Positions 1-64,000 of a DNA stretch of 64,000 nucleotides are shown piece after piece (position 1 is the first letter of the stretch; each line of letters opens with the position of its first letter). Below the pieces are notes generated by a model. That model was not told the DNA's origin. It ran no database searches and saw only the letters and a list, made by a program, of their open reading frames with translations. The stretch covers positions 412,507 to 476,506 of the forward strand of contig MKWA01000022.1 of NCBI GenBank assembly GCA_001899285.1, given 5' to 3'. Position numbers and translations under genes: made by a program. The stretch comes from Rhizobiales bacterium 64-17. GTDB lineage: Bacteria; Pseudomonadota; Alphaproteobacteria; Rhizobiales; Xanthobacteraceae.

Positions 1-1277
1 CAGGTTTCCGCGACCGACGATGAGGAAGCCGAGAACACCAGCGCCTGCAGCGGATCGTAGAACGGCGTCCACTCGACGTGATCGAGATCGAACAGGATGA
101 AGTCCGCCTTCTTGCCGACTTCGAGCGAACCGATCTCGTCATCCCACATCAGCGCCTTGGCGCCGTTGATGGTAGCGGCGCGCAGCGCGTCGCGGGCGAG
201 GAAGATATCGGGTTTCAGCCGCGCATCCTTGAACATGCCGGCGACCACCAGGATCTGCCGCATCAGGTTCATGTTGCCGGCAGCGGCGACGCCGTCGGTG
301 CCGAGACCGACCGGCACGCCGGCCTTGACCATCTCCGGATATTTGCCGATCGCGGTCGCGCCCTTGCCGAGCTTGAACGACGAGCACGGGCAGAACGCCA
401 CCTTGGTGCCGCGCTTCGCCAGCAATTGAACCTCTTCGTCGGTGACGGCGGCGCAATGGGCGATGACAAGATTGCTGCCAAGGCCGTCGGCCTTGTCGAT
501 GCGCGTCACCGGCCACATGCCGTATTTGCCTTCGCACACCTTGGCTTCCTCGATCGAGGTGGCGAGGTGGTAGGTGGTGCCGACGCCGAGCTTCTGGGCA
601 AGCTTCACCGCGCCCACATGCAGTTCGAGCGTGCAGGGCTCCTTGCCTTCGATATTGACCCAGCAGCGGGCGCGGCCGCCGAGCGCGCCGTTATATTTGC
701 GAACACATTTTTCCAGTTCCTCCAGCGCCGCCGCCGCGTTCGGGAAGAAATGGTGATGCATCATCTCGTCGGTCCAGCCGCGCGGCCGCTCCGCCGGCGG
801 GTTGTCCGCCGCGTGGCGGCCGGTGATGCCGCGCATGCCGGTCTTTTCCATCGCACGAACGACGATGCCGGGGTCGTATTGCGAGCCCATGTCGAGGAAG
901 CAGGTGGTGCCGCCGCGCAGCATCTCGGTCATGCCGAGCATTGCGCCCCAGTATTCATCTTCTTCCGTGACGTGCGCGTAGAACGGCTTCGCCCAATGAA
1001 AAACCCAGGCGCGGGTGTTGAGGTTGTCGGGGAATACCGCGCGCGACAGGGTTTCGGAGAGATGGACGTGGCTGTCGACGAAGCCGGGGCAAATCGCCTT
1101 CATGCGGCCGTCGATGGTCTCGTCGAACTTGGAGCCCTTATGACGCTTGGCGATGTCGGCGGCCGAGCCGATGTCGGCGATCCGGTCGTTCTCGATCACC
1201 ACGCTCGCGTCGCGCAGGATGGTATCGTTCTTGTCGACCGTGAAGGCGACATCGAGATGTTCAATCAGCCTGCGCAT
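1..1277 (-). CDS. Amidohydrolase-family hydrolase/deaminase (C-terminus cut by window edge)
   Basis: Metal-dependent hydrolase of the amidohydrolase superfamily, in the branch of chlorohydrolases and aminohydrolases (AtzA/TrzA, guanine or S-adenosylhomocysteine deaminase types) that remove an amino or halide group from a ring. The frame starts at the ATG at 1277 (MRRLIEHLDVAFTVD) and stays open to the left edge for about 425 codons, so only a short C-terminal piece should be missing. Visible landmarks are the first metal pair SHVHLSE near residue 70, the IAHCAAV histidine motif and the late GLGTDG aspartate motif. It lies 38 bp after the M24 gene, last in a leftward series with the M24 and MR/MLE genes, so it probably acts in the same pathway. 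The substrate cannot be read from the sequence. Confidence 0.88.
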   Translation of the reverse strand, partial: MRRLIEHLDVAFTVDKNDTILRDASVVIENDRIADIGSAADIAKRHKGSKFDETIDGRMKAICPGFVDSHVHLSETLSRAVFPDNLNTRAWVFHWAKPFYAHVTEEDEYWGAMLGMTEMLRGGTTCFLDMGSQYDPGIVVRAMEKTGMRGITGRHAADNPPAERPRGWTDEMMHHHFFPNAAAALEELEKCVRKYNGALGGRARCWVNIEGKEPCTLELHVGAVKLAQKLGVGTTYHLATSIEEAKVCEGKYGMWPVTRIDKADGLGSNLVIAHCAAVTDEEVQLLAKRGTKVAFCPCSSFKLGKGATAIGKYPEMVKAGVPVGLGTDGVAAAGNMNLMRQILVVAGMFKDARLKPDIFLARDALRAATINGAKALMWDDEIGSLEVGKKADFILFDLDHVEWTPFYDPLQALVFSASSSSVAET

Positions 1278-1315
1278 CGCACTCTCTCCTGAGACTTGAT
1301 CGCCGCGCGTTGGGT

Positions 1316-2452
1316 CTAGTTCACGACGAGAAGCTTGTCGGTGTTCGCGTAGTCGGAGATCAATTCCGACCCCGACTTGGTGACCAGCAGCATGTCCTTG
1401 TTCTGCATGCCGTAGCCGTAACCGGTCTGGTAGCAGAGCGGTTCGAAGCCGAGCACCATGCCTTCCTCAACCACGGCGTCCTTGCCCGGCTGGCCGAGGA
1501 TCGGTGTCTTGCCGAGATACGGGTTCTCGTGGAGGTGCAGGCCGATGCCGTGGCCGACGAACGAGATCGGCGGGAGATTCATCTCCGACAGCTTGGCGAT
1601 GAACGCCTCGTAGATGGCGCGGCAGCTTGCGCCGGGCTTCACCATCTCCATGATCTGGTATTTGCAATCGACCAGATGCTGCCAGATCTTTTCCGCCATC
1701 TCCGGCGGCTTCTGGACGACGGCGGTGCGGCAGACGCCGGCCTGATAGCCGCCGATCACGGAGAAGATTTCGACGCGGCAGACGTCGCCGGTCTGCAACC
1801 GGCGCGCGGAGGGGCCGACATTGGGAAGCTGGCTGCGCTCGCCGGTAGCGACGATCAACAGTTTGAAGTGTTCGGCGCCGAGCTCGTAGATGCGTCGCGT
1901 CAGTTCGCCGGCGATATCCATCTCGCTGGAGCCGACACGGACGGCGGCGAGGCTGTCGGTGATCGCCTGATCGGCGATGCGGGAGAGCTTGCGCAGCAGC
2001 GCGATTTCGTCGGCGGTCTTGATCTGGCGCAGACGGGCGAGGATATCCTCGCACGGCGTGAACTGTGCGTTCGGCAACGCCTTGACGAGTCGCGCGAAGT
2101 CGCCGGCCGGCAGATAGTCCATCTCCATGCCGATACGGGCTTTCGTCAGGCCCATCGAGGTGAGCTGATCCGCCAGCACCAGCATCGGATCGTCGCTGAA
2201 TTCCGCCCAGATGCGCACCGGCACGTCCGGCTCGCGCCGCTTGATGGTGGTCGCTTCCATGTCGACGCCGAAAATCTGTGTGTCGCCGGACGCTGTGGCG
2301 ATGACCATGGCGTGGCGGTGCCGGATCAGGGGCTGCGTCGGTACGACAAATCCGGTGGCGTAGGCAAAACTCTCGGGGGCGCATGACACGATGGCATCGA
2401 GGCCGTTCGCTTTCATGGCCTGCGCCTGACGCGCGATGATTTCCGCTCTCAT
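1316..2452 (-). CDS. M24-family (pita-bread fold) protein, probably not a metallopeptidase
   Basis: 378-residue protein with the two-domain layout of Xaa-Pro aminopeptidase, prolidase and creatinase: an N-terminal creatinase-like domain (about 1-130) and a C-terminal pita-bread domain. The HGIGLHLHE histidine motif and the FEPL glutamate are kept. Three metal-ligand positions are changed: the usual V-D-x-G aspartate is E (RVEIF), the Y-x-S-D-x-T-R-T aspartate is G (YQAGVCRT), and the C-terminal E-D pair is K-D (NKDMLL). Loss of metal ligands is the hallmark of creatinase, which cleaves a C-N bond without metal, so a creatinase-like amidine or amide hydrolase is more likely than a peptidase. 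This is inference. It lies between MR/MLE and amidohydrolase genes on the same strand. Confidence 0.82.
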   Translation of the reverse strand: MRAEIIARQAQAMKANGLDAIVSCAPESFAYATGFVVPTQPLIRHRHAMVIATASGDTQIFGVDMEATTIKRREPDVPVRIWAEFSDDPMLVLADQLTSMGLTKARIGMEMDYLPAGDFARLVKALPNAQFTPCEDILARLRQIKTADEIALLRKLSRIADQAITDSLAAVRVGSSEMDIAGELTRRIYELGAEHFKLLIVATGERSQLPNVGPSARRLQTGDVCRVEIFSVIGGYQAGVCRTAVVQKPPEMAEKIWQHLVDCKYQIMEMVKPGASCRAIYEAFIAKLSEMNLPPISFVGHGIGLHLHENPYLGKTPILGQPGKDAVVEEGMVLGFEPLCYQTGYGYGMQNKDMLLVTKSGSELISDYANTDKLLVVN

Positions 2453-2526
2453 GGTGCAGCCTCTTGATGCAGTCTTTTGGTGCAGCAGGTGTATTCGGGG
2501 GCAGGCCCCGGAATGTCGGCCTGCGG

Positions 2527-3687
2527 TTAATCCCGGACGCGATATTTCTCGATCTTCTTCTCGTCGACGTCGATGCCCATGCCGGGCTTGTCCGGCACCT
2601 CGATGGCGCCGTCGACCACCTTCATCGGTTCCTTGATCAGATCGTCCTTGTAATAGATGCCGCCGATCTGGCCGGTCAGGAATTCAGCCGGGGTCGAGAT
2701 CGGGATCACGCAGGACAGCGTCACTGCTGGCGACGCGGCAGCGAGGTGGACGTTGGCGAGATTGCCGACGCCGGTCTCGATCGAGCCGTTGACGTTGCAG
2801 ATGATGCCGGCGGCGCGGCAGACCGCGCCGACCTCCATCGCCTTGTAGAGGCCGCCCGGCTTGGTGGTGTAGATCGAGACGATCTGCGCGGCGCGCTGTT
2901 CGATGATCTGCATCGCGTCATGCGCGTTCCAGGCGGATTCGTCGGCCATCACCGGATTGTCGATGCGGCGCGCCACCTCGGCGATGCGCTCGATCCCCAT
3001 CACCGGCTGCTCGACATATTTGAGGCGATACTTCTCCATTTGCCGGACGATGGTGACTGCTTCGCCGGGTGTCTTGTAGCCTTCGTTGGCATCGACGCAG
3101 AGCTCGACGTCATCGCCGACCGCGCCGCGCACCACGCGCACGATCTCGACGTCACGCTTGGGATCGACGCCGATCTTGATCTTGATGGTCTTGATACCCT
3201 CGGCAGCGACCTTGCCGGCTTCGGTCTCGGCGTCGGCCACCGGAATGAGGCCGATCGAATGCGTCACCGGCACGCGCGTGCGCACGCGCCCGCCGAGCAG
3301 CGTGGTCACCGGCACGCCGAGCGCACGGGCCGACAAATCGTAATAGGCGAATTCCACCGCGGCCTTGGTGTAGGGATAGCCCTTGATCAGCGCGTCCATG
3401 CGCGCATGCAGTTCAACCGGGTTGCCGAGTTCCAGGCCCTTGAGCAGCGGCGCGAGATAGCTGTCGATGACGGTGCGGGCGATGAGCTGGGATTCGCCGA
3501 AATAGCGGCCGAATTCGCCGCCCCAGTCCTTGAGTGCCGGCGCTTCACCCCAGCCGACCCGGCCCTGGTCGTCGGTCATGCGCACCAGCACATAGCGGCC
3601 GATCGGCTCGGTGAGGCCGGTCCATTTGTGTTCGCGCCGCGTCGGGAGCTGAACCAGAAGCGTTTCAATGGACTTGATCGAGGCCAA
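2527..3687 (-). CDS. Mandelate racemase/muconate lactonizing (MR/MLE) enolase-superfamily enzyme
   Basis: 386-residue enolase-superfamily enzyme that would abstract the alpha proton of a carboxylate and stabilise the enolate on Mg2+. The KIKIK segment supplies the base lysines (about K169 and K171). Metal ligands are D199 in VDANEGY, E226 in VEQPV and D249/E250 in MADESAW. The double-lysine motif without a mandelate-racemase His-Asp pair places it nearer the muconate cycloisomerase, N-acylamino acid racemase and dipeptide epimerase subgroup. The start is the ATG at 3687. The operator-like repeat at 3722-3744 lies about 35 bp upstream, so it may have its own promoter within the leftward cluster. 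Family is confident; substrate unknown. Confidence 0.88.
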   Translation of the reverse strand: MASIKSIETLLVQLPTRREHKWTGLTEPIGRYVLVRMTDDQGRVGWGEAPALKDWGGEFGRYFGESQLIARTVIDSYLAPLLKGLELGNPVELHARMDALIKGYPYTKAAVEFAYYDLSARALGVPVTTLLGGRVRTRVPVTHSIGLIPVADAETEAGKVAAEGIKTIKIKIGVDPKRDVEIVRVVRGAVGDDVELCVDANEGYKTPGEAVTIVRQMEKYRLKYVEQPVMGIERIAEVARRIDNPVMADESAWNAHDAMQIIEQRAAQIVSIYTTKPGGLYKAMEVGAVCRAAGIICNVNGSIETGVGNLANVHLAAASPAVTLSCVIPISTPAEFLTGQIGGIYYKDDLIKEPMKVVDGAIEVPDKPGMGIDVDEKKIEKYRVRD

Positions 3688-3721
3688 AATCCGTCTCCCA
3701 CGGGCCGTTGTCGGCCGATAT

Positions 3722-3744
3722 TGTGATCACATTATGTGATCATT
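3722..3744. promoter_or_regulatory. Operator-like tandem repeat TGTGATCACA-N3-TGTGATCATT
   Basis: Two 10-mers, TGTGATCACA (3722-3731) and TGTGATCATT (3735-3744), are separated by TTA, a 13-bp period. Together they also form an inverted repeat TGATCACA-TTA-TGTGATCA (3724-3742). The first 10-mer is a perfect palindrome. The element sits just upstream of the MR/MLE gene and overlaps the stop codon of the molybdopterin subunit gene. The same design occurs at 10208-10230. This looks like a dimeric repressor site, for example of a GntR/FadR-type regulator; none for this cluster is in the window. Confidence 0.6.
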
Positions 3745-6088
3745 CGCAAGGGGCGGCGCGGCCCGCGTCCCTGGCGTCTCCGCTGGCTTGGGCATCGCGC
3801 ATGAGTCCGGCGATTCGCCCCGGTGACAGCGGCAGTTCATTGGGCTGGCAGCCGAGGGATGTCAGCGCCGCCGCGACCGCATTGGCGATCACCGCGCCGA
3901 CCGAAATGATGCCGTCCTCACCTGCACCTTTCACGCCAAGGGGATTGTGCGGCGAGGGGCTGTGTTCCAGCGAGACGGCGCGGACCTCCGGAAAGTCGGA
4001 CGCGGTCGGCAGCAGATAGTCGGCGAGCGAGACGGTGAGGAGCTGCGCCTCGTCATCGTAGGACAGGTCTTCGAGCAGGGTGCCGCCGAGGCCCTGAACC
4101 ACCGCGCCGACTTTCTGCCCGTCGACGATCATCGGATTGATCATGCGGCCGACGTCCTCGGCGGTCACATAATCCAGCACCTCGACCTTGCCGGTTGCCG
4201 CGTCGACCGTCACGTGGGCGGCCTGGCTGCCGTAGCTGTAGACGCGATCCGGTGTCGCGTAGCTGCCGTCGGCGGAGAGCGGCTGATCGTCGGAGGTGAA
4301 ATCCCAGAAGCCGGCGCTGCGGCCGTCCGGCGCCGTCACCTTGCCTTCGGCGAGCGCGATGTCCTCGGGGCAGCAGCCGAAACGTGCGGCGCCGGCCGCG
4401 CGCAACTTTTGCAACAGCTTCTCGGCAGCGTCGAACACGGCGGGTCCGCCCATCACCATCGAGCGGCCATGGAACGAGCCGAAGCCTTGTTCGAGCCGCG
4501 ATGTAGAGCTGTGCTCGACCCGGATGCGCTCGACCGGCAGGCCGAGCGCGTCGGCGGCGATCTGCGTGAACGCGGTTTCGATACCCTGTCCGAGCCCCGA
4601 TGAGCCGATCGCGACCGTCACCATGCCGTCGCCCGCAAGATCGCGGACAAGACTGATGCGGGCATTCTCCTTGCCGGAGCCGCCGCTTTCGACGAAGCAG
4701 GCGACGCCGAGGCCGTGATAGTGCCCGTCGATCAGCTTGCCTTGCAGGTGAGCCTTATTGCGCCAGCCGATCTCGGCGAGACAGCGATCGAAGGTGAGAT
4801 GATAGTCGCCGGAATCGTAAACCACCGGCGTGTCGTAAGGCACCAGCCGCCCGTAGTCGTAAGGCATCTCCGCGGCGGTGATGAGATTGCGGTGGCGGAA
4901 GGCGATCGGATCGATACCAAGCTCGCGCGCGGCGATGTCGAACAGCCGCTCGCGAAAGAAATTCGCCTCGAACCGGCCTGGACCGCGAAAGCTGCCGGAT
5001 GGCGTCTTGGTGGTCAGTGCCGCCTCAACCGTGATCGCGACATTCGGAATCCGGTACGGGCCGGGCAGAAACTGCCCCGCGCGCGAGGGGATGACGCCGC
5101 CGGTGGTGCGGATATAGGCGCCCATATCCGCCATCAGCGCGCCGCGCAGCCCGACGATGGTTCCATCGCGCTGACAGGCGATTTCCAGCTGGCACGACAC
5201 ATCGCGCGAATGGTTGGTCGCCATCAGATGCTCGCGGCGATCCTCGATCCATTTCACCGGCCGCCCGCACCAGCGCGCGGCGAACGGAATGAGGAAGTCC
5301 TCCGGATAGAATTCGCCGCGCACGCCGAAGCCGCCGCCGACATCAAGCTCGATCAGTTCGACCGAGGCTTCCGGCAGTTGCAGCATTGCCGCGACGGTGC
5401 GCCGGTTGAAATAGGGAACCTTGGCCGCGCCCCAGACCGTGAGTTTCTCGGTCGCGGCATCCCAGGCGGCGACGAGGCCACGCGCTTCCATCGGCGAAGC
5501 GGTGTGACGGTGCACCTTGAAGGTTTCGGCGCGGGTGTAATCGGCCTGCGCGAAGGCTGTCGCCACATCGCCGATGCCGGCCTCGTAGGAGACGCAGACA
5601 TTGGTGCCATGCTGCTCGAACAGCAGCGCAGGCGCGTCCATGGGCGAGGGGACCGGCGCGAGCGGCTCGATCTCCACCTCGATCAGATCGAGGGCGTCTT
5701 CCGCGAGCGCGCGGTCGTCCGCGAGCACGATGGCGATCGGCTCGCCGACATAGCGCACCTTGTCCGCGGCGATGACCGGCTGCTGGAATCGCTCCTGTCC
5801 GTCGATCGGCGCCATGCGCACCGGAATGTCCGGAATCGTATGGCCGAGAACCTGGCTGATGTCCTGCGCGGTGATGATGCCATGCACGCCGGGACTATCC
5901 AGTGCCGCGGCGGTGTCGATCGCCATGATCCTCCCGTGCGCAGCGGGGCTGCGCAGGATTGCGGCATGGATCAATCCGTCCGGCTGGAGATCGGCGACGA
6001 ACTGTCCGCGCCCGGTGACGAGCCGATGATCCTCGACGCGCGGCAGCGGTTGGCCGATGAATGTGTTGCGGCGTGCCGTCGTCGTCAT
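3740..6088 (-). CDS. Xanthine dehydrogenase-family molybdopterin-binding (large) subunit, standalone
   Basis: 782-residue molybdopterin-cytosine-dinucleotide hydroxylase subunit of the CoxL, aldehyde oxidoreductase and isoquinoline oxidoreductase type. It begins with the family opening G-x-P-L-P-R-V-E-D (from residue 12) and contains VGGGFGVRGEFYPED, SFRGPGRFEANFF, GSSGLGQGIETAF and the C-terminal KGAGEDG, whose glutamate is the presumed catalytic base. It would hydroxylate an aromatic N-heterocycle or aldehyde with water as oxygen donor. Such enzymes need a 2Fe-2S subunit and usually a FAD subunit; neither is encoded nearby, so it borrows partners, uses another acceptor or is inactive. It lies 45 bp downstream of the small ABM-like gene in the same leftward series. 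Confidence 0.92.
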   Translation of the reverse strand: MTTTARRNTFIGQPLPRVEDHRLVTGRGQFVADLQPDGLIHAAILRSPAAHGRIMAIDTAAALDSPGVHGIITAQDISQVLGHTIPDIPVRMAPIDGQERFQQPVIAADKVRYVGEPIAIVLADDRALAEDALDLIEVEIEPLAPVPSPMDAPALLFEQHGTNVCVSYEAGIGDVATAFAQADYTRAETFKVHRHTASPMEARGLVAAWDAATEKLTVWGAAKVPYFNRRTVAAMLQLPEASVELIELDVGGGFGVRGEFYPEDFLIPFAARWCGRPVKWIEDRREHLMATNHSRDVSCQLEIACQRDGTIVGLRGALMADMGAYIRTTGGVIPSRAGQFLPGPYRIPNVAITVEAALTTKTPSGSFRGPGRFEANFFRERLFDIAARELGIDPIAFRHRNLITAAEMPYDYGRLVPYDTPVVYDSGDYHLTFDRCLAEIGWRNKAHLQGKLIDGHYHGLGVACFVESGGSGKENARISLVRDLAGDGMVTVAIGSSGLGQGIETAFTQIAADALGLPVERIRVEHSSTSRLEQGFGSFHGRSMVMGGPAVFDAAEKLLQKLRAAGAARFGCCPEDIALAEGKVTAPDGRSAGFWDFTSDDQPLSADGSYATPDRVYSYGSQAAHVTVDAATGKVEVLDYVTAEDVGRMINPMIVDGQKVGAVVQGLGGTLLEDLSYDDEAQLLTVSLADYLLPTASDFPEVRAVSLEHSPSPHNPLGVKGAGEDGIISVGAVIANAVAAALTSLGCQPNELPLSPGRIAGLMRDAQASGDARDAGRAAPCE

Positions 6089-6133
6089 GATGTCTTCGTC
6101 ACGGCGTCACGACGTTATGACCGGAAGAGAATG

Positions 6134-6442
6134 TCACGGGCTGGCCTGCTCGTCGCGCACATAGACATGGCGCTCGAAACGTTCGAGAAGGGTGTGCATG
6201 GTCTTACGTCCTTGCTCGAATTCTTCGCACGCGCCGCGTGCGGCCATGTCCGCCTTGAATTCGTCATCCGACGCGAACGCGCATTCCCAGCGCACATCGG
6301 GGCCTTTGCCGTCGCGTTTGATGAGGATTTGTCCCGGCTTGAGGCCGAGCCGCTTCCGCAGGCGCGTGACCGCGCGCCGCTGTTCGAGAACGGCGCCCGC
6401 CTGGCCCTCCCTGGCGAAATAGTTGGTGACTTCGACGATCAT
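6134..6442 (-). CDS. Small ABM/NIPSNAP-like dimeric alpha-beta barrel protein
   Basis: 102-residue protein starting MIVEVTNYFAREGQ at 6442, with GAGGA just upstream on the coding strand. Longer in-frame starts would overlap the upstream monooxygenase gene and read its out-of-frame sequence, so they are rejected. The N-terminal beta strand followed by a helix rich in charged residues, and a later strand VRWECAFAS, fit the ferredoxin-like fold of antibiotic-biosynthesis monooxygenase or NIPSNAP-like proteins, which dimerise. It is tightly spaced between the luciferase-like monooxygenase (23 bp) and the molybdopterin subunit (45 bp), so it probably serves the same oxidation step, as a helper or a small monooxygenase. 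Family assignment is by shape and context only. Confidence 0.65.
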   Translation of the reverse strand: MIVEVTNYFAREGQAGAVLEQRRAVTRLRKRLGLKPGQILIKRDGKGPDVRWECAFASDDEFKADMAARGACEEFEQGRKTMHTLLERFERHVYVRDEQASP

Positions 6443-6465
6443 CGGTCCTCGCAAAGCTCTGCTGA

Positions 6466-7467
6466 TTATCGCGCTGTGGCCGTGGCCATCTCGCGGATCA
6501 CCGACAGGCCGAACCGGTGATCTTCCGGTTCGCCGGCCATGAACAGCACCAGATCCTGCAACCCGGCATCGGCGAAGGCTTCGAGCTTGTCGCAGCATTG
6601 GCGCACGGTGCCGGCAACGGCGAACGCATCGACCGCCTCATCCGGCACCAGCTTCGCGGCGGCGGCGTAGTCGCGTTTCGACATCGCCGCGATGATCGCT
6701 TCCTGATCGATCGGGATGCCGGAATAAGCGAGATTGTCGGAGATGAACTTGTTGCGGAACAGGAAGGCGAGCTTCTGGCGCACGGCTTCGACGGCCTTGC
6801 GGCCATCCGCCGCCGCCATGAAGGAAATGTAACCGGCGGTGCGCACGGCGCTTATGTCACGGTTCGCTTGCGCTGTACCCTCGGCGACGAACTCCAGCGA
6901 GCGGCGGACATAAGTGGGCGACAGGCCGGCCGAGAGAACGACGCCATCGGCGATCTTGCCCGCAAGGCGCAGCATTTGCTCCTTCATCGGCGAGAGATAG
7001 ATCGGGATCGGCTGCGACGGCTTGAACATCATCCGCGCCTTGTCGAGCTTGAAGCGCTTCGCCTGCATCTCGACCGGCGCCATCGACCACAGGGCGCGGA
7101 GCGCCTCGACGAATTCGCGCGTCACCACCAGAGGCTTGTCGATCGCCTCGCCGGATTCCGCGAGAAACAGCGGATTGCCGGAACCGAGCGCGAGAATGGC
7201 GCGGCCCGGCGCCGCTTCCGCCAGCGTCGCCATCTGCATCGCGGTCGGCGTCGGGTGCCGCAGATAGGGACTGACCGCGGTCGGCACCACGGTCGCGGTC
7301 GGCGCCGCCATGGCGAGGCCGAGACAGGAGATGATCGCTTCGCGATAGCCGAGATGATCGGCCATCCACAGGCTGGAGGCACCGGCCTCGACCGCGAGTT
7401 TGGCGAACTGATTGGCTTCGTCGAAGGGTCCGAAGCCGTCGAAACTCACGCCAAGCTTGAACGTCAT
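6466..7467 (-). CDS. LLM-class (luciferase-like) flavin-dependent oxidoreductase
   Basis: 333-residue TIM-barrel oxidoreductase of the bacterial luciferase/F420-dependent reductase superfamily. Typical features are the opening MTFKLGVSFDGFGPFDEANQFA, shortened here as FKLGVSFDG, then SLWMADH (residues about 32-38), the LALGSGNP loop and a late ADAGLQDLVLFMAG-type strand. Members use FMNH2 or F420H2; the sequence alone does not tell which. In an operon with an ABC importer and a molybdenum hydroxylase, oxidative attack on an imported small organic compound is likely. Start at 7467 is preceded by a GAGGATGCG ribosome-binding stretch. Confidence 0.88.
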   Translation of the reverse strand: MTFKLGVSFDGFGPFDEANQFAKLAVEAGASSLWMADHLGYREAIISCLGLAMAAPTATVVPTAVSPYLRHPTPTAMQMATLAEAAPGRAILALGSGNPLFLAESGEAIDKPLVVTREFVEALRALWSMAPVEMQAKRFKLDKARMMFKPSQPIPIYLSPMKEQMLRLAGKIADGVVLSAGLSPTYVRRSLEFVAEGTAQANRDISAVRTAGYISFMAAADGRKAVEAVRQKLAFLFRNKFISDNLAYSGIPIDQEAIIAAMSKRDYAAAAKLVPDEAVDAFAVAGTVRQCCDKLEAFADAGLQDLVLFMAGEPEDHRFGLSVIREMATATAR

Positions 7468-7563
7468 CGCATCCTCGCAGGATCGGCATCGCCATCCTGC
7501 CCGAAGATGGCGGTTGTTGTCGGGATGACGGGCTGCCGGGTCGCGACAGCCCGTCCTTCTGGC

Positions 7564-8535
7564 TTATTTGAGCAGATCGGCGCGATAGACCGTTGCGGCG
7601 TCGAGCGGCTTCTTGATCAGGTCGAGCTTGACCATGGTCTCCATCATCGAGTCCCAGCCCTGCTTGGTGGAATAGCCGAGGCCGTTCGCCTTGGTGTCGG
7701 GGCTGTCGAGCAGCGTCAGCACCGCCGGGAGCTTGAGCTTGTTGTAGGTGTTGTCGAGCTGCGGATGCGCCTTGATGGTCAGCGCATAGGCTTCATCCGG
7801 ATGCGCCTTGGCGTATTCCCAGCCCTTCACGAAGGCGCGGGTGAAGCGCTTCACCAGATCCGGGTTCTTCTTGATCAGTTCGGCGTTGGTGACGAGGCTG
7901 GAACTGTACATCGGCAGGCCGAGGTCGCTGAACAGCAGCCAGCCCATGTCGATGCCTTCCGCCTTCGCCTGCAGGCCATCGTTGAAGAAGAACGCCACGC
8001 CCGCGTCGATCCGCTTGGCGATGATCAGCTTGCCGATCGCGAGGTCGGCCGGAACCTCGTTAATCTTGCTGGTGTCGATGTTGTGCATCTTGACGAGCGC
8101 GCGCCATTGCCGCTCGACCGCACTCTTGAGCTGAAGGCCGAGGCGCTTGCCGTAGAGGTCGGTCAGCTTGGTGATGCCGGTCGACTTCGGATAAATGATC
8201 GCGACCGGGCTGCGCTGCAGGATCACGGCGGTGGCGACCACCGGAAGGCCGCGATCGGCGGCGAGCACCGCCTGATCGGCGGTCGCGTAGCCGAATTCGA
8301 CGTCGCCGTTACCGACCAGCTTCACGGTGACGCTGGATCCTTCGCCGGGGAACACCTCGGCGTCGATGCCTTCATCCTTGAAGAAGCCCTTTTGCTGGGC
8401 GACGAAGATGCCCGAATGCTCGGCGCCGAAAACCCAGTCGAGTCGGATCTTGACCTTGTCAAGGGCTGATGCGGGCGTTGCGAACGCGGTAGCGGAGGCC
8501 AACAAGGCCAGCGCCAGCAGACCACGAAACTTCAT
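7564..8535 (-). CDS. ABC importer periplasmic binding protein, NMT1/THI5 (SsuA/TauA-like)
   Basis: 323-residue exported binding protein. The first about 24 residues are a Sec signal peptide ending in TPASA. The mature part starts with VKIRLDWVFGAEHSGIFVA and has the NMT1 pattern of large, mostly hydrophobic lobes, with VKLVGNGDVEFGYATADQ near residue 70. This family captures thiamine pyrimidine precursors, taurine, sulfonates, nitrate or aromatic acids. It sits between the permease gene (63 bp downstream of it) and the LLM monooxygenase, so it is the receptor of the importer encoded at 8599-10172. Ligand unknown, but it should be the substrate of the downstream oxidative enzymes. Confidence 0.9.
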   Translation of the reverse strand: MKFRGLLALALLASATAFATPASALDKVKIRLDWVFGAEHSGIFVAQQKGFFKDEGIDAEVFPGEGSSVTVKLVGNGDVEFGYATADQAVLAADRGLPVVATAVILQRSPVAIIYPKSTGITKLTDLYGKRLGLQLKSAVERQWRALVKMHNIDTSKINEVPADLAIGKLIIAKRIDAGVAFFFNDGLQAKAEGIDMGWLLFSDLGLPMYSSSLVTNAELIKKNPDLVKRFTRAFVKGWEYAKAHPDEAYALTIKAHPQLDNTYNKLKLPAVLTLLDSPDTKANGLGYSTKQGWDSMMETMVKLDLIKKPLDAATVYRADLLK

Positions 8536-8598
8536 AGTGTCCTCCGTTTCACGTGCGGTTGATCTCGAAAGCGATCTTGCGAATTTCGATACGCCAAC

Positions 8599-9375
8599 TC
8601 AGGCCGTCTGCGGCGTCTCCTCGATGGCGGCCTGCCATTTCATCATCATGTGTTCAGCCAGGACGACGGCGAGGAAGAACAGCACGCCGATCGCGCTCAG
8701 CACGAAAATGCCGGCGAACATCAGTTCGGTGTCGAGCGAGATATTCGCATAGCTGATGACATAACCAAGCCCGGTGTCGGAGGCGACGAATTCCCCGACC
8801 ACGGCGCCGACCACGGCGAGCGTGATGGCGATCTTGAACGAGGCGAAGATATAAGGGAGCGACCACGGCAGGCTGATCTTGAAGAAGATTTCCATCCAGT
8901 TGGCGCCGAGCGACTTCATATATTGAATCAATTCGACGTCGACCGATTGCAGGCCGCGCGCGGTATTGATGACGATCGGGAAGAACGCGATCAGCGCGGC
9001 GATCACCACCTTGGGCGTGACGCCGAAGCCGAACCAGATCAGGAACAGCGGCGCTAGCGCGATTTTCGGCAGCACCTGCGCCGCGACCAGGAACGGATAG
9101 GTCACTTCGCTGATCCAGCGCGAATAGGCGATGCCGACCGCGATGATGAAGCCGGCGATCGCCGCGAACAGGAAACCGGCGCCGATCGCAAACGCAGTCG
9201 GGCCGCTGTGCTTCATCAAATAGGGCCAGTTCTTGATGATCGATTCGAAGATCTGCGTCGGTGAGGGCAGGATCACCGGCTTGATGTGCAGGAGGTCGAC
9301 CGCGACTTCCCACGCGACGAAGAACAGGACGAATACTGCGATCTGGCTGCTGACGCGCGAAATGGCCTTGATCAT
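8599..9375 (-). CDS. ABC importer permease (SsuC/TauC-like)
   Basis: 258-residue inner-membrane permease with about six hydrophobic helices. Start MIKAISRVSSQIAVFVLF at 9375 overlaps the ATPase stop by 4 bp (ATGA), which is translational coupling; the longer upstream frame reads the ATPase gene out of phase and is rejected. The cytoplasmic loop SLGANWMEIFFKISLPWSLPY matches the EAA motif (here Y-M-K-S-L-G-A-N...LP) that contacts the ATPase. Pairs with the binding protein at 7564-8535 and ATPase at 9372-10172. Confidence 0.9.
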   Translation of the reverse strand: MIKAISRVSSQIAVFVLFFVAWEVAVDLLHIKPVILPSPTQIFESIIKNWPYLMKHSGPTAFAIGAGFLFAAIAGFIIAVGIAYSRWISEVTYPFLVAAQVLPKIALAPLFLIWFGFGVTPKVVIAALIAFFPIVINTARGLQSVDVELIQYMKSLGANWMEIFFKISLPWSLPYIFASFKIAITLAVVGAVVGEFVASDTGLGYVISYANISLDTELMFAGIFVLSAIGVLFFLAVVLAEHMMMKWQAAIEETPQTA

Positions 9376-10172
9376 GCGGCCCCCGCGAGCCCGAGCTGGC
9401 TCTGGCGCAGCTTGTGACGGATATATTGTACGAGTTCGTTGAACGGCGCGCTGGCGCGCAGCTCCTCGCCGCGCGGACGGGGGAACGGCACGTCGAGCAC
9501 TTCCTCCACTTTGCCCGGCCGCGCGGTCATGATGATGATTCGCTCGGACAGCAGCACGGCCTCGCTGATGCTGTGGGTGATGAAGATGACGCTGCTTTCG
9601 GTCGCCTGCCAGAGCCGGAGCAGCTCTTCCTGCATCGATTCCCGCGTGATCTCGTCGAGCGCGGCGAACGGCTCGTCCATCATCAGGATCGGCGGATTGA
9701 AGGCGAGCGCGCGGCACAGCGACACGCGCTGCTGCATGCCGCCGGACAGTTCATGCGGCAGCTTGTTCTCGAAACCGGCGAGGCCGGCGAGTCCGAGCCA
9801 GCGCTTGGCTTCCGCCAGGCGCGTTTCTGCTGACATTTGTTTGCGCGCGATCTCGGAGGTCAGCGCCACATTTTCGAGCGCGGTGCGCCATGGCAGCAGC
9901 AGCGGACGCTGGAACACGTAGCCGACCCGGCCGGAGAGCCGCGCCTCGCCGAGTTTCTGGTCATCGAATGTCACGTCGCCGCTGGTCGGCTTGAGCACGC
10001 CGGAGAGAACCTTGAGCAGCGTGGTTTTGCCGCATCCGGACGGGCCGACGACGCTGACGAACGAGCGGCGCGGAATGTCGACCGTGACATCCTGAAGCGC
10101 GGTCACGATACTGCCCTTGCTGCGGTATTGGACCGTCAGATGGTCGATCTTGATGTTCGGAACGTCGGTCAA
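9372..10172 (-). CDS. ABC importer ATP-binding protein (SsuB/TauB-like)
   Basis: 266-residue ATPase. Walker A GPSGCGKTT (about residue 43), Q-loop FQRPLLLPW, signature LSGGMQQR, Walker B ILMMDEP and H-loop ITHSISEA are all present, so it should be active. It is the first gene of the leftward cluster; its start at 10172 lies about 36 bp downstream of the operator-like repeat at 10208-10230, so expression of the importer and following catabolic genes is probably controlled there. Coupled to the permease by a 4-bp overlap. Confidence 0.93.
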   Translation of the reverse strand: MTDVPNIKIDHLTVQYRSKGSIVTALQDVTVDIPRRSFVSVVGPSGCGKTTLLKVLSGVLKPTSGDVTFDDQKLGEARLSGRVGYVFQRPLLLPWRTALENVALTSEIARKQMSAETRLAEAKRWLGLAGLAGFENKLPHELSGGMQQRVSLCRALAFNPPILMMDEPFAALDEITRESMQEELLRLWQATESSVIFITHSISEAVLLSERIIIMTARPGKVEEVLDVPFPRPRGEELRASAPFNELVQYIRHKLRQSQLGLAGAA

Positions 10173-10207
10173 GGCGCGAGTCCGGCTGAAACGAGCGGCG
10201 AATGATG

Positions 10208-10230
10208 AGTGATCTCATGTTGTGATCACA
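10208..10230. promoter_or_regulatory. Operator-like tandem repeat AGTGATCTCA-N3-TGTGATCACA
   Basis: The 10-mers AGTGATCTCA (10208-10217) and TGTGATCACA (10221-10230) are separated by TGT, the same 13-bp period as the element at 3722-3744, with which it shares the perfect palindrome TGTGATCACA. It lies in the 137-bp gap upstream of the ATPase gene that heads the leftward cluster. Two like elements at the two promoter-type gaps of one cluster suggest a common repressor. Confidence 0.6.
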
Positions 10231-10309
10231 CATTTGTCAAGCGTATCAAGGCGGCAGGGCGCCATGCAGGATGCTCAATCCGGCGCCAGCAGCGGCTCGA
10301 TGCGCCGGA

Positions 10310-11359
10310 TCAGCGTGCCGTGCCGATCACATGCACGGCGTCCGGAGACCATTCGATCCGCAGGATCTGCCCGACGGTCAGGTTCGACGCGGCCACCGCC
10401 GGCAAGCGGATTTTCAGCGGCACGGTTCCAAGCGCGCCGACCAGCACGACGCTGTCGCCATAATTGACGATGCCCTGCACCGTGAACGCTGGTGCGTCGC
10501 TCCCGGCGGCAAGCCGGATCGATTCCGGGCGCAGCGCGATCTTGAGCGGCCCTGTCGGGCAGTCAGAGGGAAGCGCGGCCGCGATCGGACCGACACCGGG
10601 AAGTTCGATCCGTCCGCCGCCCGCATGCGTGGCGTCGAGCACGTTGTTGTCGCCGACGAAGCCGGCGACGAACGGGGTGTTCGGCCGGCGGTAAAGCGCG
10701 AGCGGCGCATCGACCTGCTCCACCTTGCCGCCGTTGAACACGACGATGCGGTCGGACATGGTCATCGCCTCGGTCTGGTCGTGGGTGACATAGATGGTCG
10801 TCACGCCCAGTTCGCGGTGGATGCGCCGGATCTCGATCTGCATCTGCTCGCGCAGGTTCTTGTCGAGCGCGCCGAGCGGCTCGTCGAGCAACAGCACATC
10901 CGGCTCGAACACCAGCGCGCGCGCCAAAGCGACGCGCTGCTGCTGGCCCCCGGAGAGCCGCCGCGGTTCGGCGTCGGCAAACGCGCCAAGCTCGACGATC
11001 GCTAGCAGCCTGGCGACGCGCGCGGCGATCTCCGCTTTCGGCACGCCGCGCATGCGCAGCGGGAAGCCGACATTGCGCGCCACCGACATGTGCGGAAACA
11101 GCGCGTAGTTCTGGAACACGACGCCGATATTGCGCTTGTGCGGCGGCACCGGATCGATAGCGCGGCCTGCAAGCGCGATATGCCCGCTGGTCGGCTGCTC
11201 GAAGCCGGCGATCATCATCAGCGTCGTCGTCTTGCCGGAGCCGGAAGGCCCGAGGAAGGTGACGAATTCGCCCTTCTCGATGGCGAGCGACACATCGTCC
11301 ACGGCAAAAATCTTGCCGCCGTAGTCCTTGCGAAGGTTTTGCAGCGAGAGATAGCTCAT
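10310..11359 (-). CDS. ABC importer ATP-binding protein with TOBE domain (PotA-like)
   Basis: 349-residue ATPase of the spermidine/putrescine/iron (PotA/FbpC) class. Walker A GPSGSGKTT (about residue 37), FQNYALFPHM, signature LSGGQQQRVA, Walker B VLLLDEP and YVTHDQTEA are intact. The C-terminal about 110 residues form a TOBE domain (KIALRPESIRL). Start overlaps the stop of the permease gene by 4 bp. It is the last gene of the leftward series that begins with the IclR regulator at 18.3 kb. It powers the permease pair at 11356-12986 with the binding protein at 13042-14097. Confidence 0.93.
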   Translation of the reverse strand: MSYLSLQNLRKDYGGKIFAVDDVSLAIEKGEFVTFLGPSGSGKTTTLMMIAGFEQPTSGHIALAGRAIDPVPPHKRNIGVVFQNYALFPHMSVARNVGFPLRMRGVPKAEIAARVARLLAIVELGAFADAEPRRLSGGQQQRVALARALVFEPDVLLLDEPLGALDKNLREQMQIEIRRIHRELGVTTIYVTHDQTEAMTMSDRIVVFNGGKVEQVDAPLALYRRPNTPFVAGFVGDNNVLDATHAGGGRIELPGVGPIAAALPSDCPTGPLKIALRPESIRLAAGSDAPAFTVQGIVNYGDSVVLVGALGTVPLKIRLPAVAASNLTVGQILRIEWSPDAVHVIGTAR

Positions 11360-12135
11360 CGGGAGACTCCCGCCTTGAAGAATTTACGCAGGAAGGACGC
11401 GGCGAACACGGCCAACACGACGCCGAACAGCAACGTGGCCGCGACCGACAGGACCGGGTCGGCCTGCAACCGGATGGCGTCGAACATGCGTTTCGGCAAA
11501 GTCGCCACATCGCGGCCGGAGATGAACAGGGCGACTGTGGTTTCGTCGAACGAGTGCACGAAGGCGAGCAACGCCGAGACGAGGAACGCCGCGCGCAGCA
11601 CCGGCAGGGTGACGACGAAGAACGCGACGATCGGCGGCGCGCCGAGGCTTTGCGCCGCGCGCTCGTAGTTGCGGTCGAGGCCCTTGAGTCCGGCGGAGAC
11701 GGTCAGAAAGGCGAGCGGGCTGGTCAGGCACGTATGCGCGAGGATCACGCCGAGATAGGTCTGCAGCAGCCCGAGCTTGGCGAAATAAGTGAAGTATCCG
11801 ACGGCGATGACGATATGCGGCACGATCACCGGCGTCAGCAGCAGCACATTGATCGCCGATTTGCCGCGGAAATCATGTCGCGTCATCGTGAAGGCGGCTG
11901 GCGTAACCAGGAGCATGGTCAGCAGCGTGGTGCCGGCGGCGACGATGAAACTGTTGATCAGCGGCCCGGTCCATGTCGGATCGCGGAAGAAATGCGCGTA
12001 ATGGCCGAGCCAGTAGCCGGGCGGCGGAAACGCCAGCGACGGCGAGGTGGAGAACGACATCGGCAGCACGATGAAGATCGGCAGCGCGACGAAGACCGCG
12101 ACGGCTATCCCGAGCAGGATCATGGTGGGTCGCAT
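11356..12135 (-). CDS. ABC importer permease, PotC-like
   Basis: 259-residue inner-membrane protein starting MRPTMILLGIAVAVFVALP at 12135, five bp after the stop of the preceding permease. A start at the internal Met (12123) is also possible. About six membrane helices are visible; the EAA-type loop is ERAAQSLGAPPIVAFFVVTLP. The frame is open further upstream but there reads the neighbouring permease gene out of phase, so that extension is rejected. Second permease of the Pot-type importer. Confidence 0.9.
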   Translation of the reverse strand: MRPTMILLGIAVAVFVALPIFIVLPMSFSTSPSLAFPPPGYWLGHYAHFFRDPTWTGPLINSFIVAAGTTLLTMLLVTPAAFTMTRHDFRGKSAINVLLLTPVIVPHIVIAVGYFTYFAKLGLLQTYLGVILAHTCLTSPLAFLTVSAGLKGLDRNYERAAQSLGAPPIVAFFVVTLPVLRAAFLVSALLAFVHSFDETTVALFISGRDVATLPKRMFDAIRLQADPVLSVAATLLFGVVLAVFAASFLRKFFKAGVSR

Positions 12136-12140
12136 CGCGC

Positions 12141-12986
12141 TCAACCCCACAACTTGTCGAGGCCGAAGAAGCGGTGATAGACCGCGAGGATCGCCACGGT
12201 GACGACCAGCAGCACCATGGCCATGGCGGAAGCCTCGCCGAAGGCGAGGAATTCCTCGATCTGCGCGCCGATCATGCCGGAGATCATCTGCTCGCGCGGG
12301 CTGCCGATCAGCACGGGCGTCACGTAGAAGCCGATGCACAGCACGAAGACGATGGTCGAGCCGGACACGATGCCGGGCGCGCTCAACGGGAAATAGATAT
12401 TCCGGAACGCGGAGAACGGCGTGGCGCCAAGGCTCGCGGCGGCCTTCATGATGTTGAGGTCGATCTTGCGCATCACCGCATAGAGCGCCATCACCATGAT
12501 CGGCAGCAGGATATGCGTGAGCGCGACCGTCGAGCTGAACCGCGTGAACAGCATCAGCGGCGGCGGATCCCAGCCGGTGGCTTTCAAAAGCTCCGAGACC
12601 GGACCGCGATTGCCGAGGATGATCATCCAGGCATAGGTGCGGACCAGGAAGCTGGTCCAGAAGCTCATGGCGACCAGCATCAGCAGCACGGCGCCGATCG
12701 TGCCGCCGATCTGCGCCGTCACATAGGCGAGCGGATAGGCGAGCAGCACGCAGACGGTCGTGACCATTAGCGACGTGCCAAGCGTGTCGAGGACGACGCG
12801 GCGGTAATGCGGATCGAGCAACACTTTGCCGTAGTGGCCAAAGCCGAAGCTCGGTTCGGTGATGCTCATCCACATCACTTCGCCGAGCGGCACGAGAAAG
12901 AACACGACCAGGAACACGAGCAGCGGCGCCAGCAGGATAAGCGCCAGCCGGTCCGGACGATGCGGCGTGCTTTTGGTCGGCGTCAT
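12141..12986 (-). CDS. ABC importer permease, PotB-like
   Basis: 281-residue inner-membrane protein. A short cytoplasmic N-terminus is followed by the first helix LALILLAPLLVFLVVFFL and about five more. The EAA-loop reads KAAASLGATPFSAFRNIYFP. First permease of the Pot-type importer, 55 bp downstream of the binding-protein gene. Start ATG at 12986; no closer start is better placed. Confidence 0.9.
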   Translation of the reverse strand: MTPTKSTPHRPDRLALILLAPLLVFLVVFFLVPLGEVMWMSITEPSFGFGHYGKVLLDPHYRRVVLDTLGTSLMVTTVCVLLAYPLAYVTAQIGGTIGAVLLMLVAMSFWTSFLVRTYAWMIILGNRGPVSELLKATGWDPPPLMLFTRFSSTVALTHILLPIMVMALYAVMRKIDLNIMKAAASLGATPFSAFRNIYFPLSAPGIVSGSTIVFVLCIGFYVTPVLIGSPREQMISGMIGAQIEEFLAFGEASAMAMVLLVVTVAILAVYHRFFGLDKLWG

Positions 12987-13041
12987 GGATCAATCGCGCG
13001 GGCCGGGGAGCGACAATGATCCCCGGCGCCCGCGTCCCGCA

Positions 13042-14097
13042 TCAGCTCGCCAGCCATTGATCGAAGCGCTTGGTCACCGCATCGAAGTCGATGCCGGCAT
13101 TGAGCACGTCCTGCTCGAAGGCCAGCTTGTAATGCGGCGGATAGGTCGGCATCCGCTTCGCCTCGTTCTCAGGAATCACCTTGAACGCTTCCGGATTGAG
13201 AGGGCCGTAGTCGGCCGACTTGCAGAAGCCGGCGAGCGCGGTCGCCGACACCGCGGTCTTGATATATTTCCGCGCCAGCTCCGCGCGCGGCGTGCCCTTG
13301 GCGATGACCCAGTAAGCGCGATCGATTTCCGCCTGATTCCATTCGATGGCGGCGGGCGCTTTCTGGTCCATCAGTTCGAGGATGCGGCCGTTCCAGATGC
13401 CGATCAGATCGACCTCGCCGTCACGCAGCAACTGCTGCGACTGCGGACCTTGCGTCCACCAGACGCGGATCGACGGCTTGATCCGCTCCAGCGACTTGAA
13501 TGCGCGCTCGACATCGAGCGGATAGAGCTTGTCCATCGGCACGCCGTCGGCGAGCAGCGCGATCGGAATGATCCGAGCCGCATATTTCTGCAGGCAGCGT
13601 GTGCCGGGGAATTTCTTGGTGTCCCAGAACTCGGCCCAGTTCTTCGGGCCGCCGTTCGGGAATTTGTCGGTGCGATAGGCGATCACCGTGGCGAAGGCGT
13701 GCGAGGCGACGCCGTTCTGGAACACGGCATCCTTCCACAGGCCCATATCGGCCGCGGCCTTGTCGTTGATCGGCTCGATGATGCCGGCCTTGTTGGCGCG
13801 CACGATATCGCCGCCGCCGAGGGTGGTGACGTCGAACTCATAGACACCGGTGCGCGCCTGCGCGGCAAGCTTGGCGACAGACACCGGCGACACGGTGCGG
13901 ATCTCGACGCCGGTTTCCTTAGTGAACGGCTCGAAAATGTTTTTCTTCGCTGCCGCCTCCCAGGCGCCGCCCCAGGTGTTGACGTACAGCACCTCCGCCG
14001 CATCGACGCGCCGCACCCAGGGTGAAGCGATCAGGGCCGTGCCGCCGAGCGCGCCCTTCACGAGGGTGCGACGGGTAACCGGAATACGCGCAGTCAT
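13042..14097 (-). CDS. ABC importer periplasmic binding protein, PotD-like, Tat-type signal
   Basis: 351-residue extracellular binding protein of the PotD/putrescine class. Start MTARIPVTRRTLVKGALGG at 14097, with GGAGGGAAC just upstream on the coding strand. The TRRTLVKGA stretch followed by a hydrophobic run and VDAAE cleavage region suggests Tat export. The mature part begins EVLYVNTWGGAWE, typical of polyamine or amino-acid-derivative receptors, and includes DVTTLGGGDIVRANKAG and WTQGPQSQQLLRDGEVDL. Longer in-frame starts would overlap the dipeptidase gene and are rejected. The adjoining M19 dipeptidase suggests a peptide-like or amide-bond-containing ligand, but this is inference. Confidence 0.9.
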   Translation of the reverse strand: MTARIPVTRRTLVKGALGGTALIASPWVRRVDAAEVLYVNTWGGAWEAAAKKNIFEPFTKETGVEIRTVSPVSVAKLAAQARTGVYEFDVTTLGGGDIVRANKAGIIEPINDKAAADMGLWKDAVFQNGVASHAFATVIAYRTDKFPNGGPKNWAEFWDTKKFPGTRCLQKYAARIIPIALLADGVPMDKLYPLDVERAFKSLERIKPSIRVWWTQGPQSQQLLRDGEVDLIGIWNGRILELMDQKAPAAIEWNQAEIDRAYWVIAKGTPRAELARKYIKTAVSATALAGFCKSADYGPLNPEAFKVIPENEAKRMPTYPPHYKLAFEQDVLNAGIDFDAVTKRFDQWLAS

Positions 14098-14129
14098 GAT
14101 GTTCCCTCCGATGTTGTCGTTCTGTCGTC

Positions 14130-15137
14130 TCACGCGACCGCTTTGGCTTTCGGCGTTGCCGGTCCGGCCCCATCCCCGAACACGGCGCGATAAACCCGCA
14201 GCCAGTTTCCGTTGGCGATCTTGTCCGCCTCCGCATCGCTGAAGCCTGCGCGGCGCAGCGCCGGCTCGACGGTGCCGATCCCCGACAGCTCCTGAAACCA
14301 GTCGGCGGGCGGTACCTTGCCCGGCCGCGCCGCGGAGCCCGCGCCGTAGTCGATGCCGCGTGTCCATTGTCCCCGGCGCATCCAGTCATAGTCGCGCGGA
14401 CCATGATGGTGGCTGCGGTCGGTGCCGATGGCGACGTGGTCGATCCCGGCGATGTCCACCGTGCGCTTGATCATGTCGCACCAGCGGTCCACCGTCGAGC
14501 AGTAATCGTCGCCGGTGATGTTGCGATAGCAGGCGCAGCCGATGACACCGCCATTGTCCTTCAGCGCGCGCAGCACGTCGTCGGTCTTGTTGCGCTTGTG
14601 CGGGAACAGCGAATCCGCGTTGGCATGCGTGACCGCCACCGGTTTCTTGGAATACTTGACCGCGTCGAGCGTGGTGCGATTGCCGACATGCGACAGGTCG
14701 ACGAGGATGCCGGCGCGGTTCATTTCCAGCACCAGCTCGCGGCCGAACCGCGACAGGCCGGAATCCTGCGCCTCGTAGCAGGAGCCGCCGTAGTCGTTCT
14801 GGTTGTTGTAGGTGAGCTGCACGCAGCGCACGCCCATGTCGGCGAACAATTCCACGAAGCGGATGCGGCTGTCGAACAGCGTGGCATTCTGGAATCCGAG
14901 CAAGACGGCGATGCGCCCGGACTTGTGGATCGCTTCGATCTGCGCGGCGTTATAGGCGATGCCCATCACGTCGGCATTCTCGCGCTCGAGGTCGCGCCAC
15001 CGGCCGATCGCTTCCATCGCCTGGATCGCGCCTTCCCAGAAGCCGAGCGTGATCGTGACGCAGCCGACGCCGGCGGCGTTGAGTTGCTCGAGCACCGCGC
15101 GGTCGAAATGACCGCATTGCAATCCGTCAATCAGCAT
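14130..15137 (-). CDS. Membrane-dipeptidase-like (peptidase M19) enzyme, atypical metal site
   Basis: 335-residue TIM-barrel protein of the M19 (renal dipeptidase) family. Start MLIDGLQCGHFDRAV at 15137, preceded by GAGAGGA; it overlaps the upstream gene by 11 bp. Family landmarks are GLSRFGRELVLEMNRAGILVDLSHV, shortened here as EMNRAGILVDLSH, then PVAVTHANAD and IDHVAIGTDRSH. The usual N-terminal metal motif D-G-H-N-D is DGLQCGHF, so one histidine/aspartate pair is absent or displaced. Such 'DGLQ' variants form their own M19 subgroup and may hydrolyse something other than dipeptides. It shares an operon with a Pot-type importer and two unrecognised proteins. Confidence 0.85.
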   Translation of the reverse strand: MLIDGLQCGHFDRAVLEQLNAAGVGCVTITLGFWEGAIQAMEAIGRWRDLERENADVMGIAYNAAQIEAIHKSGRIAVLLGFQNATLFDSRIRFVELFADMGVRCVQLTYNNQNDYGGSCYEAQDSGLSRFGRELVLEMNRAGILVDLSHVGNRTTLDAVKYSKKPVAVTHANADSLFPHKRNKTDDVLRALKDNGGVIGCACYRNITGDDYCSTVDRWCDMIKRTVDIAGIDHVAIGTDRSHHHGPRDYDWMRRGQWTRGIDYGAGSAARPGKVPPADWFQELSGIGTVEPALRRAGFSDAEADKIANGNWLRVYRAVFGDGAGPATPKAKAVA

Positions 15138-15834
15138 TGGTCCTCTCGTCGGTCTTGACGCCCGGCTGACCGAGCAGAAGTTCGAAATCCGTGTCGTCGT
15201 CATCGCGGCCGTGCACGCGGCCTTCCGCGTCGACCATCACCGGGCCGGCATGGCGGCGCGACTCGATCGAGTCCGGCGTCAGTGCGTCGGCGGAGCGGTC
15301 ATAAAGCGCGCGCCACAGCGCGTGCGGCACGGTCAGGCCGTCGCGCAGCGCCGTGACCATGACCGGATCGGGGCCGGGCAGGCGGTCGGCGGTAATTCGG
15401 ATGGTCGCGCCGTTGCGGGTCGGCTCAACCGTGGCGCGCGCACGATGGCGCTCCGCCAGTGCGGCGATGACGCGCAGCTCCGCGGCATCCGCAACCCGCG
15501 AGACGGTGATCTCGCCCGTGCCATGCATCCGGTATTGCGCCAGCGCGAGGTCGAGCACGTCGTCGGCGAGCAGCCACGCATGCTGGCCGCCGCCATCGAG
15601 TTTTTTGTCATCGACCAGTCGGATGGCTTCGGGCGGCGCGGTTTTGAGCGTGTCGATATGGTGCTGGAAACCGGCCAGGCCGGATAATCCGATCGTCTGC
15701 GAATAGAGAATGGCGTTGCTGATCGAGGGCACCAGTCCGGCTGTCAGACCGAGCGAGAGCAGGATGCGCTCGACGATCATGCGGGTTTCCCGCACGGAGA
15801 GCGTGATGCTGCGATCGGTGTCGGGCTTGGTCAT
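15127..15834 (-). CDS. Unrecognised 235-residue protein
   Basis: I do not recognise a characterised family. The N-terminal third is helical and hydrophobic in pattern (ITLSVRETRMIVERILLSLG, then GLVPSISNAILYSQ), followed by an alpha/beta-looking middle with VSRVADAAELRVIAALAERH and an acidic tail GRDDDDTDFELLLGQ. No signal peptide or membrane helix is evident, so it should be cytoplasmic. It overlaps the stop of the 573-aa gene by 4 bp (15831-15834) and the dipeptidase start by 11 bp, so the three are translationally coupled. The tight coupling suggests one enzyme or complex. The N-terminal helix pattern loosely recalls malate/lactate dehydrogenase (Ldh_2) proteins, not enough to assign. Confidence 0.75.
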   Translation of the reverse strand: MTKPDTDRSITLSVRETRMIVERILLSLGLTAGLVPSISNAILYSQTIGLSGLAGFQHHIDTLKTAPPEAIRLVDDKKLDGGGQHAWLLADDVLDLALAQYRMHGTGEITVSRVADAAELRVIAALAERHRARATVEPTRNGATIRITADRLPGPDPVMVTALRDGLTVPHALWRALYDRSADALTPDSIESRRHAGPVMVDAEGRVHGRDDDDTDFELLLGQPGVKTDERTNAD

Positions 15835-17552
15835 GATGCGGGTGCTTCCGGCCAGAACCAGTCGGCGCTGGTGCCGGCGGCGATCTCGTCCGGCAATGGC
15901 GCGCCGTGATAAAGCACGCCGCGCAGATTGCGGTTGAGGTAATCGCGCGTCTTGTCGATGCCGTGGATCGCCACATTCATCAACCGCACCATGTCGATCG
16001 GTACGAACCCGTCGCCCATGATGTTCATGATCGGCGAATGATAGGGCAAGCCGGATAACGTCTGCACCCGCGCGATGAAAGCGCGCAGGTCCGGCCGCGC
16101 CAGCAGCAGCCGCGCCACCGGTGCGGTGTCACCGAACGCGGCGAGCGCCGCGTGCAGGGTTTGCGCCAGCGTCGGGATGTCGAGGCCGAGATTGAACGCC
16201 CAGGGAATCTCGTCGAGCGGGCCGCGCCGCGGCTCCTCGGCGTTGACCGATTTGTACCAGACGAAACGCTGCGCGCCCGGCGCCGCCATGTCGATGTCCA
16301 GCGCCCAGCGGTATTCGGTTTCGACGATCTGCCGCAGATGGCCGATGGTCATCTCGGGTTGCGTGACGGTTTCCTCGTCGACCACCAGCGTTTCCGCCAA
16401 CGCATCGGCGGTGTCGGGCACCAGCTCGATCAGCAGCGCGTGCAGCGTTTCCAGCGTTTCCGCCGCGACACGCGGAGCAAGATGATCGCACAGCGCCGCC
16501 AGCGGATAATGCGCGCGGCGGCCTTCGACCAATCCTGTGTCGAACAGGTTTTGCACCGCCTGCTGCACGCCGCGCAATTCGGCGGCGATCTGTGCGCTTG
16601 GGATAAGCGCATCATAGCGCACGCTGTCCTGTTCCCGGAAACGGATCGCGCGCGCGATCAGCCGCGACAGCGTGGCGAGCCGTGCATCACCCGCTGCAAC
16701 CGGCAGGGATTTCGCCGCCGCCAGCGCGGTTTCCCGCGCGTGCAGCCAGCGGTCGATCAGTTGCGGATGATTGTTGACGAACAGAATGAGGCCGAGCGCC
16801 GAGCCGTTGCCGACGCCGAGATAGCGCGCGATCTCCGGCGCCAGCGGCACGGCGGTGTCCGGCGCGCGGCAGCGCGCCAGATGCTCGACCAGATCCTGCG
16901 CGAACACGCGCATCATGTAAGTGCACAGCATTTGCGCCGAGAGGGCGGTGCGCAGCGGATGATCGGCCTCCAGCGCGCGAAACGCGCGCGTGCCGAACGT
17001 GCCGTTGCCGTCGAGGCCGGTGTTGCGCATCAGGTAGCAGACCTGGCCGAGTGTCGCGACGTCCGGTTGTTGTCCGGCGGCGAGCCGCTCGACGGTATGA
17101 TTGAAGGCGCGCGACGAGCGGTTCGACCGACACCAGATCAAGGTGCTGGGCGTGGCACGGCCCTCGTAGAGCTTCGGCAGTTCGACGCCGGTGGTGGCGA
17201 TGTCGTCGGCGCTCATCTCGCCTTCGACCAGCGCCGCCATCATGTCCCACGAACGGCCGATGATGCGGCCGGTGCGGCCCTTGGGCGAGAACGCGAACGA
17301 GTAGACCGGAAAATCGAACACCCGGTCCGGCGTCTCGATGCGATAGAACGCGGAGCCGCGCGCCGTCTCGTCGAGATCGAACGTGCGCCGGGTGATGCGC
17401 CAGCGCTCGCGGATGGCGCGGACCAGCAATGCGCGGGAGGCACTGATCCGGCAGGGCTGCAGCGCCGCGAGCGTCGCAGACTGCATCAGCACGGCAGGCG
17501 GGCGCATCTGTGGCGGCGCGTCGTCAAGCGCGATGGTCTGAGGATGGGTCAT
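15831..17552 (-). CDS. Unrecognised 573-residue protein
   Basis: No known family recognised. The chosen start is the ATG at 17552 (MTHPQTIALDDAPPQ); a GTG at 17576 would add eight residues. The protein is soluble, with a central helix-rich part containing histidines and arginines (STLIWCRSNRSSRAFNHTVERL, shortened here as STLIWCRSNRSSRAFN), QVCYLMRNTGLDGNGTFGTR, GVGNGSALGLILFVNNHPQ and a late HSPIMNIMGDGFVPIDMVR. The glycine-rich and polar conserved-looking stretches suggest a ligand or cofactor site rather than a structural role. It lies right after the IclR regulator gene and is coupled to the 235-aa gene. Its position in an operon with an importer and an M19 enzyme points to a catabolic enzyme of new type. 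Confidence 0.75.
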   Translation of the reverse strand: MTHPQTIALDDAPPQMRPPAVLMQSATLAALQPCRISASRALLVRAIRERWRITRRTFDLDETARGSAFYRIETPDRVFDFPVYSFAFSPKGRTGRIIGRSWDMMAALVEGEMSADDIATTGVELPKLYEGRATPSTLIWCRSNRSSRAFNHTVERLAAGQQPDVATLGQVCYLMRNTGLDGNGTFGTRAFRALEADHPLRTALSAQMLCTYMMRVFAQDLVEHLARCRAPDTAVPLAPEIARYLGVGNGSALGLILFVNNHPQLIDRWLHARETALAAAKSLPVAAGDARLATLSRLIARAIRFREQDSVRYDALIPSAQIAAELRGVQQAVQNLFDTGLVEGRRAHYPLAALCDHLAPRVAAETLETLHALLIELVPDTADALAETLVVDEETVTQPEMTIGHLRQIVETEYRWALDIDMAAPGAQRFVWYKSVNAEEPRRGPLDEIPWAFNLGLDIPTLAQTLHAALAAFGDTAPVARLLLARPDLRAFIARVQTLSGLPYHSPIMNIMGDGFVPIDMVRLMNVAIHGIDKTRDYLNRNLRGVLYHGAPLPDEIAAGTSADWFWPEAPAS

Positions 17553-17565
17553 GACAGGTTCCCGA

Positions 17566-18318
17566 TCATCGGCCACCGATGTGCGCGGTGATGCGCGCCG
17601 CGGCGCGCTCCAGATGCGGGCGCAGCTTGGCGCCGTTGAAGCGCGGCAGTGGGCCGACCAGCGACAGCGCGGCGACGCATTGCTGCCGTTCGTCGAAGAT
17701 CGGCGCGGCGATGGCGCGCACGCCTTCGTAGGACAGGCCGCTGGAATTCGCGAATTTCTCGCGTTGCACCTGCGCGATCATTTTCGCGTCGGGCAGCGCG
17801 ATCTTGCGCTTGCGCCATTCCTCAAGTTGGTTGTCCTTGGCGAAGGCGACGAGCACGCGCCCGGACGCGCTGTTGGGCAGGTCCAGCATCGCACCGATCC
17901 GCAGTTCCGCGCGCAACACGCCGACGGATTCGACGCGCTGAACGATGCACGCGGCATCGCCGGTGATCACGGCGAGCGATGCGGTTTCCCGGCTGTCCGC
18001 CACCAGATCCTCAAGGAACGGTACGACGCGCTCGCCGAGACTTGCCTGTTCGAGCGCCGAACTGCCGATGCGCGCGGCGTGCAGCGAGAGGCGATAGCCG
18101 TTCTCGGCATGCTCGATCCAGCCGGCCTGCGCCAGCGTGACCAGCTTCTGATGCGCGGCGCCGCGGCCCATGCCGGCGGCGCGAGCGATATCGGCGAGGC
18201 GCGCCGGCTTGCCCTGTCTGGCGATGATGTCGATGAGGCCGAGCGTCTTCAAAACCGAGGAGAGCGGGCGCACTTTGCTCGCTGTGGGAGTCCTCGTATA
18301 GAAGACGTTGTCTTTCAT
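17566..18318 (-). CDS. IclR-family transcriptional regulator
   Basis: 250-residue regulator. Start MKDNVFYTRTPTASKV at 18318; upstream in-frame codons have no ribosome-binding signal. The N-terminal winged helix covers about residues 20-80 (SVLKTLGLIDIIARQGKPAR, RGAAHQKLVTLAQAGWIEH). The C-terminal effector domain has SLAVITGDAACIVQRVES and ASGRVLVAF. First gene of the leftward series, so it probably controls the 573-aa, 235-aa, M19 and Pot-type importer genes, and perhaps the divergent hydratase at 18519. The 200-bp gap to that gene shows no palindrome I would call an operator. Confidence 0.9.
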   Translation of the reverse strand: MKDNVFYTRTPTASKVRPLSSVLKTLGLIDIIARQGKPARLADIARAAGMGRGAAHQKLVTLAQAGWIEHAENGYRLSLHAARIGSSALEQASLGERVVPFLEDLVADSRETASLAVITGDAACIVQRVESVGVLRAELRIGAMLDLPNSASGRVLVAFAKDNQLEEWRKRKIALPDAKMIAQVQREKFANSSGLSYEGVRAIAAPIFDERQQCVAALSLVGPLPRFNGAKLRPHLERAAARITAHIGGR

Positions 18319-18518
18319 GCGAGAATGATGGCCGGGGAGGCGATCGAGAGTCAAGCCGGAGGCGGCAGCGGTATCGAAGTGCGCGGCGATGGTCTGGTGC
18401 GCGGTGCCCCGCAGACGCGCGTGGTTGAGAGCGCACCGGCCGGTTGATATGAGTTGATCGGTGGCGCATCGCAGCATCGTTAGGGCGCCGCTTCCTGGCT
18501 GTCCGAGGAAAAATTGGC

Positions 18519-19373
18519 ATGTCCGACCCGACCGTGTCTTCCGCCGATCTCGATACATTCCGCGGATGGATCGGTCGCGAGGAGCATGCGGCCGATGTCG
18601 TCGGCGCCGATCTGGTCCGCAAATTCCAGGCGACGTTTGATCGGCCGGCCGATCAGCCGAAGACCGGCGATGTTGCGCCGCGCCTGATCCATTTCTGTCT
18701 GGCGCAGCCGGCAGCGCCCACCGCGCAACTTGGCGAGGATGGGCATCCGCAGCGCGGCGGCTTTCTGCCGCCGGTGCCGCTGCCGCGGCGCATGTGGGCC
18801 GGCGGCGCTCTGACGTTCCATGGCGATCTGCGGATCGGCGATGCGATCACGCGTACGTCGCGCATTGCCGACGTGGCGGTGAAGGATGGTCGTTCCGGCG
18901 TGCTGTGTTTCGTCACCGTCAACCACACCATCACGGTCGATGGCGAGGTGAAGGTCGAGGAGCGGCAGGACATTGTTTATCGCGGCGCCGAGGGTGGCGC
19001 GCCGTCGAAAGCGCCGCCAGCCGCAGCTTCAGGAGAGCACCGGCGCGCGATCGATCCGTCGCCGCCGTTCCTGTTCCGCTATTCGGCGCTGACCTTCAAC
19101 GCCCATCGCATCCACTATGATCGCCGCTATGCGACCGGCGTGGAAGGTTATCCCGGTCTCGTCGTGCATGGACCGGTACAGGCGACCTTGCTGATGAACT
19201 TCGCGACCGACGTGCACGGAACGCCGCCCGCGCGCTTCTCGTTCCGCTCGGTGTCGCCGCTGTTCGACAACGATCCAGTGTTGCTAAATGCGCGGAGAGA
19301 CGGCGACAGTCTGAAACTGTGGACCGCGCGCCCGGACGGACCCGAGGCGATGCTGGCCGACGCGGCGTGGTGA
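18519..19373 (+). CDS. HTD2-type MaoC-like acyl-CoA hydratase (mesaconyl-C4-CoA hydratase-like)
   Basis: 284-residue double hot-dog protein: an N-terminal FAS1-like dehydratase half (about 1-145) and a C-terminal MaoC-like half (about 165-284). Diagnostic segments are GGFLPPVPLPRRMWAGG and the hydratase core FRYSALTFNAHRIHYD with EGYPGLVVHGP, the pattern of HTD2 3-hydroxyacyl-thioester dehydratases and mesaconyl-C4-CoA hydratase. It would add or remove water across a branched or dicarboxylic enoyl-CoA. Divergent from the IclR gene and convergent with the MR/MLE gene 15 bp away. Confidence 0.85.
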   Translation: MSDPTVSSADLDTFRGWIGREEHAADVVGADLVRKFQATFDRPADQPKTGDVAPRLIHFCLAQPAAPTAQLGEDGHPQRGGFLPPVPLPRRMWAGGALTFHGDLRIGDAITRTSRIADVAVKDGRSGVLCFVTVNHTITVDGEVKVEERQDIVYRGAEGGAPSKAPPAAASGEHRRAIDPSPPFLFRYSALTFNAHRIHYDRRYATGVEGYPGLVVHGPVQATLLMNFATDVHGTPPARFSFRSVSPLFDNDPVLLNARRDGDSLKLWTARPDGPEAMLADAAW

Positions 19374-19392
19374 CGCGGGCGGGCAGCGTCAC
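19370..19392. terminator. Hairpin at convergent gene ends
   Basis: GTGACGC (19370-19376) and GCGTCAC (19386-19392) can pair around a 9-nt loop and overlap the stop regions of the convergent hydratase and MR/MLE genes. No T-run follows on either strand, so it would be at most a weak or factor-dependent bidirectional terminator. Confidence 0.3.
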
Positions 19393-20486
19393 GCCACGCG
19401 ATAAGTCTCGCGCGCACCGGATGTCCAGACGATACCATGACCGGGTGGCTGGCCCGGCTGCGTGACCGGCGCCACCAGCCCGTCCTTGATGGTCATCGGC
19501 GTCTCGAACAGTGGCTCGATGGTCGGGAAGTCTTCCAGCCAGCGCACGGCGGGCGAGGCATGCGCGAGATGCACGAACAGCGCCGGCAGGAAATGTGGCG
19601 AGACGCTGGTGTTGGTCTGCTCCGCCCACGCGCATAATTTCAGGCAGTCGGTGAGCCCGCCCATCATTGCCAGATCGGGCTGCACCACGGCGCACAGCCG
19701 GTCGAGCATGAACGGCGCCAGCGCGTCGGTGCCCTGACTGTGCTCGCCGAACGCGATCGGCACCGGCGCTGACGCCGCCAGCGTGCGATAGCCGGCGAGG
19801 TTGTTCGCGGGCAGCGGCTCCTCGACGAACGCGATGTTATAATCAGCGGCGAGCCGCAGCAGGCTGTGCGCGGCGACGAGATCGCATTTCTCGTTGGCAT
19901 CGACGAACATCTGCGTGTCGCCGGGCAGCACCGCCGCGACGGCTTTCAGGAGATCGCGATCGGATGGTGCACCCGCAGCCCGCGGCTTTACCGCGCGATA
20001 GCCGTTGCGGACGTGGCGCGTTGCCGCCGCCGCGGCATCGTCCGGCGTCTGTCCGGCATAGAACGCGCCGCTGCCGTAGATCGGCACCGCGCGCGAGGAT
20101 GCGCCGCCCATGGCAAGCCCGAGCGGCATGGCGAGACTCCGCGCATAAATATCCCACGCCGCGACATCGATGGCGGCGAGCGCGATATTGTTCGGCCCCT
20201 TGCCGAGCCGGTTGAACGAGGCGGAAATCTGATGCCAGAGCCGGATCGGGTGTTCGATTGTCTGCCCGCGCACGAAGCGGTCGAGCAGGATCGTCGCCGC
20301 TTCATGGGCGATGCGGCCGCCACCGCCGAGCACATAGCTGAAGCCCATGCCGTTGAACGATTTGCCGTCGCGGTCGCCGTGCAGATGCACGACGATGATG
20401 TCGATCTGCTTGACGCCGGAGCCGCCGATCGGCTTGTCCAGCCGGTACTCCCAGAATTCGCTCGTCACCTCGCGCAGCGTCAGCAT
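19389..20486 (-). CDS. Mandelate racemase/muconate lactonizing enzyme family protein
   Basis: 365-residue enolase-superfamily enzyme. Metal ligands appear as D196 in FVDANEK, E222 in VEEPLP and E248 in FGEHSQG. The general-base motif is AVKPR, that is K167-x-R169 instead of the usual K-x-K, and a histidine at about 298 (SVSPHFLP) could act on the other face. This mix is typical of sugar-acid dehydratases and related enzymes in the mandelate-racemase subgroup rather than muconate cycloisomerases. It lies between the HTD2 gene and hutD; the 115-bp gap before it suggests independent expression. Confidence 0.86.
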   Translation of the reverse strand: MLTLREVTSEFWEYRLDKPIGGSGVKQIDIIVVHLHGDRDGKSFNGMGFSYVLGGGGRIAHEAATILLDRFVRGQTIEHPIRLWHQISASFNRLGKGPNNIALAAIDVAAWDIYARSLAMPLGLAMGGASSRAVPIYGSGAFYAGQTPDDAAAAATRHVRNGYRAVKPRAAGAPSDRDLLKAVAAVLPGDTQMFVDANEKCDLVAAHSLLRLAADYNIAFVEEPLPANNLAGYRTLAASAPVPIAFGEHSQGTDALAPFMLDRLCAVVQPDLAMMGGLTDCLKLCAWAEQTNTSVSPHFLPALFVHLAHASPAVRWLEDFPTIEPLFETPMTIKDGLVAPVTQPGQPPGHGIVWTSGARETYRVA

Positions 20487-20601
20487 GGCGCAACCTCAAT
20501 CACGGGCCGGCGATCCGGCCACCTTGGGGTGCATCCATAGCGGAGCGGCGGCGTTCCGGGAAGAACGCCGTCACTTTGCCGTCGATGGAAAGTTCGTCCG
20601 G

Positions 20602-21177
20602 CTATCGGCGCCAGAAGGCGATCAGATAGATGACGGACGCGTCATCGCCGCGCACCGTGATCGTACCGAGGCCGGTAAGGTCGTCGCCGTCGAGGATCGC
20701 CGTGTCGCCGTCAGCGATCCGCTGGTCGCCAACAATGATATTCCCGCCGCGCGGCATCAGCAGCGCCGTCTCGGCGTCGCGCGGCAGCGATACGGTTTCG
20801 CCGCTGCGGTGGCGCGTCATGCGATGGTCGTAACGCGCGCGACGGCTCATCACGTTGAGATCGTCGATCGGCCCGTCGATCAGTGTCGCGTCGGTGTCGA
20901 TATCGCCCGGAAAGAAATGCGGCGGTGCGCCGCGGTCCAGCGTCACCGTCAGGCCGGCGATCGCCAGATGGATGCCTTGGCCCTCGATCACCGCCAGCGT
21001 GCGGTCGATGCCGGGAAACCGCGAGAACGGTCCCGGCGTCGCCACATGCGCCATGCTGATGCGCCAGTCGAAATTGTCGAGGGTGGCAGCCGCCGGAGCG
21101 ATCGCCACCTCGGTGGTCGAGCCGCCGCCATTCTTCCACGGCATGCGGCGATAGTCGGCGGCTCGAACGATACGCAT
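20602..21177 (-). CDS. hutD: HutD-family protein (histidine utilisation accessory)
   Basis: 191-residue bicupin-type protein. The family signature is near the N-terminus: MPWKNGGGSTTEVAIAP, then FDWRISMAHVATPGPFSRFPG, cut here as FDWRISMAHV, and GIDRTLAVIEG. HutD is conserved in hut operons and is thought to limit the level of pathway intermediates such as formylglutamate or urocanate rather than catalyse a step. Last gene of the leftward run hutI-hutU-hutD, 32 bp after hutU. Confidence 0.93.
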   Translation of the reverse strand: MRIVRAADYRRMPWKNGGGSTTEVAIAPAAATLDNFDWRISMAHVATPGPFSRFPGIDRTLAVIEGQGIHLAIAGLTVTLDRGAPPHFFPGDIDTDATLIDGPIDDLNVMSRRARYDHRMTRHRSGETVSLPRDAETALLMPRGGNIIVGDQRIADGDTAILDGDDLTGLGTITVRGDDASVIYLIAFWRR

Positions 21178-21209
21178 GAATCAACCCAAACGGTCAGCCA
21201 AATGACCCG

Positions 21210-22871
<1,662 letters not shown>

Positions 22872-22899
22872 CGGGAGTTCTCCAGTTTAGCGGATTGTT

Positions 22900-24108
22900 T
22901 CAAACGGCTTTGCCGCGCCAGATGCGCTGCTCGAGCGGATTGAAGCCGATGCGGTAAACCAGCTCGGCCGGCCGCTCGACATTCCAGATCGCGAGATCGC
23001 ACCACTTGCCGGGCGCGAGCGTGCCGACGCTGTCGAGGCGGCCGAGCGCGCGCGCGGCTTCGCGCGTCACGCCGGCAATCAGTTCGTCGATGGTCAGGCG
23101 GAACAGGGTTGCGCCCATGTTCATGGTGAGCAGCAGCGAGGTGATCGGCGAGGTGCCGGGATTGCTGTCGGTAGCGATCGCGAGCCTGGTGCCGTGGCGG
23201 CGGAACGCGTCGATTGGCGGCAGTTGTTTTTCCCGCAGCACGTAGAACGCGCCGGGCAGCAGCACGGCGACAGTGCCGGCTTTCGCCATGGCGGCGGCGC
23301 CGGCTTCGTCGGTGTATTCGAGATGGTCGGCCGACAGCGCGTTATAGCGCGCCGCGAGCGCGGCGCCGTGCAGGTTCGAAAGCTGGTCGGCGTGCAGCTT
23401 CACCGGCAGGCCGGCCGCCTTCGCGGCGTCGAACACGCGCGCGGTCTGTTCTGGCGAGAAGGCGATGCCTTCGCAGAACGCATCGACCGCATCGGCGAGC
23501 TTCGCCGCGGCGAGATCCGGGATCATCTTGCAGACGGCGGTGATGAATGCGTCCTTGTCGGTTACGCCCGGCGGCATCGCATGCGCACCGAGGAATGTCG
23601 TCGTCACGTCGACGGCGCGCTCGCAGCCGAGCCGCCGCGCCGCGCGCAGCACGCGCGTTTCCGTGTCCTTATCGAGCCCGTAGCCGGACTTGATCTCGAT
23701 GGTGGTGACGCCTTCGGCGAGCAGATGGTCGAGGCGCGGCAGCGCCGTCGCCACCAGTTGATCCTCGGTGGCACCGCGCGTCGCCTTCACCGTCGAGACG
23801 ATGCCGCCGCCGGCGCGCGCGATCTCTTCGTAGGAGACGCCGGCGAGCCGCTGCTCGAATTCGTGGGCGCGGTCGCCGCCATAAACGAGATGGGTGTGGC
23901 AGTCGATCAGGCCGGGCGTGATCCAGCGGCCGTCGAGCTTGATCCACTCGGCTGCGTCGGCGCCAGTCGGCAGGTCCGACGCCGGGCCGGCGAAAACAAT
24001 CTTGCCGTCCTTGGCGGCGACGGCGGCGTTCTCGACCGTGCCGAGGCCGGGCCGGGTCTCGTCCAGGGTGGCGAGGCGGGCATCGTGCCAGATGGTGTCG
24101 AAACGCAT
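22900..24108 (-). CDS. hutI: Imidazolonepropionase
   Basis: 402-residue amidohydrolase that opens the imidazolone ring to N-formimino-L-glutamate. Start [15 protein letters not shown] at 24108 is preceded by GGGAGGGA at ideal spacing, which beats the upstream in-frame ATG. Metal site [13 protein letters not shown] (about residue 72), KSGYGLD substrate motif, LHADQLSN and the late [10 protein letters not shown] aspartate motif are all present. First gene of the leftward hut series; its promoter region holds both HutC operators and is shared with divergent hutF. Confidence 0.97.
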
Positions 24109-24156
24109 GCAAGTCCCTCCCGTCATCGGCGGTTGGCCGCGGCCGGTTCCGGCTTA

Positions 24157-24170
24157 ATTGTATATACAAT
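24157..24170. promoter_or_regulatory. HutC operator 1
   Basis: ATTGTATATACAAT is a perfect 14-bp palindrome in the hutI-hutF intergenic region, 49 bp upstream of hutI. It matches the TGTATATACA-type sites of HutC repressors. The cognate regulator gene is hutC at 25612-26355. Binding would be relieved by urocanate, the usual HutC ligand. Confidence 0.85.
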
Positions 24171-24188
24171 ATTGCCCGGCAAGGGCAG

Positions 24189-24202
24189 ATTGTCTATACA
24201 AT
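24189..24202. promoter_or_regulatory. HutC operator 2
   Basis: ATTGTCTATACAAT differs from operator 1 by one base. Centre-to-centre distance is 32 bp, about three helical turns, which puts both sites on the same DNA face and allows cooperative HutC binding. It lies nearer the divergent hutF promoter (hutF starts at 24255). Confidence 0.85.
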
Positions 24203-24254
24203 TATTTGGGTATCTATTGTGGCATGACGCAGCCTGGCTGCGGCGGAGGGTCCG

Positions 24255-25619
24255 GTGTCCCGTCATTATATGTTCGACCATGCGTGGCTGGCGGATGGCT
24301 GGCGGCGCGACGTTCGGGTCACGGTGACGGACGGTGTCATCACCGCGCTGTCGGCCGACGCGCCGCGTGACGGGGCGGAGCGGGTCGCGGGCTTCGCGGT
24401 GCCGGGCCTGCCGAATCTGCACAGTCATGCGTTCCAGCGCGGCATGGCCGGGCTGGCGGAACGCCGCGGCCCGGCCGGCGACAGCTTCTGGACCTGGCGC
24501 GACGTGATGTATCGCTTCCTCGGCCGGTTGACGCCGGACGATGTGGAGGCGATCGCCGCGCTCGCTTATGTCGAGATGCTGGAGCGCGGCTTCACGACCG
24601 TCGGCGAGTTTCATTATCTGCATCACGGGGCCGACGGCGCGCCGCATGCCGAACTGGGCGAGATGGCGTTCCGCATCGCCGCCGCTGCGGGCGAAACCGG
24701 CATTGGTCTCACGCTGCTGCCGGTGCTCTACGGTTATGCCGGCTTCGGCGGACAGACGCCGACGCAGGGCCAGCGCCGCTTCATCAACGATCCGGAGCGT
24801 TTCCTGCGGCTGCTCGAGCGCGCGCGCGCCGCCTGCGCGCCGCTGCCGGCCGCTGCGGTCGGCATCGCGCCGCATTCGTTGCGCGCGGTGACGCCGGAGA
24901 CGCTCCGCGCCGTGCTCGATGCGGCGAAGAGCGGCCCGATCCATATCCACATTGCCGAGCAAATGAAGGAAGTGGACGACTGCGTCGCGTGGTCCGGTCA
25001 GCGGCCGGTGGAATGGCTGCTGGATCACGCGCCGGTCGATGACCGCTGGTGCCTGATCCACGCGACGCATATGACAGCGGACGAAACGAAACGCATGGCG
25101 CAAACGCGCGCGGTCGCCGGGCTGTGCCCGCTCACTGAAGCCTCGCTCGGCGACGGCGTGTTCAACGGCGAAGCGTATCTCGCCGCGGGCGGACGCTTCG
25201 GTATCGGCAGCGATTCCAATATCGAGATCGATGCGCCCGGCGAGTTGCGGATGCTGGAATATAGCCAGCGGCTCCTCCATCGTGCGCGCAATGTCATGAC
25301 GACGCAGGAAGGCGAATCCACCGGCCGGCGTCTGTTCAAAGAATCGCTCAGGGGCGGCGCGCAGGCGCTGGGCCGTCCGATCGGCGAACTGGCGATCGGC
25401 CGCCGTGCCGATATCGTCGTGCTCGATGCTGAGCATCCCGATTTCGCCGGCGCGGGGTCCGATCACTGGCTCGATGCGTGGGTCTTCTCGGCCGGCCGCA
25501 ATGCGGTGCGTACCGTCTTCACCTCCGGCGAGAAAGTCGTCGAGAACGGCGTGCATCGCCGCCATGACGCGGTGCATGCGCGTTATCGTGCCGCGCTGAA
25601 AAGGTTGCTCGATGCCTGA
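24255..25619 (+). CDS. hutF: Formimidoylglutamate deiminase
   Basis: 454-residue amidohydrolase that deaminates N-formimino-glutamate to N-formyl-glutamate, so the organism uses the two-step HutF/HutG branch rather than direct HutG hydrolysis. Metal motif GLPNLHSHAFQRGMAGLAE (about residue 50-68), HIHIAEQMKEVDDC and FGIGSDSNIEID near the C-terminus are typical of HutF. The stop overlaps hutC by 8 bp. Divergent from hutI and sharing the HutC operators. Confidence 0.96.
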   Translation: MSRHYMFDHAWLADGWRRDVRVTVTDGVITALSADAPRDGAERVAGFAVPGLPNLHSHAFQRGMAGLAERRGPAGDSFWTWRDVMYRFLGRLTPDDVEAIAALAYVEMLERGFTTVGEFHYLHHGADGAPHAELGEMAFRIAAAAGETGIGLTLLPVLYGYAGFGGQTPTQGQRRFINDPERFLRLLERARAACAPLPAAAVGIAPHSLRAVTPETLRAVLDAAKSGPIHIHIAEQMKEVDDCVAWSGQRPVEWLLDHAPVDDRWCLIHATHMTADETKRMAQTRAVAGLCPLTEASLGDGVFNGEAYLAAGGRFGIGSDSNIEIDAPGELRMLEYSQRLLHRARNVMTTQEGESTGRRLFKESLRGGAQALGRPIGELAIGRRADIVVLDAEHPDFAGAGSDHWLDAWVFSAGRNAVRTVFTSGEKVVENGVHRRHDAVHARYRAALKRLLDA

Positions 25620-26355
25620 CATCGCTGCTCCATCCGAGGACGAAGCCGAGGCGCTGCCGCGCTACGGCGAGATTCGCCGCGAGCTGGAGCGCGCCATCGT
25701 CTCCGGCGAATGGCCGCCCGGCCATCGCGTGCCCTCGGAGCAGGATTTGCTCAAGCATTACGGCTGCTCGCGCATGACCGTGAACAAGGCGTTGAGCGCG
25801 CTCGCGGCCGCGGGGCTGATCGTGCGTCGCCGCCGCTCCGGCAGCTTCGTTGCCGCGCCGGTGGCTGAAGCCAATGTGTTGCAGGTCCGTCCGGTCGAGG
25901 AGGACGTGCGCCGCGACAACAAACAATACCGTCTTACGGTGACGCAGCGCGCCGTGCGCAAGGCGACCAGGCGCGATGCCGCGCGGCTGGTGGTGCCGGC
26001 TGGCACGGCGGTTCTCGCGCTGACCTGCGTGCATTTTGCCGACGACCAGCCGTTCGCGCTGGAAGAGCGGCTGATCAATCTGGCGATGGTGCCATCAGCC
26101 CGCGACGAGCGTTTCGACGATGTGTCGCCGGGCCACTGGCTTCTGAAGAAGGTGCCGTGGAGCGAGGCGGAGCATCATATCCGCGCGGTCAACGCCGATG
26201 CGGCGATGGCCGAGGCGCTGGAGATCGACGTGCGCGACGCCTGCCTGGTGATCGAGCGGCGGACGGTCAATGCGGGACAGTCCGTCACTCACGTCATTCT
26301 CAGCTATCCGGGCGAGCGTCATGCGCTCGCCGCGCGCTTCAATCCGGCGGGCTGA
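25612..26355 (+). CDS. hutC: HutC, GntR/UTRA repressor of histidine utilisation
   Basis: 247 residues. GntR winged helix at about 15-80 (YGEIRRELERAIVSGEWPPG, then EQDLLKHYGCSRMTVNKAL) and a UTRA ligand domain (about 100-240, LALTCVHFADDQPFALEERL, then HWLLKKVPWSEAEHHI). The W-S-E-A-x-H segment is characteristic of HutC-type UTRA domains. It overlaps hutF by 8 bp and is co-transcribed, giving negative autoregulation through the two operators. Convergent with the RND gene, 7 bp apart, with no terminator between them. Confidence 0.95.
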   Translation: MPDIAAPSEDEAEALPRYGEIRRELERAIVSGEWPPGHRVPSEQDLLKHYGCSRMTVNKALSALAAAGLIVRRRRSGSFVAAPVAEANVLQVRPVEEDVRRDNKQYRLTVTQRAVRKATRRDAARLVVPAGTAVLALTCVHFADDQPFALEERLINLAMVPSARDERFDDVSPGHWLLKKVPWSEAEHHIRAVNADAAMAEALEIDVRDACLVIERRTVNAGQSVTHVILSYPGERHALAARFNPAG

Positions 26356-26362
26356 ACCGTGC

Positions 26363-29300
26363 TTATTCGGCGGGTTGCGCCGCCGGCTTGCCGCGCCAGC
26401 GTTCGAGCCGGCGCAGCCGCCACAGCCGGCCCTTCTCGATCGCCATCAGCGCTGCCGGGGTGACGATCAGCGTCAGGATCGTCGCGAAGCCGAGGCCGAA
26501 CACGATGGCGGTGGACAGGCTGATCCACCATTGGGTCGCCGGCGCGCCGACGGTCAGTTCCCGCGTGAGAAACTCGATGTTCACGCCGAACGCGATCGGC
26601 AGCACGCCGAGGATCGCGGTGACGGCCGTGAGCAACACCGGGCGCGCGCGCTCACGGCAGGTTTCGAGGATCGCGTCGCGCGCCGCCATGCCTTCGCGCT
26701 TGAGCCGGTCGTAGGTGTCGATCAGCACGATGTTGTTGTTCACGATCACGCCGGCATTGGCGATGACGCCGATGCCGGTCATCACCACGCCGAACGGCTG
26801 ACCCATGATGAGCAGGCCGAGCAGCACGCCGATGGTCGAGAGCACGACGGCGCTGAGAACGAGACCGACCGAAGTGAGGCGATTGAACTGCGCCAGCAGG
26901 ATCGCGAAGATCAGGAAGATCGCGACGCCGAACGCTTTCATCAGGAACGCGCCGGCCTTGGCGCGTTCCTCGTCCTCGCCTTTCAGCCGCCAGGTGACGC
27001 CGGGACCGAGATCGGCCTTGGCCAGCGTCGCCGCGATTTCTTCCTGGGTCTTCGCCGTCTGCACGCCCTGCGCGACGTTGGCGGTGACGGTGATGACGCG
27101 GTTGCCGGCGATGCGGTTGATGTAGCCGACGCGCGGCGCGGCCTTGCGCTCGACGAAATTGCCGATCGGCACCGAGCCGGCTTGCGTCTGCACGCGCAGA
27201 TCGTCGATCCGGTCGAGGCTGCGCATATTGTCCGGGAACCGGACGAGGATATCGACCGCCTTGTCGCTGTCGGACGGGCGATATTCGGTGACTTTCACGC
27301 CGTTGGTGACGAGCTGCACGGCGGTGCCGACCGACGTGGGACTCGCGCCGTATTTCGCGGCTTCGGATTTGTTGACGTCGATCTTCCAGTCGATGCCCGG
27401 CAGCGGCAGTCCGTCGTCGAGGTCGCGGATGTCGCTGCGCTCGGCGAGCAGCGCCGCGACCTTCTTGGCGGCGGCGGGCAGCGCGTCGGGATTGAGGCCA
27501 CCGATCTGCACCTGCACCGGCTTGCCGGTCGGCGGGCCGCCGCGCGGCGCGGTGACTTCGATCGAGACGCCGGGAATGTCGGCGGTGGCGGTGCGGATCT
27601 CGGCCATGATCTCGCGCGCCGTCGGGCGCACTTTCCAGTCCGAGAATTCGTACTGGATGATGCCGATCGTATCCTCGGTGATCTCCGAGGAACCGCGCGG
27701 CTGCTCGCCGACGCGGGTATAGACCGTCTGCAGACCGGTCATGGTCAGCACGCGCTTTTCCGCCAGCGCCAGCACGCGGTTCTTCTCCTCGAGCGAAAGA
27801 TTGCCGCGCCCATGCACGATGATCTGGCCGAAATCCGGCTCGACATCGGGGAAGAATTCGACGCCGCTGCCGAACTTGCCGTAGGCCACCGGCACGAGGA
27901 TCAAGAGCGCGGCGGCGATCGCCAGCGTCGCGCCGGGGCGGGCGAGGGCGCGCTTGACCAGCCGCATGTAGAAGCCGTTGTCGGCGGCGCGTTCGTCATG
28001 CGGCACAGGCGACGCCTTGCCCAGGAGCGCGCCGAGCGTCGGCGTGAAGAACAGCGCGACCACGAGCGATGCCGAGAGCGTCGCGATCAGGGTGATCGGC
28101 AGGTATTTCATGAACTCGCCGACGATCCCCGGCCAGAACAGGAGCGGCGAGAACGCGGCAACGCGGGTCGCGGTCGCGGCGATCACCGGGCCGGCCATGC
28201 GCCTGGCGGCCAGCGAATAAGCCTGTTGCGGCGGCATGCCCTCGGCCATGCGCCGTTCGGCAAATTCCGAGACGATGATTGCGTCATCGACCAGCATGCC
28301 GACCGCGAGGATCAGCGAGAACAGGACGACGATGTTCACCGTCAGTCCGGCGAGTTGCAGCCCGAGCACGCCGGCGAGGAACGAGGCGGGAATGGCGATG
28401 CCGATGAACAGCGAGGCGCGGAAGCCGAGCGTGAACATGATGATCACGATGACCAGCAGCACGCCTGTCGCCACGGAATTCTGCAGGTCATGCAGCATCT
28501 GCCGGATGACCTTGGACTTGTCCTGCGTGAACGAGACGTGCACCGCCTCGGGCCAGGTCTTGCGCAAGGTGTCGATGGTGCGGCGGACGCCGTCGACCGT
28601 CTCGATCAGATTGGCACCGGTGCGCTTCGACACTTCGATGGTCATGGCCGGACGGCCGTTGACGCGGGTGACGGAGGTGGCGTCCTTGAAGGTCGGGCGC
28701 ACCTGCGCCACGTCGCCGAGCGTCACCGCCGCGTCGGCGGACGCCGTCAGCGGAATCTTCAGCACGTCTTCCGGATGCTCGATCAGCGCCGGCACCTTCA
28801 CCGAGAAGCGCCCGGTTTCGCCTTCGAGCGCGCCTGCGGCGATCAGATTGTTCTGCGTACCGAACGACTGGATCAACTGATCGAGCGAGATGCCGTAGCT
28901 CTTGAGCAGCATCGGCTCGGCGATGATCTCCACCGCCTCGTCGCGCGCGCCCCGCAATTCCGCCGACAGCACGCCCGGCACCTGCTCGACCGCATTCTTG
29001 GCGGCACGGGCGATGCGCAGCAGCGAACGCTCCGGCAGATCGCCGGACAGGCCGACGACCAGCACCGGATAGAGCGACAGGTTCACTTCCTGCACGCTCG
29101 GTTCGTCGGCGTCCTTGGGCAGATCGCGCTTGGCCTGATCGACCTTGGCGCGCACGTCGGCGAGGGCGGCATTGGAGTTGAAGCCCGCTTCGAATTCCAG
29201 CAGCACATAACCGCCGCCTTCATAGCCGGTGGAGCGCATCTCCTTTACGTTGGCGACCGACTTCAACTGCGTCTCGACCGGCCGCAGCAACAGCCGCTCG

Positions 29301-29470
29301 GAATCCTCCGGGCTGATGCCGCGCTGGGTGAGCTGCACATAGATGATCGGAATCTTGACGTCCGGCTCGGCCTCTTTCGGGATCGTCTGATAGGCCACGA
29401 AACCCGCAAGCAGCAGGAAGATCAGGCTGGCGATGGTCAATCGCGCGTGGCTGATGGCAACGTCGATCAT
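26363..29470 (-). CDS. RND-family efflux pump inner-membrane transporter
   Basis: 1035-residue proton-driven transporter of the AcrB/MexB superfamily with the usual 2x(1 + 5) membrane-helix layout and two large periplasmic loops. The proton relay aspartates are in helix 4 (VGMLVDDAIIVSEF, about residue 405), and NAGVIVNNNIVLIDTYDRL marks the second half. The N-terminus MIDVAISHARLTIASLIFLL and the GISPEDSERLLLRPVETQL loop suggest the multidrug/detergent subgroup without clear heavy-metal motifs. It is last in the TetR-MFP-RND operon; no outer-membrane channel gene is present, so it likely uses a shared TolC-like protein. Confidence 0.95.
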   Translation of the reverse strand: MIDVAISHARLTIASLIFLLLAGFVAYQTIPKEAEPDVKIPIIYVQLTQRGISPEDSERLLLRPVETQLKSVANVKEMRSTGYEGGGYVLLEFEAGFNSNAALADVRAKVDQAKRDLPKDADEPSVQEVNLSLYPVLVVGLSGDLPERSLLRIARAAKNAVEQVPGVLSAELRGARDEAVEIIAEPMLLKSYGISLDQLIQSFGTQNNLIAAGALEGETGRFSVKVPALIEHPEDVLKIPLTASADAAVTLGDVAQVRPTFKDATSVTRVNGRPAMTIEVSKRTGANLIETVDGVRRTIDTLRKTWPEAVHVSFTQDKSKVIRQMLHDLQNSVATGVLLVIVIIMFTLGFRASLFIGIAIPASFLAGVLGLQLAGLTVNIVVLFSLILAVGMLVDDAIIVSEFAERRMAEGMPPQQAYSLAARRMAGPVIAATATRVAAFSPLLFWPGIVGEFMKYLPITLIATLSASLVVALFFTPTLGALLGKASPVPHDERAADNGFYMRLVKRALARPGATLAIAAALLILVPVAYGKFGSGVEFFPDVEPDFGQIIVHGRGNLSLEEKNRVLALAEKRVLTMTGLQTVYTRVGEQPRGSSEITEDTIGIIQYEFSDWKVRPTAREIMAEIRTATADIPGVSIEVTAPRGGPPTGKPVQVQIGGLNPDALPAAAKKVAALLAERSDIRDLDDGLPLPGIDWKIDVNKSEAAKYGASPTSVGTAVQLVTNGVKVTEYRPSDSDKAVDILVRFPDNMRSLDRIDDLRVQTQAGSVPIGNFVERKAAPRVGYINRIAGNRVITVTANVAQGVQTAKTQEEIAATLAKADLGPGVTWRLKGEDEERAKAGAFLMKAFGVAIFLIFAILLAQFNRLTSVGLVLSAVVLSTIGVLLGLLIMGQPFGVVMTGIGVIANAGVIVNNNIVLIDTYDRLKREGMAARDAILETCRERARPVLLTAVTAILGVLPIAFGVNIEFLTRELTVGAPATQWWISLSTAIVFGLGFATILTLIVTPAALMAIEKGRLWRLRRLERWRGKPAAQPAE

Positions 29471-29491
29471 CGATGAATGCCCCGCGTTCGT

Positions 29492-30586
29492 TCAGCGTGC
29501 CGTCAAGGCGGTCGGCGGCACGGCAACGGTTTCGACGCGCTGCGCCTCGCGCACGAAATCCTGGCCCTGCACGATCACCCGCGCGCCATCCGCAACGCCG
29601 GTGACCCACATCATCGCCTGGGCGTCTTCGGCCGGCGCCACCGGAACGAATGCGACCATGTTCTGATCGTCGACGATGCGGATGCCGAGTTCGCCCTTCG
29701 ACGAGAACACCAGCGCCGAGCGGGGAATGCGGGTCGCCGGCACCGGCGAGACGGGGATCGTCACCTCGGCGGTAATGCCGTCCGGAATTTTCATGTCGGG
29801 ATTGGCGATCTCGACCTCGACGCGATAGGTGCGGGTGGTCTGGCTCGCGGACTTGGAGACATAACGCACTTTGCCGGTCACCGTCTGCCCGGTGACGAGC
29901 CGCACCTCGGCCTGGTGGCCGAGTTCGATGCCGGCGAGCTTGCGCTCCGAAACCTCGACCACCGCGAGCAGCGGATCAAGCGCGACCATCTGTGCGATCT
30001 CCTTGCCGGAGAACGAGAACGCCGAGGTGCCGACTTCGGCCGGAACGTCGGTGACAACGCCGTCCCACGGTGCACGCACCACGCCACGGTCGCGTTCGGC
30101 CTCGGCGGCGGCGAGGCTTGCCTCCGCGGCTTTCACCTGCGCTTCCAGACTTGAGAGTTCGAGCCGCGGCGCGGCGTTGACGGCGATCAGCCGGCGCTTG
30201 GCTTCCAGTTCGTCACGGCGCTGGTCGAGCAGGGCGCGCGCCTGCAGCACCTGCGCCTCGCGCGCCTCGTCGGACAGAATGGCGAGCACATCGTTGGCCT
30301 TGACGTGGCTGCCACGGCGCACCCGCAGATCGTTGAGCACGCCGCCGGTGCGCGCCAGCACCATCACCTTGCGGTCCGCCTCGGTGCGGCCCGACAGGAC
30401 GAATTTGCGCTGATGCGCGACGACATGCGTCTCCAGGACGCCGACGCGGAATGGCTTGTCGGCCGCTGCGGCCTGTTCGCCCGGCGTCTTCGCTGGCGGC
30501 GCTTCGTGCGGCGACAGATGTCCGGACGCGATCCAGAGCGCGACCGCGGCGACGAGGCCGACGGCGGTGATACGGGCGGCTTTCAT
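29492..30586 (-). CDS. RND efflux periplasmic adaptor (membrane fusion protein)
   Basis: 364 residues. An N-terminal membrane anchor or signal (AARITAVGLVAAVALWIASG) is followed by the barrel-sandwich half VLARTGGVLNDLRVRRGSHV, a coiled-coil hairpin (about 100-160, DEAREAQVLQARALLDQRRD) and the return WDGVVTDVPAEVG. Links the inner-membrane pump at 26363-29470 to an outer-membrane channel. Overlaps the TetR gene by 4 bp and lies 21 bp before the pump gene. Confidence 0.93.
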   Translation of the reverse strand: MKAARITAVGLVAAVALWIASGHLSPHEAPPAKTPGEQAAAADKPFRVGVLETHVVAHQRKFVLSGRTEADRKVMVLARTGGVLNDLRVRRGSHVKANDVLAILSDEAREAQVLQARALLDQRRDELEAKRRLIAVNAAPRLELSSLEAQVKAAEASLAAAEAERDRGVVRAPWDGVVTDVPAEVGTSAFSFSGKEIAQMVALDPLLAVVEVSERKLAGIELGHQAEVRLVTGQTVTGKVRYVSKSASQTTRTYRVEVEIANPDMKIPDGITAEVTIPVSPVPATRIPRSALVFSSKGELGIRIVDDQNMVAFVPVAPAEDAQAMMWVTGVADGARVIVQGQDFVREAQRVETVAVPPTALTAR

Positions 30587-31203
30587 GAACGCTCCGAGGA
30601 TGTCGGTTTGAGCATGTGGCGCACCAGATCCATGAACAGCGGCACCAGCGTGCGCGGCTCGAATGACGGATTGGCGACGCGGCGGTTCCAGACGCCGTCG
30701 ACGATCACCATCAGCATGGTGGCGATGGCGTCATAGTCGGCAGTCTTCGAGACTTCGCCGCGCGCGGCGGCGGCTTGCAGCATGGCGATCAGACGCGCGT
30801 GGACTTCCGTGTCGAAGTCCTGATGGATGCGGGCCACATCGGGGTTGCGCCGGCTTTCGGTGGCGATCTCCAGACAGAGGCCGATCTGTTCGTCGGTGCG
30901 TTCGGCGAAATAATGCTGTGCCATTCCTTCCAGCACCGAGAAAAAGTCGGCGGAGACATCGATGCTGGCGAAATGCTGGCCGACCTCGGTGCGGTCGCGC
31001 TCGGCGATGCCGGCGATGATCGCTTCCTTCGACGGGAAATAGCGATAGAGGTTGCCGGCGCTCATGCCGGCCTCGGCGCAAATCTGCTGCATCGAGGTCT
31101 GATGGAAACCGAGCCGCGCGAAGCAGCGGGCGGCGGCATCGAGAATGTCCGCGCGCCGATTGGTCGACGGGACGGACGGGCGGTCGCGGTCGAGTTTGAG
31201 CAT
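30583..31203 (-). CDS. TetR/AcrR-family repressor of the efflux operon
   Basis: 206-residue regulator. Start MLKLDRDRPSVPSTNRRAD at 31203, 12 bp from the palindromic operator; upstream in-frame codons would cross it, so they are rejected. HTH in residues about 18-62: ILDAAARCFARLGFHQTSMQ, then AGMSAGNLYRYFPSKEAI. The C-terminal half (VLEGMAQHYFAERTDEQIG) is the ligand-binding helical domain. First gene of the operon, so the pump and its repressor are made together and induced together when ligand releases the repressor. Confidence 0.93.
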   Translation of the reverse strand: MLKLDRDRPSVPSTNRRADILDAAARCFARLGFHQTSMQQICAEAGMSAGNLYRYFPSKEAIIAGIAERDRTEVGQHFASIDVSADFFSVLEGMAQHYFAERTDEQIGLCLEIATESRRNPDVARIHQDFDTEVHARLIAMLQAAAARGEVSKTADYDAIATMLMVIVDGVWNRRVANPSFEPRTLVPLFMDLVRHMLKPTSSERS

Positions 31204-31215
31204 GCCGATAATGGT

Positions 31216-31237
31216 TGAGAATGAACGTTCATTCTCA
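31216..31237. promoter_or_regulatory. TetR-type operator, 22-bp perfect palindrome
   Basis: Half-site TGAGAATGAAC (31216-31226) is followed directly by its exact inverse GTTCATTCTCA (31227-31237). The TGAAnGTTCA-like core is typical of AcrR/TetR-type operators. It lies 12 bp upstream of the TetR start codon, so bound repressor would block transcription of the whole TetR-adaptor-pump operon. Confidence 0.88.
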
Positions 31238-31444
31238 TAGTGGGCAAGGTGCTTCAAGTCAATGGTGTCATGGTAGGGGGTTGGTGGGGATTTGCCGATC
31301 GATGGGCAGGCCGGCCGGGAGGCCGGCGCCGGCTGTTTCCGCGCGAGGCTCGACCGGATCGGGTGGGCTAACAGCAGCCTTACCCGACGCGGATCGGCAC
31401 GGGACTGCGGCAGCGTCACGAGCGGAGTCCGCCACGCGCGCGAC

Positions 31445-31459
31445 TTCCGCTCTGCGGAA
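31445..31459. promoter_or_regulatory. IclR-type operator, copy 1 (before SDR operon)
   Basis: TTCCGC-TCT-GCGGAA, a perfect 6-bp inverted repeat with 3-bp centre. The 15-bp core is identical to the element at 35430-35444 beside the IclR gene. It lies 116 bp upstream of the SDR gene. The rest of the 372-bp gap 31204-31575 holds the TetR operator and no gene I can support. Confidence 0.7.
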
Positions 31460-31575
31460 TTATCATCCGCAACCGGTACCCGTTATTGACCCTTGCGGCG
31501 GCGCCGACGAATGCTACGACACGACGCGGTGTTACAAGGCGCTGATGCGGCCGCGCGCAACAAGGATTTCGCAGA

Positions 31576-32355
31576 ATGGATTACGGGATCAAGGGCGAGA
31601 CCGCGCTCGTCCTCGGCGGCAGCAAGGGTTTGGCGTTCGCGTGCGCGCAGGCGCTGGTGGAAGCCGGCGTGCGCGTGGCGATCAACGGTCGCAATGCGGC
31701 CGACGGTGAAGCCGCGGTCGCCAAGCTTGGCCATGGTGCGATCTTCATCCAGGGCGATCTCGGTGAAGCCGGCAAGACCGCGGCGACGATCGACGCGGCG
31801 CGCCGCGCGCTCGGGTCGATCCATATCCTCGTCACCAATGCCGGCGGTCCGCCGCCCGGCCAGTTCGACGAACATGGCATCGATGTGTGGCGCCGCGCGC
31901 TCGAGGTGAACATGCTGGCGGCGGTGGAAGCCGTGCAGCGCGTGCTGCCGGACATGCGCGCCGCGCATTTCGGCCGCATCGTCAACATCACGTCGTTCGT
32001 GGTGAAGGAGCCCTATCCGAACATGGCGCTGTCCAACAGCATCCGCGTCGCGCTCACCGGCGCGATGTCGACCTTGGCGCGCGAGGCGGCGGGCGACGGC
32101 ATCACCGTCAACAACATCCTGCCGGGGCTGATGGACACCGGCGCGTTGCAGCGCGTGATCGACGCGCGCGTGCGCAAGCAGGGCAAGACCGAAGCGCAGG
32201 TGCGCGACGAGATGGCGAAGTCGATCCCGATGCAGCGGCTCGGCACGGCGGAGGATTTCGGCCCGCTCTGCGCCTTCCTGTGCTCGAAGCACGCGAGCTA
32301 CATCACCGCGCAGAACATCGCCGTCGACGGCGGTCTGGTGCGCGGCCTCATCTGA
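31576..32355 (+). CDS. SDR-family oxidoreductase lacking the YxxxK catalytic motif
   Basis: 259-residue Rossmann-fold protein. Cofactor loop LGGSKGLAFACA (about residues 12-23) replaces the usual TGxxxGxG, and VTNAGGPPPG supplies the N-A-G motif. Where the Tyr-x-x-x-Lys pair should follow VNITSFVV, the sequence is EPYPNMALSNSIRVALTG, so the Tyr/Lys pair is absent. The same L-S-N-x-x-R replacement occurs in a recognised subgroup of SDR proteins, so it is probably a functional variant. Start ATG at 31576 with AAGGA upstream. First gene of a rightward operon with enoyl-CoA hydratase and 3-hydroxyacyl-CoA dehydrogenase, suggesting a role in acyl-CoA metabolism. Confidence 0.9.
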   Translation: MDYGIKGETALVLGGSKGLAFACAQALVEAGVRVAINGRNAADGEAAVAKLGHGAIFIQGDLGEAGKTAATIDAARRALGSIHILVTNAGGPPPGQFDEHGIDVWRRALEVNMLAAVEAVQRVLPDMRAAHFGRIVNITSFVVKEPYPNMALSNSIRVALTGAMSTLAREAAGDGITVNNILPGLMDTGALQRVIDARVRKQGKTEAQVRDEMAKSIPMQRLGTAEDFGPLCAFLCSKHASYITAQNIAVDGGLVRGLI

Positions 32356-32376
32356 TATCCAGCAGGACAACATAAT

Positions 32377-33150
32377 ATGGCTTCCGATGTGAGCGTCGAA
32401 CGCCCCGCCGCGGGCATTGCTCTGGTCCGCTACAACCGGCCGCAATCGCGCAACGCGCTCGACGCCGCGGTGCGCCGCGAGATCGCCGAACAGCTCAACG
32501 CTTTGGCTGAAGATAAAGACGTCCGCGCGGTCGTGCTGACCGGCACCGACAAGGTGTTCGCGGCCGGTGCGGATCTGTCGGAAATGTCGAAGCTCGATGC
32601 GGTCGGCTTTCACGGACTCAACACCGCGAAATCGTGGAAGGCGATCACCGCGTTTCCGAAACCGCTGATCGCGGCGGTCAACGGCTTCGCGCTCGGCGGC
32701 GGCTGCGAGCTGGCGATGCACTGCGACATCATCATTGCTGGTGAATCCGCGAAGTTTGGCCAGCCCGAGGTGAAGGTCGGCATCATTCCCGGCGCCGGCG
32801 GCACGCAACGGCTGACCCGCGCGGTCGGAAAATTCCGCGCCAATCTCTATCTGATGACCGGCCGCATTTTCGATGCGCGCACCGCGCTGGAGATGGGACT
32901 GGTCAGCGAGGTGGTCGCCGACGACAGCGTCGAGAAGACCGCGATCGCGCTGGCGAGCGAGCTGGCGGCGTTGCCGCCGCTGTCGCTGAAATTCATCAAG
33001 GAGGCGGTCGGCCTCGCCGACAACGCACCGCTCGATGCGGCGCTGGATTTCGAGCGGCGCGCCTGCCAGTTCCTGTTCGCCAGCGCCGACAAGAACGAGG
33101 GCATGACCGCGTTCCTGCAGAAGCGCAAGCCGACCTACACCGGAGAATAA
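32377..33150 (+). CDS. Enoyl-CoA hydratase (crotonase family)
   Basis: 257 residues. Hydrates trans-2-enoyl-CoA to 3-hydroxyacyl-CoA. Oxyanion-hole segments FAAGADLSEM (about 62-71) and FALGGGCELAMHCDI, and both catalytic glutamates (GGCELA near 112 and GQPEVKVGIIPGAGGTQR near 132) are present, so it should be a true hydratase. Resembles PaaF/FadB1x types. Lies 21 bp after the SDR gene and 4 bp before the dehydrogenase gene. Confidence 0.94.
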   Translation: MASDVSVERPAAGIALVRYNRPQSRNALDAAVRREIAEQLNALAEDKDVRAVVLTGTDKVFAAGADLSEMSKLDAVGFHGLNTAKSWKAITAFPKPLIAAVNGFALGGGCELAMHCDIIIAGESAKFGQPEVKVGIIPGAGGTQRLTRAVGKFRANLYLMTGRIFDARTALEMGLVSEVVADDSVEKTAIALASELAALPPLSLKFIKEAVGLADNAPLDAALDFERRACQFLFASADKNEGMTAFLQKRKPTYTGE

Positions 33151-33154
33151 GAAA

Positions 33155-34639
33155 ATGACCACGGCAACGACCACGCTCGGCATCATTGGCGCGGGCGCGA
33201 TGGGGCAGGGCATTGCCCAGGTCGCCGCGCAGAACGGCATCATGGCGATCCTGCTCGATGCCGCGCCCGGCGCGGCGGAGAAGGGCCGTGCCGCGGTGAT
33301 GCAACGGATCGACAAGCTCGCCGCCAAGGGCCAGGCCGACGCGGCCGCTGCCGGCGCGCTGCTCAAGGTCGCGTCCGGTTACGCCGATTTCGCGCCGTGT
33401 GACTTTGTTGTTGAGGCGGTGGTCGAACGGCTCGACGTCAAACAGGCGGTGTTCGCCGAGCTTGAAAAGGTCGTGCGCGACGATGCGATCCTCGCGTCGA
33501 ATACCTCGTCGCTGCCGATCGGCTCGATCGCGCGCACCTGCCGCAAGCCGGAGCGCGTCGCGGGTCTGCACTTCTTCAATCCGGTGCCGGTGATGAAGCT
33601 GGTCGAGGTGGTGCGCGGCCCGGCCAGCAGCGAGGCGACGGTGCGCGCGCTGCTCGATCTTGGCACGCGGCTCGGTCGCACGCCGATCGAGGTGAAGGAT
33701 ACGCCCGGCTTCCTCGTCAATCTCGGTGGCCGCGCGCTGAACACCGAGGCGCTGGCGATCCTGCAGGAGAATGTCGCGCCGTGCGCGACCATCGATGCGA
33801 TCCTGCGCGATTGCTGCGGCTTCCGCATGGGTCCGTTCGAGCTGATGGACCTCACCGGCATGGACGTGAACTTCCCGGTGACGGAGATTGTCTGGAACGG
33901 ATACTTCAACGATCCGCGGCTGCGCTCGACGCCGTTCCACGCGTCGCTGTTCCGCAGCGGCCTGCTCGGGCGCAAGACCGGCAGCGGCTATTATCATTAT
34001 CAAGACGGCAAGGCTGTGTTGCCGGAGGCGACGCCGCCCACAGGCAGCCCGCCGAAAGCGGTGGTGCTGGCGGAAGACCATGAGTTGTTGCGCACGCTCT
34101 GCGCCGCCGCCAAGGTCGAGGTGCTCGCGCGCGACGACAGTAAATCACCGATCTTGGCCGCGCCGTGGGGCGAGGACTGCACCGCGCTGTCGCAACGGCT
34201 GAAGCTTGATGCGAAGCGGCTGGTGGCGATCGATCCCGCCGGCAAGACCGACGGGCGCGTCACGCTGATGACTGCGCCCGGCGCGGACGCCGCGGTGCGC
34301 GACAGCGTCGCCGCGCTGTGCCGCGATGCCGGCCGGCAGGTGTCGGTGATCGCGGATTCGCCGGGCTTCGTCGCGCAGCGCGTCGTCGCCATGGTCGCCA
34401 ATCTCGCTTGCGAGATCGCGCAGATGCAGCTTGCCGATCCGGCGTCGGTGGACAAGGCGTATCAGCTCGCGCTCGCCTATCCGATGGGACCGCTTGCGAT
34501 GGCCGATGCCTGGGGCGTGAAGCGCATCTACGACGTGCTTGTCACGTTGCAGCAGATCACCGGCGACGACCGCTACCGGCCGAGCCAGTGGCTGCGCCGC
34601 CGCGCATTGCTCGGCTTGTCGGCGCTGACGCCCGCCTAG
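33155..34639 (+). CDS. 3-hydroxyacyl-CoA dehydrogenase (PaaH-like, long form)
   Basis: 494 residues. NAD-binding GIIGAGAMGQGIAQVAA (about 10-26), ASNTSSLPI and the catalytic histidine in GLHFFNPVPVMKLVEVV (about 140) mark a 3-hydroxyacyl-CoA dehydrogenase. The first C-terminal domain ends with LGRKTGSGYYHY; a second domain with DSPGFVAQRVVAMVANLACE, given here as SPGFVAQRVVAMVANL, makes the long form seen in PaaH/PhaC of phenylacetate catabolism. Oxidises the hydroxyacyl-CoA made by the upstream hydratase. Convergent with the IclR gene, 10 bp apart. Confidence 0.94.
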   Translation: MTTATTTLGIIGAGAMGQGIAQVAAQNGIMAILLDAAPGAAEKGRAAVMQRIDKLAAKGQADAAAAGALLKVASGYADFAPCDFVVEAVVERLDVKQAVFAELEKVVRDDAILASNTSSLPIGSIARTCRKPERVAGLHFFNPVPVMKLVEVVRGPASSEATVRALLDLGTRLGRTPIEVKDTPGFLVNLGGRALNTEALAILQENVAPCATIDAILRDCCGFRMGPFELMDLTGMDVNFPVTEIVWNGYFNDPRLRSTPFHASLFRSGLLGRKTGSGYYHYQDGKAVLPEATPPTGSPPKAVVLAEDHELLRTLCAAAKVEVLARDDSKSPILAAPWGEDCTALSQRLKLDAKRLVAIDPAGKTDGRVTLMTAPGADAAVRDSVAALCRDAGRQVSVIADSPGFVAQRVVAMVANLACEIAQMQLADPASVDKAYQLALAYPMGPLAMADAWGVKRIYDVLVTLQQITGDDRYRPSQWLRRRALLGLSALTPA

Positions 34640-34649
34640 TTGCGGCCGC

Positions 34650-35405
34650 TCAATTCACCGGCCGATTAAGCTGGTGGCGCGCGGTGAGCGCCACCAGTTT
34701 CGCCGTCAGCGGTCCGCGCATGTCCTTTTCGCTGACGGTCGAGGTCGCGACCGGCACGGTGATCACGCCGATCTCGGTGCCGTTCGACACCGGCACGGCA
34801 ATGCCGCCGATGCCTTTGTGCCAGGTGTCGCGGGCGATCACCACCGGTTCGGCGAGCGCGTCGGCGAGCCGCTGCTCGAACGCGGCGACCGGTTGCCGCC
34901 GCCGCGCCAGATTGGCGCGGATGCGCGTCACCACCACGCGGCGGTCGGCCTCGTTGCAGGCTTTCAAGAGGCCAAGCCCGGACGCGGAGGTGGCGAGCGG
35001 CAGCCGCGCACCGATCTCCATGCGCACCGCCAGCATGTTGCGGCCCTGAATGCAGTCGAGGAACGTCGCGTAGAGCCCGTCGCGCTGGGCGAAGCCGCAG
35101 GTCTCGCCGGTCTGCTCGGAAATCTGCACCAGCACCGGCCGCACCTGATGCAGCAGCGGTGCCTGCGACAGCACCGGATAGCCCAGCGTCAGCACCTGCG
35201 GCGTCAGGATATAGGCGCGGGTGGTACGATCGTAGGTGATGTAGCCCAGCTCGCGCAGCGTATAAACCAGCCGCGAGATCGTGGACGGGGCCAGTTTGGT
35301 TTCGCGTGCGAGTTCGCCGTTGCTCAGCCCGCCGGGCTTGCGCGAAAACGCGCGCAGCACGCTGAGCCCGCGCTGCAGCGCGGTGACGAATTGTCGGTCC
35401 TCCAT
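34650..35405 (-). CDS. IclR-family regulator of the acyl-CoA degradation cluster
   Basis: 251 residues. Start MEDRQFVTALQRGLSVL at 35405. The opening QFVTALQRGLSVLRAFSRK is the PcaR/PobR/PcaU-type start of aromatic-acid IclR regulators. Winged helix at about 10-70 (NGELARETKLAPSTISRLVY). Effector domain contains GLYATFLDCIQG, LPLATSASGLGLL and GGIAVPVSNG. It lies between two divergent rightward units, and TTCCGC-TCT-GCGGAA palindromes occur next to it and at both neighbouring target promoters, so it probably controls SDR-hydratase-dehydrogenase, ligase-crotonase and itself. Confidence 0.92.
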   Translation of the reverse strand: MEDRQFVTALQRGLSVLRAFSRKPGGLSNGELARETKLAPSTISRLVYTLRELGYITYDRTTRAYILTPQVLTLGYPVLSQAPLLHQVRPVLVQISEQTGETCGFAQRDGLYATFLDCIQGRNMLAVRMEIGARLPLATSASGLGLLKACNEADRRVVVTRIRANLARRRQPVAAFEQRLADALAEPVVIARDTWHKGIGGIAVPVSNGTEIGVITVPVATSTVSEKDMRGPLTAKLVALTARHQLNRPVN

Positions 35406-35428
35406 GGGCCTCTGCCGCTCCCGTATCT

Positions 35429-35445
35429 TTTCCGCTCTGCGGAAA
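35429..35445. promoter_or_regulatory. IclR-type operator, copy 2 (iclR/ligase divergent region)
   Basis: TTTCCGC-TCT-GCGGAAA, a perfect 7-bp inverted repeat 23 bp upstream of the IclR gene and 82 bp upstream of the divergent CoA ligase gene. Core identical to the site at 31445-31459. Likely site of autoregulation and of control of the ligase operon. Confidence 0.72.
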
Positions 35446-35526
35446 GCCGTTTCGCATATATTGTCATAAGCCGCCGCGCCTGAGAAACAGGTAAGGTGAA
35501 AAAATCGAGTTGAGGGGAGTGTTGGC

Positions 35527-37071
35527 GTGCTGGCTGGTGACATGCTGCGCCGTTCGGCGAAGCGATTTCCTGACAAACCCGCGATCATCTGCGGCGACGA
35601 GACCTTGACCTATCGCGCGCTCGACGCGCGGGCCAATGCGCTCGCCCACGCGCTCATCGGGCTCGGGCTGCCGAAGGGCGCCAAGGTGGCGATGCTCAGC
35701 CGCAACGTGACCGATTACGGCACGGTGTTCTTCGGCGTCGCCCGCACCGGCTACGTGCTGGTCAACGTCTCGGTGCTGTATGCGCCGGAGGAATTGACCT
35801 TCGTGCTGAACAAGGCCGATGCCGACGTGCTGATCTTCGATCCGTTCCTGGCGGAGAAGGTCGAGGCGGTGAAGGGCGATGTGCCGCGCATCAAGACCTT
35901 CATTTCGCTCAGCGACGCGCCGGCTTCCATCGGCGCCAAAACCATCGACGACTTCATCGCCGGCGCGCCGACGACGCTGCCGGACGTCAAGATCGCGGAA
36001 AGCGATCCGTTCTGCATGACCTATACCGGCGGCACCACCGGCCGGCCGAAAGGCGTGCTGTGCAGCCATCGCGCGCGTGACATCACAGCGCATACGGTGA
36101 TGGTGGAAGAGGCGATCGACGAGCGCGATGTGGTGGCGATCGTGACGCCGCTGTTCCATGTCGCCGCGCTCAACATCATGTTCCAGCCGGCGATCCTCGC
36201 CGGCGCGACGACGACATTCCTGACGCGCTGGTCCGCGCCCGGATTCATGGAGATGGCGGAGCGCACCGGCGTCACCGCCGCGTTCATGGTGCCGACGCAG
36301 GCGAGCACGCTGGTCCGCGATCCGGAGTTCGATGCCACGAAGCTCAAGACCTGGCGCAAGCTGTCGTTTGCCGGCGCGCCGATGCCGGACTGGGTGCAGC
36401 GCGAGTTGAAGGCGAAGCTGCCGAACCTGCTGCTGACGCAGATTTACGGCCAGTCGGAAATGGGCGTGATCTGCGTGATCCGCGACTGGTATCTGCCGGA
36501 AAAGCTCGGCGCAGTCGGCCGTCAGGCTTACAATGTCGATATCGCGGTGGTCGATCCGCAGGGCAAGCCGGTGAAGGTCGGCGAGATCGGCGAAATCGTC
36601 TCGCATGGCGACAATCTGATGCTCGAATATTACAACGAGCCGGAGCAAACCAAGGGGTTCTTCAAGCTCGGTGACGGCTGGGGCTGGTCCGGCGATCTCG
36701 GCGTGATGGACGAGGATGGCTTCGTCACGCTGGTGGACCGCTCCAAGGACATGATCATCTCCGGCGGCGAGAACATCTATCCGATGGAGATCGAGAACAC
36801 GCTGTACGAACACCCGGCGGTGGCCGAATGCGCGGTGTTCGGCGTGCCGGACGACAAGTTCGGCGAGGTGCCGATCGCCTATGTGCTGCTGAAGGACAAG
36901 CAGACCGTGTCCGCCGACGAACTGGTGGAGCACTGCGCCAAGCTGCTGGCGCGGTTCAAGCGCCCCCGTTCCGTCACCTTCGTCACCGATTTTCCGAAGA
37001 CGCCGATCGGCAAGATCCAGAAGAACATTCTGCGCGAACCGTACTGGTCGGCGCAAAAGAAGAAGATATGA
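35527..37071 (+). CDS. Acyl-CoA synthetase/ligase (AMP-binding)
   Basis: 514 residues. Activates a carboxylic acid to its CoA thioester with ATP. Start is GTG at 35527 with GAGGGGAG nine bases upstream; the next ATG lies five codons in without a better signal. Motifs: P-loop [12 protein letters not shown] (about 162-173), A-motif IYGQSEMG, and [13 protein letters not shown] with [17 protein letters not shown]; the catalytic lysine is in [11 protein letters not shown]. Opens the pathway completed by the hydratase, dehydrogenase and SDR of the neighbouring operon. The acid could be aliphatic or aromatic. Confidence 0.94.
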
Positions 37072-37081
37072 GGACGACGAG

Positions 37082-37891
37082 ATGAGCGAGCGTTATCAGG
37101 GCTACGAGGCCCTCAAGCTGGACTGGCCGCGCGAGCGCGTGCTGCGGATCACCATGCACAGTCCGGGCCGGCTGAATTCGGCGCATGCGGGGATGCACCA
37201 GGAGCTGGTGCGGATCTGGCGCGATATCGACGGCGATCCCGATGTGTCCGCCGCGATCATCACCGGCGCCGACGGCGCGTTTTCCGGCGGCGGCGATCTC
37301 GGTCTCGTCAAGGATATGAGCGAGAGTTTCGAAGTGCTGTCGCGCGTCTGGAAGGAAGCGCGCGATCTCGTCTACAACGTCATCAACTGCTCGAAGCCGG
37401 TGGTGTCGGCCATGGAAGGTCCGGCGGTCGGCGCGGGACTTGTCGCGGGATTGCTCGCGGATATTTCCATCGCCGGCAAGACCGCGCGGATCATCGACGG
37501 GCATACGCGGCTCGGTGTCGCCGCCGGCGATCATGCCGCCATCGTCTGGCCGCTGCTGTGCGGTCTCGCCAAGTCGAAATACCACCTGCTGTTGTGCGAG
37601 CCGGTGAGCGGCGAAGAGGCCGAGCGCATCGGCCTCGTCTCGCTCTGCGTTGATGACGACAAGGTGCAGGACAAGGCGCTGGAAGTCGCGGAGAAGCTGG
37701 TCAAGGGCTCGCCGACGGCGATCCGCTGGACCAAATACGCGCTCAACAACTGGTTGCGCATGGCCGGGCCGACCTTCGATACCTCGCTCGCGCTGGAGTT
37801 CATGGGCTTCACCGGGCCGGACGTGCGCGAGGGCCTCGCCTCGTTCAAGGAGCGTCGGCCGCCGAATTTCAAGCGTGACTGCCCGCTTTAA
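37082..37891 (+). CDS. Crotonase-superfamily protein with altered catalytic residues
   Basis: 269 residues, 10 bp after the CoA ligase gene. Oxyanion-hole segments are recognisable ([14 protein letters not shown] and [18 protein letters not shown]). The usual first glutamate position in GGGxELA is replaced (GAGLVAG), and instead of the second glutamate motif the sequence reads [16 protein letters not shown]. This H-x-R-x-G-x-x-A-G-D pattern is seen in a crotonase subgroup that is not simple hydratases, so isomerase, hydrolase or C-C lyase activity is possible. Co-transcribed with the ligase, so the substrate is likely its product or a later CoA ester. Confidence 0.87.
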
Positions 37892-37915
37892 TCGCGCTCT
37901 TACGAAGCCGCACTT

Positions 37916-37930
37916 TTCTGCGGTGCGGAA
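37916..37930. promoter_or_regulatory. IclR-type operator, copy 3 (before LivK-like gene)
   Basis: TTCTGC-GGT-GCGGAA, one mismatch from the inverted repeat at 31445-31459 and 35429-35445. It lies 93 bp upstream of the LivK-like binding protein gene, which would add uptake of the substrate to the same regulon. Confidence 0.55.
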
Positions 37931-38023
37931 CGATTTTCTGCCAAGTGGACGGAGCCGCGATGGCACATTGCGGCCGGAATTGAACGCATCCCGGATCTGA
38001 ACCGGACGCATCGGGAGGAGACC

Positions 38024-39268
38024 ATGCAAACATCACTTCGCCAGCCGGCGGTTCTGCGCGTCATGCGGGGCCTGCTGCTCGGGGCCGCCATGGGTACCGT
38101 CGTCGGCCTCGCTACGCCCGCGATGGCGCAGGTGTCGAACGACACCGTGAAGATCGGCGTGCTCACCGACATGACCGGCAATCTGTCGGCGCTGTCGGGC
38201 AAGGGTTCGCTCGTCGCCGCGCAGATGGCGGTCGAGGATTTCGGCGGCAAGGTGCTCGGCAAGCCGATCGAGGTGTTGAGTGCCGACCACCAGAACAAGG
38301 CGGACATCGGCTCGCAGATCGCCAACAAATGGATCGACGTCGATAACGTGGACATGATCGTCGATGCGCCGAATTCGTCGGTGGCGCTGGCGGTGCAGGC
38401 GATCGCCAAGCAGAAGAACCGGGTGTTCATCGCGTCCGCCGGCGGCACCGCGGAACTGACCGGCAAGTCCTGCTCGCCGACCGGCATGCAGTGGACCTGG
38501 GACACCTATGCCGCGGCGGTCTCGACCGCGCGCGCCATCGTCGAGGAAGGCGGCAAGTCGTGGTTCTTCCTCACCGCCGATTATGCCTTCGGCAAGGCGA
38601 TGGAAGCCGATGTGTCGCGCGTCGTGCAGAAGTCGGGTGGCACGATCGCCGGTCAGGTGCGGCATCCGACCAACACGTCGGACTTCTCCTCGTTCCTGTT
38701 GCAGGCGCAGGCATCCAAGGCCGACGTGATCGCACTGGCGAACGGCGGCAGCGACACCAGCAACTCGCTGAAACAGGCGCAGGAATTCGGACTGACGAAA
38801 ACAGCCAAGATCGCCGCGCTGGCGATCTTCATCACCGACGTGCACGCGGTCGGTCCGCAGCAGGCGCAAGGGCTGCTGCTCACGACCGGCTTCTACTGGG
38901 ATCGCACCGATGCGACCCGCGCGTGGTCGCAGAAGTTCTTCCAGCGCCACGGTGCGATGCCGACCATGTCGCAGGCCGGCGTCTATTCGGCGGTGATGCA
39001 CTATCTCAAGGCGATCGACGCCGCCAAGACCGATGGTGCGATGCCGGTCGTCGCCAAGATGAAGGCGACCAAGGTGAACGACATGTTCGCCGAAAACGGC
39101 GTGGTGCGCGAGGACGGCCGCATGGTGCACGATATGTATCTCGTGCAGGTGAAGGCGCCGGCCGACGTCAAGAAGCCGTGGGACTATTACAAGGTGCTGC
39201 GCACCGTGAAGGGCGACGATGCGTTCCGTCCGCTGGCGGAAAGCGAATGCCCGCTGGTGAAGAAGTAA
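38024..39268 (+). CDS. ABC importer periplasmic binding protein, LivK/branched-chain-type, orphan
   Basis: 414 residues. Signal peptide over about the first 35 residues (LLLGAAMGTVVGLATPAMAQ). The mature protein starts VKIGVLTDMTGNLSALSGKG and has AQMAVEDFGGKVLGKPIEVL, the type I periplasmic fold of the amino-acid/urea/aromatic-acid receptors. No LivHMGF permease or ATPase gene is nearby, so it works with a distant transporter or as a substrate sensor. GAGGAGACC precedes the ATG at 38024. Position after the ligase-crotonase operon and its own IclR-like operator link it to that pathway. Confidence 0.92.
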   Translation: MQTSLRQPAVLRVMRGLLLGAAMGTVVGLATPAMAQVSNDTVKIGVLTDMTGNLSALSGKGSLVAAQMAVEDFGGKVLGKPIEVLSADHQNKADIGSQIANKWIDVDNVDMIVDAPNSSVALAVQAIAKQKNRVFIASAGGTAELTGKSCSPTGMQWTWDTYAAAVSTARAIVEEGGKSWFFLTADYAFGKAMEADVSRVVQKSGGTIAGQVRHPTNTSDFSSFLLQAQASKADVIALANGGSDTSNSLKQAQEFGLTKTAKIAALAIFITDVHAVGPQQAQGLLLTTGFYWDRTDATRAWSQKFFQRHGAMPTMSQAGVYSAVMHYLKAIDAAKTDGAMPVVAKMKATKVNDMFAENGVVREDGRMVHDMYLVQVKAPADVKKPWDYYKVLRTVKGDDAFRPLAESECPLVKK

Positions 39269-39288
39269 GCCGCGCGATCTGAAAAGCA

Positions 39289-39324
39289 AAACGCCCGCCT
39301 GTGCCGATGCGCAGGCGGGCGTTT
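39289..39324. terminator. Bidirectional terminator
   Basis: AAACGCCCGCCTG (39289-39301) and its exact complement CAGGCGGGCGTTT (39312-39324) form a 13-bp stem with a 10-nt loop between the convergent LivK-like and amidase genes. The A-run before and T-run after the stem give a rho-independent shape on both strands. Confidence 0.9.
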
Positions 39325-39340
39325 CTGTGTCCGGATCGGA

Positions 39341-40771
39341 TCAGCCGGCGGCGTGCGGCGGGATTTTGCCGGCCCACGGCTGCGCCGTCTCGAACGCGGC
39401 GGCGAGCGCGAGCAGCGCGCCGTCGCGATACCACGGCCCGACGATCTGCAAACCGACCGGCAGGTCCTTGCTGGTAAAGCCGCAGGGAATGCTTACGGCC
39501 GGATGGCCGGAGAGGTCGAACAGGTTGAGATAGGGCGCCCAGCTCTGGCGCATGTCGCCGGCATCCTTGCCATTCACCGTGATCGGATCGAGCGCCTTGT
39601 GCGTCGCGGCGAGCGGCGGGCGGCTGCAGGTCGGCGTCAGCACGAAATCATAGGTGGCAAACCAGCTTTGCACGGCGCGGAAATGCGTGGTGCGCTTGTA
39701 GGTCGCCTGCAACAGTTGCTGGCCGCTATACGAACCGCCGACGCGGATGCCTTCGACGAAGCTCGGGTCGAGCTTCGGCGCCACCTCGTCGATTTTGGCG
39801 AAGAAGCGCGCCGCCCAGTTCGACTGCTGCAGCACGCGCCAGGCCGGCTCGGCATTCTCGATCGGCTCGTCGGCAATATCGACCGTGCAGCCCATGGTGC
39901 GGAACACGTCGAGCGCCTGCTCGCAGACGCGCCGCACCTCGTCGTCGAGCAGTGTATTGCCGGCGAGCGCGCGCCAGGCGATGCGCAGCTTGCCGGGCTT
40001 GGCGCCTTGCACCGCGGCCAGCGCGTTCGGCGCCGGCACGCCGATGGAGTGCGGGTCGGAGCGATGTTCGCCGGCGGTGGCGTCGAGCATCAGCGCGGTG
40101 TCGGCGACGGTGCGCGCCATCAGCCCGAGATGGATGAAGTTGTTGAAGCCGTCCGGCACCTGATTGTGCGGGATGACACCGAGCGTCGGCTTCAAGCCGA
40201 CGATGCCGGTCAGCGCCGCCGGCAGCCGCGTGCTGGCGCCGGCGTCGGTGGCGAGCGACAGCGGCCCCATGCCGGACGCCACCGCGACGGCGGAGCCGCC
40301 GCTCGATCCGCCCGGCGTGAGTTCGGTGTCCCACGGATTGCGGGTAACGCCGCACAGCGGCGAATCCGTCAGGAGCTTGTGCGCGAATTCGGAGGTCGTG
40401 GTCTTGCCGAGGATCACCGCGCCGGCCTGCTTCAGCCGCTCGACCGAGACGGCGTCGGCATCCGGCACGTTGTTGGCCATGGTGTGCGACGCCCAGGTGG
40501 TGCGCAGACCCCTGGTGTTGATGATGTCCTTCACCGACACCGGCACGCCGTGCAGCGGCCCGAGCGTGTCGCCGCGCGCGACCGCGTCGTCGGCGGCTTT
40601 TGCCTGCGCCAGCGCACCGTCGCGATCGACGGTGATGAAGGCGTTGAGCGTTTTCTGCGTCGCGTCGATCCGGTCGAGCACCGCTTGGGTGATCTCGACC
40701 GACGACAGTTTTTTGCCGCGGATCTGCCGGACGATATCGAGGGCGGAGAGATAAAGCGGCGAGGAAGCCAT
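39341..40771 (-). CDS. Amidase signature-family amidase
   Basis: 476 residues. Hydrolyses a carboxamide to acid and ammonia. The Ser-cisSer-Lys triad is visible: K81 in VPVSVKDI, the GGSSGGSA loop (154-161) and the nucleophile S180 in TDAGASTRLPA, in place of the more common GGSxR. Last gene of the leftward run oxygenase fusion - beta subunit - amidase, 79 bp after the beta subunit. This suggests that the oxygenase substrate is produced from, or co-metabolised with, an aromatic amide. Ends just before the bidirectional terminator. Confidence 0.93.
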   Translation of the reverse strand: MASSPLYLSALDIVRQIRGKKLSSVEITQAVLDRIDATQKTLNAFITVDRDGALAQAKAADDAVARGDTLGPLHGVPVSVKDIINTRGLRTTWASHTMANNVPDADAVSVERLKQAGAVILGKTTTSEFAHKLLTDSPLCGVTRNPWDTELTPGGSSGGSAVAVASGMGPLSLATDAGASTRLPAALTGIVGLKPTLGVIPHNQVPDGFNNFIHLGLMARTVADTALMLDATAGEHRSDPHSIGVPAPNALAAVQGAKPGKLRIAWRALAGNTLLDDEVRRVCEQALDVFRTMGCTVDIADEPIENAEPAWRVLQQSNWAARFFAKIDEVAPKLDPSFVEGIRVGGSYSGQQLLQATYKRTTHFRAVQSWFATYDFVLTPTCSRPPLAATHKALDPITVNGKDAGDMRQSWAPYLNLFDLSGHPAVSIPCGFTSKDLPVGLQIVGPWYRDGALLALAAAFETAQPWAGKIPPHAAG

Positions 40772-40850
40772 GAGATCACCTGAAAGCTGAATGCGACGAC
40801 GCCGTGCGCCACGTAAGGCGTCACGGCGTCAGAGATGGAATGGAAGCCGG

Positions 40851-41387
40851 TCAGACGGGCAGGCAGAGCGCGTTCGGCACCAGCAGGTTGCTGTACACGC
40901 ACTGGCGCTCGGCGAGCTTGAGGCCGTCGTCGGTGCGGCGGAATTTGTCGTAATACGTGCCGACCTGATGCAAGGTCGCATCCGGCCGGTCGAACAGCAC
41001 CTGCAGCACCACGTAATTCGCCTGCGCGACGATGGTGCCGTCCGCCTCTTCACGCACCACCTGCTGGTTGGCGATCAGGTGCGTGAGGTAGCGCGGCGCG
41101 AACATCGCCGTTTCCTTGAGCGCGAAGGCGCGGTCGCGGATCATGCCTTTATTTTCGCAATAGATCAGGCCGACCGGCAGGCCGCGCTGATAGTTCTCGC
41201 GCGACACGATGTTGTAGAGCGCGTCGTCGGTGAACAGCTCCACCCAGTCCATCAGACGCTGCTCGTCGAGCGCGGCGGCATAGACTGTGTTGAACTGCTC
41301 GATCTCGTATTTGAGCAGCATCGCCTCCAGCCGCTGATCCGGCGTGGTGGCGGTTGCGCGCGGACGCGCCATGACAACGTCACCCAT
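40851..41387 (-). CDS. Aromatic-ring-hydroxylating dioxygenase beta (small) subunit
   Basis: 178-residue cystatin-fold subunit (SnoaL-like) that structurally supports the alpha subunit. Segments EIEQFNTVYAAALDEQRLMD, WVELFTDDALYNIVSREN and the late YDKFRRTDDGLKLAERQCVY, given as DGLKLAERQCVY, match small subunits of anthranilate/salicylate-type oxygenases. Start at 41387, 3 bp after the stop of the fused reductase-oxygenase gene. The first Met (MGDVVMARP) could be replaced by the second with little change. Confidence 0.92.
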   Translation of the reverse strand: MGDVVMARPRATATTPDQRLEAMLLKYEIEQFNTVYAAALDEQRLMDWVELFTDDALYNIVSRENYQRGLPVGLIYCENKGMIRDRAFALKETAMFAPRYLTHLIANQQVVREEADGTIVAQANYVVLQVLFDRPDATLHQVGTYYDKFRRTDDGLKLAERQCVYSNLLVPNALCLPV

Positions 41388-41390
41388 GGT

Positions 41391-44255
41391 CTAGAGCCCC
41401 ATTTCCTGACGCCAGTGCTTGTACATGGCGCGGATCGCCGCTTCGGAGATCAGCGTGTCGGTGGTGCCGGCCTCCACGGCAGGGTCAAGCTCCACCAGAT
41501 GCTCACCGTTCGGCACGCGCTGCATGCCGTCCTGCACGAACTTGATCGCCTCGTTGTCCTCGAGGCCGAGGAAGCCGGCCGGGCCCATCAGGTTGCCCTG
41601 ACGCAGCCGGTGGCGGGTCATTTCCTCGGTGTCGCCTTCGAAGCCGAACATGGTCCACTTCATGATGAACTCATGTGGGCCGGTCGGCACGATCTGCCGC
41701 ACGCCGAGCGTGTTCATCTCGCGCTGGATGATCAGGTTCGGCCAGATGGTCGACATGGTCACCGACCACGGACTCTTGAACTCGTCGACGAAATCCATGA
41801 AGCGCGGTTCGGCGAGCGTCATGCCTTCCCTGTAGGCGCGCATTTCCTTCTTGGTGTCGTTGGCGACCTGGGCGCCGTCGGACTTGGCGGATGCCATCAC
41901 GCCATGGCGGCCGGTCGGATCGGCCAGCATCAGCGAGCGGTTGCCGGCGACCAGCAGGCCGAACGTCACGAGGAAGGTGTGCAGCAAGGTCGCGTGGTAC
42001 GGATCCTTGAGGTTCTCGTGATAGAGCTTCCAGTTGCCGGGCAGCGTGTGGCGGTAGTAGCCGAGCAGCTTGAGCTTGCGGCCGTCGAAGGTCGCCTCGA
42101 ACTCTTCGAGGATCTCCGGCCCGAGATAATCCTGCAACGACTCCATGTCGTCGCGATACGACGCGAACACCACGCCGCGATGGGTGGTGACGGCGAGCTT
42201 GCGCAGGCCGTGATTGGTGTTCTTGAAGTCGGACGGCATGCCGCCCTTGCCGTTGACGCCGCGGCGGAACGGCACGCCGGCGAGATTGCCCTTCAGGTCG
42301 TAGGACCACTGGTGATACGGGCAGACGAATTCCTTGGCGTTGCCGGAGAGGTCGCGGCAGAACTCGGCGGCGCGATGCGCGCAGCGGTTCTCGAACACGT
42401 TGATGCTGCCGTCCTCGGCGCGCGAGACAACGACCGGCGTCGGCCCGACATTGGAGCGGATGAAGTCACCGGGGTTCGGCACCTCGCATTCCAGCGCCAC
42501 GTAATTCCAGGTGCGGCCGTGGAAGATCTTGTCGATCTCGCGCTCGTAGATGGTCTGGTCGGTATAGACCCAGTCCGGAATGCGGCGCAGCCCTTCCTCG
42601 GGCCACAGATAGCGCTTGGTCAGGGAGAGAGGGGGATTTGCGTTCATGTCGCTGTCCTCCAGGGGAATGTCGGTGTCGTTGGCGTCGATGAGCGTCGCGC
42701 CGGCGGCGGCGAGATCGAACGGGCCGCTCTGCGTGAGTTCGTTGCGCGCGGCGCGGATCGCCTTCGGGTCGGAGAAGGCGACCACGCCGGTGAGCTTGCC
42801 GGTCGCCGGATCGACGGTGCGATAGATTGCGCCGGGCTCGGTGCCGGGTGCACCGGCATGCGCAACCTGATAGCGCGGGCCGATCAGGCCGAGCATCTGG
42901 ATGTTGCGGTCGAACTGGTCGGTCCAGAACCACGGCGCCTTGGCGGCGCCGGCCGGAGCGGCGCCGGCGATGGAGCGGCCGGCGGCTGCGCCCTGTTCCT
43001 CGGCGTTCTGCCAGCTTTCCAGCCGGATGCGTTTGCCGTCGAGCGCGATGTGATGCAGCGCGCAGTCGCCGGCGGCCCAGATGCCGGCAACGCTGGTGCG
43101 GCCTTCGCCGTCGATCTCGATGCCGCCGGCGACGCGGCAGCCGGCCTGTTGCGCCAGCGACAGTTCGGGTTCGAGGCCGATGCCGACCAGCACGCTGTCG
43201 ACCTCGATGGTCTCGTTCCCCGCGACGATACCGAGCTTGGCGCTGCCGTTAGCGCCGCGGCGGGTGATCGCCGAGACGGCAGCATCACGCCGCACATCGA
43301 CGCCGTTCCGGTGCGCGAGCGCGCGGAACACGCGGCCGAGCGCCGCCGGCATGATACGCGCCATGATCTCCGGCTCGCGCTCCAGGAGCGTGACGGCCAG
43401 TCCGCGCGACACCGCGCTCGACGCCAGTTCGAGGCCGATGAAGCCGCCGCCGATGATGCCGACATGGCCACCGCGGGCGAACGCCTGCTCGATGGCGGCG
43501 GCATCCTCGATGGTGCGCAGGTGATGGACGCCGGGAAGCTCCGCGCCGGGCAGAGTGAGGCGCCGGGCGCGGCCGCCGGTGGCGATCAGCAGCGCGTCAT
43601 AAGGCAGCACCTTGCCGCTCTGCAGGGTGACGGTGCGTTTCTCCGGATCGATCGCGGTCGCGCGCTGGCCGAGATGCAGCGTCACGCCGTATTGCGCGAC
43701 GTCCTTCTCGGTGAGCCGCAGATGCGACACCGATTTGCCCTGCACCAGCTCCTTGGAGAGCGGCGGGCGCTCGTAGGGCAGGTGGCGCTCGTCGCCGACG
43801 AGATCGATGGTGCCGTTGAAGCCGGCCTGGCGCATTGCCGCGATCGCGGCGGCGGCGGCCTGTCCGGCGCCGACGATCACCGCACGCTGCGGTGTCTTGG
43901 TCGCTTCGGCCGCGGGCTTGTCGTCGAACGACAGCGCATCGCCGGGCTGTTCGAGATCGACGAAAACATCGTCGCCCTCGACCCTGGCGGCGAAGGTCTT
44001 GATGGCTTGCGTGACCGGCGCGCACAGCGCCTTGCCGGTGCGGATATCGAACTGCCCCTGATGCAGCGGGCATTCGATCTTGCCGTCCTCGACGAAGCCT
44101 TCGGCGAGGAAGGCCAGCGCGTGCGTGCAGATGCCGTGCGTTGCGTAGATCCGGCCGTCGAGATTGTAGAGCGCGATCGGCGTGTCGCCGAGATCGACGC
44201 CCTTGACGCCGCCCGGAGGAATGGTCGCCAGTGAGGCTGCCCGTTGCCAAGCCAT
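41391..44255 (-). CDS. Fused Rieske ferredoxin - FAD ferredoxin reductase - ring-hydroxylating oxygenase alpha subunit
   Basis: One uninterrupted 954-codon frame holds three proteins normally encoded by separate genes. Residues 1-105 are a Rieske ferredoxin (C43, H45, C62, H65). Residues about 122-520 are an FAD/NADH reductase of the class IIB type (FAD loop VGAGQAAAA at 128, NAD loop GIIGGGFIGLE at 266, GIWAAGDCA). Residues 537-954 are an oxygenase alpha subunit: Rieske C625/H627/C645/H648 and mononuclear iron ligands in ENLKDPYHATLLH (H754, H759) with the aspartate of LEDNEA. The C-terminal part resembles anthranilate 1,2-dioxygenase and salicylate 5-hydroxylase alpha chains (NLMGPAGF, WPNLIIQ). 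A strong internal ribosome-binding site precedes the M537 codon, so a free alpha subunit may also be made. Beta subunit follows 3 bp downstream. Confidence 0.93.
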   Translation of the reverse strand: MAWQRAASLATIPPGGVKGVDLGDTPIALYNLDGRIYATHGICTHALAFLAEGFVEDGKIECPLHQGQFDIRTGKALCAPVTQAIKTFAARVEGDDVFVDLEQPGDALSFDDKPAAEATKTPQRAVIVGAGQAAAAAIAAMRQAGFNGTIDLVGDERHLPYERPPLSKELVQGKSVSHLRLTEKDVAQYGVTLHLGQRATAIDPEKRTVTLQSGKVLPYDALLIATGGRARRLTLPGAELPGVHHLRTIEDAAAIEQAFARGGHVGIIGGGFIGLELASSAVSRGLAVTLLEREPEIMARIMPAALGRVFRALAHRNGVDVRRDAAVSAITRRGANGSAKLGIVAGNETIEVDSVLVGIGLEPELSLAQQAGCRVAGGIEIDGEGRTSVAGIWAAGDCALHHIALDGKRIRLESWQNAEEQGAAAGRSIAGAAPAGAAKAPWFWTDQFDRNIQMLGLIGPRYQVAHAGAPGTEPGAIYRTVDPATGKLTGVVAFSDPKAIRAARNELTQSGPFDLAAAGATLIDANDTDIPLEDSDMNANPPLSLTKRYLWPEEGLRRIPDWVYTDQTIYEREIDKIFHGRTWNYVALECEVPNPGDFIRSNVGPTPVVVSRAEDGSINVFENRCAHRAAEFCRDLSGNAKEFVCPYHQWSYDLKGNLAGVPFRRGVNGKGGMPSDFKNTNHGLRKLAVTTHRGVVFASYRDDMESLQDYLGPEILEEFEATFDGRKLKLLGYYRHTLPGNWKLYHENLKDPYHATLLHTFLVTFGLLVAGNRSLMLADPTGRHGVMASAKSDGAQVANDTKKEMRAYREGMTLAEPRFMDFVDEFKSPWSVTMSTIWPNLIIQREMNTLGVRQIVPTGPHEFIMKWTMFGFEGDTEEMTRHRLRQGNLMGPAGFLGLEDNEAIKFVQDGMQRVPNGEHLVELDPAVEAGTTDTLISEAAIRAMYKHWRQEMGL
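42645..42660 (-). promoter_or_regulatory. Internal Shine-Dalgarno and ATG of the oxygenase alpha subunit inside the fused frame
   Basis: On the coding strand GGAGGA (42660-42655) stands seven bases before ATG (42647-42645), which encodes M537 of the fused frame and begins MNANPPLSLTKRYLW, a typical alpha-subunit N-terminus. No stop codon separates it from the reductase part. This looks like the original start of a separate gene, kept after loss of the reductase stop codon. Confidence 0.7.
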
Positions 44256-44326
44256 CGCGGTAACATCCTGATCCTATCCGGCTCGTCAGGGAATAGGGCG
44301 AGGCGGATATTGCGTTGAGCAGATCG

Positions 44327-44344
44327 TCAGTATAACCTCATATT
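44327..44344. promoter_or_regulatory. MarR-regulon motif, site A
   Basis: TCAGTATAACCTCATATT in the 121-bp region between the divergent oxygenase fusion gene and the ABM-like gene. The same 18-mer recurs at 49928-49945 and a close variant at 47175-47192. It holds an imperfect inverted repeat AGTAT-N6-ATATT and a TATAAC -10-like hexamer, so a bound repressor would cover the promoter. The divergent MarR gene at 46430 is the natural candidate. Confidence 0.65.
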
Positions 44345-44376
44345 ATCCCGACGACAACACAGGAAAGGGCTTTGCC

Positions 44377-44745
44377 ATGGCGCAGGAACCGATCGCGACG
44401 AAAGGAAATTTCTTGCACATCTACGACTTCCGCGTGAAGGCGGGTCATGAGGCCGAGTTCATCAAATCCTTCGAGACGTTCGACTATTCGGACACCAATC
44501 CGATGCACAAGTCGTCGGCGCAGGTGAAGGACGGCGTTCTGTGCCGCGACACCGAGGATCCGCAGCGTTTCTATCTGATCGCCGAATGGGCGGACATCGA
44601 GGAACACGCCAAGATCCGCAAGATTCTGGCCGAGCAGATCAAGCCGGAGTTCATCAAGTACATCGAAGGTGGTAAGTTCGTGCCGAAATATGTCGAGGTG
44701 GTGTCCTCCACCCCCGATGAAATCTTGCAGAAGGCCGCGGGTTAA
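44377..44745 (+). CDS. ABM-like small monooxygenase/accessory protein
   Basis: 122 residues, start MAQEPIATKGNFLHIYDFRV at 44377 with AGGAAAGG upstream. The strand GNFLHIYDFRVK, the helix AGHEAEFIKSFETF and the strand RFYLIAEWADIEEHAKIRK, given as RFYLIAEWADIEEH, fit the dimeric ferredoxin-like barrel of antibiotic-biosynthesis monooxygenases. It shares an operon with the maleylpyruvate isomerase-like gene (19 bp) and is divergent from the oxygenase, so it may be a small oxygenase or helper in the same aromatic pathway. Confidence 0.78.
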   Translation: MAQEPIATKGNFLHIYDFRVKAGHEAEFIKSFETFDYSDTNPMHKSSAQVKDGVLCRDTEDPQRFYLIAEWADIEEHAKIRKILAEQIKPEFIKYIEGGKFVPKYVEVVSSTPDEILQKAAG

Positions 44746-44763
44746 GCTGCGGATTTAAGCATC

Positions 44764-45408
44764 GTGTCTCGCCATCTTTATACCTTCTTCCGGTCCTCGA
44801 CCTCGTTCCGCCTGCGGATCGCGCTGAACTACAAGGGGCTCGACTACGAGCCCCATTACGTCAGCCTGCCGAAGATGGAGCATCGCGATCCGGCCTTCAC
44901 GAAGCTCAATCCGCAGGGGCTGTTGCCGCTGCTGATCGATGGCGACCACTCCTACATCCAGTCGATGGCGATCATCGAATATCTGGATGAAGCCTATCCG
45001 AACCCGCCGCTGATCCCGAAGGACATCAATGCCCGCCACTATGTGCGGGCGGTGTCGCAGGCCATCGGCTGCGAGATGCACCCGCTCAACAATGTGCGGG
45101 TGCTCAAGCACATCAAGGCGCAGTTCGGCGCCGACGAGGCTGCGACCAAGGCCTGGTATGCCCACTGGATCAAGGAAGGGTTCACCGGCCTTGAGGACTA
45201 CATGAAGCGGTCGGGCCTCGCCGGCCAATACTGCTATGGCGACAGCATCACCATGGCGGATATCTGCCTGGTGCCGCAGGTTGCCAACGCGCAGCGGTTC
45301 GACTGCGATCTCAGTCCGTATCCGCTGGTCACCGCGATCGCAGAGCGATGCCTGCAGCACGAGGCTTTCAAGAAGGCCGACCCGAGCACGCAGAAGGATG
45401 CGTTCTGA
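44764..45408 (+). CDS. Maleylpyruvate isomerase / zeta-class glutathione S-transferase (NagL-like)
   Basis: 214 residues. The N-terminal zeta-GST signature is FFRSSTSFRLRIALNYKGL, close to the R-S-G-T-S-x-R-L-R-I-A-L of maleylpyruvate isomerase NagL, with no Cys where maleylacetoacetate isomerases carry one. Other family blocks are KLNPQGLLPLL, IQSMAIIEYLDEAYP and GCEMHPLNNVRVLKHI. It would isomerise maleylpyruvate to fumarylpyruvate with glutathione in a gentisate pathway. Context with a salicylate/anthranilate-type oxygenase supports a gentisate route, though no gentisate dioxygenase or fumarylpyruvase gene is in the window. Confidence 0.88.
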   Translation: MSRHLYTFFRSSTSFRLRIALNYKGLDYEPHYVSLPKMEHRDPAFTKLNPQGLLPLLIDGDHSYIQSMAIIEYLDEAYPNPPLIPKDINARHYVRAVSQAIGCEMHPLNNVRVLKHIKAQFGADEAATKAWYAHWIKEGFTGLEDYMKRSGLAGQYCYGDSITMADICLVPQVANAQRFDCDLSPYPLVTAIAERCLQHEAFKKADPSTQKDAF

Positions 45409-45448
45409 ATCGCGGCTTCGCTGCGTCGGGATTGGCCGGTTATTCGTT

Positions 45449-45607
45449 CCGCCTCATCCTGAGGAGCATCGCCATCAGCGCGTTTACGCGCGTCTTCGAC
45501 GCGCTATGGCGATGCGTCTCGAAGGACGAGGCGGCCCCGGCGCAGCGCACGCCCCATGGTTCGAGACGGCTCGCAAGTGCGAACCTCCTCACCATGAGGC
45601 TCAGAGA
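45449..45607. repeat. REP-like palindromic repeat, copy 1
   Basis: Begins CCGCCTCATCCTGAGGAGC and ends CTCCTCACCATGAGGCT (45585-45601). It folds into a long imperfect stem: CCGCCTCATCCT (45449-45460) pairs with 45523-45534, enclosing GCATCGCCAT (45466-45475) against its exact inverse (45506-45515). A second module carries CCCCATGGTTCGAGACG. Shares these blocks with copy 2 at 46267. Interspersed repeats of this kind are common in Bradyrhizobium-type genomes (recollection, not a search). Confidence 0.85.
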
Positions 45608-45625
45608 CGGGCCCAATCCCGCTCC

Positions 45626-45652
45626 TTGACTTTCTTCCTATGTGCCTATAAT
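45626..45652 (+). promoter_or_regulatory. Near-consensus sigma-70-type promoter upstream of hairpin-rich segment
   Basis: TTGACT (45626-45631) and a perfect TATAAT (45647-45652) are 15 bp apart, slightly short of the optimum. AT-rich for this window. Predicted start of transcription is around 45659. No protein-coding gene follows on this strand before 47258, so it points at the structured segment. Confidence 0.5.
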
Positions 45653-45658
45653 CCTATT

Positions 45659-46217
45659 TCTGTCCTGCTCACGAGGGGCGTCATCTAGAGGCGTCTTGAT
45701 GGTGGAGCAGTCCGGTGTGTCGCAAGACACGACCGGGGTCGCGGGCCGGAGATGTGGCCCGTGCACGATGCGGCGCCCGCGCGCAGGTCTCGCACCCTGC
45801 GTCCGGGACGCCTTGGGTTTGCCGTCCGCCCCAACTAAGTGGGGCCGCCCGCAAGGGCTGGACGGGGTAGGACGAACGCGGGCCAAAGCCCGCGGGAACC
45901 GGTGGGGTCCGATCCCGCAAGGATCGACAACTCCATCTGTCCGCGCCCCGGAAGCACGGTCCCAGGGAGCGAAATCGCCGCCCATGACAAAGCCCAGCCG
46001 GCGCAAGCTTGGCTGGGTGGAGCGCCGCAAGGCGCGCGTGTCTCTCTCTGGCGGGAGAGATGCGCTCCGTTCACGCGGTGACGTGTGAGCGGTGACTACG
46101 ACGTTGCGCTTCGCGGCGCTCCGTCCCCCTCGATGTGTTCGAGGGTCTGAGGAAATACGGGCGCACCCGGCGCCGGCCAAACAATACGGGCGATGACGCA
46201 CGCCTTCATGTCATCGG
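45659..46217 (+). ncRNA. Candidate structured RNA, hairpin-rich, unknown class
   Basis: Between the two REP-like repeats, about 500 nt are packed with perfect stems, several capped by GCAA tetraloops on the + strand: GTGTC-GCAA-GACAC (45717-45730), GCCC-GCAA-GGGC (45847-45858), CGATCC-CGCAA-GGATCG (45910-45926), GCGCC-GCAA-GGCGC (46022-46035) and CCCAGCC...GGCTGGG around GC-GCAA-GC (45993-46017). CCGTCC/GGACGG (45822-45827/45860-45865) closes a three-way junction. Others are CGCGGGC-CAAA-GCCCGCG (45877-45894) and CCCTCGA-TGTGT-TCGAGGG (46127-46145). CTGCTC (45665-45670) pairs with GAGCAG (45705-45710). Frames open on both strands encode only Arg/Pro/Ser-rich peptides. It could be an RNA gene or a complex repeat; it is not RNase P RNA or tmRNA by their conserved cores. 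The 3' end is uncertain. Confidence 0.4.
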
Positions 46218-46266
46218 CTGTTTGACAATCGCATCGGGACGACGAGAGGCAGACTCGGTTTTCAAT

Positions 46267-46404
46267 CCGCCTCATCCTGAGGAGCCGCGCCGGAGCCAAC
46301 GGCGAAGGCGGGGCGTCTCGAACCATGGGGCGGTCACAGACTGCGCCCACCCCATGGTTCGAGACGCGATCCAAGAGGATCGCTCCTCACCATGAGGCTA
46401 GAGA
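46267..46404. repeat. REP-like palindromic repeat, copy 2
   Basis: Starts with the same CCGCCTCATCCTGAGGAGC as copy 1 and ends with the same CTCCTCACCATGAGGCT (46383-46399). The centre is an 18-bp perfect inverted repeat: left arm GCGTCTCGAACCATGGGG (46313-46330), right arm 46350-46367, loop 19 nt. Lies between the structured segment and the end of the MarR gene. Confidence 0.85.
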
Positions 46405-46429
46405 GAGATCTAACCCGCACGCCGACAGA

Positions 46430-46996
46430 TCAGCTCGGCGTGAAGATGGTCCGGCCGAGGTGGTTGTTGCCCTCGATCAGCCGCAGCAGCGTGCTGATCA
46501 GCACCTTGCGCTCGGCGGGGGGGAGGGGCTGCAACAGGCGCTCCTGCGCGCGCTGCATCGCCTTGTACATCTCGTCGGTGACTTCCTGACCGGCGGGCGT
46601 GAGGCGGGCGAGCACCATGCGCTTGTCGAGCTTGGAGCGATGCCGCTCCACCAGGCCGCGTCGCGCCAGACGCGCCAGCACGTCGGCGACATTGGTGCGA
46701 TCGATGCCGAGTTCGCGGCACAGCGAATTCTGGTCGAGATCGGGATTGAGCGACAGCGTCGTCAACAATCCATACTGCACCGGCGTGATGTCGAACGCGG
46801 CGCATTCCTCGAAGAACAGCGCGTAGTGAATTTGATGCAGCCTGCGGATCAGGAAACCGGGGCGCGCCCAGAGTGGCATGTCGGGTGATTGCGGGCCGTT
46901 GGCAAGTTTGATGCGCTGCGGAAACGCCGCGCGCGATTTCGACGGCGTCCGTGACGGCGATTTTGGTTTGCTCTTGAGCGAGGGGCGCGAGGGCAT
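46430..46996 (-). CDS. MarR-family transcriptional regulator
   Basis: 188 residues. Start MPSRPSLKSKPKSPSR at 46996 gives a basic tail of about 45 residues before the MarR fold; a later Met (MPLWARPGF) is possible. Winged helix in FDITPVQYGLLTTLSLNPDL, then QNSLCRELGIDRTNVADVLA and LARRGLVERHRSKLDKRM, with the wing RMVLARLTPAGQEV. Such proteins usually bind aromatic acids or their CoA esters and repress catabolic operons. It is divergent from the ABC binding-protein gene at 47258, with a regulatory motif (47175-47192) between, and identical motifs mark the oxygenase and TRAP promoters. Confidence 0.92.
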   Translation of the reverse strand: MPSRPSLKSKPKSPSRTPSKSRAAFPQRIKLANGPQSPDMPLWARPGFLIRRLHQIHYALFFEECAAFDITPVQYGLLTTLSLNPDLDQNSLCRELGIDRTNVADVLARLARRGLVERHRSKLDKRMVLARLTPAGQEVTDEMYKAMQRAQERLLQPLPPAERKVLISTLLRLIEGNNHLGRTIFTPS

Positions 46997-47174
46997 TGTC
47001 AGGTCTTGGCTGTTGTTTGGTCTTGGTTGTTCCGGCCGGTACGGCCTTTTGGTTGTCGCGGCCGGGGGATTCGCGCCGTTCCGTTGCAAATTACAGAATG
47101 GCAGTCGCAAAGCCAGTCCCACGCGAGCCGTTCTGCCCTGCATTCGCGACAGGCAGCAAGCGCGGAAAAATTAG

Positions 47175-47192
47175 TCAGTATACAGGCATATC
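47175..47192. promoter_or_regulatory. MarR-regulon motif, site C
   Basis: TCAGTATACAGGCATATC in the marR-importer divergent region, matching sites A and B at 13 of 18 positions, with the shared blocks TCAGTATA and CATAT. It also has the AGTAT-N6-ATAT inverted repeat. Position 66 bp upstream of the binding-protein start suits control of the importer and autoregulation of marR. Confidence 0.6.
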
Positions 47193-47257
47193 TTGCGCCA
47201 GTTTGGAATCCTGCTAGTCTTTTTGATGCCGGTCAAAAAAACCCTATCGAGGATGTC

Positions 47258-48286
47258 ATGAACCATCTCCGTCGCTGGGCATTGGGTGTCGGTTTCGCAG
47301 TCGTCGCCACGTTGAGCGTCCCGCACACCGCGCGTGCGGCGGATACGATCAGGGTGCGGCTCGACTGGACACCCTGGGGCAATCAGGTGCCGTTCTTCCT
47401 CGCGCAGCAAAAGGGCCTGTTCAAGAAATACGGCCTCGACGTGAGCATCGACGACGGCAACGGGTCTGTCGCCACGGTGCAGATCGTCGGTAACGGCGAA
47501 TATGATGTCGGCCACGCCTCATTGGCGCCGATGGCCATCGCCCGCTCGAAAGGATTGCCGGTGAAAGCGATCGCCGGCTTCATCCAGAAAAACGATATCG
47601 GTTTGCTGGTGCCGGCCGACAGCGGCATCAAGTCGCCGGCCGACCTCAAGGGCAAGAAGATCGCCTTCACCGCCGGCTCGCTGGAAGCGCCGTTCATCGA
47701 TCGCTTCCTCGCCGCCGGCAAGTTGAAGCGCAGCGACGTCGAGCTGCTCAATGTCGATGCGGCCGGCAAGGCCGGCATGTACATGACTGGCGGCACCGAC
47801 GCGGCGTTCTCCTCGGCACCGTTCTTCCTCGCCGTGGTTGCCAGCAAGCGTCCGTCGAATGCCGTGCGGTTCGCCGATTACGGCCTGAATTTCCCGAGCT
47901 TCGGTCTGTTCGCGACGGAAAAAACGATCGCGACGAAGAAGGACGCGCTCAAGCGTTTCGTTAGCGTGGTGGCCGGAACCTGGGCTTACATCTTCCTGGA
48001 AGGGCACGAGGATGAGGGCGTGAAGGCGATCATCGCCGCGCGGCCGCAATCGAAACTTGATCCCAAGGCGCTGCGTCAGCAGGTCGACAATCTCAAGGAC
48101 TACGCGCAGACCGATGCGGTGAAGTCGCAGCCGTTCGGCACGCAGGCGCTGTCGGATTGGGAAGTGGCGATCAAGACGCTCTCTGAAGGTGGCCTGCTCG
48201 GGCAAAAGATTGAGGCGAAGGATACCTTCACCAACGATTTCATCGATCCCAAGATTATCGCCGACATTCGCGCCGGCTCGAAATAG
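47258..48286 (+). CDS. ABC importer periplasmic binding protein, NMT1/THI5-like
   Basis: 342 residues. Start MNHLRRWALGVGFAVVATLS at 47258 with CGAGGA seven bases upstream; an open frame further upstream crosses the regulatory region and is rejected. Sec signal peptide cut after VPHTARA. Mature part DTIRVRLDWTPWGNQVPFFL, then GLDVSIDDGNGSVATVQIVG and YDVGHASLAPMAIA, as in NMT1-type receptors of aromatic, pyrimidine or sulfonate ligands. First gene of an operon with the ATPase (9 bp) and permease. Ligand probably an aromatic substrate of this module. Confidence 0.92.
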   Translation: MNHLRRWALGVGFAVVATLSVPHTARAADTIRVRLDWTPWGNQVPFFLAQQKGLFKKYGLDVSIDDGNGSVATVQIVGNGEYDVGHASLAPMAIARSKGLPVKAIAGFIQKNDIGLLVPADSGIKSPADLKGKKIAFTAGSLEAPFIDRFLAAGKLKRSDVELLNVDAAGKAGMYMTGGTDAAFSSAPFFLAVVASKRPSNAVRFADYGLNFPSFGLFATEKTIATKKDALKRFVSVVAGTWAYIFLEGHEDEGVKAIIAARPQSKLDPKALRQQVDNLKDYAQTDAVKSQPFGTQALSDWEVAIKTLSEGGLLGQKIEAKDTFTNDFIDPKIIADIRAGSK

Positions 48287-48295
48287 CGTCCGCTG

Positions 48296-49057
48296 ATGAT
48301 CGTCGCGCAGGACGTTGCGAAACGGTTTGGGGGCGAAACCGGCGTCACGGCCATCGAGGGCATCTCGCTCTCGATCGCCGAAGGCGAGTTTGTCAGCCTG
48401 CTCGGGCCGAGCGGCTGCGGCAAGAGCACGTTCCTGCGATGTCTCGCCGGCCTCGAAACCATCACCGGCGGATCGCTGACCATCGAGGGCAAGCCGGTCG
48501 ATGGGCCGCCGGAGCGCCTCGGCATGGCGTTCCAGCGCGACGCGCTGCTCGACTGGTACAACGTGCTCGACAACGTGCTGCTGCCGGCCGATTTTCATGG
48601 CGAACGGCGTTCCGCCTATGAGCCGCGGGCGCACGAACTGCTGAAGATGGCCGGGCTGACGAGCTTCGCGAAAGCCTATCCGCGGGCGCTGTCGGGCGGC
48701 ATGCGTCAGCGCGTGGCGATGTGCCGGTCGCTGTTGCTTGATCCGCGATTGTTGCTGATGGACGAGCCGTTCGGCGCGCTCGATGCGTTGACCCGCGACC
48801 AGCTCAATGTCGATTTGCATCGGCTGTGGGAGCGGCAGCGGATGACGGTGCTGTTTGTCACCCACAGCATCAGCGAGGCGGTGTTCCTGTCGAGCCGGAT
48901 CGTGGTGTTCAGCCCGCGCCCCGGCAAGGTGATCGAGGACATCAAGGTCGAACTGCCGGGCGAGCGCAAGCTCTCGGTGCGCGATAGCGCGGAGTTTGGC
49001 CACTACACCCGCCATATCCGCGGCCTGTTCGAATCCATGGGGCTGCTGCATGACTGA
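48296..49057 (+). CDS. ABC importer ATP-binding protein (SsuB/TauB-like)
   Basis: 253 residues. Walker A GPSGCGKST (about 39), Q-loop FQRDALLDWY, signature LSGGMRQRVA, Walker B LLLMDEP and FVTHSISEA all present. Lies 9 bp after the binding-protein gene and overlaps the permease start by 8 bp, so the three are made together. Confidence 0.94.
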   Translation: MIVAQDVAKRFGGETGVTAIEGISLSIAEGEFVSLLGPSGCGKSTFLRCLAGLETITGGSLTIEGKPVDGPPERLGMAFQRDALLDWYNVLDNVLLPADFHGERRSAYEPRAHELLKMAGLTSFAKAYPRALSGGMRQRVAMCRSLLLDPRLLLMDEPFGALDALTRDQLNVDLHRLWERQRMTVLFVTHSISEAVFLSSRIVVFSPRPGKVIEDIKVELPGERKLSVRDSAEFGHYTRHIRGLFESMGLLHD

Positions 49058-49847
49058 TGCTCGCACCGCCGCCTGGATGACGCGGCTCCGCCGCCGCTCC
49101 ATGCCGTTCATCGGCGCGGCGATCTTCATCGTGCTGTGGGAATTGTTTTGCCAGCTCTATCACGTCCGGCCGGTGCTGCTGCCGCCGCCGTCGCTGATTT
49201 TACAGGAACTGTCGCTGGCGCCGCTGTGGTTCGCCGAACAGGCGATGTACACGCTCGGCATCACGCTGGCGGGATTTGTTGTGGCCGCGGTTCTCGGCGT
49301 TTTGTTCGCGGTGTTGATCACCGAGTGGGCGGTGCTCGACCGGCTGCTGTTTCCGCTGTTCGTCGCGCTCAACAGCGTGCCGAAGGTGGCGCTGGCGCCG
49401 CTCTGCATCATCTGGTTCGGCACCGGTGCCGAGCCGAAAATTGCCATCGCTTTCCTGATCGCGGTGTTCGCGGTCGTGATCGATACCATCCTCGGGCTGC
49501 GCTCGGTGCCGCCGGATACCATTGATCTGGCCCGAACGCTGCGCGGCTCGCGCTGGAAGGTACTGACCCGGATCAAGCTTTATTGTGCGTTGCCGCACCT
49601 GTTCGCCGGGTTGAAAGTCGCGATGTCGCTTGCTCTGGTCGGCGCGATCGTCGGCGAGTTCGTCTCGTCGCAGCGCGGCCTCGGCTACGTCATTCTAAGC
49701 GCGCAGGGCATGTTCGATACGCCGCGCGTGTTCGCGGCGATCACCATTCTCGCGGTGATGGGCGTGCTGCTGATCGAGGCGGTGAGCATCGCCGAGCGGC
49801 TTGCGTTGCCGTGGCACCACAGCACGGAGAGGCCGGCAGGCCATTGA
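49050..49847 (+). CDS. ABC importer permease (SsuC/TauC-like)
   Basis: 265 residues. Start MTDARTAAWMTRLRRRSMP at 49050, overlapping the ATPase by 8 bp; the in-frame extension upstream reads the ATPase gene out of phase. About six membrane helices, the first IGAAIFIVLWELFCQLYHV. EAA-loop LRGSRWKVLTRIKLYCALP. Partner of the NMT1-like receptor and ATPase just upstream. Confidence 0.92.
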   Translation: MTDARTAAWMTRLRRRSMPFIGAAIFIVLWELFCQLYHVRPVLLPPPSLILQELSLAPLWFAEQAMYTLGITLAGFVVAAVLGVLFAVLITEWAVLDRLLFPLFVALNSVPKVALAPLCIIWFGTGAEPKIAIAFLIAVFAVVIDTILGLRSVPPDTIDLARTLRGSRWKVLTRIKLYCALPHLFAGLKVAMSLALVGAIVGEFVSSQRGLGYVILSAQGMFDTPRVFAAITILAVMGVLLIEAVSIAERLALPWHHSTERPAGH

Positions 49848-49927
49848 ATCGCGCTTGTTGCCCGCCGGACGCGCACCATTGCGCGCGAAATGCGCACGAC
49901 ACGATTTGACAGGTTTTGGATTTTTAA

Positions 49928-49945
49928 TCAGTATAACCTCATATT
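49928..49945. promoter_or_regulatory. MarR-regulon motif, site B (TRAP gene promoter)
   Basis: TCAGTATAACCTCATATT, identical in all 18 bases to site A at 44327-44344. A perfect -35 hexamer TTGACA lies at 49906-49911; the motif would cover the -10 region (the spacing to its internal TATAAC is 20 bp, so another hexamer, such as CAGTAT at 17 bp, may serve). The 258-bp gap 49848-50105 contains nothing else I can name. Confidence 0.68.
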
Positions 49946-50105
49946 TCGCGAACAAGGCTCAAGGGTCGAAAACGTATGGTCCGGCATCAAACGGCAGCCA
50001 GAACAGCAGGCCGTCGATCGCGAGAGGGAGCGCAATCCCGCCGCACTGTGCCGCCATCGCGATAATCGAGATCGACGCAACCGCATTCATCCAGGGAGGA
50101 TCGAC

Positions 50106-51191
50106 ATGAAGAGGCGTGAATTTTTGAAATCCGCGACGGCTGGTGCCGTTACCGCGGCCATCGCCAGCCCGGCAATCGCGCAGACGGCCGGCCAGGTGAA
50201 CTGGCGCATGACGACGAGCTGGCCGAAGAGTCTCGATACGATCTACGGCTCGGTCGAACTGATGTGCAAGCGCATCGGCGAACTGACCGACGGCAAGTTC
50301 AAGGTCACACCGTTCGCCGGCGGCGAAATCGTTCCGGCAACGCAGGCCATGGACGCGGTAACGAAAAACACCGTCGAATGCGGCCATACGCTGTCGACAT
50401 TCTACTTCGGCAAGAACCCGGTCTATGCCTTCGATTCCGGTGTCGCCTTCGGTGGCAATACGCGGCAGCAGGCGGCCTGGCTCTATTACGGCGGCGGTCT
50501 GGAACTGCTGCGCGAGATTTTCCGCAAGGAAGAGGTGTTGAATTTCCCCTGCGGCAACGTCGGCGTGCAGATGGGTGGCTGGTTCCGCAAGGAGATCAAG
50601 ACCGTCGATGATCTCAAGGGCCTGCGCATGCGCATCGGCGGCCTCGGTGGCACGGTGATGCAGAAGCTCGGCGTGGTGCCGACGCAGATCGCGCCGGGCG
50701 ACATCTATCCGTCGCTGGAACGCGGTACAATCGACGCTGCGGAATGGATCGGTCCTGCCGACGACGAGAAGCTCGGCTTCGCCAAGGTGGCGAAGTACTA
50801 TTACACGCCGGGCTGGTGGGAAGGCTCGGCGATGATCACCACCTTCGTCAACGCCAAGGCGTGGGAAGCGCTGTCGCCGTCGTTCAAGGCGGCGTTCGAG
50901 ACCGCGGCGAACGAGCAGCATCTGCTGATGCAGGCGCGCTACGATGCCGCGAACCCGCCGGCGCTGCGGCGGCTGATCGCTGGCGGCACCGAACTACGCG
51001 CTTTCTCGCAGCCTGTGCTCGAAGCCTGCCACAAGGCGACGGTGGAAACCTTCGACGAATTGTCTGCCAAGAACGCCGATTTCAAGAAGGTGTATGAGCA
51101 CTGGAAAGCGTTCATGAACCTCTCGAACCAGTGGTTCCGCGTGGCCGAATACCGGCTCGACGCCTTCCGCTACGGCGCCGGTAACTGGTAA
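50106..51191 (+). CDS. TRAP transporter periplasmic binding protein (DctP family), orphan, Tat signal
   Basis: 361 residues. Start MKRREFLKSATAGAVTAAIA at 50106 with GGGAGGAT upstream; the KRREFLKSA twin-arginine motif and AIAQT cleavage site indicate Tat export, common for the TakP/alpha-keto-acid branch of DctP proteins. Typical blocks: WRMTTSWPKSLDTIYG, ECGHTLSTFYFGKNP, GLRMRIGGLGGTVMQKLG and AAEWIGPADDEKLGF. No DctQ/DctM membrane genes are in the window. Under MarR site B and followed by a strong terminator, so it is a single-gene unit. Confidence 0.93.
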   Translation: MKRREFLKSATAGAVTAAIASPAIAQTAGQVNWRMTTSWPKSLDTIYGSVELMCKRIGELTDGKFKVTPFAGGEIVPATQAMDAVTKNTVECGHTLSTFYFGKNPVYAFDSGVAFGGNTRQQAAWLYYGGGLELLREIFRKEEVLNFPCGNVGVQMGGWFRKEIKTVDDLKGLRMRIGGLGGTVMQKLGVVPTQIAPGDIYPSLERGTIDAAEWIGPADDEKLGFAKVAKYYYTPGWWEGSAMITTFVNAKAWEALSPSFKAAFETAANEQHLLMQARYDAANPPALRRLIAGGTELRAFSQPVLEACHKATVETFDELSAKNADFKKVYEHWKAFMNLSNQWFRVAEYRLDAFRYGAGNW

Positions 51192-51197
51192 CATTCG

Positions 51198-51236
51198 AGG
51201 CGCCGGCGCGCGTGGCGTGCCGGCGCCTTTTCTTTT
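51198..51236 (+). terminator. Rho-independent terminator after TRAP gene
   Basis: AGGCGCCGGC (51198-51207) pairs exactly with GCCGGCGCCT (51219-51228), loop 11 nt, followed by TTTTCTTTT to 51236. It separates the TRAP gene from the molybdenum hydroxylase operon, whose own promoter must then lie downstream or depend on read-through. Confidence 0.92.
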
Positions 51237-51252
51237 GACGATCGAGTCCGGG

Positions 51253-53619
51253 ATGGAAGATCAGGTTAAAGGCCAAAGCTCGGGTCAAGGTATCGGCGCG
51301 CGCGTGCCGCGCAAGGAAGACGCGCGGCTGATGCGGGGGCGTGGCAACTATGTTTCCGACATCATCCTGCCGAACCAGAGCGAAGTCGCGTTCCTGCGCA
51401 GCCCGCTGGCGCATGCGGTGTTGCGCGGCATCACCAAGCCGCAGGGGCTTGAGGGGTCGGTCTATGTCGCTGCCGATCTGACCGGCGTGAAGCCGATGGA
51501 GGCGCCATGCACGGTGCCGAATTACAAGATTTCAGTACAGCATCCGCTCGCACATGAGAAAGTTCGCTTCGTCGGCGAGCTAGTGGCGATGGCGGTCGCG
51601 CCGACGCGCGCCGCGGCAGAAGATATCTGCGAGCGGATCGAAGTCGATCTCGATGAGCTTCCGGCGCTGGTCGATGCGCACGAGGCGCGCCGTTCGGCGA
51701 CCCGTGTACACGATGCGTGGGACGACAATCTTTATCTGACCCTGAATTACGACAACGGGTTCGACGAACACGCGCGCAACGCGCCGGTGGTTGTCGAGCG
51801 CGAAATCAACATGTCGCGGCAGGCGATGGTGCCGCTGGAAGGCAAGGCCATCGTCGCCGATTGGGATCACCGCGCCGACCAGCTCGTGGTCTATACCTCC
51901 ACGCAGGTGCCGCACGTCATCCGCATCGGGCTTGCGGAGATGCTTGGCATTGGAGAAGGCCAGATCCGCGTCATTGCCCCCGATGTCGGCGGCGGATTCG
52001 GTTACAAATGCGTGCTGCAGCCGGAAGAGGTTTGCGTCGCCTGGCTGGCGCTGACCCATAAGCGGCCGTTTCGTTATGTCGAGGATCGGCGCGAGCATCT
52101 GATCGCCGGCGCCAACAGCCGTCAGCACAATTACAAGCTTAAAGCCTATGCCGACGAACGCGGCCGGTTGCTGGCGCTGGATGCGGAAGTCACCATCGAT
52201 GGTGGCGCCTATTCCAACTGGCCGTTCACGGTGGCGCTGGAACCGGGGCAGGCGACCGGCAATCTGCCGGGGCCGTATGACTTCCGCGGCTATCGCTGCA
52301 AGACTTATTGTGTCGCCACCAACAAGCCCGGCTTCCTCCCGTATCGTGGCGTGGCGCGCACCAGCGTCTGCTTCGCCATCGAACTGATGATCGATGCGAT
52401 CGCGCGCAAGGTCGGCCGCGAGCCCTGGGACGTGCGCAACGAGAATCTCGTGCAGCCGCAGGCGATGCCGTACAACAACGTCGCGCGCAAGCATTACGAC
52501 AGCGGCGATTATCCAAAGAGCCTGCTGGCAGTACGCCAGGACATTGATTTCGAGACATGGCGCGCTCGCCAGAAGCAGGGCGAAGCCGATGGCCGCCGCA
52601 TCGGTATCGGCTTTGCGACCTATTGCGAACAGTCGGCGCATGGCACCAGCGTGTTCGCCGCGTGGGGGCTGCCGCTCATTCCCGGTTACGATCAGGCGAC
52701 CGTCCGGCTGTTGCCGGACGGCAGCCTCGAGGTCCGCGTCGGCATTCATTCGCACGGGCAGGGCATGGAGACGACGCTCGCCCAGATCGCCCATGAAATT
52801 CTCGGCGTTGATATTTCCCGCATCCGTGTGGTGCACGGCGACACCGGACAGACGCCGTTCTCGACCGGTACTTATGCCTCGCGCAGCATCGTCATGACCG
52901 GTGGTGCCGTCGCGAAGACCTGCGAGGCGCTGGTGCCGCGCCTGCTGGCGATCGGTGCGCATCTGATGCAATGCGCGTCCAACACCGTGTCGATGATGCC
53001 GGGCCGCGTGGTCGGTCCGCAGGCGTCGGTGTCGCTGAAGGATATTGCCGAGGCGTGGTATCGCCGCCCGCAGCTGTTGCCGCCGGACGTGGACGTGAAC
53101 GGGCTTGAGGCGACGGTCGGCTATCGGCCGCAGGTCGATACCGGTGTGTTCAGCTATGCCTCGCATGCGGCCGTGGTCGCTGTCGATCCCGAGGTCGGCG
53201 ACATCGAAATTCTCGACTATGTGATCGCCGAGGATTGCGGGCGCATGGTCAATCCGATGGTGGTCGACGGCCAGACCATGGGTGGCGCGACGCAGGGCAT
53301 CGGCACGGCGCTGTTCGAGGAAAGCCCTTACGACGCGAACGGCCAGCCGCTCGCCTCGACGTTCATGGATTATCTGTTGCCCGGCCCGACCGAGGTGCCG
53401 AAATTCCGCATCCGCCACAGCGAAACGCTGTCGCCTTACACGGCGTTCGGCATCAAGGGCATGGGCGAGGGCGGCGCCATCGCGCCGCCGGCGGTGCTGT
53501 TCAATGCCGTCAACGACGCGTTGCGTGGCCTCGGCGTCGAGGTCGCGGAAACGCCGCTGACACCGCGCCGTCTGCTCGCCGCGATCGAGGGTGCGCGGCC
53601 GAAGGAGCCGCAGCCATGA
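51253..53619 (+). CDS. Xanthine dehydrogenase-family molybdopterin-binding (large) subunit
   Basis: 788 residues from the ATG at 51253 (MEDQVKGQSSGQGIGARV); a GTG 12 codons earlier lies in the terminator stem and is unlikely. CoxL-like: GARVPRKEDARLMRGRGNYV, DVGGGFGYKCVLQPEE, SHGQGMETTLAQIAHEILG, given as HGQGMETTLAQ, and the C-terminal IKGMGEGGAIAPPA with the catalytic-base glutamate. Hydroxylates an aromatic or N-heterocyclic ring or an aldehyde. First gene of a complete large-medium-small operon, unlike the large subunit at 3740-6088. Confidence 0.95.
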   Translation: MEDQVKGQSSGQGIGARVPRKEDARLMRGRGNYVSDIILPNQSEVAFLRSPLAHAVLRGITKPQGLEGSVYVAADLTGVKPMEAPCTVPNYKISVQHPLAHEKVRFVGELVAMAVAPTRAAAEDICERIEVDLDELPALVDAHEARRSATRVHDAWDDNLYLTLNYDNGFDEHARNAPVVVEREINMSRQAMVPLEGKAIVADWDHRADQLVVYTSTQVPHVIRIGLAEMLGIGEGQIRVIAPDVGGGFGYKCVLQPEEVCVAWLALTHKRPFRYVEDRREHLIAGANSRQHNYKLKAYADERGRLLALDAEVTIDGGAYSNWPFTVALEPGQATGNLPGPYDFRGYRCKTYCVATNKPGFLPYRGVARTSVCFAIELMIDAIARKVGREPWDVRNENLVQPQAMPYNNVARKHYDSGDYPKSLLAVRQDIDFETWRARQKQGEADGRRIGIGFATYCEQSAHGTSVFAAWGLPLIPGYDQATVRLLPDGSLEVRVGIHSHGQGMETTLAQIAHEILGVDISRIRVVHGDTGQTPFSTGTYASRSIVMTGGAVAKTCEALVPRLLAIGAHLMQCASNTVSMMPGRVVGPQASVSLKDIAEAWYRRPQLLPPDVDVNGLEATVGYRPQVDTGVFSYASHAAVVAVDPEVGDIEILDYVIAEDCGRMVNPMVVDGQTMGGATQGIGTALFEESPYDANGQPLASTFMDYLLPGPTEVPKFRIRHSETLSPYTAFGIKGMGEGGAIAPPAVLFNAVNDALRGLGVEVAETPLTPRRLLAAIEGARPKEPQP

Positions 53620-53629
53620 AGGCGCAATC

Positions 53630-54451
53630 ATGAAAGCTCCTGCATTCGATTATCAGCGGCCGCGCGATCTCGCGGCTGCTGCGGCGGCGCTGCGCGGCGC
53701 ATCCGGCAACGCCAAGCTCCTGGCCGGCGGCCAATCGCTGCTGCCGATGCTCAACCTCCGCCTCGCGCGACCCGGCATCCTCGTCGATATTTCGCGGATC
53801 GAGGAGCTGCGCGGTATCGAGGATCGCGGCGACGCGCTGCGGATCGGCGCGGCGGTTACTCACGCCGAGCTTGAGGATCGTCCGCTCGCCGGCGGCGCGA
53901 TGCTGCGCGAAGTCGCGCACGGCATCGCCTATCGCTCGGTGCGCAACCGCGGCACCATTGCCGGCAGCATGGCGCATGCGGACCCGGCGGCGGACTGGCC
54001 GCTGGCTCTGGCCGTGCTCGGCGCGACGCTGATCGTCGATGGCGCGCAGGGCCGCCGGACCATGCCGGCCGGCGATTTCATGCAGGGGCCGTTCACGACG
54101 CGGCTCGCGGACGGAGACATCATCATCGCCGTCGATGTGCCGAAGCTCTCGCGCGGGGCGCGGTTCGGCTACTACAAGTTCTGCCGCAAGACCGGCGAGT
54201 TTCCGGAAGCGAGCGCGGCGGCCGTCTTCGATCCGGAGACGAAGCAGGCGCGGCTTTACGTCGGAGCGTTGCCCGGCGCACCGCAGCCGCTCGACGATCT
54301 CGCCTATGACCTTGCCGAGCGCGGCCTGCCGGCGTTGACCGAGGCTGCGGTGGACCGCGCGGTGGCACAGATTCCCAATCTCGAGCCGATCGCGCGGCGG
54401 ATGCAGCGCGCGGCGGTGACGCGCGCCGTCAGACAGGCTTTCGCAGCATGA
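53630..54451 (+). CDS. Xanthine dehydrogenase-family FAD-binding (medium) subunit
   Basis: 273 residues, start MKAPAFDYQRPRDLAAAAAA at 53630, 10 bp after the large subunit. FAD contacts are in LLAGGQSLLPMLNLRLARP (about 31-49) and RNRGTIAGSMAHADPAAD (about 103-120), the CoxM/PCMH-type motifs. Passes electrons from the iron-sulfur subunit to an acceptor. Overlaps the small subunit by 4 bp (ATGA). Confidence 0.95.
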   Translation: MKAPAFDYQRPRDLAAAAAALRGASGNAKLLAGGQSLLPMLNLRLARPGILVDISRIEELRGIEDRGDALRIGAAVTHAELEDRPLAGGAMLREVAHGIAYRSVRNRGTIAGSMAHADPAADWPLALAVLGATLIVDGAQGRRTMPAGDFMQGPFTTRLADGDIIIAVDVPKLSRGARFGYYKFCRKTGEFPEASAAAVFDPETKQARLYVGALPGAPQPLDDLAYDLAERGLPALTEAAVDRAVAQIPNLEPIARRMQRAAVTRAVRQAFAA

Positions 54452-55587
54452 CCAGCATCGCTTTCACCGTGAATGGCAGCCCTGTCGAGGCCGATGTCGC
54501 GCCACGCACGCATCTTGGCGACTTCCTGCGTGACACGCGCCGGCTGTCCGGCACGCATCTTGGCTGCGAGCACGGCATCTGCGGCGCCTGCACCGTGTTG
54601 ATTGACGGCAAGCCGGCGCGTTCCTGCATCACGCTGGCGGTTGCCTGCGAGGGGCGCGAGATCACCACCATCGAAGGGTTCGACGACGACGCGGTGATGG
54701 GTGAATTGCGCGAAGCCTTCACCCGTGAGCACGGACTTCAGTGCGGCTTCTGCACGCCGGGCATGCTGATTGCCTCGCGCGATATCGTCATGCGGCTTCC
54801 GGGAGCCGACGAGCAGCGCATCCGCGAAGAACTGTCCGGCAATCTATGCCGCTGCACCGGCTATGTCGGCATCGTCAATGCGGTGAGTTCGGTGGCGGCG
54901 AAGCGTTCGGCACCAGCGGCGGAGACGGTGGCGCGTCCGGCGTTATCGGTGTTCACGCCGCAGCGCCGCGCGGCGACTGCCACGGTGGCAGCCGAGACAA
55001 AGCCCGCAGCCGAGACCGGCACGCGGCAGGGCTGGACCCAGTTCGACGAGACCTTCACCATCCATCAGCCGCGCGACAAGGTCTGGGCGCTGTTCGGCGA
55101 TATTCCCGCCGTGGCGGACTGCCTGCCGGGCGCGGAAGTGCTGTCGCATGACGAGCGTGCCGTGAAAGGCCGCATGACTGCCAAGCTCGGTCCGATTGCC
55201 GCGACATTTGCCGGCTCGGCGGCGATCACGCGCGATCCGCAAACGTGGAGCGGCACGATTGCCGGCGCGGGCAGCGATGGCGGCTCCGGCTCGCGGACAC
55301 GCGGCGAGATCGTCTATCGGCTGGAAGACGCGATGGACGGCGCGGCGACGCGCGTGGCGGTGACGGTGCTCTACAATCTGCAAGGGCCGCTGGCGCAGTT
55401 TTCGCGCTCATCGATTGCGCAGGAGTTCGGCCGGCATCTGGTCAGCCAGTTCGCGGCCAATCTCAATGCGAAGTTGGGCGGCGCGCCTGCTGCCGCATCG
55501 TCGTCATCGGCAGGCTCGCTCAATCTCGGCCAACTCGTCTGGGCGGTGGTGAAGGCGCAATTCCGCAAGCTGTTCGGCGGCCGGTAA
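54448..55587 (+). CDS. Xanthine dehydrogenase-family 2Fe-2S (small) subunit fused to a CoxG/SRPBCC domain
   Basis: 379 residues, more than twice a normal small subunit. Residues 1-155 hold both 2Fe-2S clusters: plant-type C40, C45, C48, C60 and the second set C99, C102, C134, C136 (GLQCGFCTPGM, NLCRCTGYVG). After a linker of about 35 residues (155-190, Ala/Thr-rich) comes a CoxG-type SRPBCC domain (about 193-345: FTIHQPRDKVWALFGDIPAV, CLPGAEVLS, KGRMTAKLGPIAATFAG). CoxG proteins help assembly or membrane anchoring of CO dehydrogenase; here the helper is covalently joined. Ends convergent with the Bug gene, 18 bp apart. Confidence 0.93.
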   Translation: MTSIAFTVNGSPVEADVAPRTHLGDFLRDTRRLSGTHLGCEHGICGACTVLIDGKPARSCITLAVACEGREITTIEGFDDDAVMGELREAFTREHGLQCGFCTPGMLIASRDIVMRLPGADEQRIREELSGNLCRCTGYVGIVNAVSSVAAKRSAPAAETVARPALSVFTPQRRAATATVAAETKPAAETGTRQGWTQFDETFTIHQPRDKVWALFGDIPAVADCLPGAEVLSHDERAVKGRMTAKLGPIAATFAGSAAITRDPQTWSGTIAGAGSDGGSGSRTRGEIVYRLEDAMDGAATRVAVTVLYNLQGPLAQFSRSSIAQEFGRHLVSQFAANLNAKLGGAPAAASSSSAGSLNLGQLVWAVVKAQFRKLFGGR

Positions 55588-55605
55588 GCCGCCGATCGGT
55601 TGGCC

Positions 55606-56592
55606 TTACTGCAGCGGAATATTCCGGCTCTTGATCACACCGGCCCACAGCGCCGTTTCGCGGCGGATGCGTTCGGCGAATTGCGCCGGCGGTTCCAGAA
55701 CCACCGTCAGACCCTGCGCCTTCAACTTGTCCTGCACGGCCGGGTTCGAGAGGATGTCCTTCGTCACCGTGAAGATCGCATCGCGAACGTCGTTTGGCAC
55801 GGCGCGCGGGGCGAGCAGGCCATACCACGAGGTCACGTCGATCCCGTCGATGCCCGACTCTTTCAGCGTCGGCACGTCGGGGAGTTGAGCGCTGCGTTCC
55901 GCCGTGGTCATCGCCAGCGGCACCACGGTCTTGCCCTGCAGCGCCGGAAGCGCGGCGGTGACATTGGTGGCGAGCAGATCGATGTGATCGCCCAGCAGGT
56001 CGTTCAATGCTTGCGTCGAGCCACGATAGGGGACATGCAGCAGGTCGATGCCGGCTTTTTCCTTGAGCAATTCCATCGCCAGATGCAACTGGCTGCCGAC
56101 GCCGGGCGAGCCGTAGGAGATTTTGCGGGTCTTGGCGAGCGCGATCAGGTCGGCGATGGTTTTCACGCCGAGCTTCGGCGAGGCGATGATGATGTTCGGC
56201 GCGCTGGCCAGCAGCGTGATCGGCGCGAAATCGCGCTCGACGTCGAACGACAGGCTCTTCATCAAGGTCGGATTGATGGTGAGATTGCCGGCCGGGATCA
56301 GCAGCAGCGTCGTTCCATCCGGCGCGGCCTTGCGCACGAAGTCGATGCCGATATTGCCCGCACCGCCGGTCTTGTTCTCGACGGTGGCGGCATGGCCGCT
56401 GCGCGCCTGATAGTCCTGCGCCAGCAACCGGCCGAGCACATCGACCGGCCCGCCGGCGCTGAACGGAACGATCAGCGTCAGGGGTTTCTGCGGAAAGGCA
56501 GCCGGTACGCTTTGCGCGCATGCGACGCGCGAAAAAGCCGTGCAGGCCAGCACCGCGGTGAAACCGCGGCGCGTCAGATGGTGTGCCGTCAT
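55606..56592 (-). CDS. Bug/TctC-family tripartite tricarboxylate transporter binding protein
   Basis: 328 residues. Tat-like signal (LTRRGFTAVLACTAF) cut near ACAQS. Bug signature PLTLIVPFSAGGPVDVLGRL near residue 38, ENKTGGAGNIGIDFV, and YGSPGVGSQLHLAMELL. Bug proteins bind carboxylates such as aromatic acids, often without an adjacent TctA/TctB transporter, as here. Last gene of the leftward oxygenase operon, 19 bp after the first Rieske gene, so the ligand is probably the oxygenase substrate or a precursor. Confidence 0.93.
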   Translation of the reverse strand: MTAHHLTRRGFTAVLACTAFSRVACAQSVPAAFPQKPLTLIVPFSAGGPVDVLGRLLAQDYQARSGHAATVENKTGGAGNIGIDFVRKAAPDGTTLLLIPAGNLTINPTLMKSLSFDVERDFAPITLLASAPNIIIASPKLGVKTIADLIALAKTRKISYGSPGVGSQLHLAMELLKEKAGIDLLHVPYRGSTQALNDLLGDHIDLLATNVTAALPALQGKTVVPLAMTTAERSAQLPDVPTLKESGIDGIDVTSWYGLLAPRAVPNDVRDAIFTVTKDILSNPAVQDKLKAQGLTVVLEPPAQFAERIRRETALWAGVIKSRNIPLQ

Positions 56593-56611
56593 ATCCTGTT
56601 GCTTTCCGCGA

Positions 56612-57694
56612 TCAGAGCTTGTTGGCCGCAGCCAGATCGGCGAGCTGCTTGCGCGCCTGCTGCGCCAGATAGCGGCGCAGGCGGATCACGCCGGCGTCGT
56701 GCTGATATAGCATCTCGAACTTTTCGAGGCCGGGCTTGAGGCCGGCGAGGATCGTACGATCCTGTTCCAGTACGTCCCAGTGACGCGGTTCGAGATTGGT
56801 CTTGTAGAGGAAGCGCCAGGTGTCGCGCTGCCAGCCTTCGACCTTGCGCACGCGCCAGAAGAACACGGCCATGCGGTCCTCGTCGATCGGCGTCGCGAAG
56901 CCGACGATGGCGAAATTTCCGCCCGGACCGCCCGACGGCGGATAGGGGATTTCGAGCCGGACATAGAGCGCGCCGTCGTCGACCAGTTCGCTCCAGTCGA
57001 AGTTGACGTCGCGCTGGCCTTCCTTCTCGAAGAAAAAGCCCTTGGGCGTATCGCGGGTGACGAAGTGCGCCTGCGTATCGCCCTGATACATGGTGTGGGA
57101 ATTCGCATGCAGAAACGTGCCGTGCATGGGATCCATCAGGTTGTCGTAGCAATAGCGCCACGGCGCTTCCCAGTCGGCGTAGCAGAGGAAGTGCGAATGT
57201 TCCGGCGAGGCAAGCTGCTCCGGCGGCACGAATTCGGGCGCCTCCTCGTGCAAGGCGTCGCCGAACCAGACGAAGATCGCGCCGGCGATATCGCGCGCCG
57301 GATAGGTCTTCACTGCTTTCTTGCCTTCGAGCGGGCAGCCCGGCTGGCCCGGCACGTTGAGCACGGTCCCGTCGGGGCCGACTTCGACGCCGTGATAGTT
57401 GCAGCGCAGCCGGTAGCCTTCATTGATGCCGCGCGACAGCGGCACCGCGCGATGCGGGCAGCGGTCCGCCTGCACATGGATTTCGCCGGCCGCGTCGCGC
57501 CAGAGCACCAGCGCCTCGCCCATGCGGGTGAGGCCGAGCGGCTTGCCGCCGGTTTCAACAAAACGAGAGGGCAGGATTGGCCACCAGCGATTGCGCAGGC
57601 CGGTACGCAGATAGGCTTGCACCTGCTGATCCGTCGGACCGGTGGTGCCGGCTGTGCGGGGACGTTCGAGGGTCGTCACACTTGCGGGGGTCAT
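56612..57694 (-). CDS. Rieske oxygenase alpha subunit (VanA/phthalate dioxygenase-like), copy 1
   Basis: 360 residues. N-terminal Rieske domain with ADRCPHRAVPLSRG and LRCNYHGVEVG (Cys-x-His ... Cys-x2-His), and mononuclear iron site DNLMDPMHGTFLHANSH (Asp/His/His, about residue 178-194). No beta subunit, so it is a class IA-type oxygenase, expected to draw electrons from the reductase at 61137-62126. About four in five residues match copy 2 at 58435-59514 by eye. Lies 17 bp after its small partner gene. Possible reactions are O- or N-demethylation or ring hydroxylation. Confidence 0.94.
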   Translation of the reverse strand: MTPASVTTLERPRTAGTTGPTDQQVQAYLRTGLRNRWWPILPSRFVETGGKPLGLTRMGEALVLWRDAAGEIHVQADRCPHRAVPLSRGINEGYRLRCNYHGVEVGPDGTVLNVPGQPGCPLEGKKAVKTYPARDIAGAIFVWFGDALHEEAPEFVPPEQLASPEHSHFLCYADWEAPWRYCYDNLMDPMHGTFLHANSHTMYQGDTQAHFVTRDTPKGFFFEKEGQRDVNFDWSELVDDGALYVRLEIPYPPSGGPGGNFAIVGFATPIDEDRMAVFFWRVRKVEGWQRDTWRFLYKTNLEPRHWDVLEQDRTILAGLKPGLEKFEMLYQHDAGVIRLRRYLAQQARKQLADLAAANKL

Positions 57695-57711
57695 GGCTCG
57701 GGCTCCGGTTC

Positions 57712-57939
57712 TCAGGCGCCAAGTTCGCGCATCAATGCAGTGAAATTCTCTTCGGTCCAGGCGCCGCCCGATGGCGGCCGCACGCGGGACGCATTCAGGC
57801 CGGCAACGACCTCATCGAGCTCGCGTGCGCCCTTGCTGAACACGCCCTCGATCGCGTTGGCGAGTTCCTGCTGCCATGCCGTCGGCTCGCCATCGCGAGT
57901 CTGGCGGGGGGTGAGATAAGGATACTGATAGTTGCTCAT
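57712..57939 (-). CDS. Small Rieske-associated protein, recombinase-HTH-like, copy 1
   Basis: 75 residues, start MSNYQYPYLTPRQTRDGEPT at 57939 with GGGAGAGA upstream. The second half DEVVAGLNASRVRPPSGGAW, then TEENFTALMRELGA, closely resembles the helix-turn-helix of serine-recombinase 'Recombinase' domains (I-A-x-x-L-N-x-x-G-V-x-x-P-x-G-x-x-W). Too short to be a recombinase. A similar 74-aa protein (59530-59754) precedes the second Rieske gene, so the pair is a conserved unit. It may bind DNA, or the fold may have been recruited as an oxygenase partner. Confidence 0.8.
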   Translation of the reverse strand: MSNYQYPYLTPRQTRDGEPTAWQQELANAIEGVFSKGARELDEVVAGLNASRVRPPSGGAWTEENFTALMRELGA

Positions 57940-58018
57940 ACTGTTCTCTCCCGTAGCAAGACCATCTCTATATTTAAGACGCTGCCGATGCGAATTCCAC
58001 GTCGGATCTCCGATGTCA

Positions 58019-58438
58019 TCACGCCTTCGTCGTTCGGCCGCCGTGGCCGACGACTGCGACGGCTTCGATCTCGACCAGCAGATCGGGGCTGACCAACGAC
58101 GATACGCCGACCAGTGTCGAGCACGGCATCGGTTCGGTGAAGACCTCACGGCGCGCGGTGCTTACGTCCGCCCGATGATCCATGTTGCACAGATAGACAT
58201 TGAGTTTCACAACATCGTTTGCGGTGCCGCCGGCTGCTTTGATCAGCGTCAAGACGCGGCGGAGGGCCTCGCGGCTCTGCTCCAGTACCGATGTACCGCC
58301 GACCACGCCTTGCGTGGTCCCGGCATGCTGACCCGACACATGAATGGTGTCTCCGACCACGATGCAGTTTGAGAACAGCCCGGGTGGAGGCTCCGGCACA
58401 TCCGGCGCGCGGATGACCTGGATCGGAGCGCCGCTCAT
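58019..58438 (-). CDS. RidA/YjgF-family protein lacking the canonical arginine
   Basis: 139 residues. RidA proteins hydrolyse reactive enamine/imine intermediates. Features are GDTIHVSGQHAGTTQGVVGG and the C-terminal LLVEIEAVAVV. The usual P-x-R-x-T segment carrying the carboxylate-binding arginine reads MPCSTLVGV, so Arg is replaced by Cys, as in non-archetypal Rid subfamilies linked to catabolic pathways. Overlaps the second Rieske gene by 4 bp and precedes the first small protein gene by 79 bp. May remove an unstable imine or enol formed by the oxygenases. Confidence 0.9.
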   Translation of the reverse strand: MSGAPIQVIRAPDVPEPPPGLFSNCIVVGDTIHVSGQHAGTTQGVVGGTSVLEQSREALRRVLTLIKAAGGTANDVVKLNVYLCNMDHRADVSTARREVFTEPMPCSTLVGVSSLVSPDLLVEIEAVAVVGHGGRTTKA

Positions 58439-59514
58439 GGTGCCTTGCCCGCGGCGTCGAGCGCGGCCAACTGGCGCGACGCTTCCTGCGCCAGATAGCG
58501 CCGCAACCGGATCACGCCGGCATCATGCTGGTACAGCATTTCGTGTTTTTCAATTCCGGGCTGGCATCCTTCCAGGATTTCGCGATCCTGCTCCAGCACC
58601 GCCCAATGCCGTTCTTCGATCTTGGTGCGGTACAGAAAGCGCCAGGTATCACGCTGCCAGCCATCGACTTTGCGCACCCGCCAGAAGAAGGCGGCCGTGT
58701 GCTTGTCGTCGATCGGCGTGCCGAACGAAATGATGGCGAAGTTTCCTCCGGGGCCGGCCGTCGGTGGATAAGGAATTTCCAGGCGAACATACAGCGCGTG
58801 ATCGTCGACCAACTCGCTCCAGTCGAAGTTTACGTCCCGCTGGTCGGCTTTCTCGAAGAAAAATCCGGTCGGCGTGTCGCGCGTGACGAAGTGGGCCTTG
58901 GTGTCGCCCGTATACATGGTGTGGGAATTGGCATGCAGGAACGTGCCGTGCATGGGATCCATATTGTTGTCGTAGAGAAACCGCCAGTGCGTCTCCCAGT
59001 CGGCGTAGCAAAGAATGCGGGAGTAATCGGCGTGCACAAGCTGCGGCGGCGGTTCGAACGTGGCTGGCTCTTCGTGCAGCGCATCGCCGAACCAGACGAA
59101 AATCGCATCGGCGATTTCCCGGGCAGGATAGGTCTTCACCGCCTTCTTGCCCTCGAGCGGACACCCCGGTTGTCCGGGAACCTTGAGCACGGTTCCGTCC
59201 GGGCCGACTTCGACGCCGTGGTAGTTGCAGCGAATGCGGTCGCCCTCATTGATGCCGCGTGACAGCGGCACCGCGCGGTGCGGGCAGCGGTCGGTCTGAA
59301 CATGGATGACCCCGGAGGAGTCACGCCACAGCAGGAGGGGCTCGCCGAGGCGGGTGATGCCGAGCGGCTTTCCTCCGGATTCGATGAAGCGCGACGGCAG
59401 GATCGGCCACCAGCGATTGCGCAGGCCGGTGCGGAGATATTGCTGAACGGTCTGATCGCTCGGGCCGTTGCCGGCAGTGGCGATGCGAGGGTGGGCGATT
59501 GCAGCTTGTGCCAT
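58435..59514 (-). CDS. Rieske oxygenase alpha subunit (VanA/phthalate dioxygenase-like), copy 2
   Basis: 359 residues, a near-copy of the protein at 56612-57694. Same Rieske motif TDRCPHRAVPLSRG/IRCNYHGVEVG and iron site DNNMDPMHGTFLHANSH. Differences cluster at the N-terminus, at residues about 155-175 (EEPATFEPPPQLVHADYSRI) and the C-terminus, areas that could tune the substrate pocket or partner binding. Overlaps RidA by 4 bp; its small partner gene ends 15 bp upstream. Two co-expressed paralogues may act on successive or related substrates. Confidence 0.94.
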   Translation of the reverse strand: MAQAAIAHPRIATAGNGPSDQTVQQYLRTGLRNRWWPILPSRFIESGGKPLGITRLGEPLLLWRDSSGVIHVQTDRCPHRAVPLSRGINEGDRIRCNYHGVEVGPDGTVLKVPGQPGCPLEGKKAVKTYPAREIADAIFVWFGDALHEEPATFEPPPQLVHADYSRILCYADWETHWRFLYDNNMDPMHGTFLHANSHTMYTGDTKAHFVTRDTPTGFFFEKADQRDVNFDWSELVDDHALYVRLEIPYPPTAGPGGNFAIISFGTPIDDKHTAAFFWRVRKVDGWQRDTWRFLYRTKIEERHWAVLEQDREILEGCQPGIEKHEMLYQHDAGVIRLRRYLAQEASRQLAALDAAGKAP

Positions 59515-59529
59515 TGGCCAATCTCCTTT

Positions 59530-59754
59530 CTACGCATCAAGCTCGCGCATGAGCTTTGTGTATTTGTCCGCGGTCCAGGGTCCGCCATCGAGCGGCCGCA
59601 CGCGCGAGCTGTTCAAGCCATCCACCAATTCGTCGAGAGTCTGCGCACCTTTGGCAAAGATGCTCTCGATGGCCGATGCCAATTCTATTTGCCATTGCGT
59701 CGGCTCGTGCCGGCGCGATTGATGCGGGCTGAGATAAGGATAGCTGTAGCTCAT
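59530..59754 (-). CDS. Small Rieske-associated protein, recombinase-HTH-like, copy 2
   Basis: 74 residues, start MSYSYPYLSPHQSRRHEPTQ at 59754, overlapping the upstream gene by 4 bp. C-terminal half LDELVDGLNSSRVRPLDGGP, then WTADKYTKLMRELDA, matches copy 1 (57712-57939). The conserved N-terminal YPYLxPxQ and the recombinase-like HTH define the family. Its invariant place just before each Rieske gene argues for a physical or regulatory role with that enzyme. Confidence 0.8.
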   Translation of the reverse strand: MSYSYPYLSPHQSRRHEPTQWQIELASAIESIFAKGAQTLDELVDGLNSSRVRPLDGGPWTADKYTKLMRELDA

Positions 59755-60083
59755 GACTTCTGGCTCGCTTTCCCCTGCCATTCCCGCTTCAGGCGTTCGC
59801 GCACCGGCACAAAATCGTAGGTCGGAAAGAATTCGGTCGAGAATACGCCCCACGCGCTGCGTTCGATTTCGATATTGATGATATTGAGAAGCCGCGGCGG
59901 AAAGCGCAGGGTCACGATCTGGCCGATGCCCATGGCGACGGTCCAGCTCACGATCTCGCATCCTTCGGGTGGGAACCGATCCCACCACGCGCGCTCGGCC
60001 AGCGTACCCTGGATCTGGTCGATGTTTTGCGACTGGTCATGCTTGAGGAAAATGGTGAGCATGATCTTTTCTTCGTCAGCCAT
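59751..60083 (-). CDS. Small protein, probable dimeric alpha-beta barrel (muconolactone isomerase-like fold)
   Basis: 110 residues. Two ATGs in tandem (60086, 60083) follow GGAGGGA; the second has the better spacing. Strand MLTIFLKHDQSQNIDQIQG, a Trp-rich turn (AWWDRFPPEGCEIVSW), and TVAMGIGQIVTLRFPPRLL suggest a ferredoxin-like fold related to muconolactone isomerase or ABM proteins. No catalytic motif recognised. Overlaps the small recombinase-HTH-like gene by 4 bp, so it belongs to the same oxygenase unit. Confidence 0.68.
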   Translation of the reverse strand: MADEEKIMLTIFLKHDQSQNIDQIQGTLAERAWWDRFPPEGCEIVSWTVAMGIGQIVTLRFPPRLLNIINIEIERSAWGVFSTEFFPTYDFVPVRERLKREWQGKASQKS

Positions 60084-60137
60084 CATTCCCTCCGAATGTC
60101 ACTCAACCCCGTTCGAGCCGGGCACTCGACTTGTCTG

Positions 60138-61127
60138 TTAGTCCGCGACGACCGGTTGATCGCCGATGGTAATTTTCATCAGGTCACGGCCGACCTGCAG
60201 CGGCCCGTCATAGACGGCGCGCGTCCGCGTCACGAGATCGTCGACGGTCGCGCCGCCATTGAGGCCGATATGGCTGTAGACGGCGAGCTTCGGCCGCGCC
60301 TCCTTGAACACGCGCGCCGCGTCTTCCGGCGCGGAGAGGTGCTGCAGGATGGCGTTGTAGGCCGGGATCTTCTTCAGCAGGTCGTCCGGGATCACCGTGA
60401 CGCAATGGACCAGCAGGTCCGCGCCCTTGGCTTGCGCGACGACCTCGGGGCTATAGCGGGTATCGCCCGACAGCACGACGACATGGCCGTTGTACTCGAT
60501 CTTGTAGCCGTAGGATGGCGTCACCAGCTTGCCGTGATCGTTGTTGAACGCGGTGACTTTCACGCCGCCGGCCTCGTAGACGACGCCGGGCGCACTCTCG
60601 TGCACATCGAACGCGATGCCTTCCGGCGGGTCGTGCTCGTCCTCGCCGCGGATTTCGATGTCGCGGCTGAATGCGTCGGTCAGGCCCTTGGTGAGCTTGG
60701 CGATGCCGGGCGGCCCATAGAGCGCAAACTTCTGATTACGCTGCCCGTAGGGTGGGCGCAGCCATCCGGTCAGCCACAGATCGGGCAGGCCGTTGAGATG
60801 GTCGGAATGAAAATGCGTCAGGAAATGCGCGTTGATCTTGCCGAACGGAATGCGCAGTTGCGCAAGGCGGATGGTGACGCCGCGGCCGAAGTCGAACACC
60901 AGTTTCTGATCCCCCGCTTCGATCAGCGTGCTGGGGCCGAAGCGCTCGGCGGATGGCACCGGCGTTCCGGTGCCGAGCAGGGTGACGCGGAAGGGGCCAT
61001 CGGCGGCCGATGCCGTCGCGGCCGCGAGAGGCGCCAAAGCCAATGCCGCGAGCGCAGTCGCCATGCTCCAGCGCAGCAGGGATCGGCGGTTGGGGTTCAT
61101 CTGCGCGCTGGCATGTTTCCGCATCAT
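60138..61127 (-). CDS. Exported metallo-beta-lactamase-fold hydrolase (RNase Z/arylsulfatase-like)
   Basis: 329 residues. Tat-type signal NRRSLLRWSMATALAALALA followed by TASAAD. Metal motif LTHFHSDHLNG (H105, H107, D109, H110), VVVLSGDTRY aspartate and VYSHIGL late histidine as in the RNase Z/AtsA branch. The signal and lack of an RNA-binding arm argue for a periplasmic ester, sulfate or lactone hydrolase rather than a tRNase. Start 61127 has GAGAGG upstream; a second start at 61100 (MNPNRRSLL) also keeps the signal. Position between the reductase and oxygenase genes suggests it releases or opens a pathway compound outside the cytoplasm. Confidence 0.88.
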   Translation of the reverse strand: MMRKHASAQMNPNRRSLLRWSMATALAALALAPLAAATASAADGPFRVTLLGTGTPVPSAERFGPSTLIEAGDQKLVFDFGRGVTIRLAQLRIPFGKINAHFLTHFHSDHLNGLPDLWLTGWLRPPYGQRNQKFALYGPPGIAKLTKGLTDAFSRDIEIRGEDEHDPPEGIAFDVHESAPGVVYEAGGVKVTAFNNDHGKLVTPSYGYKIEYNGHVVVLSGDTRYSPEVVAQAKGADLLVHCVTVIPDDLLKKIPAYNAILQHLSAPEDAARVFKEARPKLAVYSHIGLNGGATVDDLVTRTRAVYDGPLQVGRDLMKITIGDQPVVAD

Positions 61128-61136
61128 CGTTGCCTC

Positions 61137-62126
61137 TCAAATGTCCAGCACCAGCCGCGCGCCCTTGGCCCGCGACACGCAGGTCATCATGGTCTGGTTG
61201 GCGGCGCGCTCCGACGACGACAGGATGCTGTCGCGGTGATCGACCTCGCCGTCGATCACCCGCACCTCGCAAGTGCCGCAGATGCCTTGCTGGCACGAGC
61301 AGGGGATCGGAATGCCGGCGTCGTTGAGCGCTTCCAGCACCGTTTTCTCCGGCGGAACCGTCACGGTGAGGCCAGACTGTTCGCATACCACCTCGAAACT
61401 GCCGGAGACTTCATCGGCCGGGCGGCTGCGCGGCGTGAACCATTCGAACCGCACGGTGTCGGCGGGCCATTCGGCGGTCGCTTCCTCGACCGCGGTCATC
61501 AGTCCTTCCGGGCCGCAGCAATAGACCACGGTGTTTTCTTCGACCGGGCCGAGCCGCTGCTGCACGTCGAGCCGCGTCCCGGCTTGCGAACTGTGCAGCG
61601 ACAGGTTGCCGCCGAGCGCGCGGATTTCGTCGAGGAACGGCGCGTCCGCGTCCCGCTTGTTGCAGTAGAGCAGCGTCCACGGCTTGTTGCGGGCGCTGGC
61701 CGCCTGCATCATCGGGATGAGCGGCGTGACGCCGATGCCGCCGGCGACGAACAGGTAACGGTCGGCGTCGATCAGCGGAAAATTGTTGCGTGGCGTACTG
61801 ATCTTGAGGATTTCGCCGGGCCGCAGCTTGCGGTGCACGAATTGCGACGACTGCCCGCCGCTCACCGAGCGAATGCCGACGCGGTAGCGCGACGTATCGT
61901 TGGGATCGCCGCACAGCGAATATTGCCGCATGATGCCGCCGGGCAGATGCAGGTCCACATGCGCGCCCGGCTCGAACGGCGGCAGCAGCTTGCCGTTGGT
62001 CGGCGCCAGTTCGAGCGACAGCACGCCCGGCGCTTCGTAGCGCAGCGCCCGCACGATCACTTCGTGCATATCGGGTGTGGCGCGGCCCGCTTCCGGTTTG
62101 GTCAGTTCGGCGACGTCGTTCGCCAT
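61137..62126 (-). CDS. Oxygenase reductase: FMN/FAD-NAD domain plus C-terminal 2Fe-2S ferredoxin (VanB/phthalate dioxygenase reductase-like)
   Basis: 329 residues, start MANDVAELTKPEAG at 62126 with GAGGACC upstream. Flavin motif RQYSL (67-71), NAD motif GGIGVTP (129-135), CGPEGL (204-209) and C-terminal plant-type cluster C278, C283, C286, C316 are in phthalate-dioxygenase-reductase order. It would feed electrons from NADH to both Rieske oxygenases of this operon. A longer in-frame reading over the aldehyde dehydrogenase gene is a shadow and is rejected. Confidence 0.95.
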   Translation of the reverse strand: MANDVAELTKPEAGRATPDMHEVIVRALRYEAPGVLSLELAPTNGKLLPPFEPGAHVDLHLPGGIMRQYSLCGDPNDTSRYRVGIRSVSGGQSSQFVHRKLRPGEILKISTPRNNFPLIDADRYLFVAGGIGVTPLIPMMQAASARNKPWTLLYCNKRDADAPFLDEIRALGGNLSLHSSQAGTRLDVQQRLGPVEENTVVYCCGPEGLMTAVEEATAEWPADTVRFEWFTPRSRPADEVSGSFEVVCEQSGLTVTVPPEKTVLEALNDAGIPIPCSCQQGICGTCEVRVIDGEVDHRDSILSSSERAANQTMMTCVSRAKGARLVLDI

Positions 62127-62140
62127 ATCCGTTGGTCCTC

Positions 62141-63631
62141 TTACGCCGTCAACCCGGCCCACGGATGGGGCTGGCTGCTGAGATCGCAATAGATCGACTT
62201 CTGTGCCATCCAGGCGCGGATGCCTTCGCGGCCTTTTTCGCGGCCGAGGCCGGAGTCCTTGACGCCGCCGAACGGTGTCGAGATCGAAAACTGCTTGTAC
62301 GTGTTGATCCACACCGTGCCGGATTCGATGCCGCGCGCGACGCGCCAGGCTTTCGGAAAGTCGCGGGTATAGATGCCGCAGGCGAGCCCGTAGGTATTGT
62401 CGTTGCCCTGGCGGATCACGTCCGCCTCGGTATTGAACGGCAGCACCGCGAGCACCGGGCCGAACACCTCGTCGCGGCACAGGCGGCTCGTATTGTCGAG
62501 ACCGGCGATGATGGTCGGCCGGTAATAGGTGCCGTCGGCATAATCCTTGCCGCTCGGCCGCTCGCCGCCGGTCAGCACCGTGCCGCCGTCCTCGCGCGCA
62601 CGCGTCACATGGCCTTCCACCTCGTCGCGATGGCGCGGGCGGATCAGCGGCGCCACTTGCGTGGTCTTCTCGAACGGATGGCCGATGCGCAGCCGTTCGG
62701 TGGCGGCGACAAGCTTTTTGACGAAGGTGTCGTAGATGCTGCGCTCGACGAACAGACGCGAGCCGGCGATGCAGGACTGGCCGGTCGAGGAGAACACGCC
62801 GAACATCACGCCGGCGCAGGCGACATCGAGGTCGGCGTCGGCGAAGACGATGGTCGGCGACTTGCCGCCGAGCTCGAGCGAGACCGGCATCAGCTTTTCC
62901 GCGGCCTTGCGGGCGATGTCGCGGCCGGTTTCGGTGCCGCCGGTGAACGACACTTTCTTGATGGCCGGATGCGTGACGAGGCGCTCGCCGACGATTGCCC
63001 CCGCGCCGGGCAGCGTCGAGAACAGGCCGCGGGGCAGGCCGGCGGCTTCGATCACCTTTGCCAGTTCGAGGCAGACCAGCGGGCTCCACGACGACGGCTT
63101 GAGCAGCACCGCATTGCCGGCAGCGAGCGCCGGGGCGATCTTCTGCGCGTCGGAGGCGATCGGCGAATTCCACGGCGTGATCGCCGCGGTGACGCCGAGC
63201 GGTTCATACACCGACATGGTGAGATAGTTGCCGCGCGACGGGGTCAAGGCATCTTCTGTCGTCTCCAGCGTCGCCGCCATGTAGCGGAACGTGCCGGCGG
63301 CGCTCAGTGCCAGCGCGCGCGTTTCGGTCAGCGTCTTGCCGGTGTCGCGCGACTGCACCTGCGAGATGCGGTCGGCGTTCTGCGCGATGCCGTCGGCGAT
63401 GCGGTAGAGATAGGCCGCGCGCTCATGTGGCAGCAGCTTGCGCCACGCCGGATCGTTCGCCGCGTCCTGCGCGCGCTCGATGGCAAGATCAACGTCTTCC
63501 AGCGAAGCACCGGCAAGGTTGGCGTTGAGCGAACCATCGGCCGGGAAATTCGACGCGATGTCCGCGCCGCGACCACGGCGCCATTCGCCAGCGATATACA
63601 ACTTGTCCTGAGGCGTGACGGCTTGGTCCAT
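62141..63631 (-). CDS. NAD(P)-dependent aldehyde dehydrogenase
   Basis: 496 residues, start MDQAVTPQDKLYIAGEWRRG at 63631 with AAGGAG seven bases upstream. Cofactor segment AITPWNSPIA, FTGGTETGRDIA, general-base glutamate in LELGGKSP and the catalytic cysteine in STGQSCIAGSRLF are intact. Oxidises an aldehyde, probably the product of the TPP enzyme encoded just upstream, to the acid. Lies 29 bp after the TPP gene and 14 bp before the reductase. Confidence 0.94.
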   Translation of the reverse strand: MDQAVTPQDKLYIAGEWRRGRGADIASNFPADGSLNANLAGASLEDVDLAIERAQDAANDPAWRKLLPHERAAYLYRIADGIAQNADRISQVQSRDTGKTLTETRALALSAAGTFRYMAATLETTEDALTPSRGNYLTMSVYEPLGVTAAITPWNSPIASDAQKIAPALAAGNAVLLKPSSWSPLVCLELAKVIEAAGLPRGLFSTLPGAGAIVGERLVTHPAIKKVSFTGGTETGRDIARKAAEKLMPVSLELGGKSPTIVFADADLDVACAGVMFGVFSSTGQSCIAGSRLFVERSIYDTFVKKLVAATERLRIGHPFEKTTQVAPLIRPRHRDEVEGHVTRAREDGGTVLTGGERPSGKDYADGTYYRPTIIAGLDNTSRLCRDEVFGPVLAVLPFNTEADVIRQGNDNTYGLACGIYTRDFPKAWRVARGIESGTVWINTYKQFSISTPFGGVKDSGLGREKGREGIRAWMAQKSIYCDLSSQPHPWAGLTA

Positions 63632-63660
63632 CAGACGCTCCTTCACTCTTACTATTCGGA

Positions 63661-64000
63661 TCAGGTCGGCTTGCCGGCAGCACCCGCCGGCGGACCGGCG
63701 AAGCTGTGGCTGAACGGACCGATCGCGACCATGTCGATTTCGATCAGACGCGGGCCGCGCGCCTTGAGCGCGCGGTCGAACACGGCGTCGAAATCCTCGA
63801 TCTTGCTGATTTTCTCGTGCGGCAGTCCGACCGACTGGCACGCCAGCGAAAAGTCGGGCGTCAGGATGTTGGAATAAACATGGCGGCTGCCGTATTGCGC
63901 GTCCTGGATGTTGCGGATCACGCCGTAGCCGCGATCGTTCATCAGCACGAACACGATATCGGCTTCGCTTTCCACCGCGGTGGCGAATTCGCCGATCATG
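63661..64000 (-). CDS. Thiamine-diphosphate-dependent enzyme, C-terminal part (benzoylformate decarboxylase/acetolactate synthase-like), cut by window edge
   Basis: The frame is open to the right edge and ends at the TGA at 63661, giving the last about 113 residues. FVLMNDRGYGVIRNIQDAQY, then NILTPDFSLACQSVGL and GPRLIEIDM form the C-terminal half of a pyrimidine-diphosphate (PP) domain, with the N-D-R-G-Y-G loop that follows the G-D-G...N Mg2+ motif of 2-oxoacid decarboxylases and synthases. The G-D-G part must lie beyond the window. With the aldehyde dehydrogenase next to it, a 2-oxoacid to aldehyde to acid route is likely. Confidence 0.85.
   Translation of the reverse strand, partial: MIGEFATAVESEADIVFVLMNDRGYGVIRNIQDAQYGSRHVYSNILTPDFSLACQSVGLPHEKISKIEDFDAVFDRALKARGPRLIEIDMVAIGPFSHSFAGPPAGAAGKPT

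Follow-up and report, generated by a model that had tools for sequence, protein, structure and literature searches.

A natural fusion of ferredoxin, reductase and oxygenase alpha subunit with a conserved internal start site, a candidate self-sufficient Rieske hydroxylase

Rieske oxygenases are valued biocatalysts that are hampered by their multi-protein electron chains, and the anthranilate- and salicylate-type oxygenases normally use separate ferredoxin, reductase and alpha/beta proteins. Elsewhere, self-sufficient P450s such as CYP116B and BM3 carry the full electron chain on the catalytic polypeptide, and AIFM3-like proteins have a Rieske domain joined to a Pyr_redox reductase. For Rieske oxygenases, a 2025 review states that no self-sufficient systems have been identified yet, and discusses artificial fusions, whose attenuated activity is a problem still to solve (PMC12445004). 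The Rieske enzyme described in another paper consists of four separate proteins (PMC12746152). As outlined in a further study, the picolinate pathway of Alcaligenes faecalis JQ135 includes PicB, the 6-hydroxypicolinate 3-monooxygenase, encoded by picB1B2B3B4 (PMC10142695). PicB is probably a Rieske enzyme, to judge from its four components and from pic-type clusters. In the open-licence literature we found no natural self-sufficient Rieske oxygenase; an earlier mention of a fused PicB may exist.

The locus described here lies in a window of 64,000 nucleotides (the whole stretch of DNA that was analysed) and encodes ferredoxin, reductase and oxygenase alpha subunit in one reading frame, unlike the four separate genes of PicB in JQ135. 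We liken the two through the clusters of relatives: pic-type clusters of betaproteobacterial relatives hold adjacent ferredoxin, reductase, alpha and beta genes in the order found in the fusion. Anthranilate 1,2-dioxygenase (AndAa-AndAd), whose parts are separate proteins, is the best NCBIfam match for the alpha part and the beta subunit and near-best for the reductase and ferredoxin, where components of 3-phenylpropionate dioxygenase score best; the window's proteins miss the AndA equivalog cut-offs (AndAc 401 of 750, AndAd 136 of 230). The nearest solved alpha chain is salicylate 5-hydroxylase 7c8z (E 1e-126, residues 550-953), a chain without ferredoxin or reductase part that acts on salicylate. 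The CYP116B and BM3 P450s are heme enzymes of an unrelated family, with another domain order and other cofactors. Within the same genome, a 519-aa open frame (L002) is a fusion of Rieske domain and FAD reductase with 36% identity to residues 14-456 and no alpha match. Judged from sequence, the gene probably encodes a natural self-sufficient Rieske hydroxylase that most simply arose by one fusion, with fused and free alpha made from one mRNA and perhaps assembled into mixed hexamers.

The fused gene and its neighbours

The original prediction of a single 954-codon frame joining ferredoxin, reductase and alpha was borne out on the minus strand, where 954 codons and a stop run from 44255 to 41391 and encode a Rieske ferredoxin, a BphA4-like FAD reductase and a complete alpha subunit. 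The plus-strand translation of 41391-44255 is an antisense frame unrelated to the fusion; we also noted an antisense ORF at 40791-44234 (1147 aa), which we attribute to the high GC content of the coding DNA. The features are listed below; neighbour counts refer to 40 fused loci, related ones uncollapsed, whose flanks extend to 6 kb at most (L110: 8 kb), and a match means 40% identity or more across half the query.

41391-44255, minus strand: ferredoxin-reductase-alpha fusion ORF, 954 aa, 103.6 kDa calculated (ORF, Pfam, homologues, ligands)
43944-44255, minus strand: ferredoxin domain, residues 1-104, Rieske ligands C43, H45, C62 and H65 (Pfam Rieske, 3-88)
42696-43895, minus strand: reductase domain, residues 121-520, including Reductase_C (Pfam; nearest solved chains)
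42606-42695, minus strand: variable linker, residues 521-550, carrying the internal start signal (alignment, dN/dS, model)
41394-42647, minus strand: alpha subunit, residues 537-954, calculated 47.6 kDa if begun at M537 (Pfam, ligands, solved chain)
40851-41387, minus strand: oxygenase beta subunit, 178 aa, starting 3 bases past the alpha stop (Pfam Ring_hydroxyl_B; AndAd-like below cut-off)
39341-40771, minus strand: amidase, downstream of the beta gene (in 15/40 fusion loci)
44377-44745, plus strand: ABM-domain protein, divergent from the fusion, conserved neighbour (ABM in 17/40)
44764-45408, plus strand: MaiA-type isomerase, divergent from the fusion, conserved neighbour (MaiA in 13/40)
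46430-47143, minus strand: MarR-family regulator, conserved neighbour (MarR beside 28/40)
51217-53619, 53591-54451 and 54448-55587, plus strand: three subunits of a xanthine-dehydrogenase (XDH)-type molybdenum hydroxylase (Pfam MoCoBD_1/2, FAD_binding_5, Fer2_2; XDH-type genes beside 21/40)

Pfam matched Rieske at residues 3-88 and in a second stretch, Pyr_redox_2 at 125-422, Reductase_C at 442-518 and Ring_hydroxyl_A at 733-952. In the reductase domain, G129xG131 and G269xG271xxG274 presumably represent the FAD and NAD motifs. The alpha part has the Rieske ligands and mononuclear-iron motif of three-component Rieske oxygenases (C625/H627/C645/H648; NxxDxxHxxxxH at N748-H759, with D900), of which we take the N748-H759 motif and D900 to be the mononuclear iron ligands, and the beta gene of such systems adjoins it. 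The separate ferredoxin, reductase and alpha polypeptides of that class are replaced by one frame. Both sets of Rieske ligands, found exactly where they had been predicted, are invariant in 35/35 aligned fusions. Reductase, ferredoxin and catalytic domain thus appear together on one chain with their cofactor sites intact, and these domains and invariant ligands support the earlier claim that the whole electron chain resides on a single polypeptide.

The solved chains nearest to the reductase domain are ArR, BphA4, TodA and putidaredoxin reductase; among the matches listed (60 of 77; 60 of 90), no chain aligns, in its best stretch, to more than one of the three parts. A structure prediction of the fusion gave a mean pLDDT of 71 and a pTM of 0.53, with much of the catalytic domain below 50. 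Since the model is poor in this domain, we cautiously took from it only two low-confidence linkers, at residues 109-119 and 527-564 (the latter with pLDDT below 50); it carries no information on docking. A Foldseek search with the model returned only reductase-type proteins among the 50 matches listed.

The internal start site of alpha

Between reductase and alpha, a GGAGGA had been noticed seven bases before the ATG of M537, and the coordinates agree:

42655-42660, minus strand: putative internal Shine-Dalgarno, GGAGGA, seven bases upstream of the M537 ATG (sequence)
42645-42647, minus strand: putative internal start codon ATG, M537 of the alpha part (conserved Shine-Dalgarno and ATG at the junction)

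We scored anti-Shine-Dalgarno pairing upstream of in-frame ATG or GTG codons up to 40 codons before the alpha anchor, with a cut of -6 kcal/mol, in 62 fused frames (the motif did not pick up L110), of which 36 were retained at below 90% identity. A Shine-Dalgarno at or below the cut with an ATG occurred at the reductase-alpha junction in 30/36 fusions, at the ferredoxin-reductase junction in 0/36 and in 38/687 windows elsewhere in these genes; counting GTG as well raised the numbers to 35/36, 7/36 and 111/687. At below 65% identity, ATG-only sites were present in 11/14 reductase-alpha vs 0/14 ferredoxin-reductase junctions. The exception, L077, lacks a good internal site (-4.8 kcal/mol), and L110 falls just short of the cut at -5.9; L039 and L118 score best at a GTG that lies 28-33 codons upstream of the anchor and may have arisen by chance. 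At the sequence level, the claim that alpha retained its internal start therefore stands. In addition, the Paracoccus seriniphilus plasmid record has alpha annotated from exactly the internal ATG, with the frame open upstream.

Could the 104-kDa fusion be the sole product, with the Shine-Dalgarno-like stretch simply reflecting an acidic linker rich in Glu, or serving as a pause that helps alpha fold? Translational pausing does occur at such stretches, and GAG GAG codons resemble a Shine-Dalgarno. Against synonymous shuffles the internal signal was on average 2.8 kcal/mol stronger (mean difference -2.8 kcal/mol; Wilcoxon 2e-10 for n=36, 4e-4 for n=14), related fusion rows not being independent in these statistics. 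The Fisher combined p was 0.0015, with single-gene p below 0.1 in only 6/36 and mostly above it, because Glu-Glu codons alone yield Shine-Dalgarno-like DNA. However, a by-product of Glu codons fits poorly with an in-frame ATG at suitable spacing in the 30 fusions above and with the lack of the signal at the ferredoxin-reductase junction. The Shine-Dalgarno core is found in all three codon phases, and in L038, L040 and L044 it consists of Arg and Gly codons, not Glu codons. Around the internal start the mRNA is predicted to be less folded than in the rest of the gene (mean z +1.5), and at the ferredoxin-reductase junction more so (-0.8), both values being uncorrected for base composition. Nine ferredoxin-alpha loci (five distinct) also argue against it, reaching only -2.0 to -4.2; L055, a sixth distinct one outside the scoring test, has a GAGGT site. 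We thus regard a fusion-only gene as unlikely, and from these sequence features we infer two products, a fused protein of ~104 kDa and a free alpha of ~48 kDa.

Distribution and origin of the fusion

The scan of genome contigs for relatives of the fusion retained the best 80 of 126 encoding stretches. Together with genome surveys and four plasmid records it gave 157 loci with a usable alpha match, a set in which duplicates, distant paralogues and the copy in the window itself (L001) are counted. Within this set, 63/157 loci carry the three-part frame, 11/157 (six distinct) have ferredoxin-alpha without reductase, 26/157 have a separate ferredoxin or reductase gene nearby, and 57/157 have alpha alone, within flanks as short as ~1.5 kb. 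The three-part architecture sought in databases was therefore found, and its homologues are not all encoded by separate genes. The annotated names of the plasmid matches refer to separate or partial proteins.

We built a fast alpha tree of 95 rows, after collapsing sequences at 96% identity; branch support is SH-aLRT without bootstrap, and many forks are left open. All three-part rows (32/32) fall inside one 46-row clade (SH-aLRT 100), which also holds 5 ferredoxin-alpha and 9 alpha-only rows, these 14 lacking the reductase or both partners. The gene-architecture label needs 6 changes on the tree, which may reflect one gain with losses or several gains. Most simply, the sequences suggest one fusion of adjacent ferredoxin, reductase and alpha genes followed by losses. 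The proposal that loss of the reductase stop made the fusion is supported as to the stop loss itself; it falls short in number, and two stops, of ferredoxin and reductase, would have been lost, because related split clusters (e.g. Variovorax L113) carry the three adjacent genes in the same order. In split relatives the alpha anchor motif lies 59-110 bases past the reductase stop (12 loci measured).

This clade also bears on whether free alpha is the sole working oxygenase, the fusion being a tolerated read-through whose ferredoxin-reductase part acts in trans. Such a reading would accord with an internal Shine-Dalgarno that exceeds that of the full gene in 27/36 fusions, and with the alpha-only genes of the clade, whose best sites range from -4.9 to -10.8 (6/9 at or below -6). 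It predicts some stops or frameshifts between reductase and alpha, but separate neighbouring ferredoxin, reductase and alpha genes occur in 0 rows of the 46-row clade, a limited sample, and its 14 rows that depart from the fusion are instead missing the reductase or both partners. In ten genomes with ferredoxin-alpha or alpha-only genes, a search with ferredoxin-reductase revealed no close orthologue at another site: matches that include a reductase were at most 45% identical (genome completeness not stated), and the only 53-63% matches were the ferredoxin domains of the ferredoxin-alpha genes themselves. Free alpha as the only working form is, in our view, quite improbable. Some lineages can apparently do without the fusion, to judge from the nested ferredoxin-alpha and alpha-only genes.

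Selection on the fused genes was estimated by a simple dN/dS method in 17 pairs, one of them identical and uninformative. The ratios were 0.04-0.38 for ferredoxin, 0.08-0.38 for reductase, 0.09-0.58 for the linker and 0.01-0.15 for alpha, with ferredoxin and reductase below 0.4 in all 16 differing pairs. Every part of the fusion is under purifying selection, the linker least overall, though not pair by pair.

Full-length fused matches, the window's genome included, were obtained in 3/397 genomes of the order survey (E 1e-100), 3/398 of the phylum survey (E 1e-80), 6/385 of the class survey (E 1e-100) and 16/391 of the family survey (E 1e-100); these surveys overlap. Carriers include Bradyrhizobium, Xanthobacter, Azospirillum, Roseomonas and Alloalcanivorax. 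The L039 MAG carries a Mesoflavibacter label and is suspected to be mis-binned. In the window's own genome, 0/19 other matches span all three parts. A sequencing or assembly error masking a stop or frameshift near 42650, for which we found no supporting point, is rejected as having a negligible chance, since the same open frame is shared by a 97%-identical Pseudolabrys MAG (L012) and by dozens of further genomes, one-contig chromosomes included, which excludes a missed stop or indel for practical purposes. Recurring in many species, the fusion with its internal start looks like an old, maintained design.

Putative substrate and electron path

An anthranilate- or salicylate-type substrate had been expected, and neither the family cut-offs nor the gene neighbourhood supports it, so this specificity was set aside. 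At least one neighbour of the PicC/D/F/G type (picolinate-type lower pathway) occurs in 13/40 fusion loci and an ABM or MaiA gene in 17/40; both groups together occur in 0/40 and neither in 10/40. In the alpha tree, a clade of mostly split genes, several of them in pic-type clusters, joins the fusion clade at a fork of 64 rows (support 86, drawn open). The window, with its XDH genes, ABM and MaiA, holds no recognised lower pic genes; its genome gave no match to a PicD-like gene in a search run without positive control, and a PicC-like match (50%) lies on another contig. NCBIfam gave no match at cut-off for nine pic-type neighbour proteins. Salicylate 5-hydroxylase hydroxylates para to the hydroxyl group, the same geometry that 3-hydroxylation of 6-hydroxypicolinate would have. 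Taken together, a hydroxylated pyridine carboxylate, as for PicB, appears more likely as the substrate than anthranilate or salicylate.

In the proposed mechanism, NADH would reduce the FAD of the reductase domain, and electrons would pass to the N-terminal Rieske ferredoxin domain, then to the alpha Rieske cluster and the mononuclear iron. This is the established chemistry of three-component oxygenases, with the carriers here tethered. The C-terminal alpha domain would assemble with the separately encoded beta subunit; since beta is still separate, "self-sufficient" covers the electron chain only. The in-frame joining of the three adjacent genes, most simply a single event, would have kept alpha's own ribosome-binding site and start codon inside the frame, so that one mRNA could yield both fusion and free alpha. 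Both forms may then enter the same alpha3beta3 complex, their ratio setting the number of electron-transfer arms per hexamer.

A bolder version, to which we give an even chance, is that this is the first natural self-sufficient Rieske lineage, with a start conserved since the fusion, mixed alpha3beta3 hexamers of genetically set arm number, and nested arm loss, which would be possible because alpha kept its own start. For the family, the fusions would provide dozens of natural templates whose linkers and domain order have been shaped by selection, and the nested relatives without reductase or without both partners add natural comparisons. The fusion also offers a testable case in which one gene may give two subunit isoforms through internal initiation.

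Related architectures

The proteins of L048, L049, L051, L052, L055 and L057 have two domains, with the Rieske ferredoxin joined straight onto the alpha subunit and the reductase domain absent, and they are nested within the alpha-tree clade that contains all the three-part fused rows. At G897:C12:479477-481948, a reductase plus alpha stretch, interrupted by one TAA, covers residues 121-951 of the window fusion protein at 35% identity; it may be a near-fusion of independent origin.

Annotation of the Paracoccus plasmid member

L110, 8001-10814: intact fused frame, Paracoccus seriniphilus plasmid

The gene table of this plasmid, which is incomplete by design, shows only the alpha part of the frame; annotation may therefore hide members of the fused ferredoxin-reductase-alpha family.

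Genes opposite and around the fusion

40791-44234, + strand: 1147-codon antisense ORF opposite the fusion
44377-45408, + strand: ABM-domain protein and MaiA-type isomerase genes, neighbours of the fusion
56612-57694, - strand: VanA-type Rieske oxygenase
58435-59514, - strand: second VanA-type Rieske oxygenase
61137-63173, - strand: Fer2/FAD/NAD reductase
62141-63841: aldehyde dehydrogenase, overlapped by the listed frame of the reductase

The antisense ORF is probably incidental, arising from the high GC content of the coding DNA. The two VanA-type oxygenases and the Fer2/FAD/NAD reductase constitute a second oxygenase system near the fusion.

Among the 40 fusion loci with stored flanks, gene neighbourhood counts placed an ABM-domain protein or MaiA-type isomerase gene beside the fusion in 17 and PicC/D/F/G-like genes there in 13, and the two sets occurred together in none (0/40). 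The ABM and MaiA-type genes may represent an alternative lower pathway acting on the same ring intermediates.
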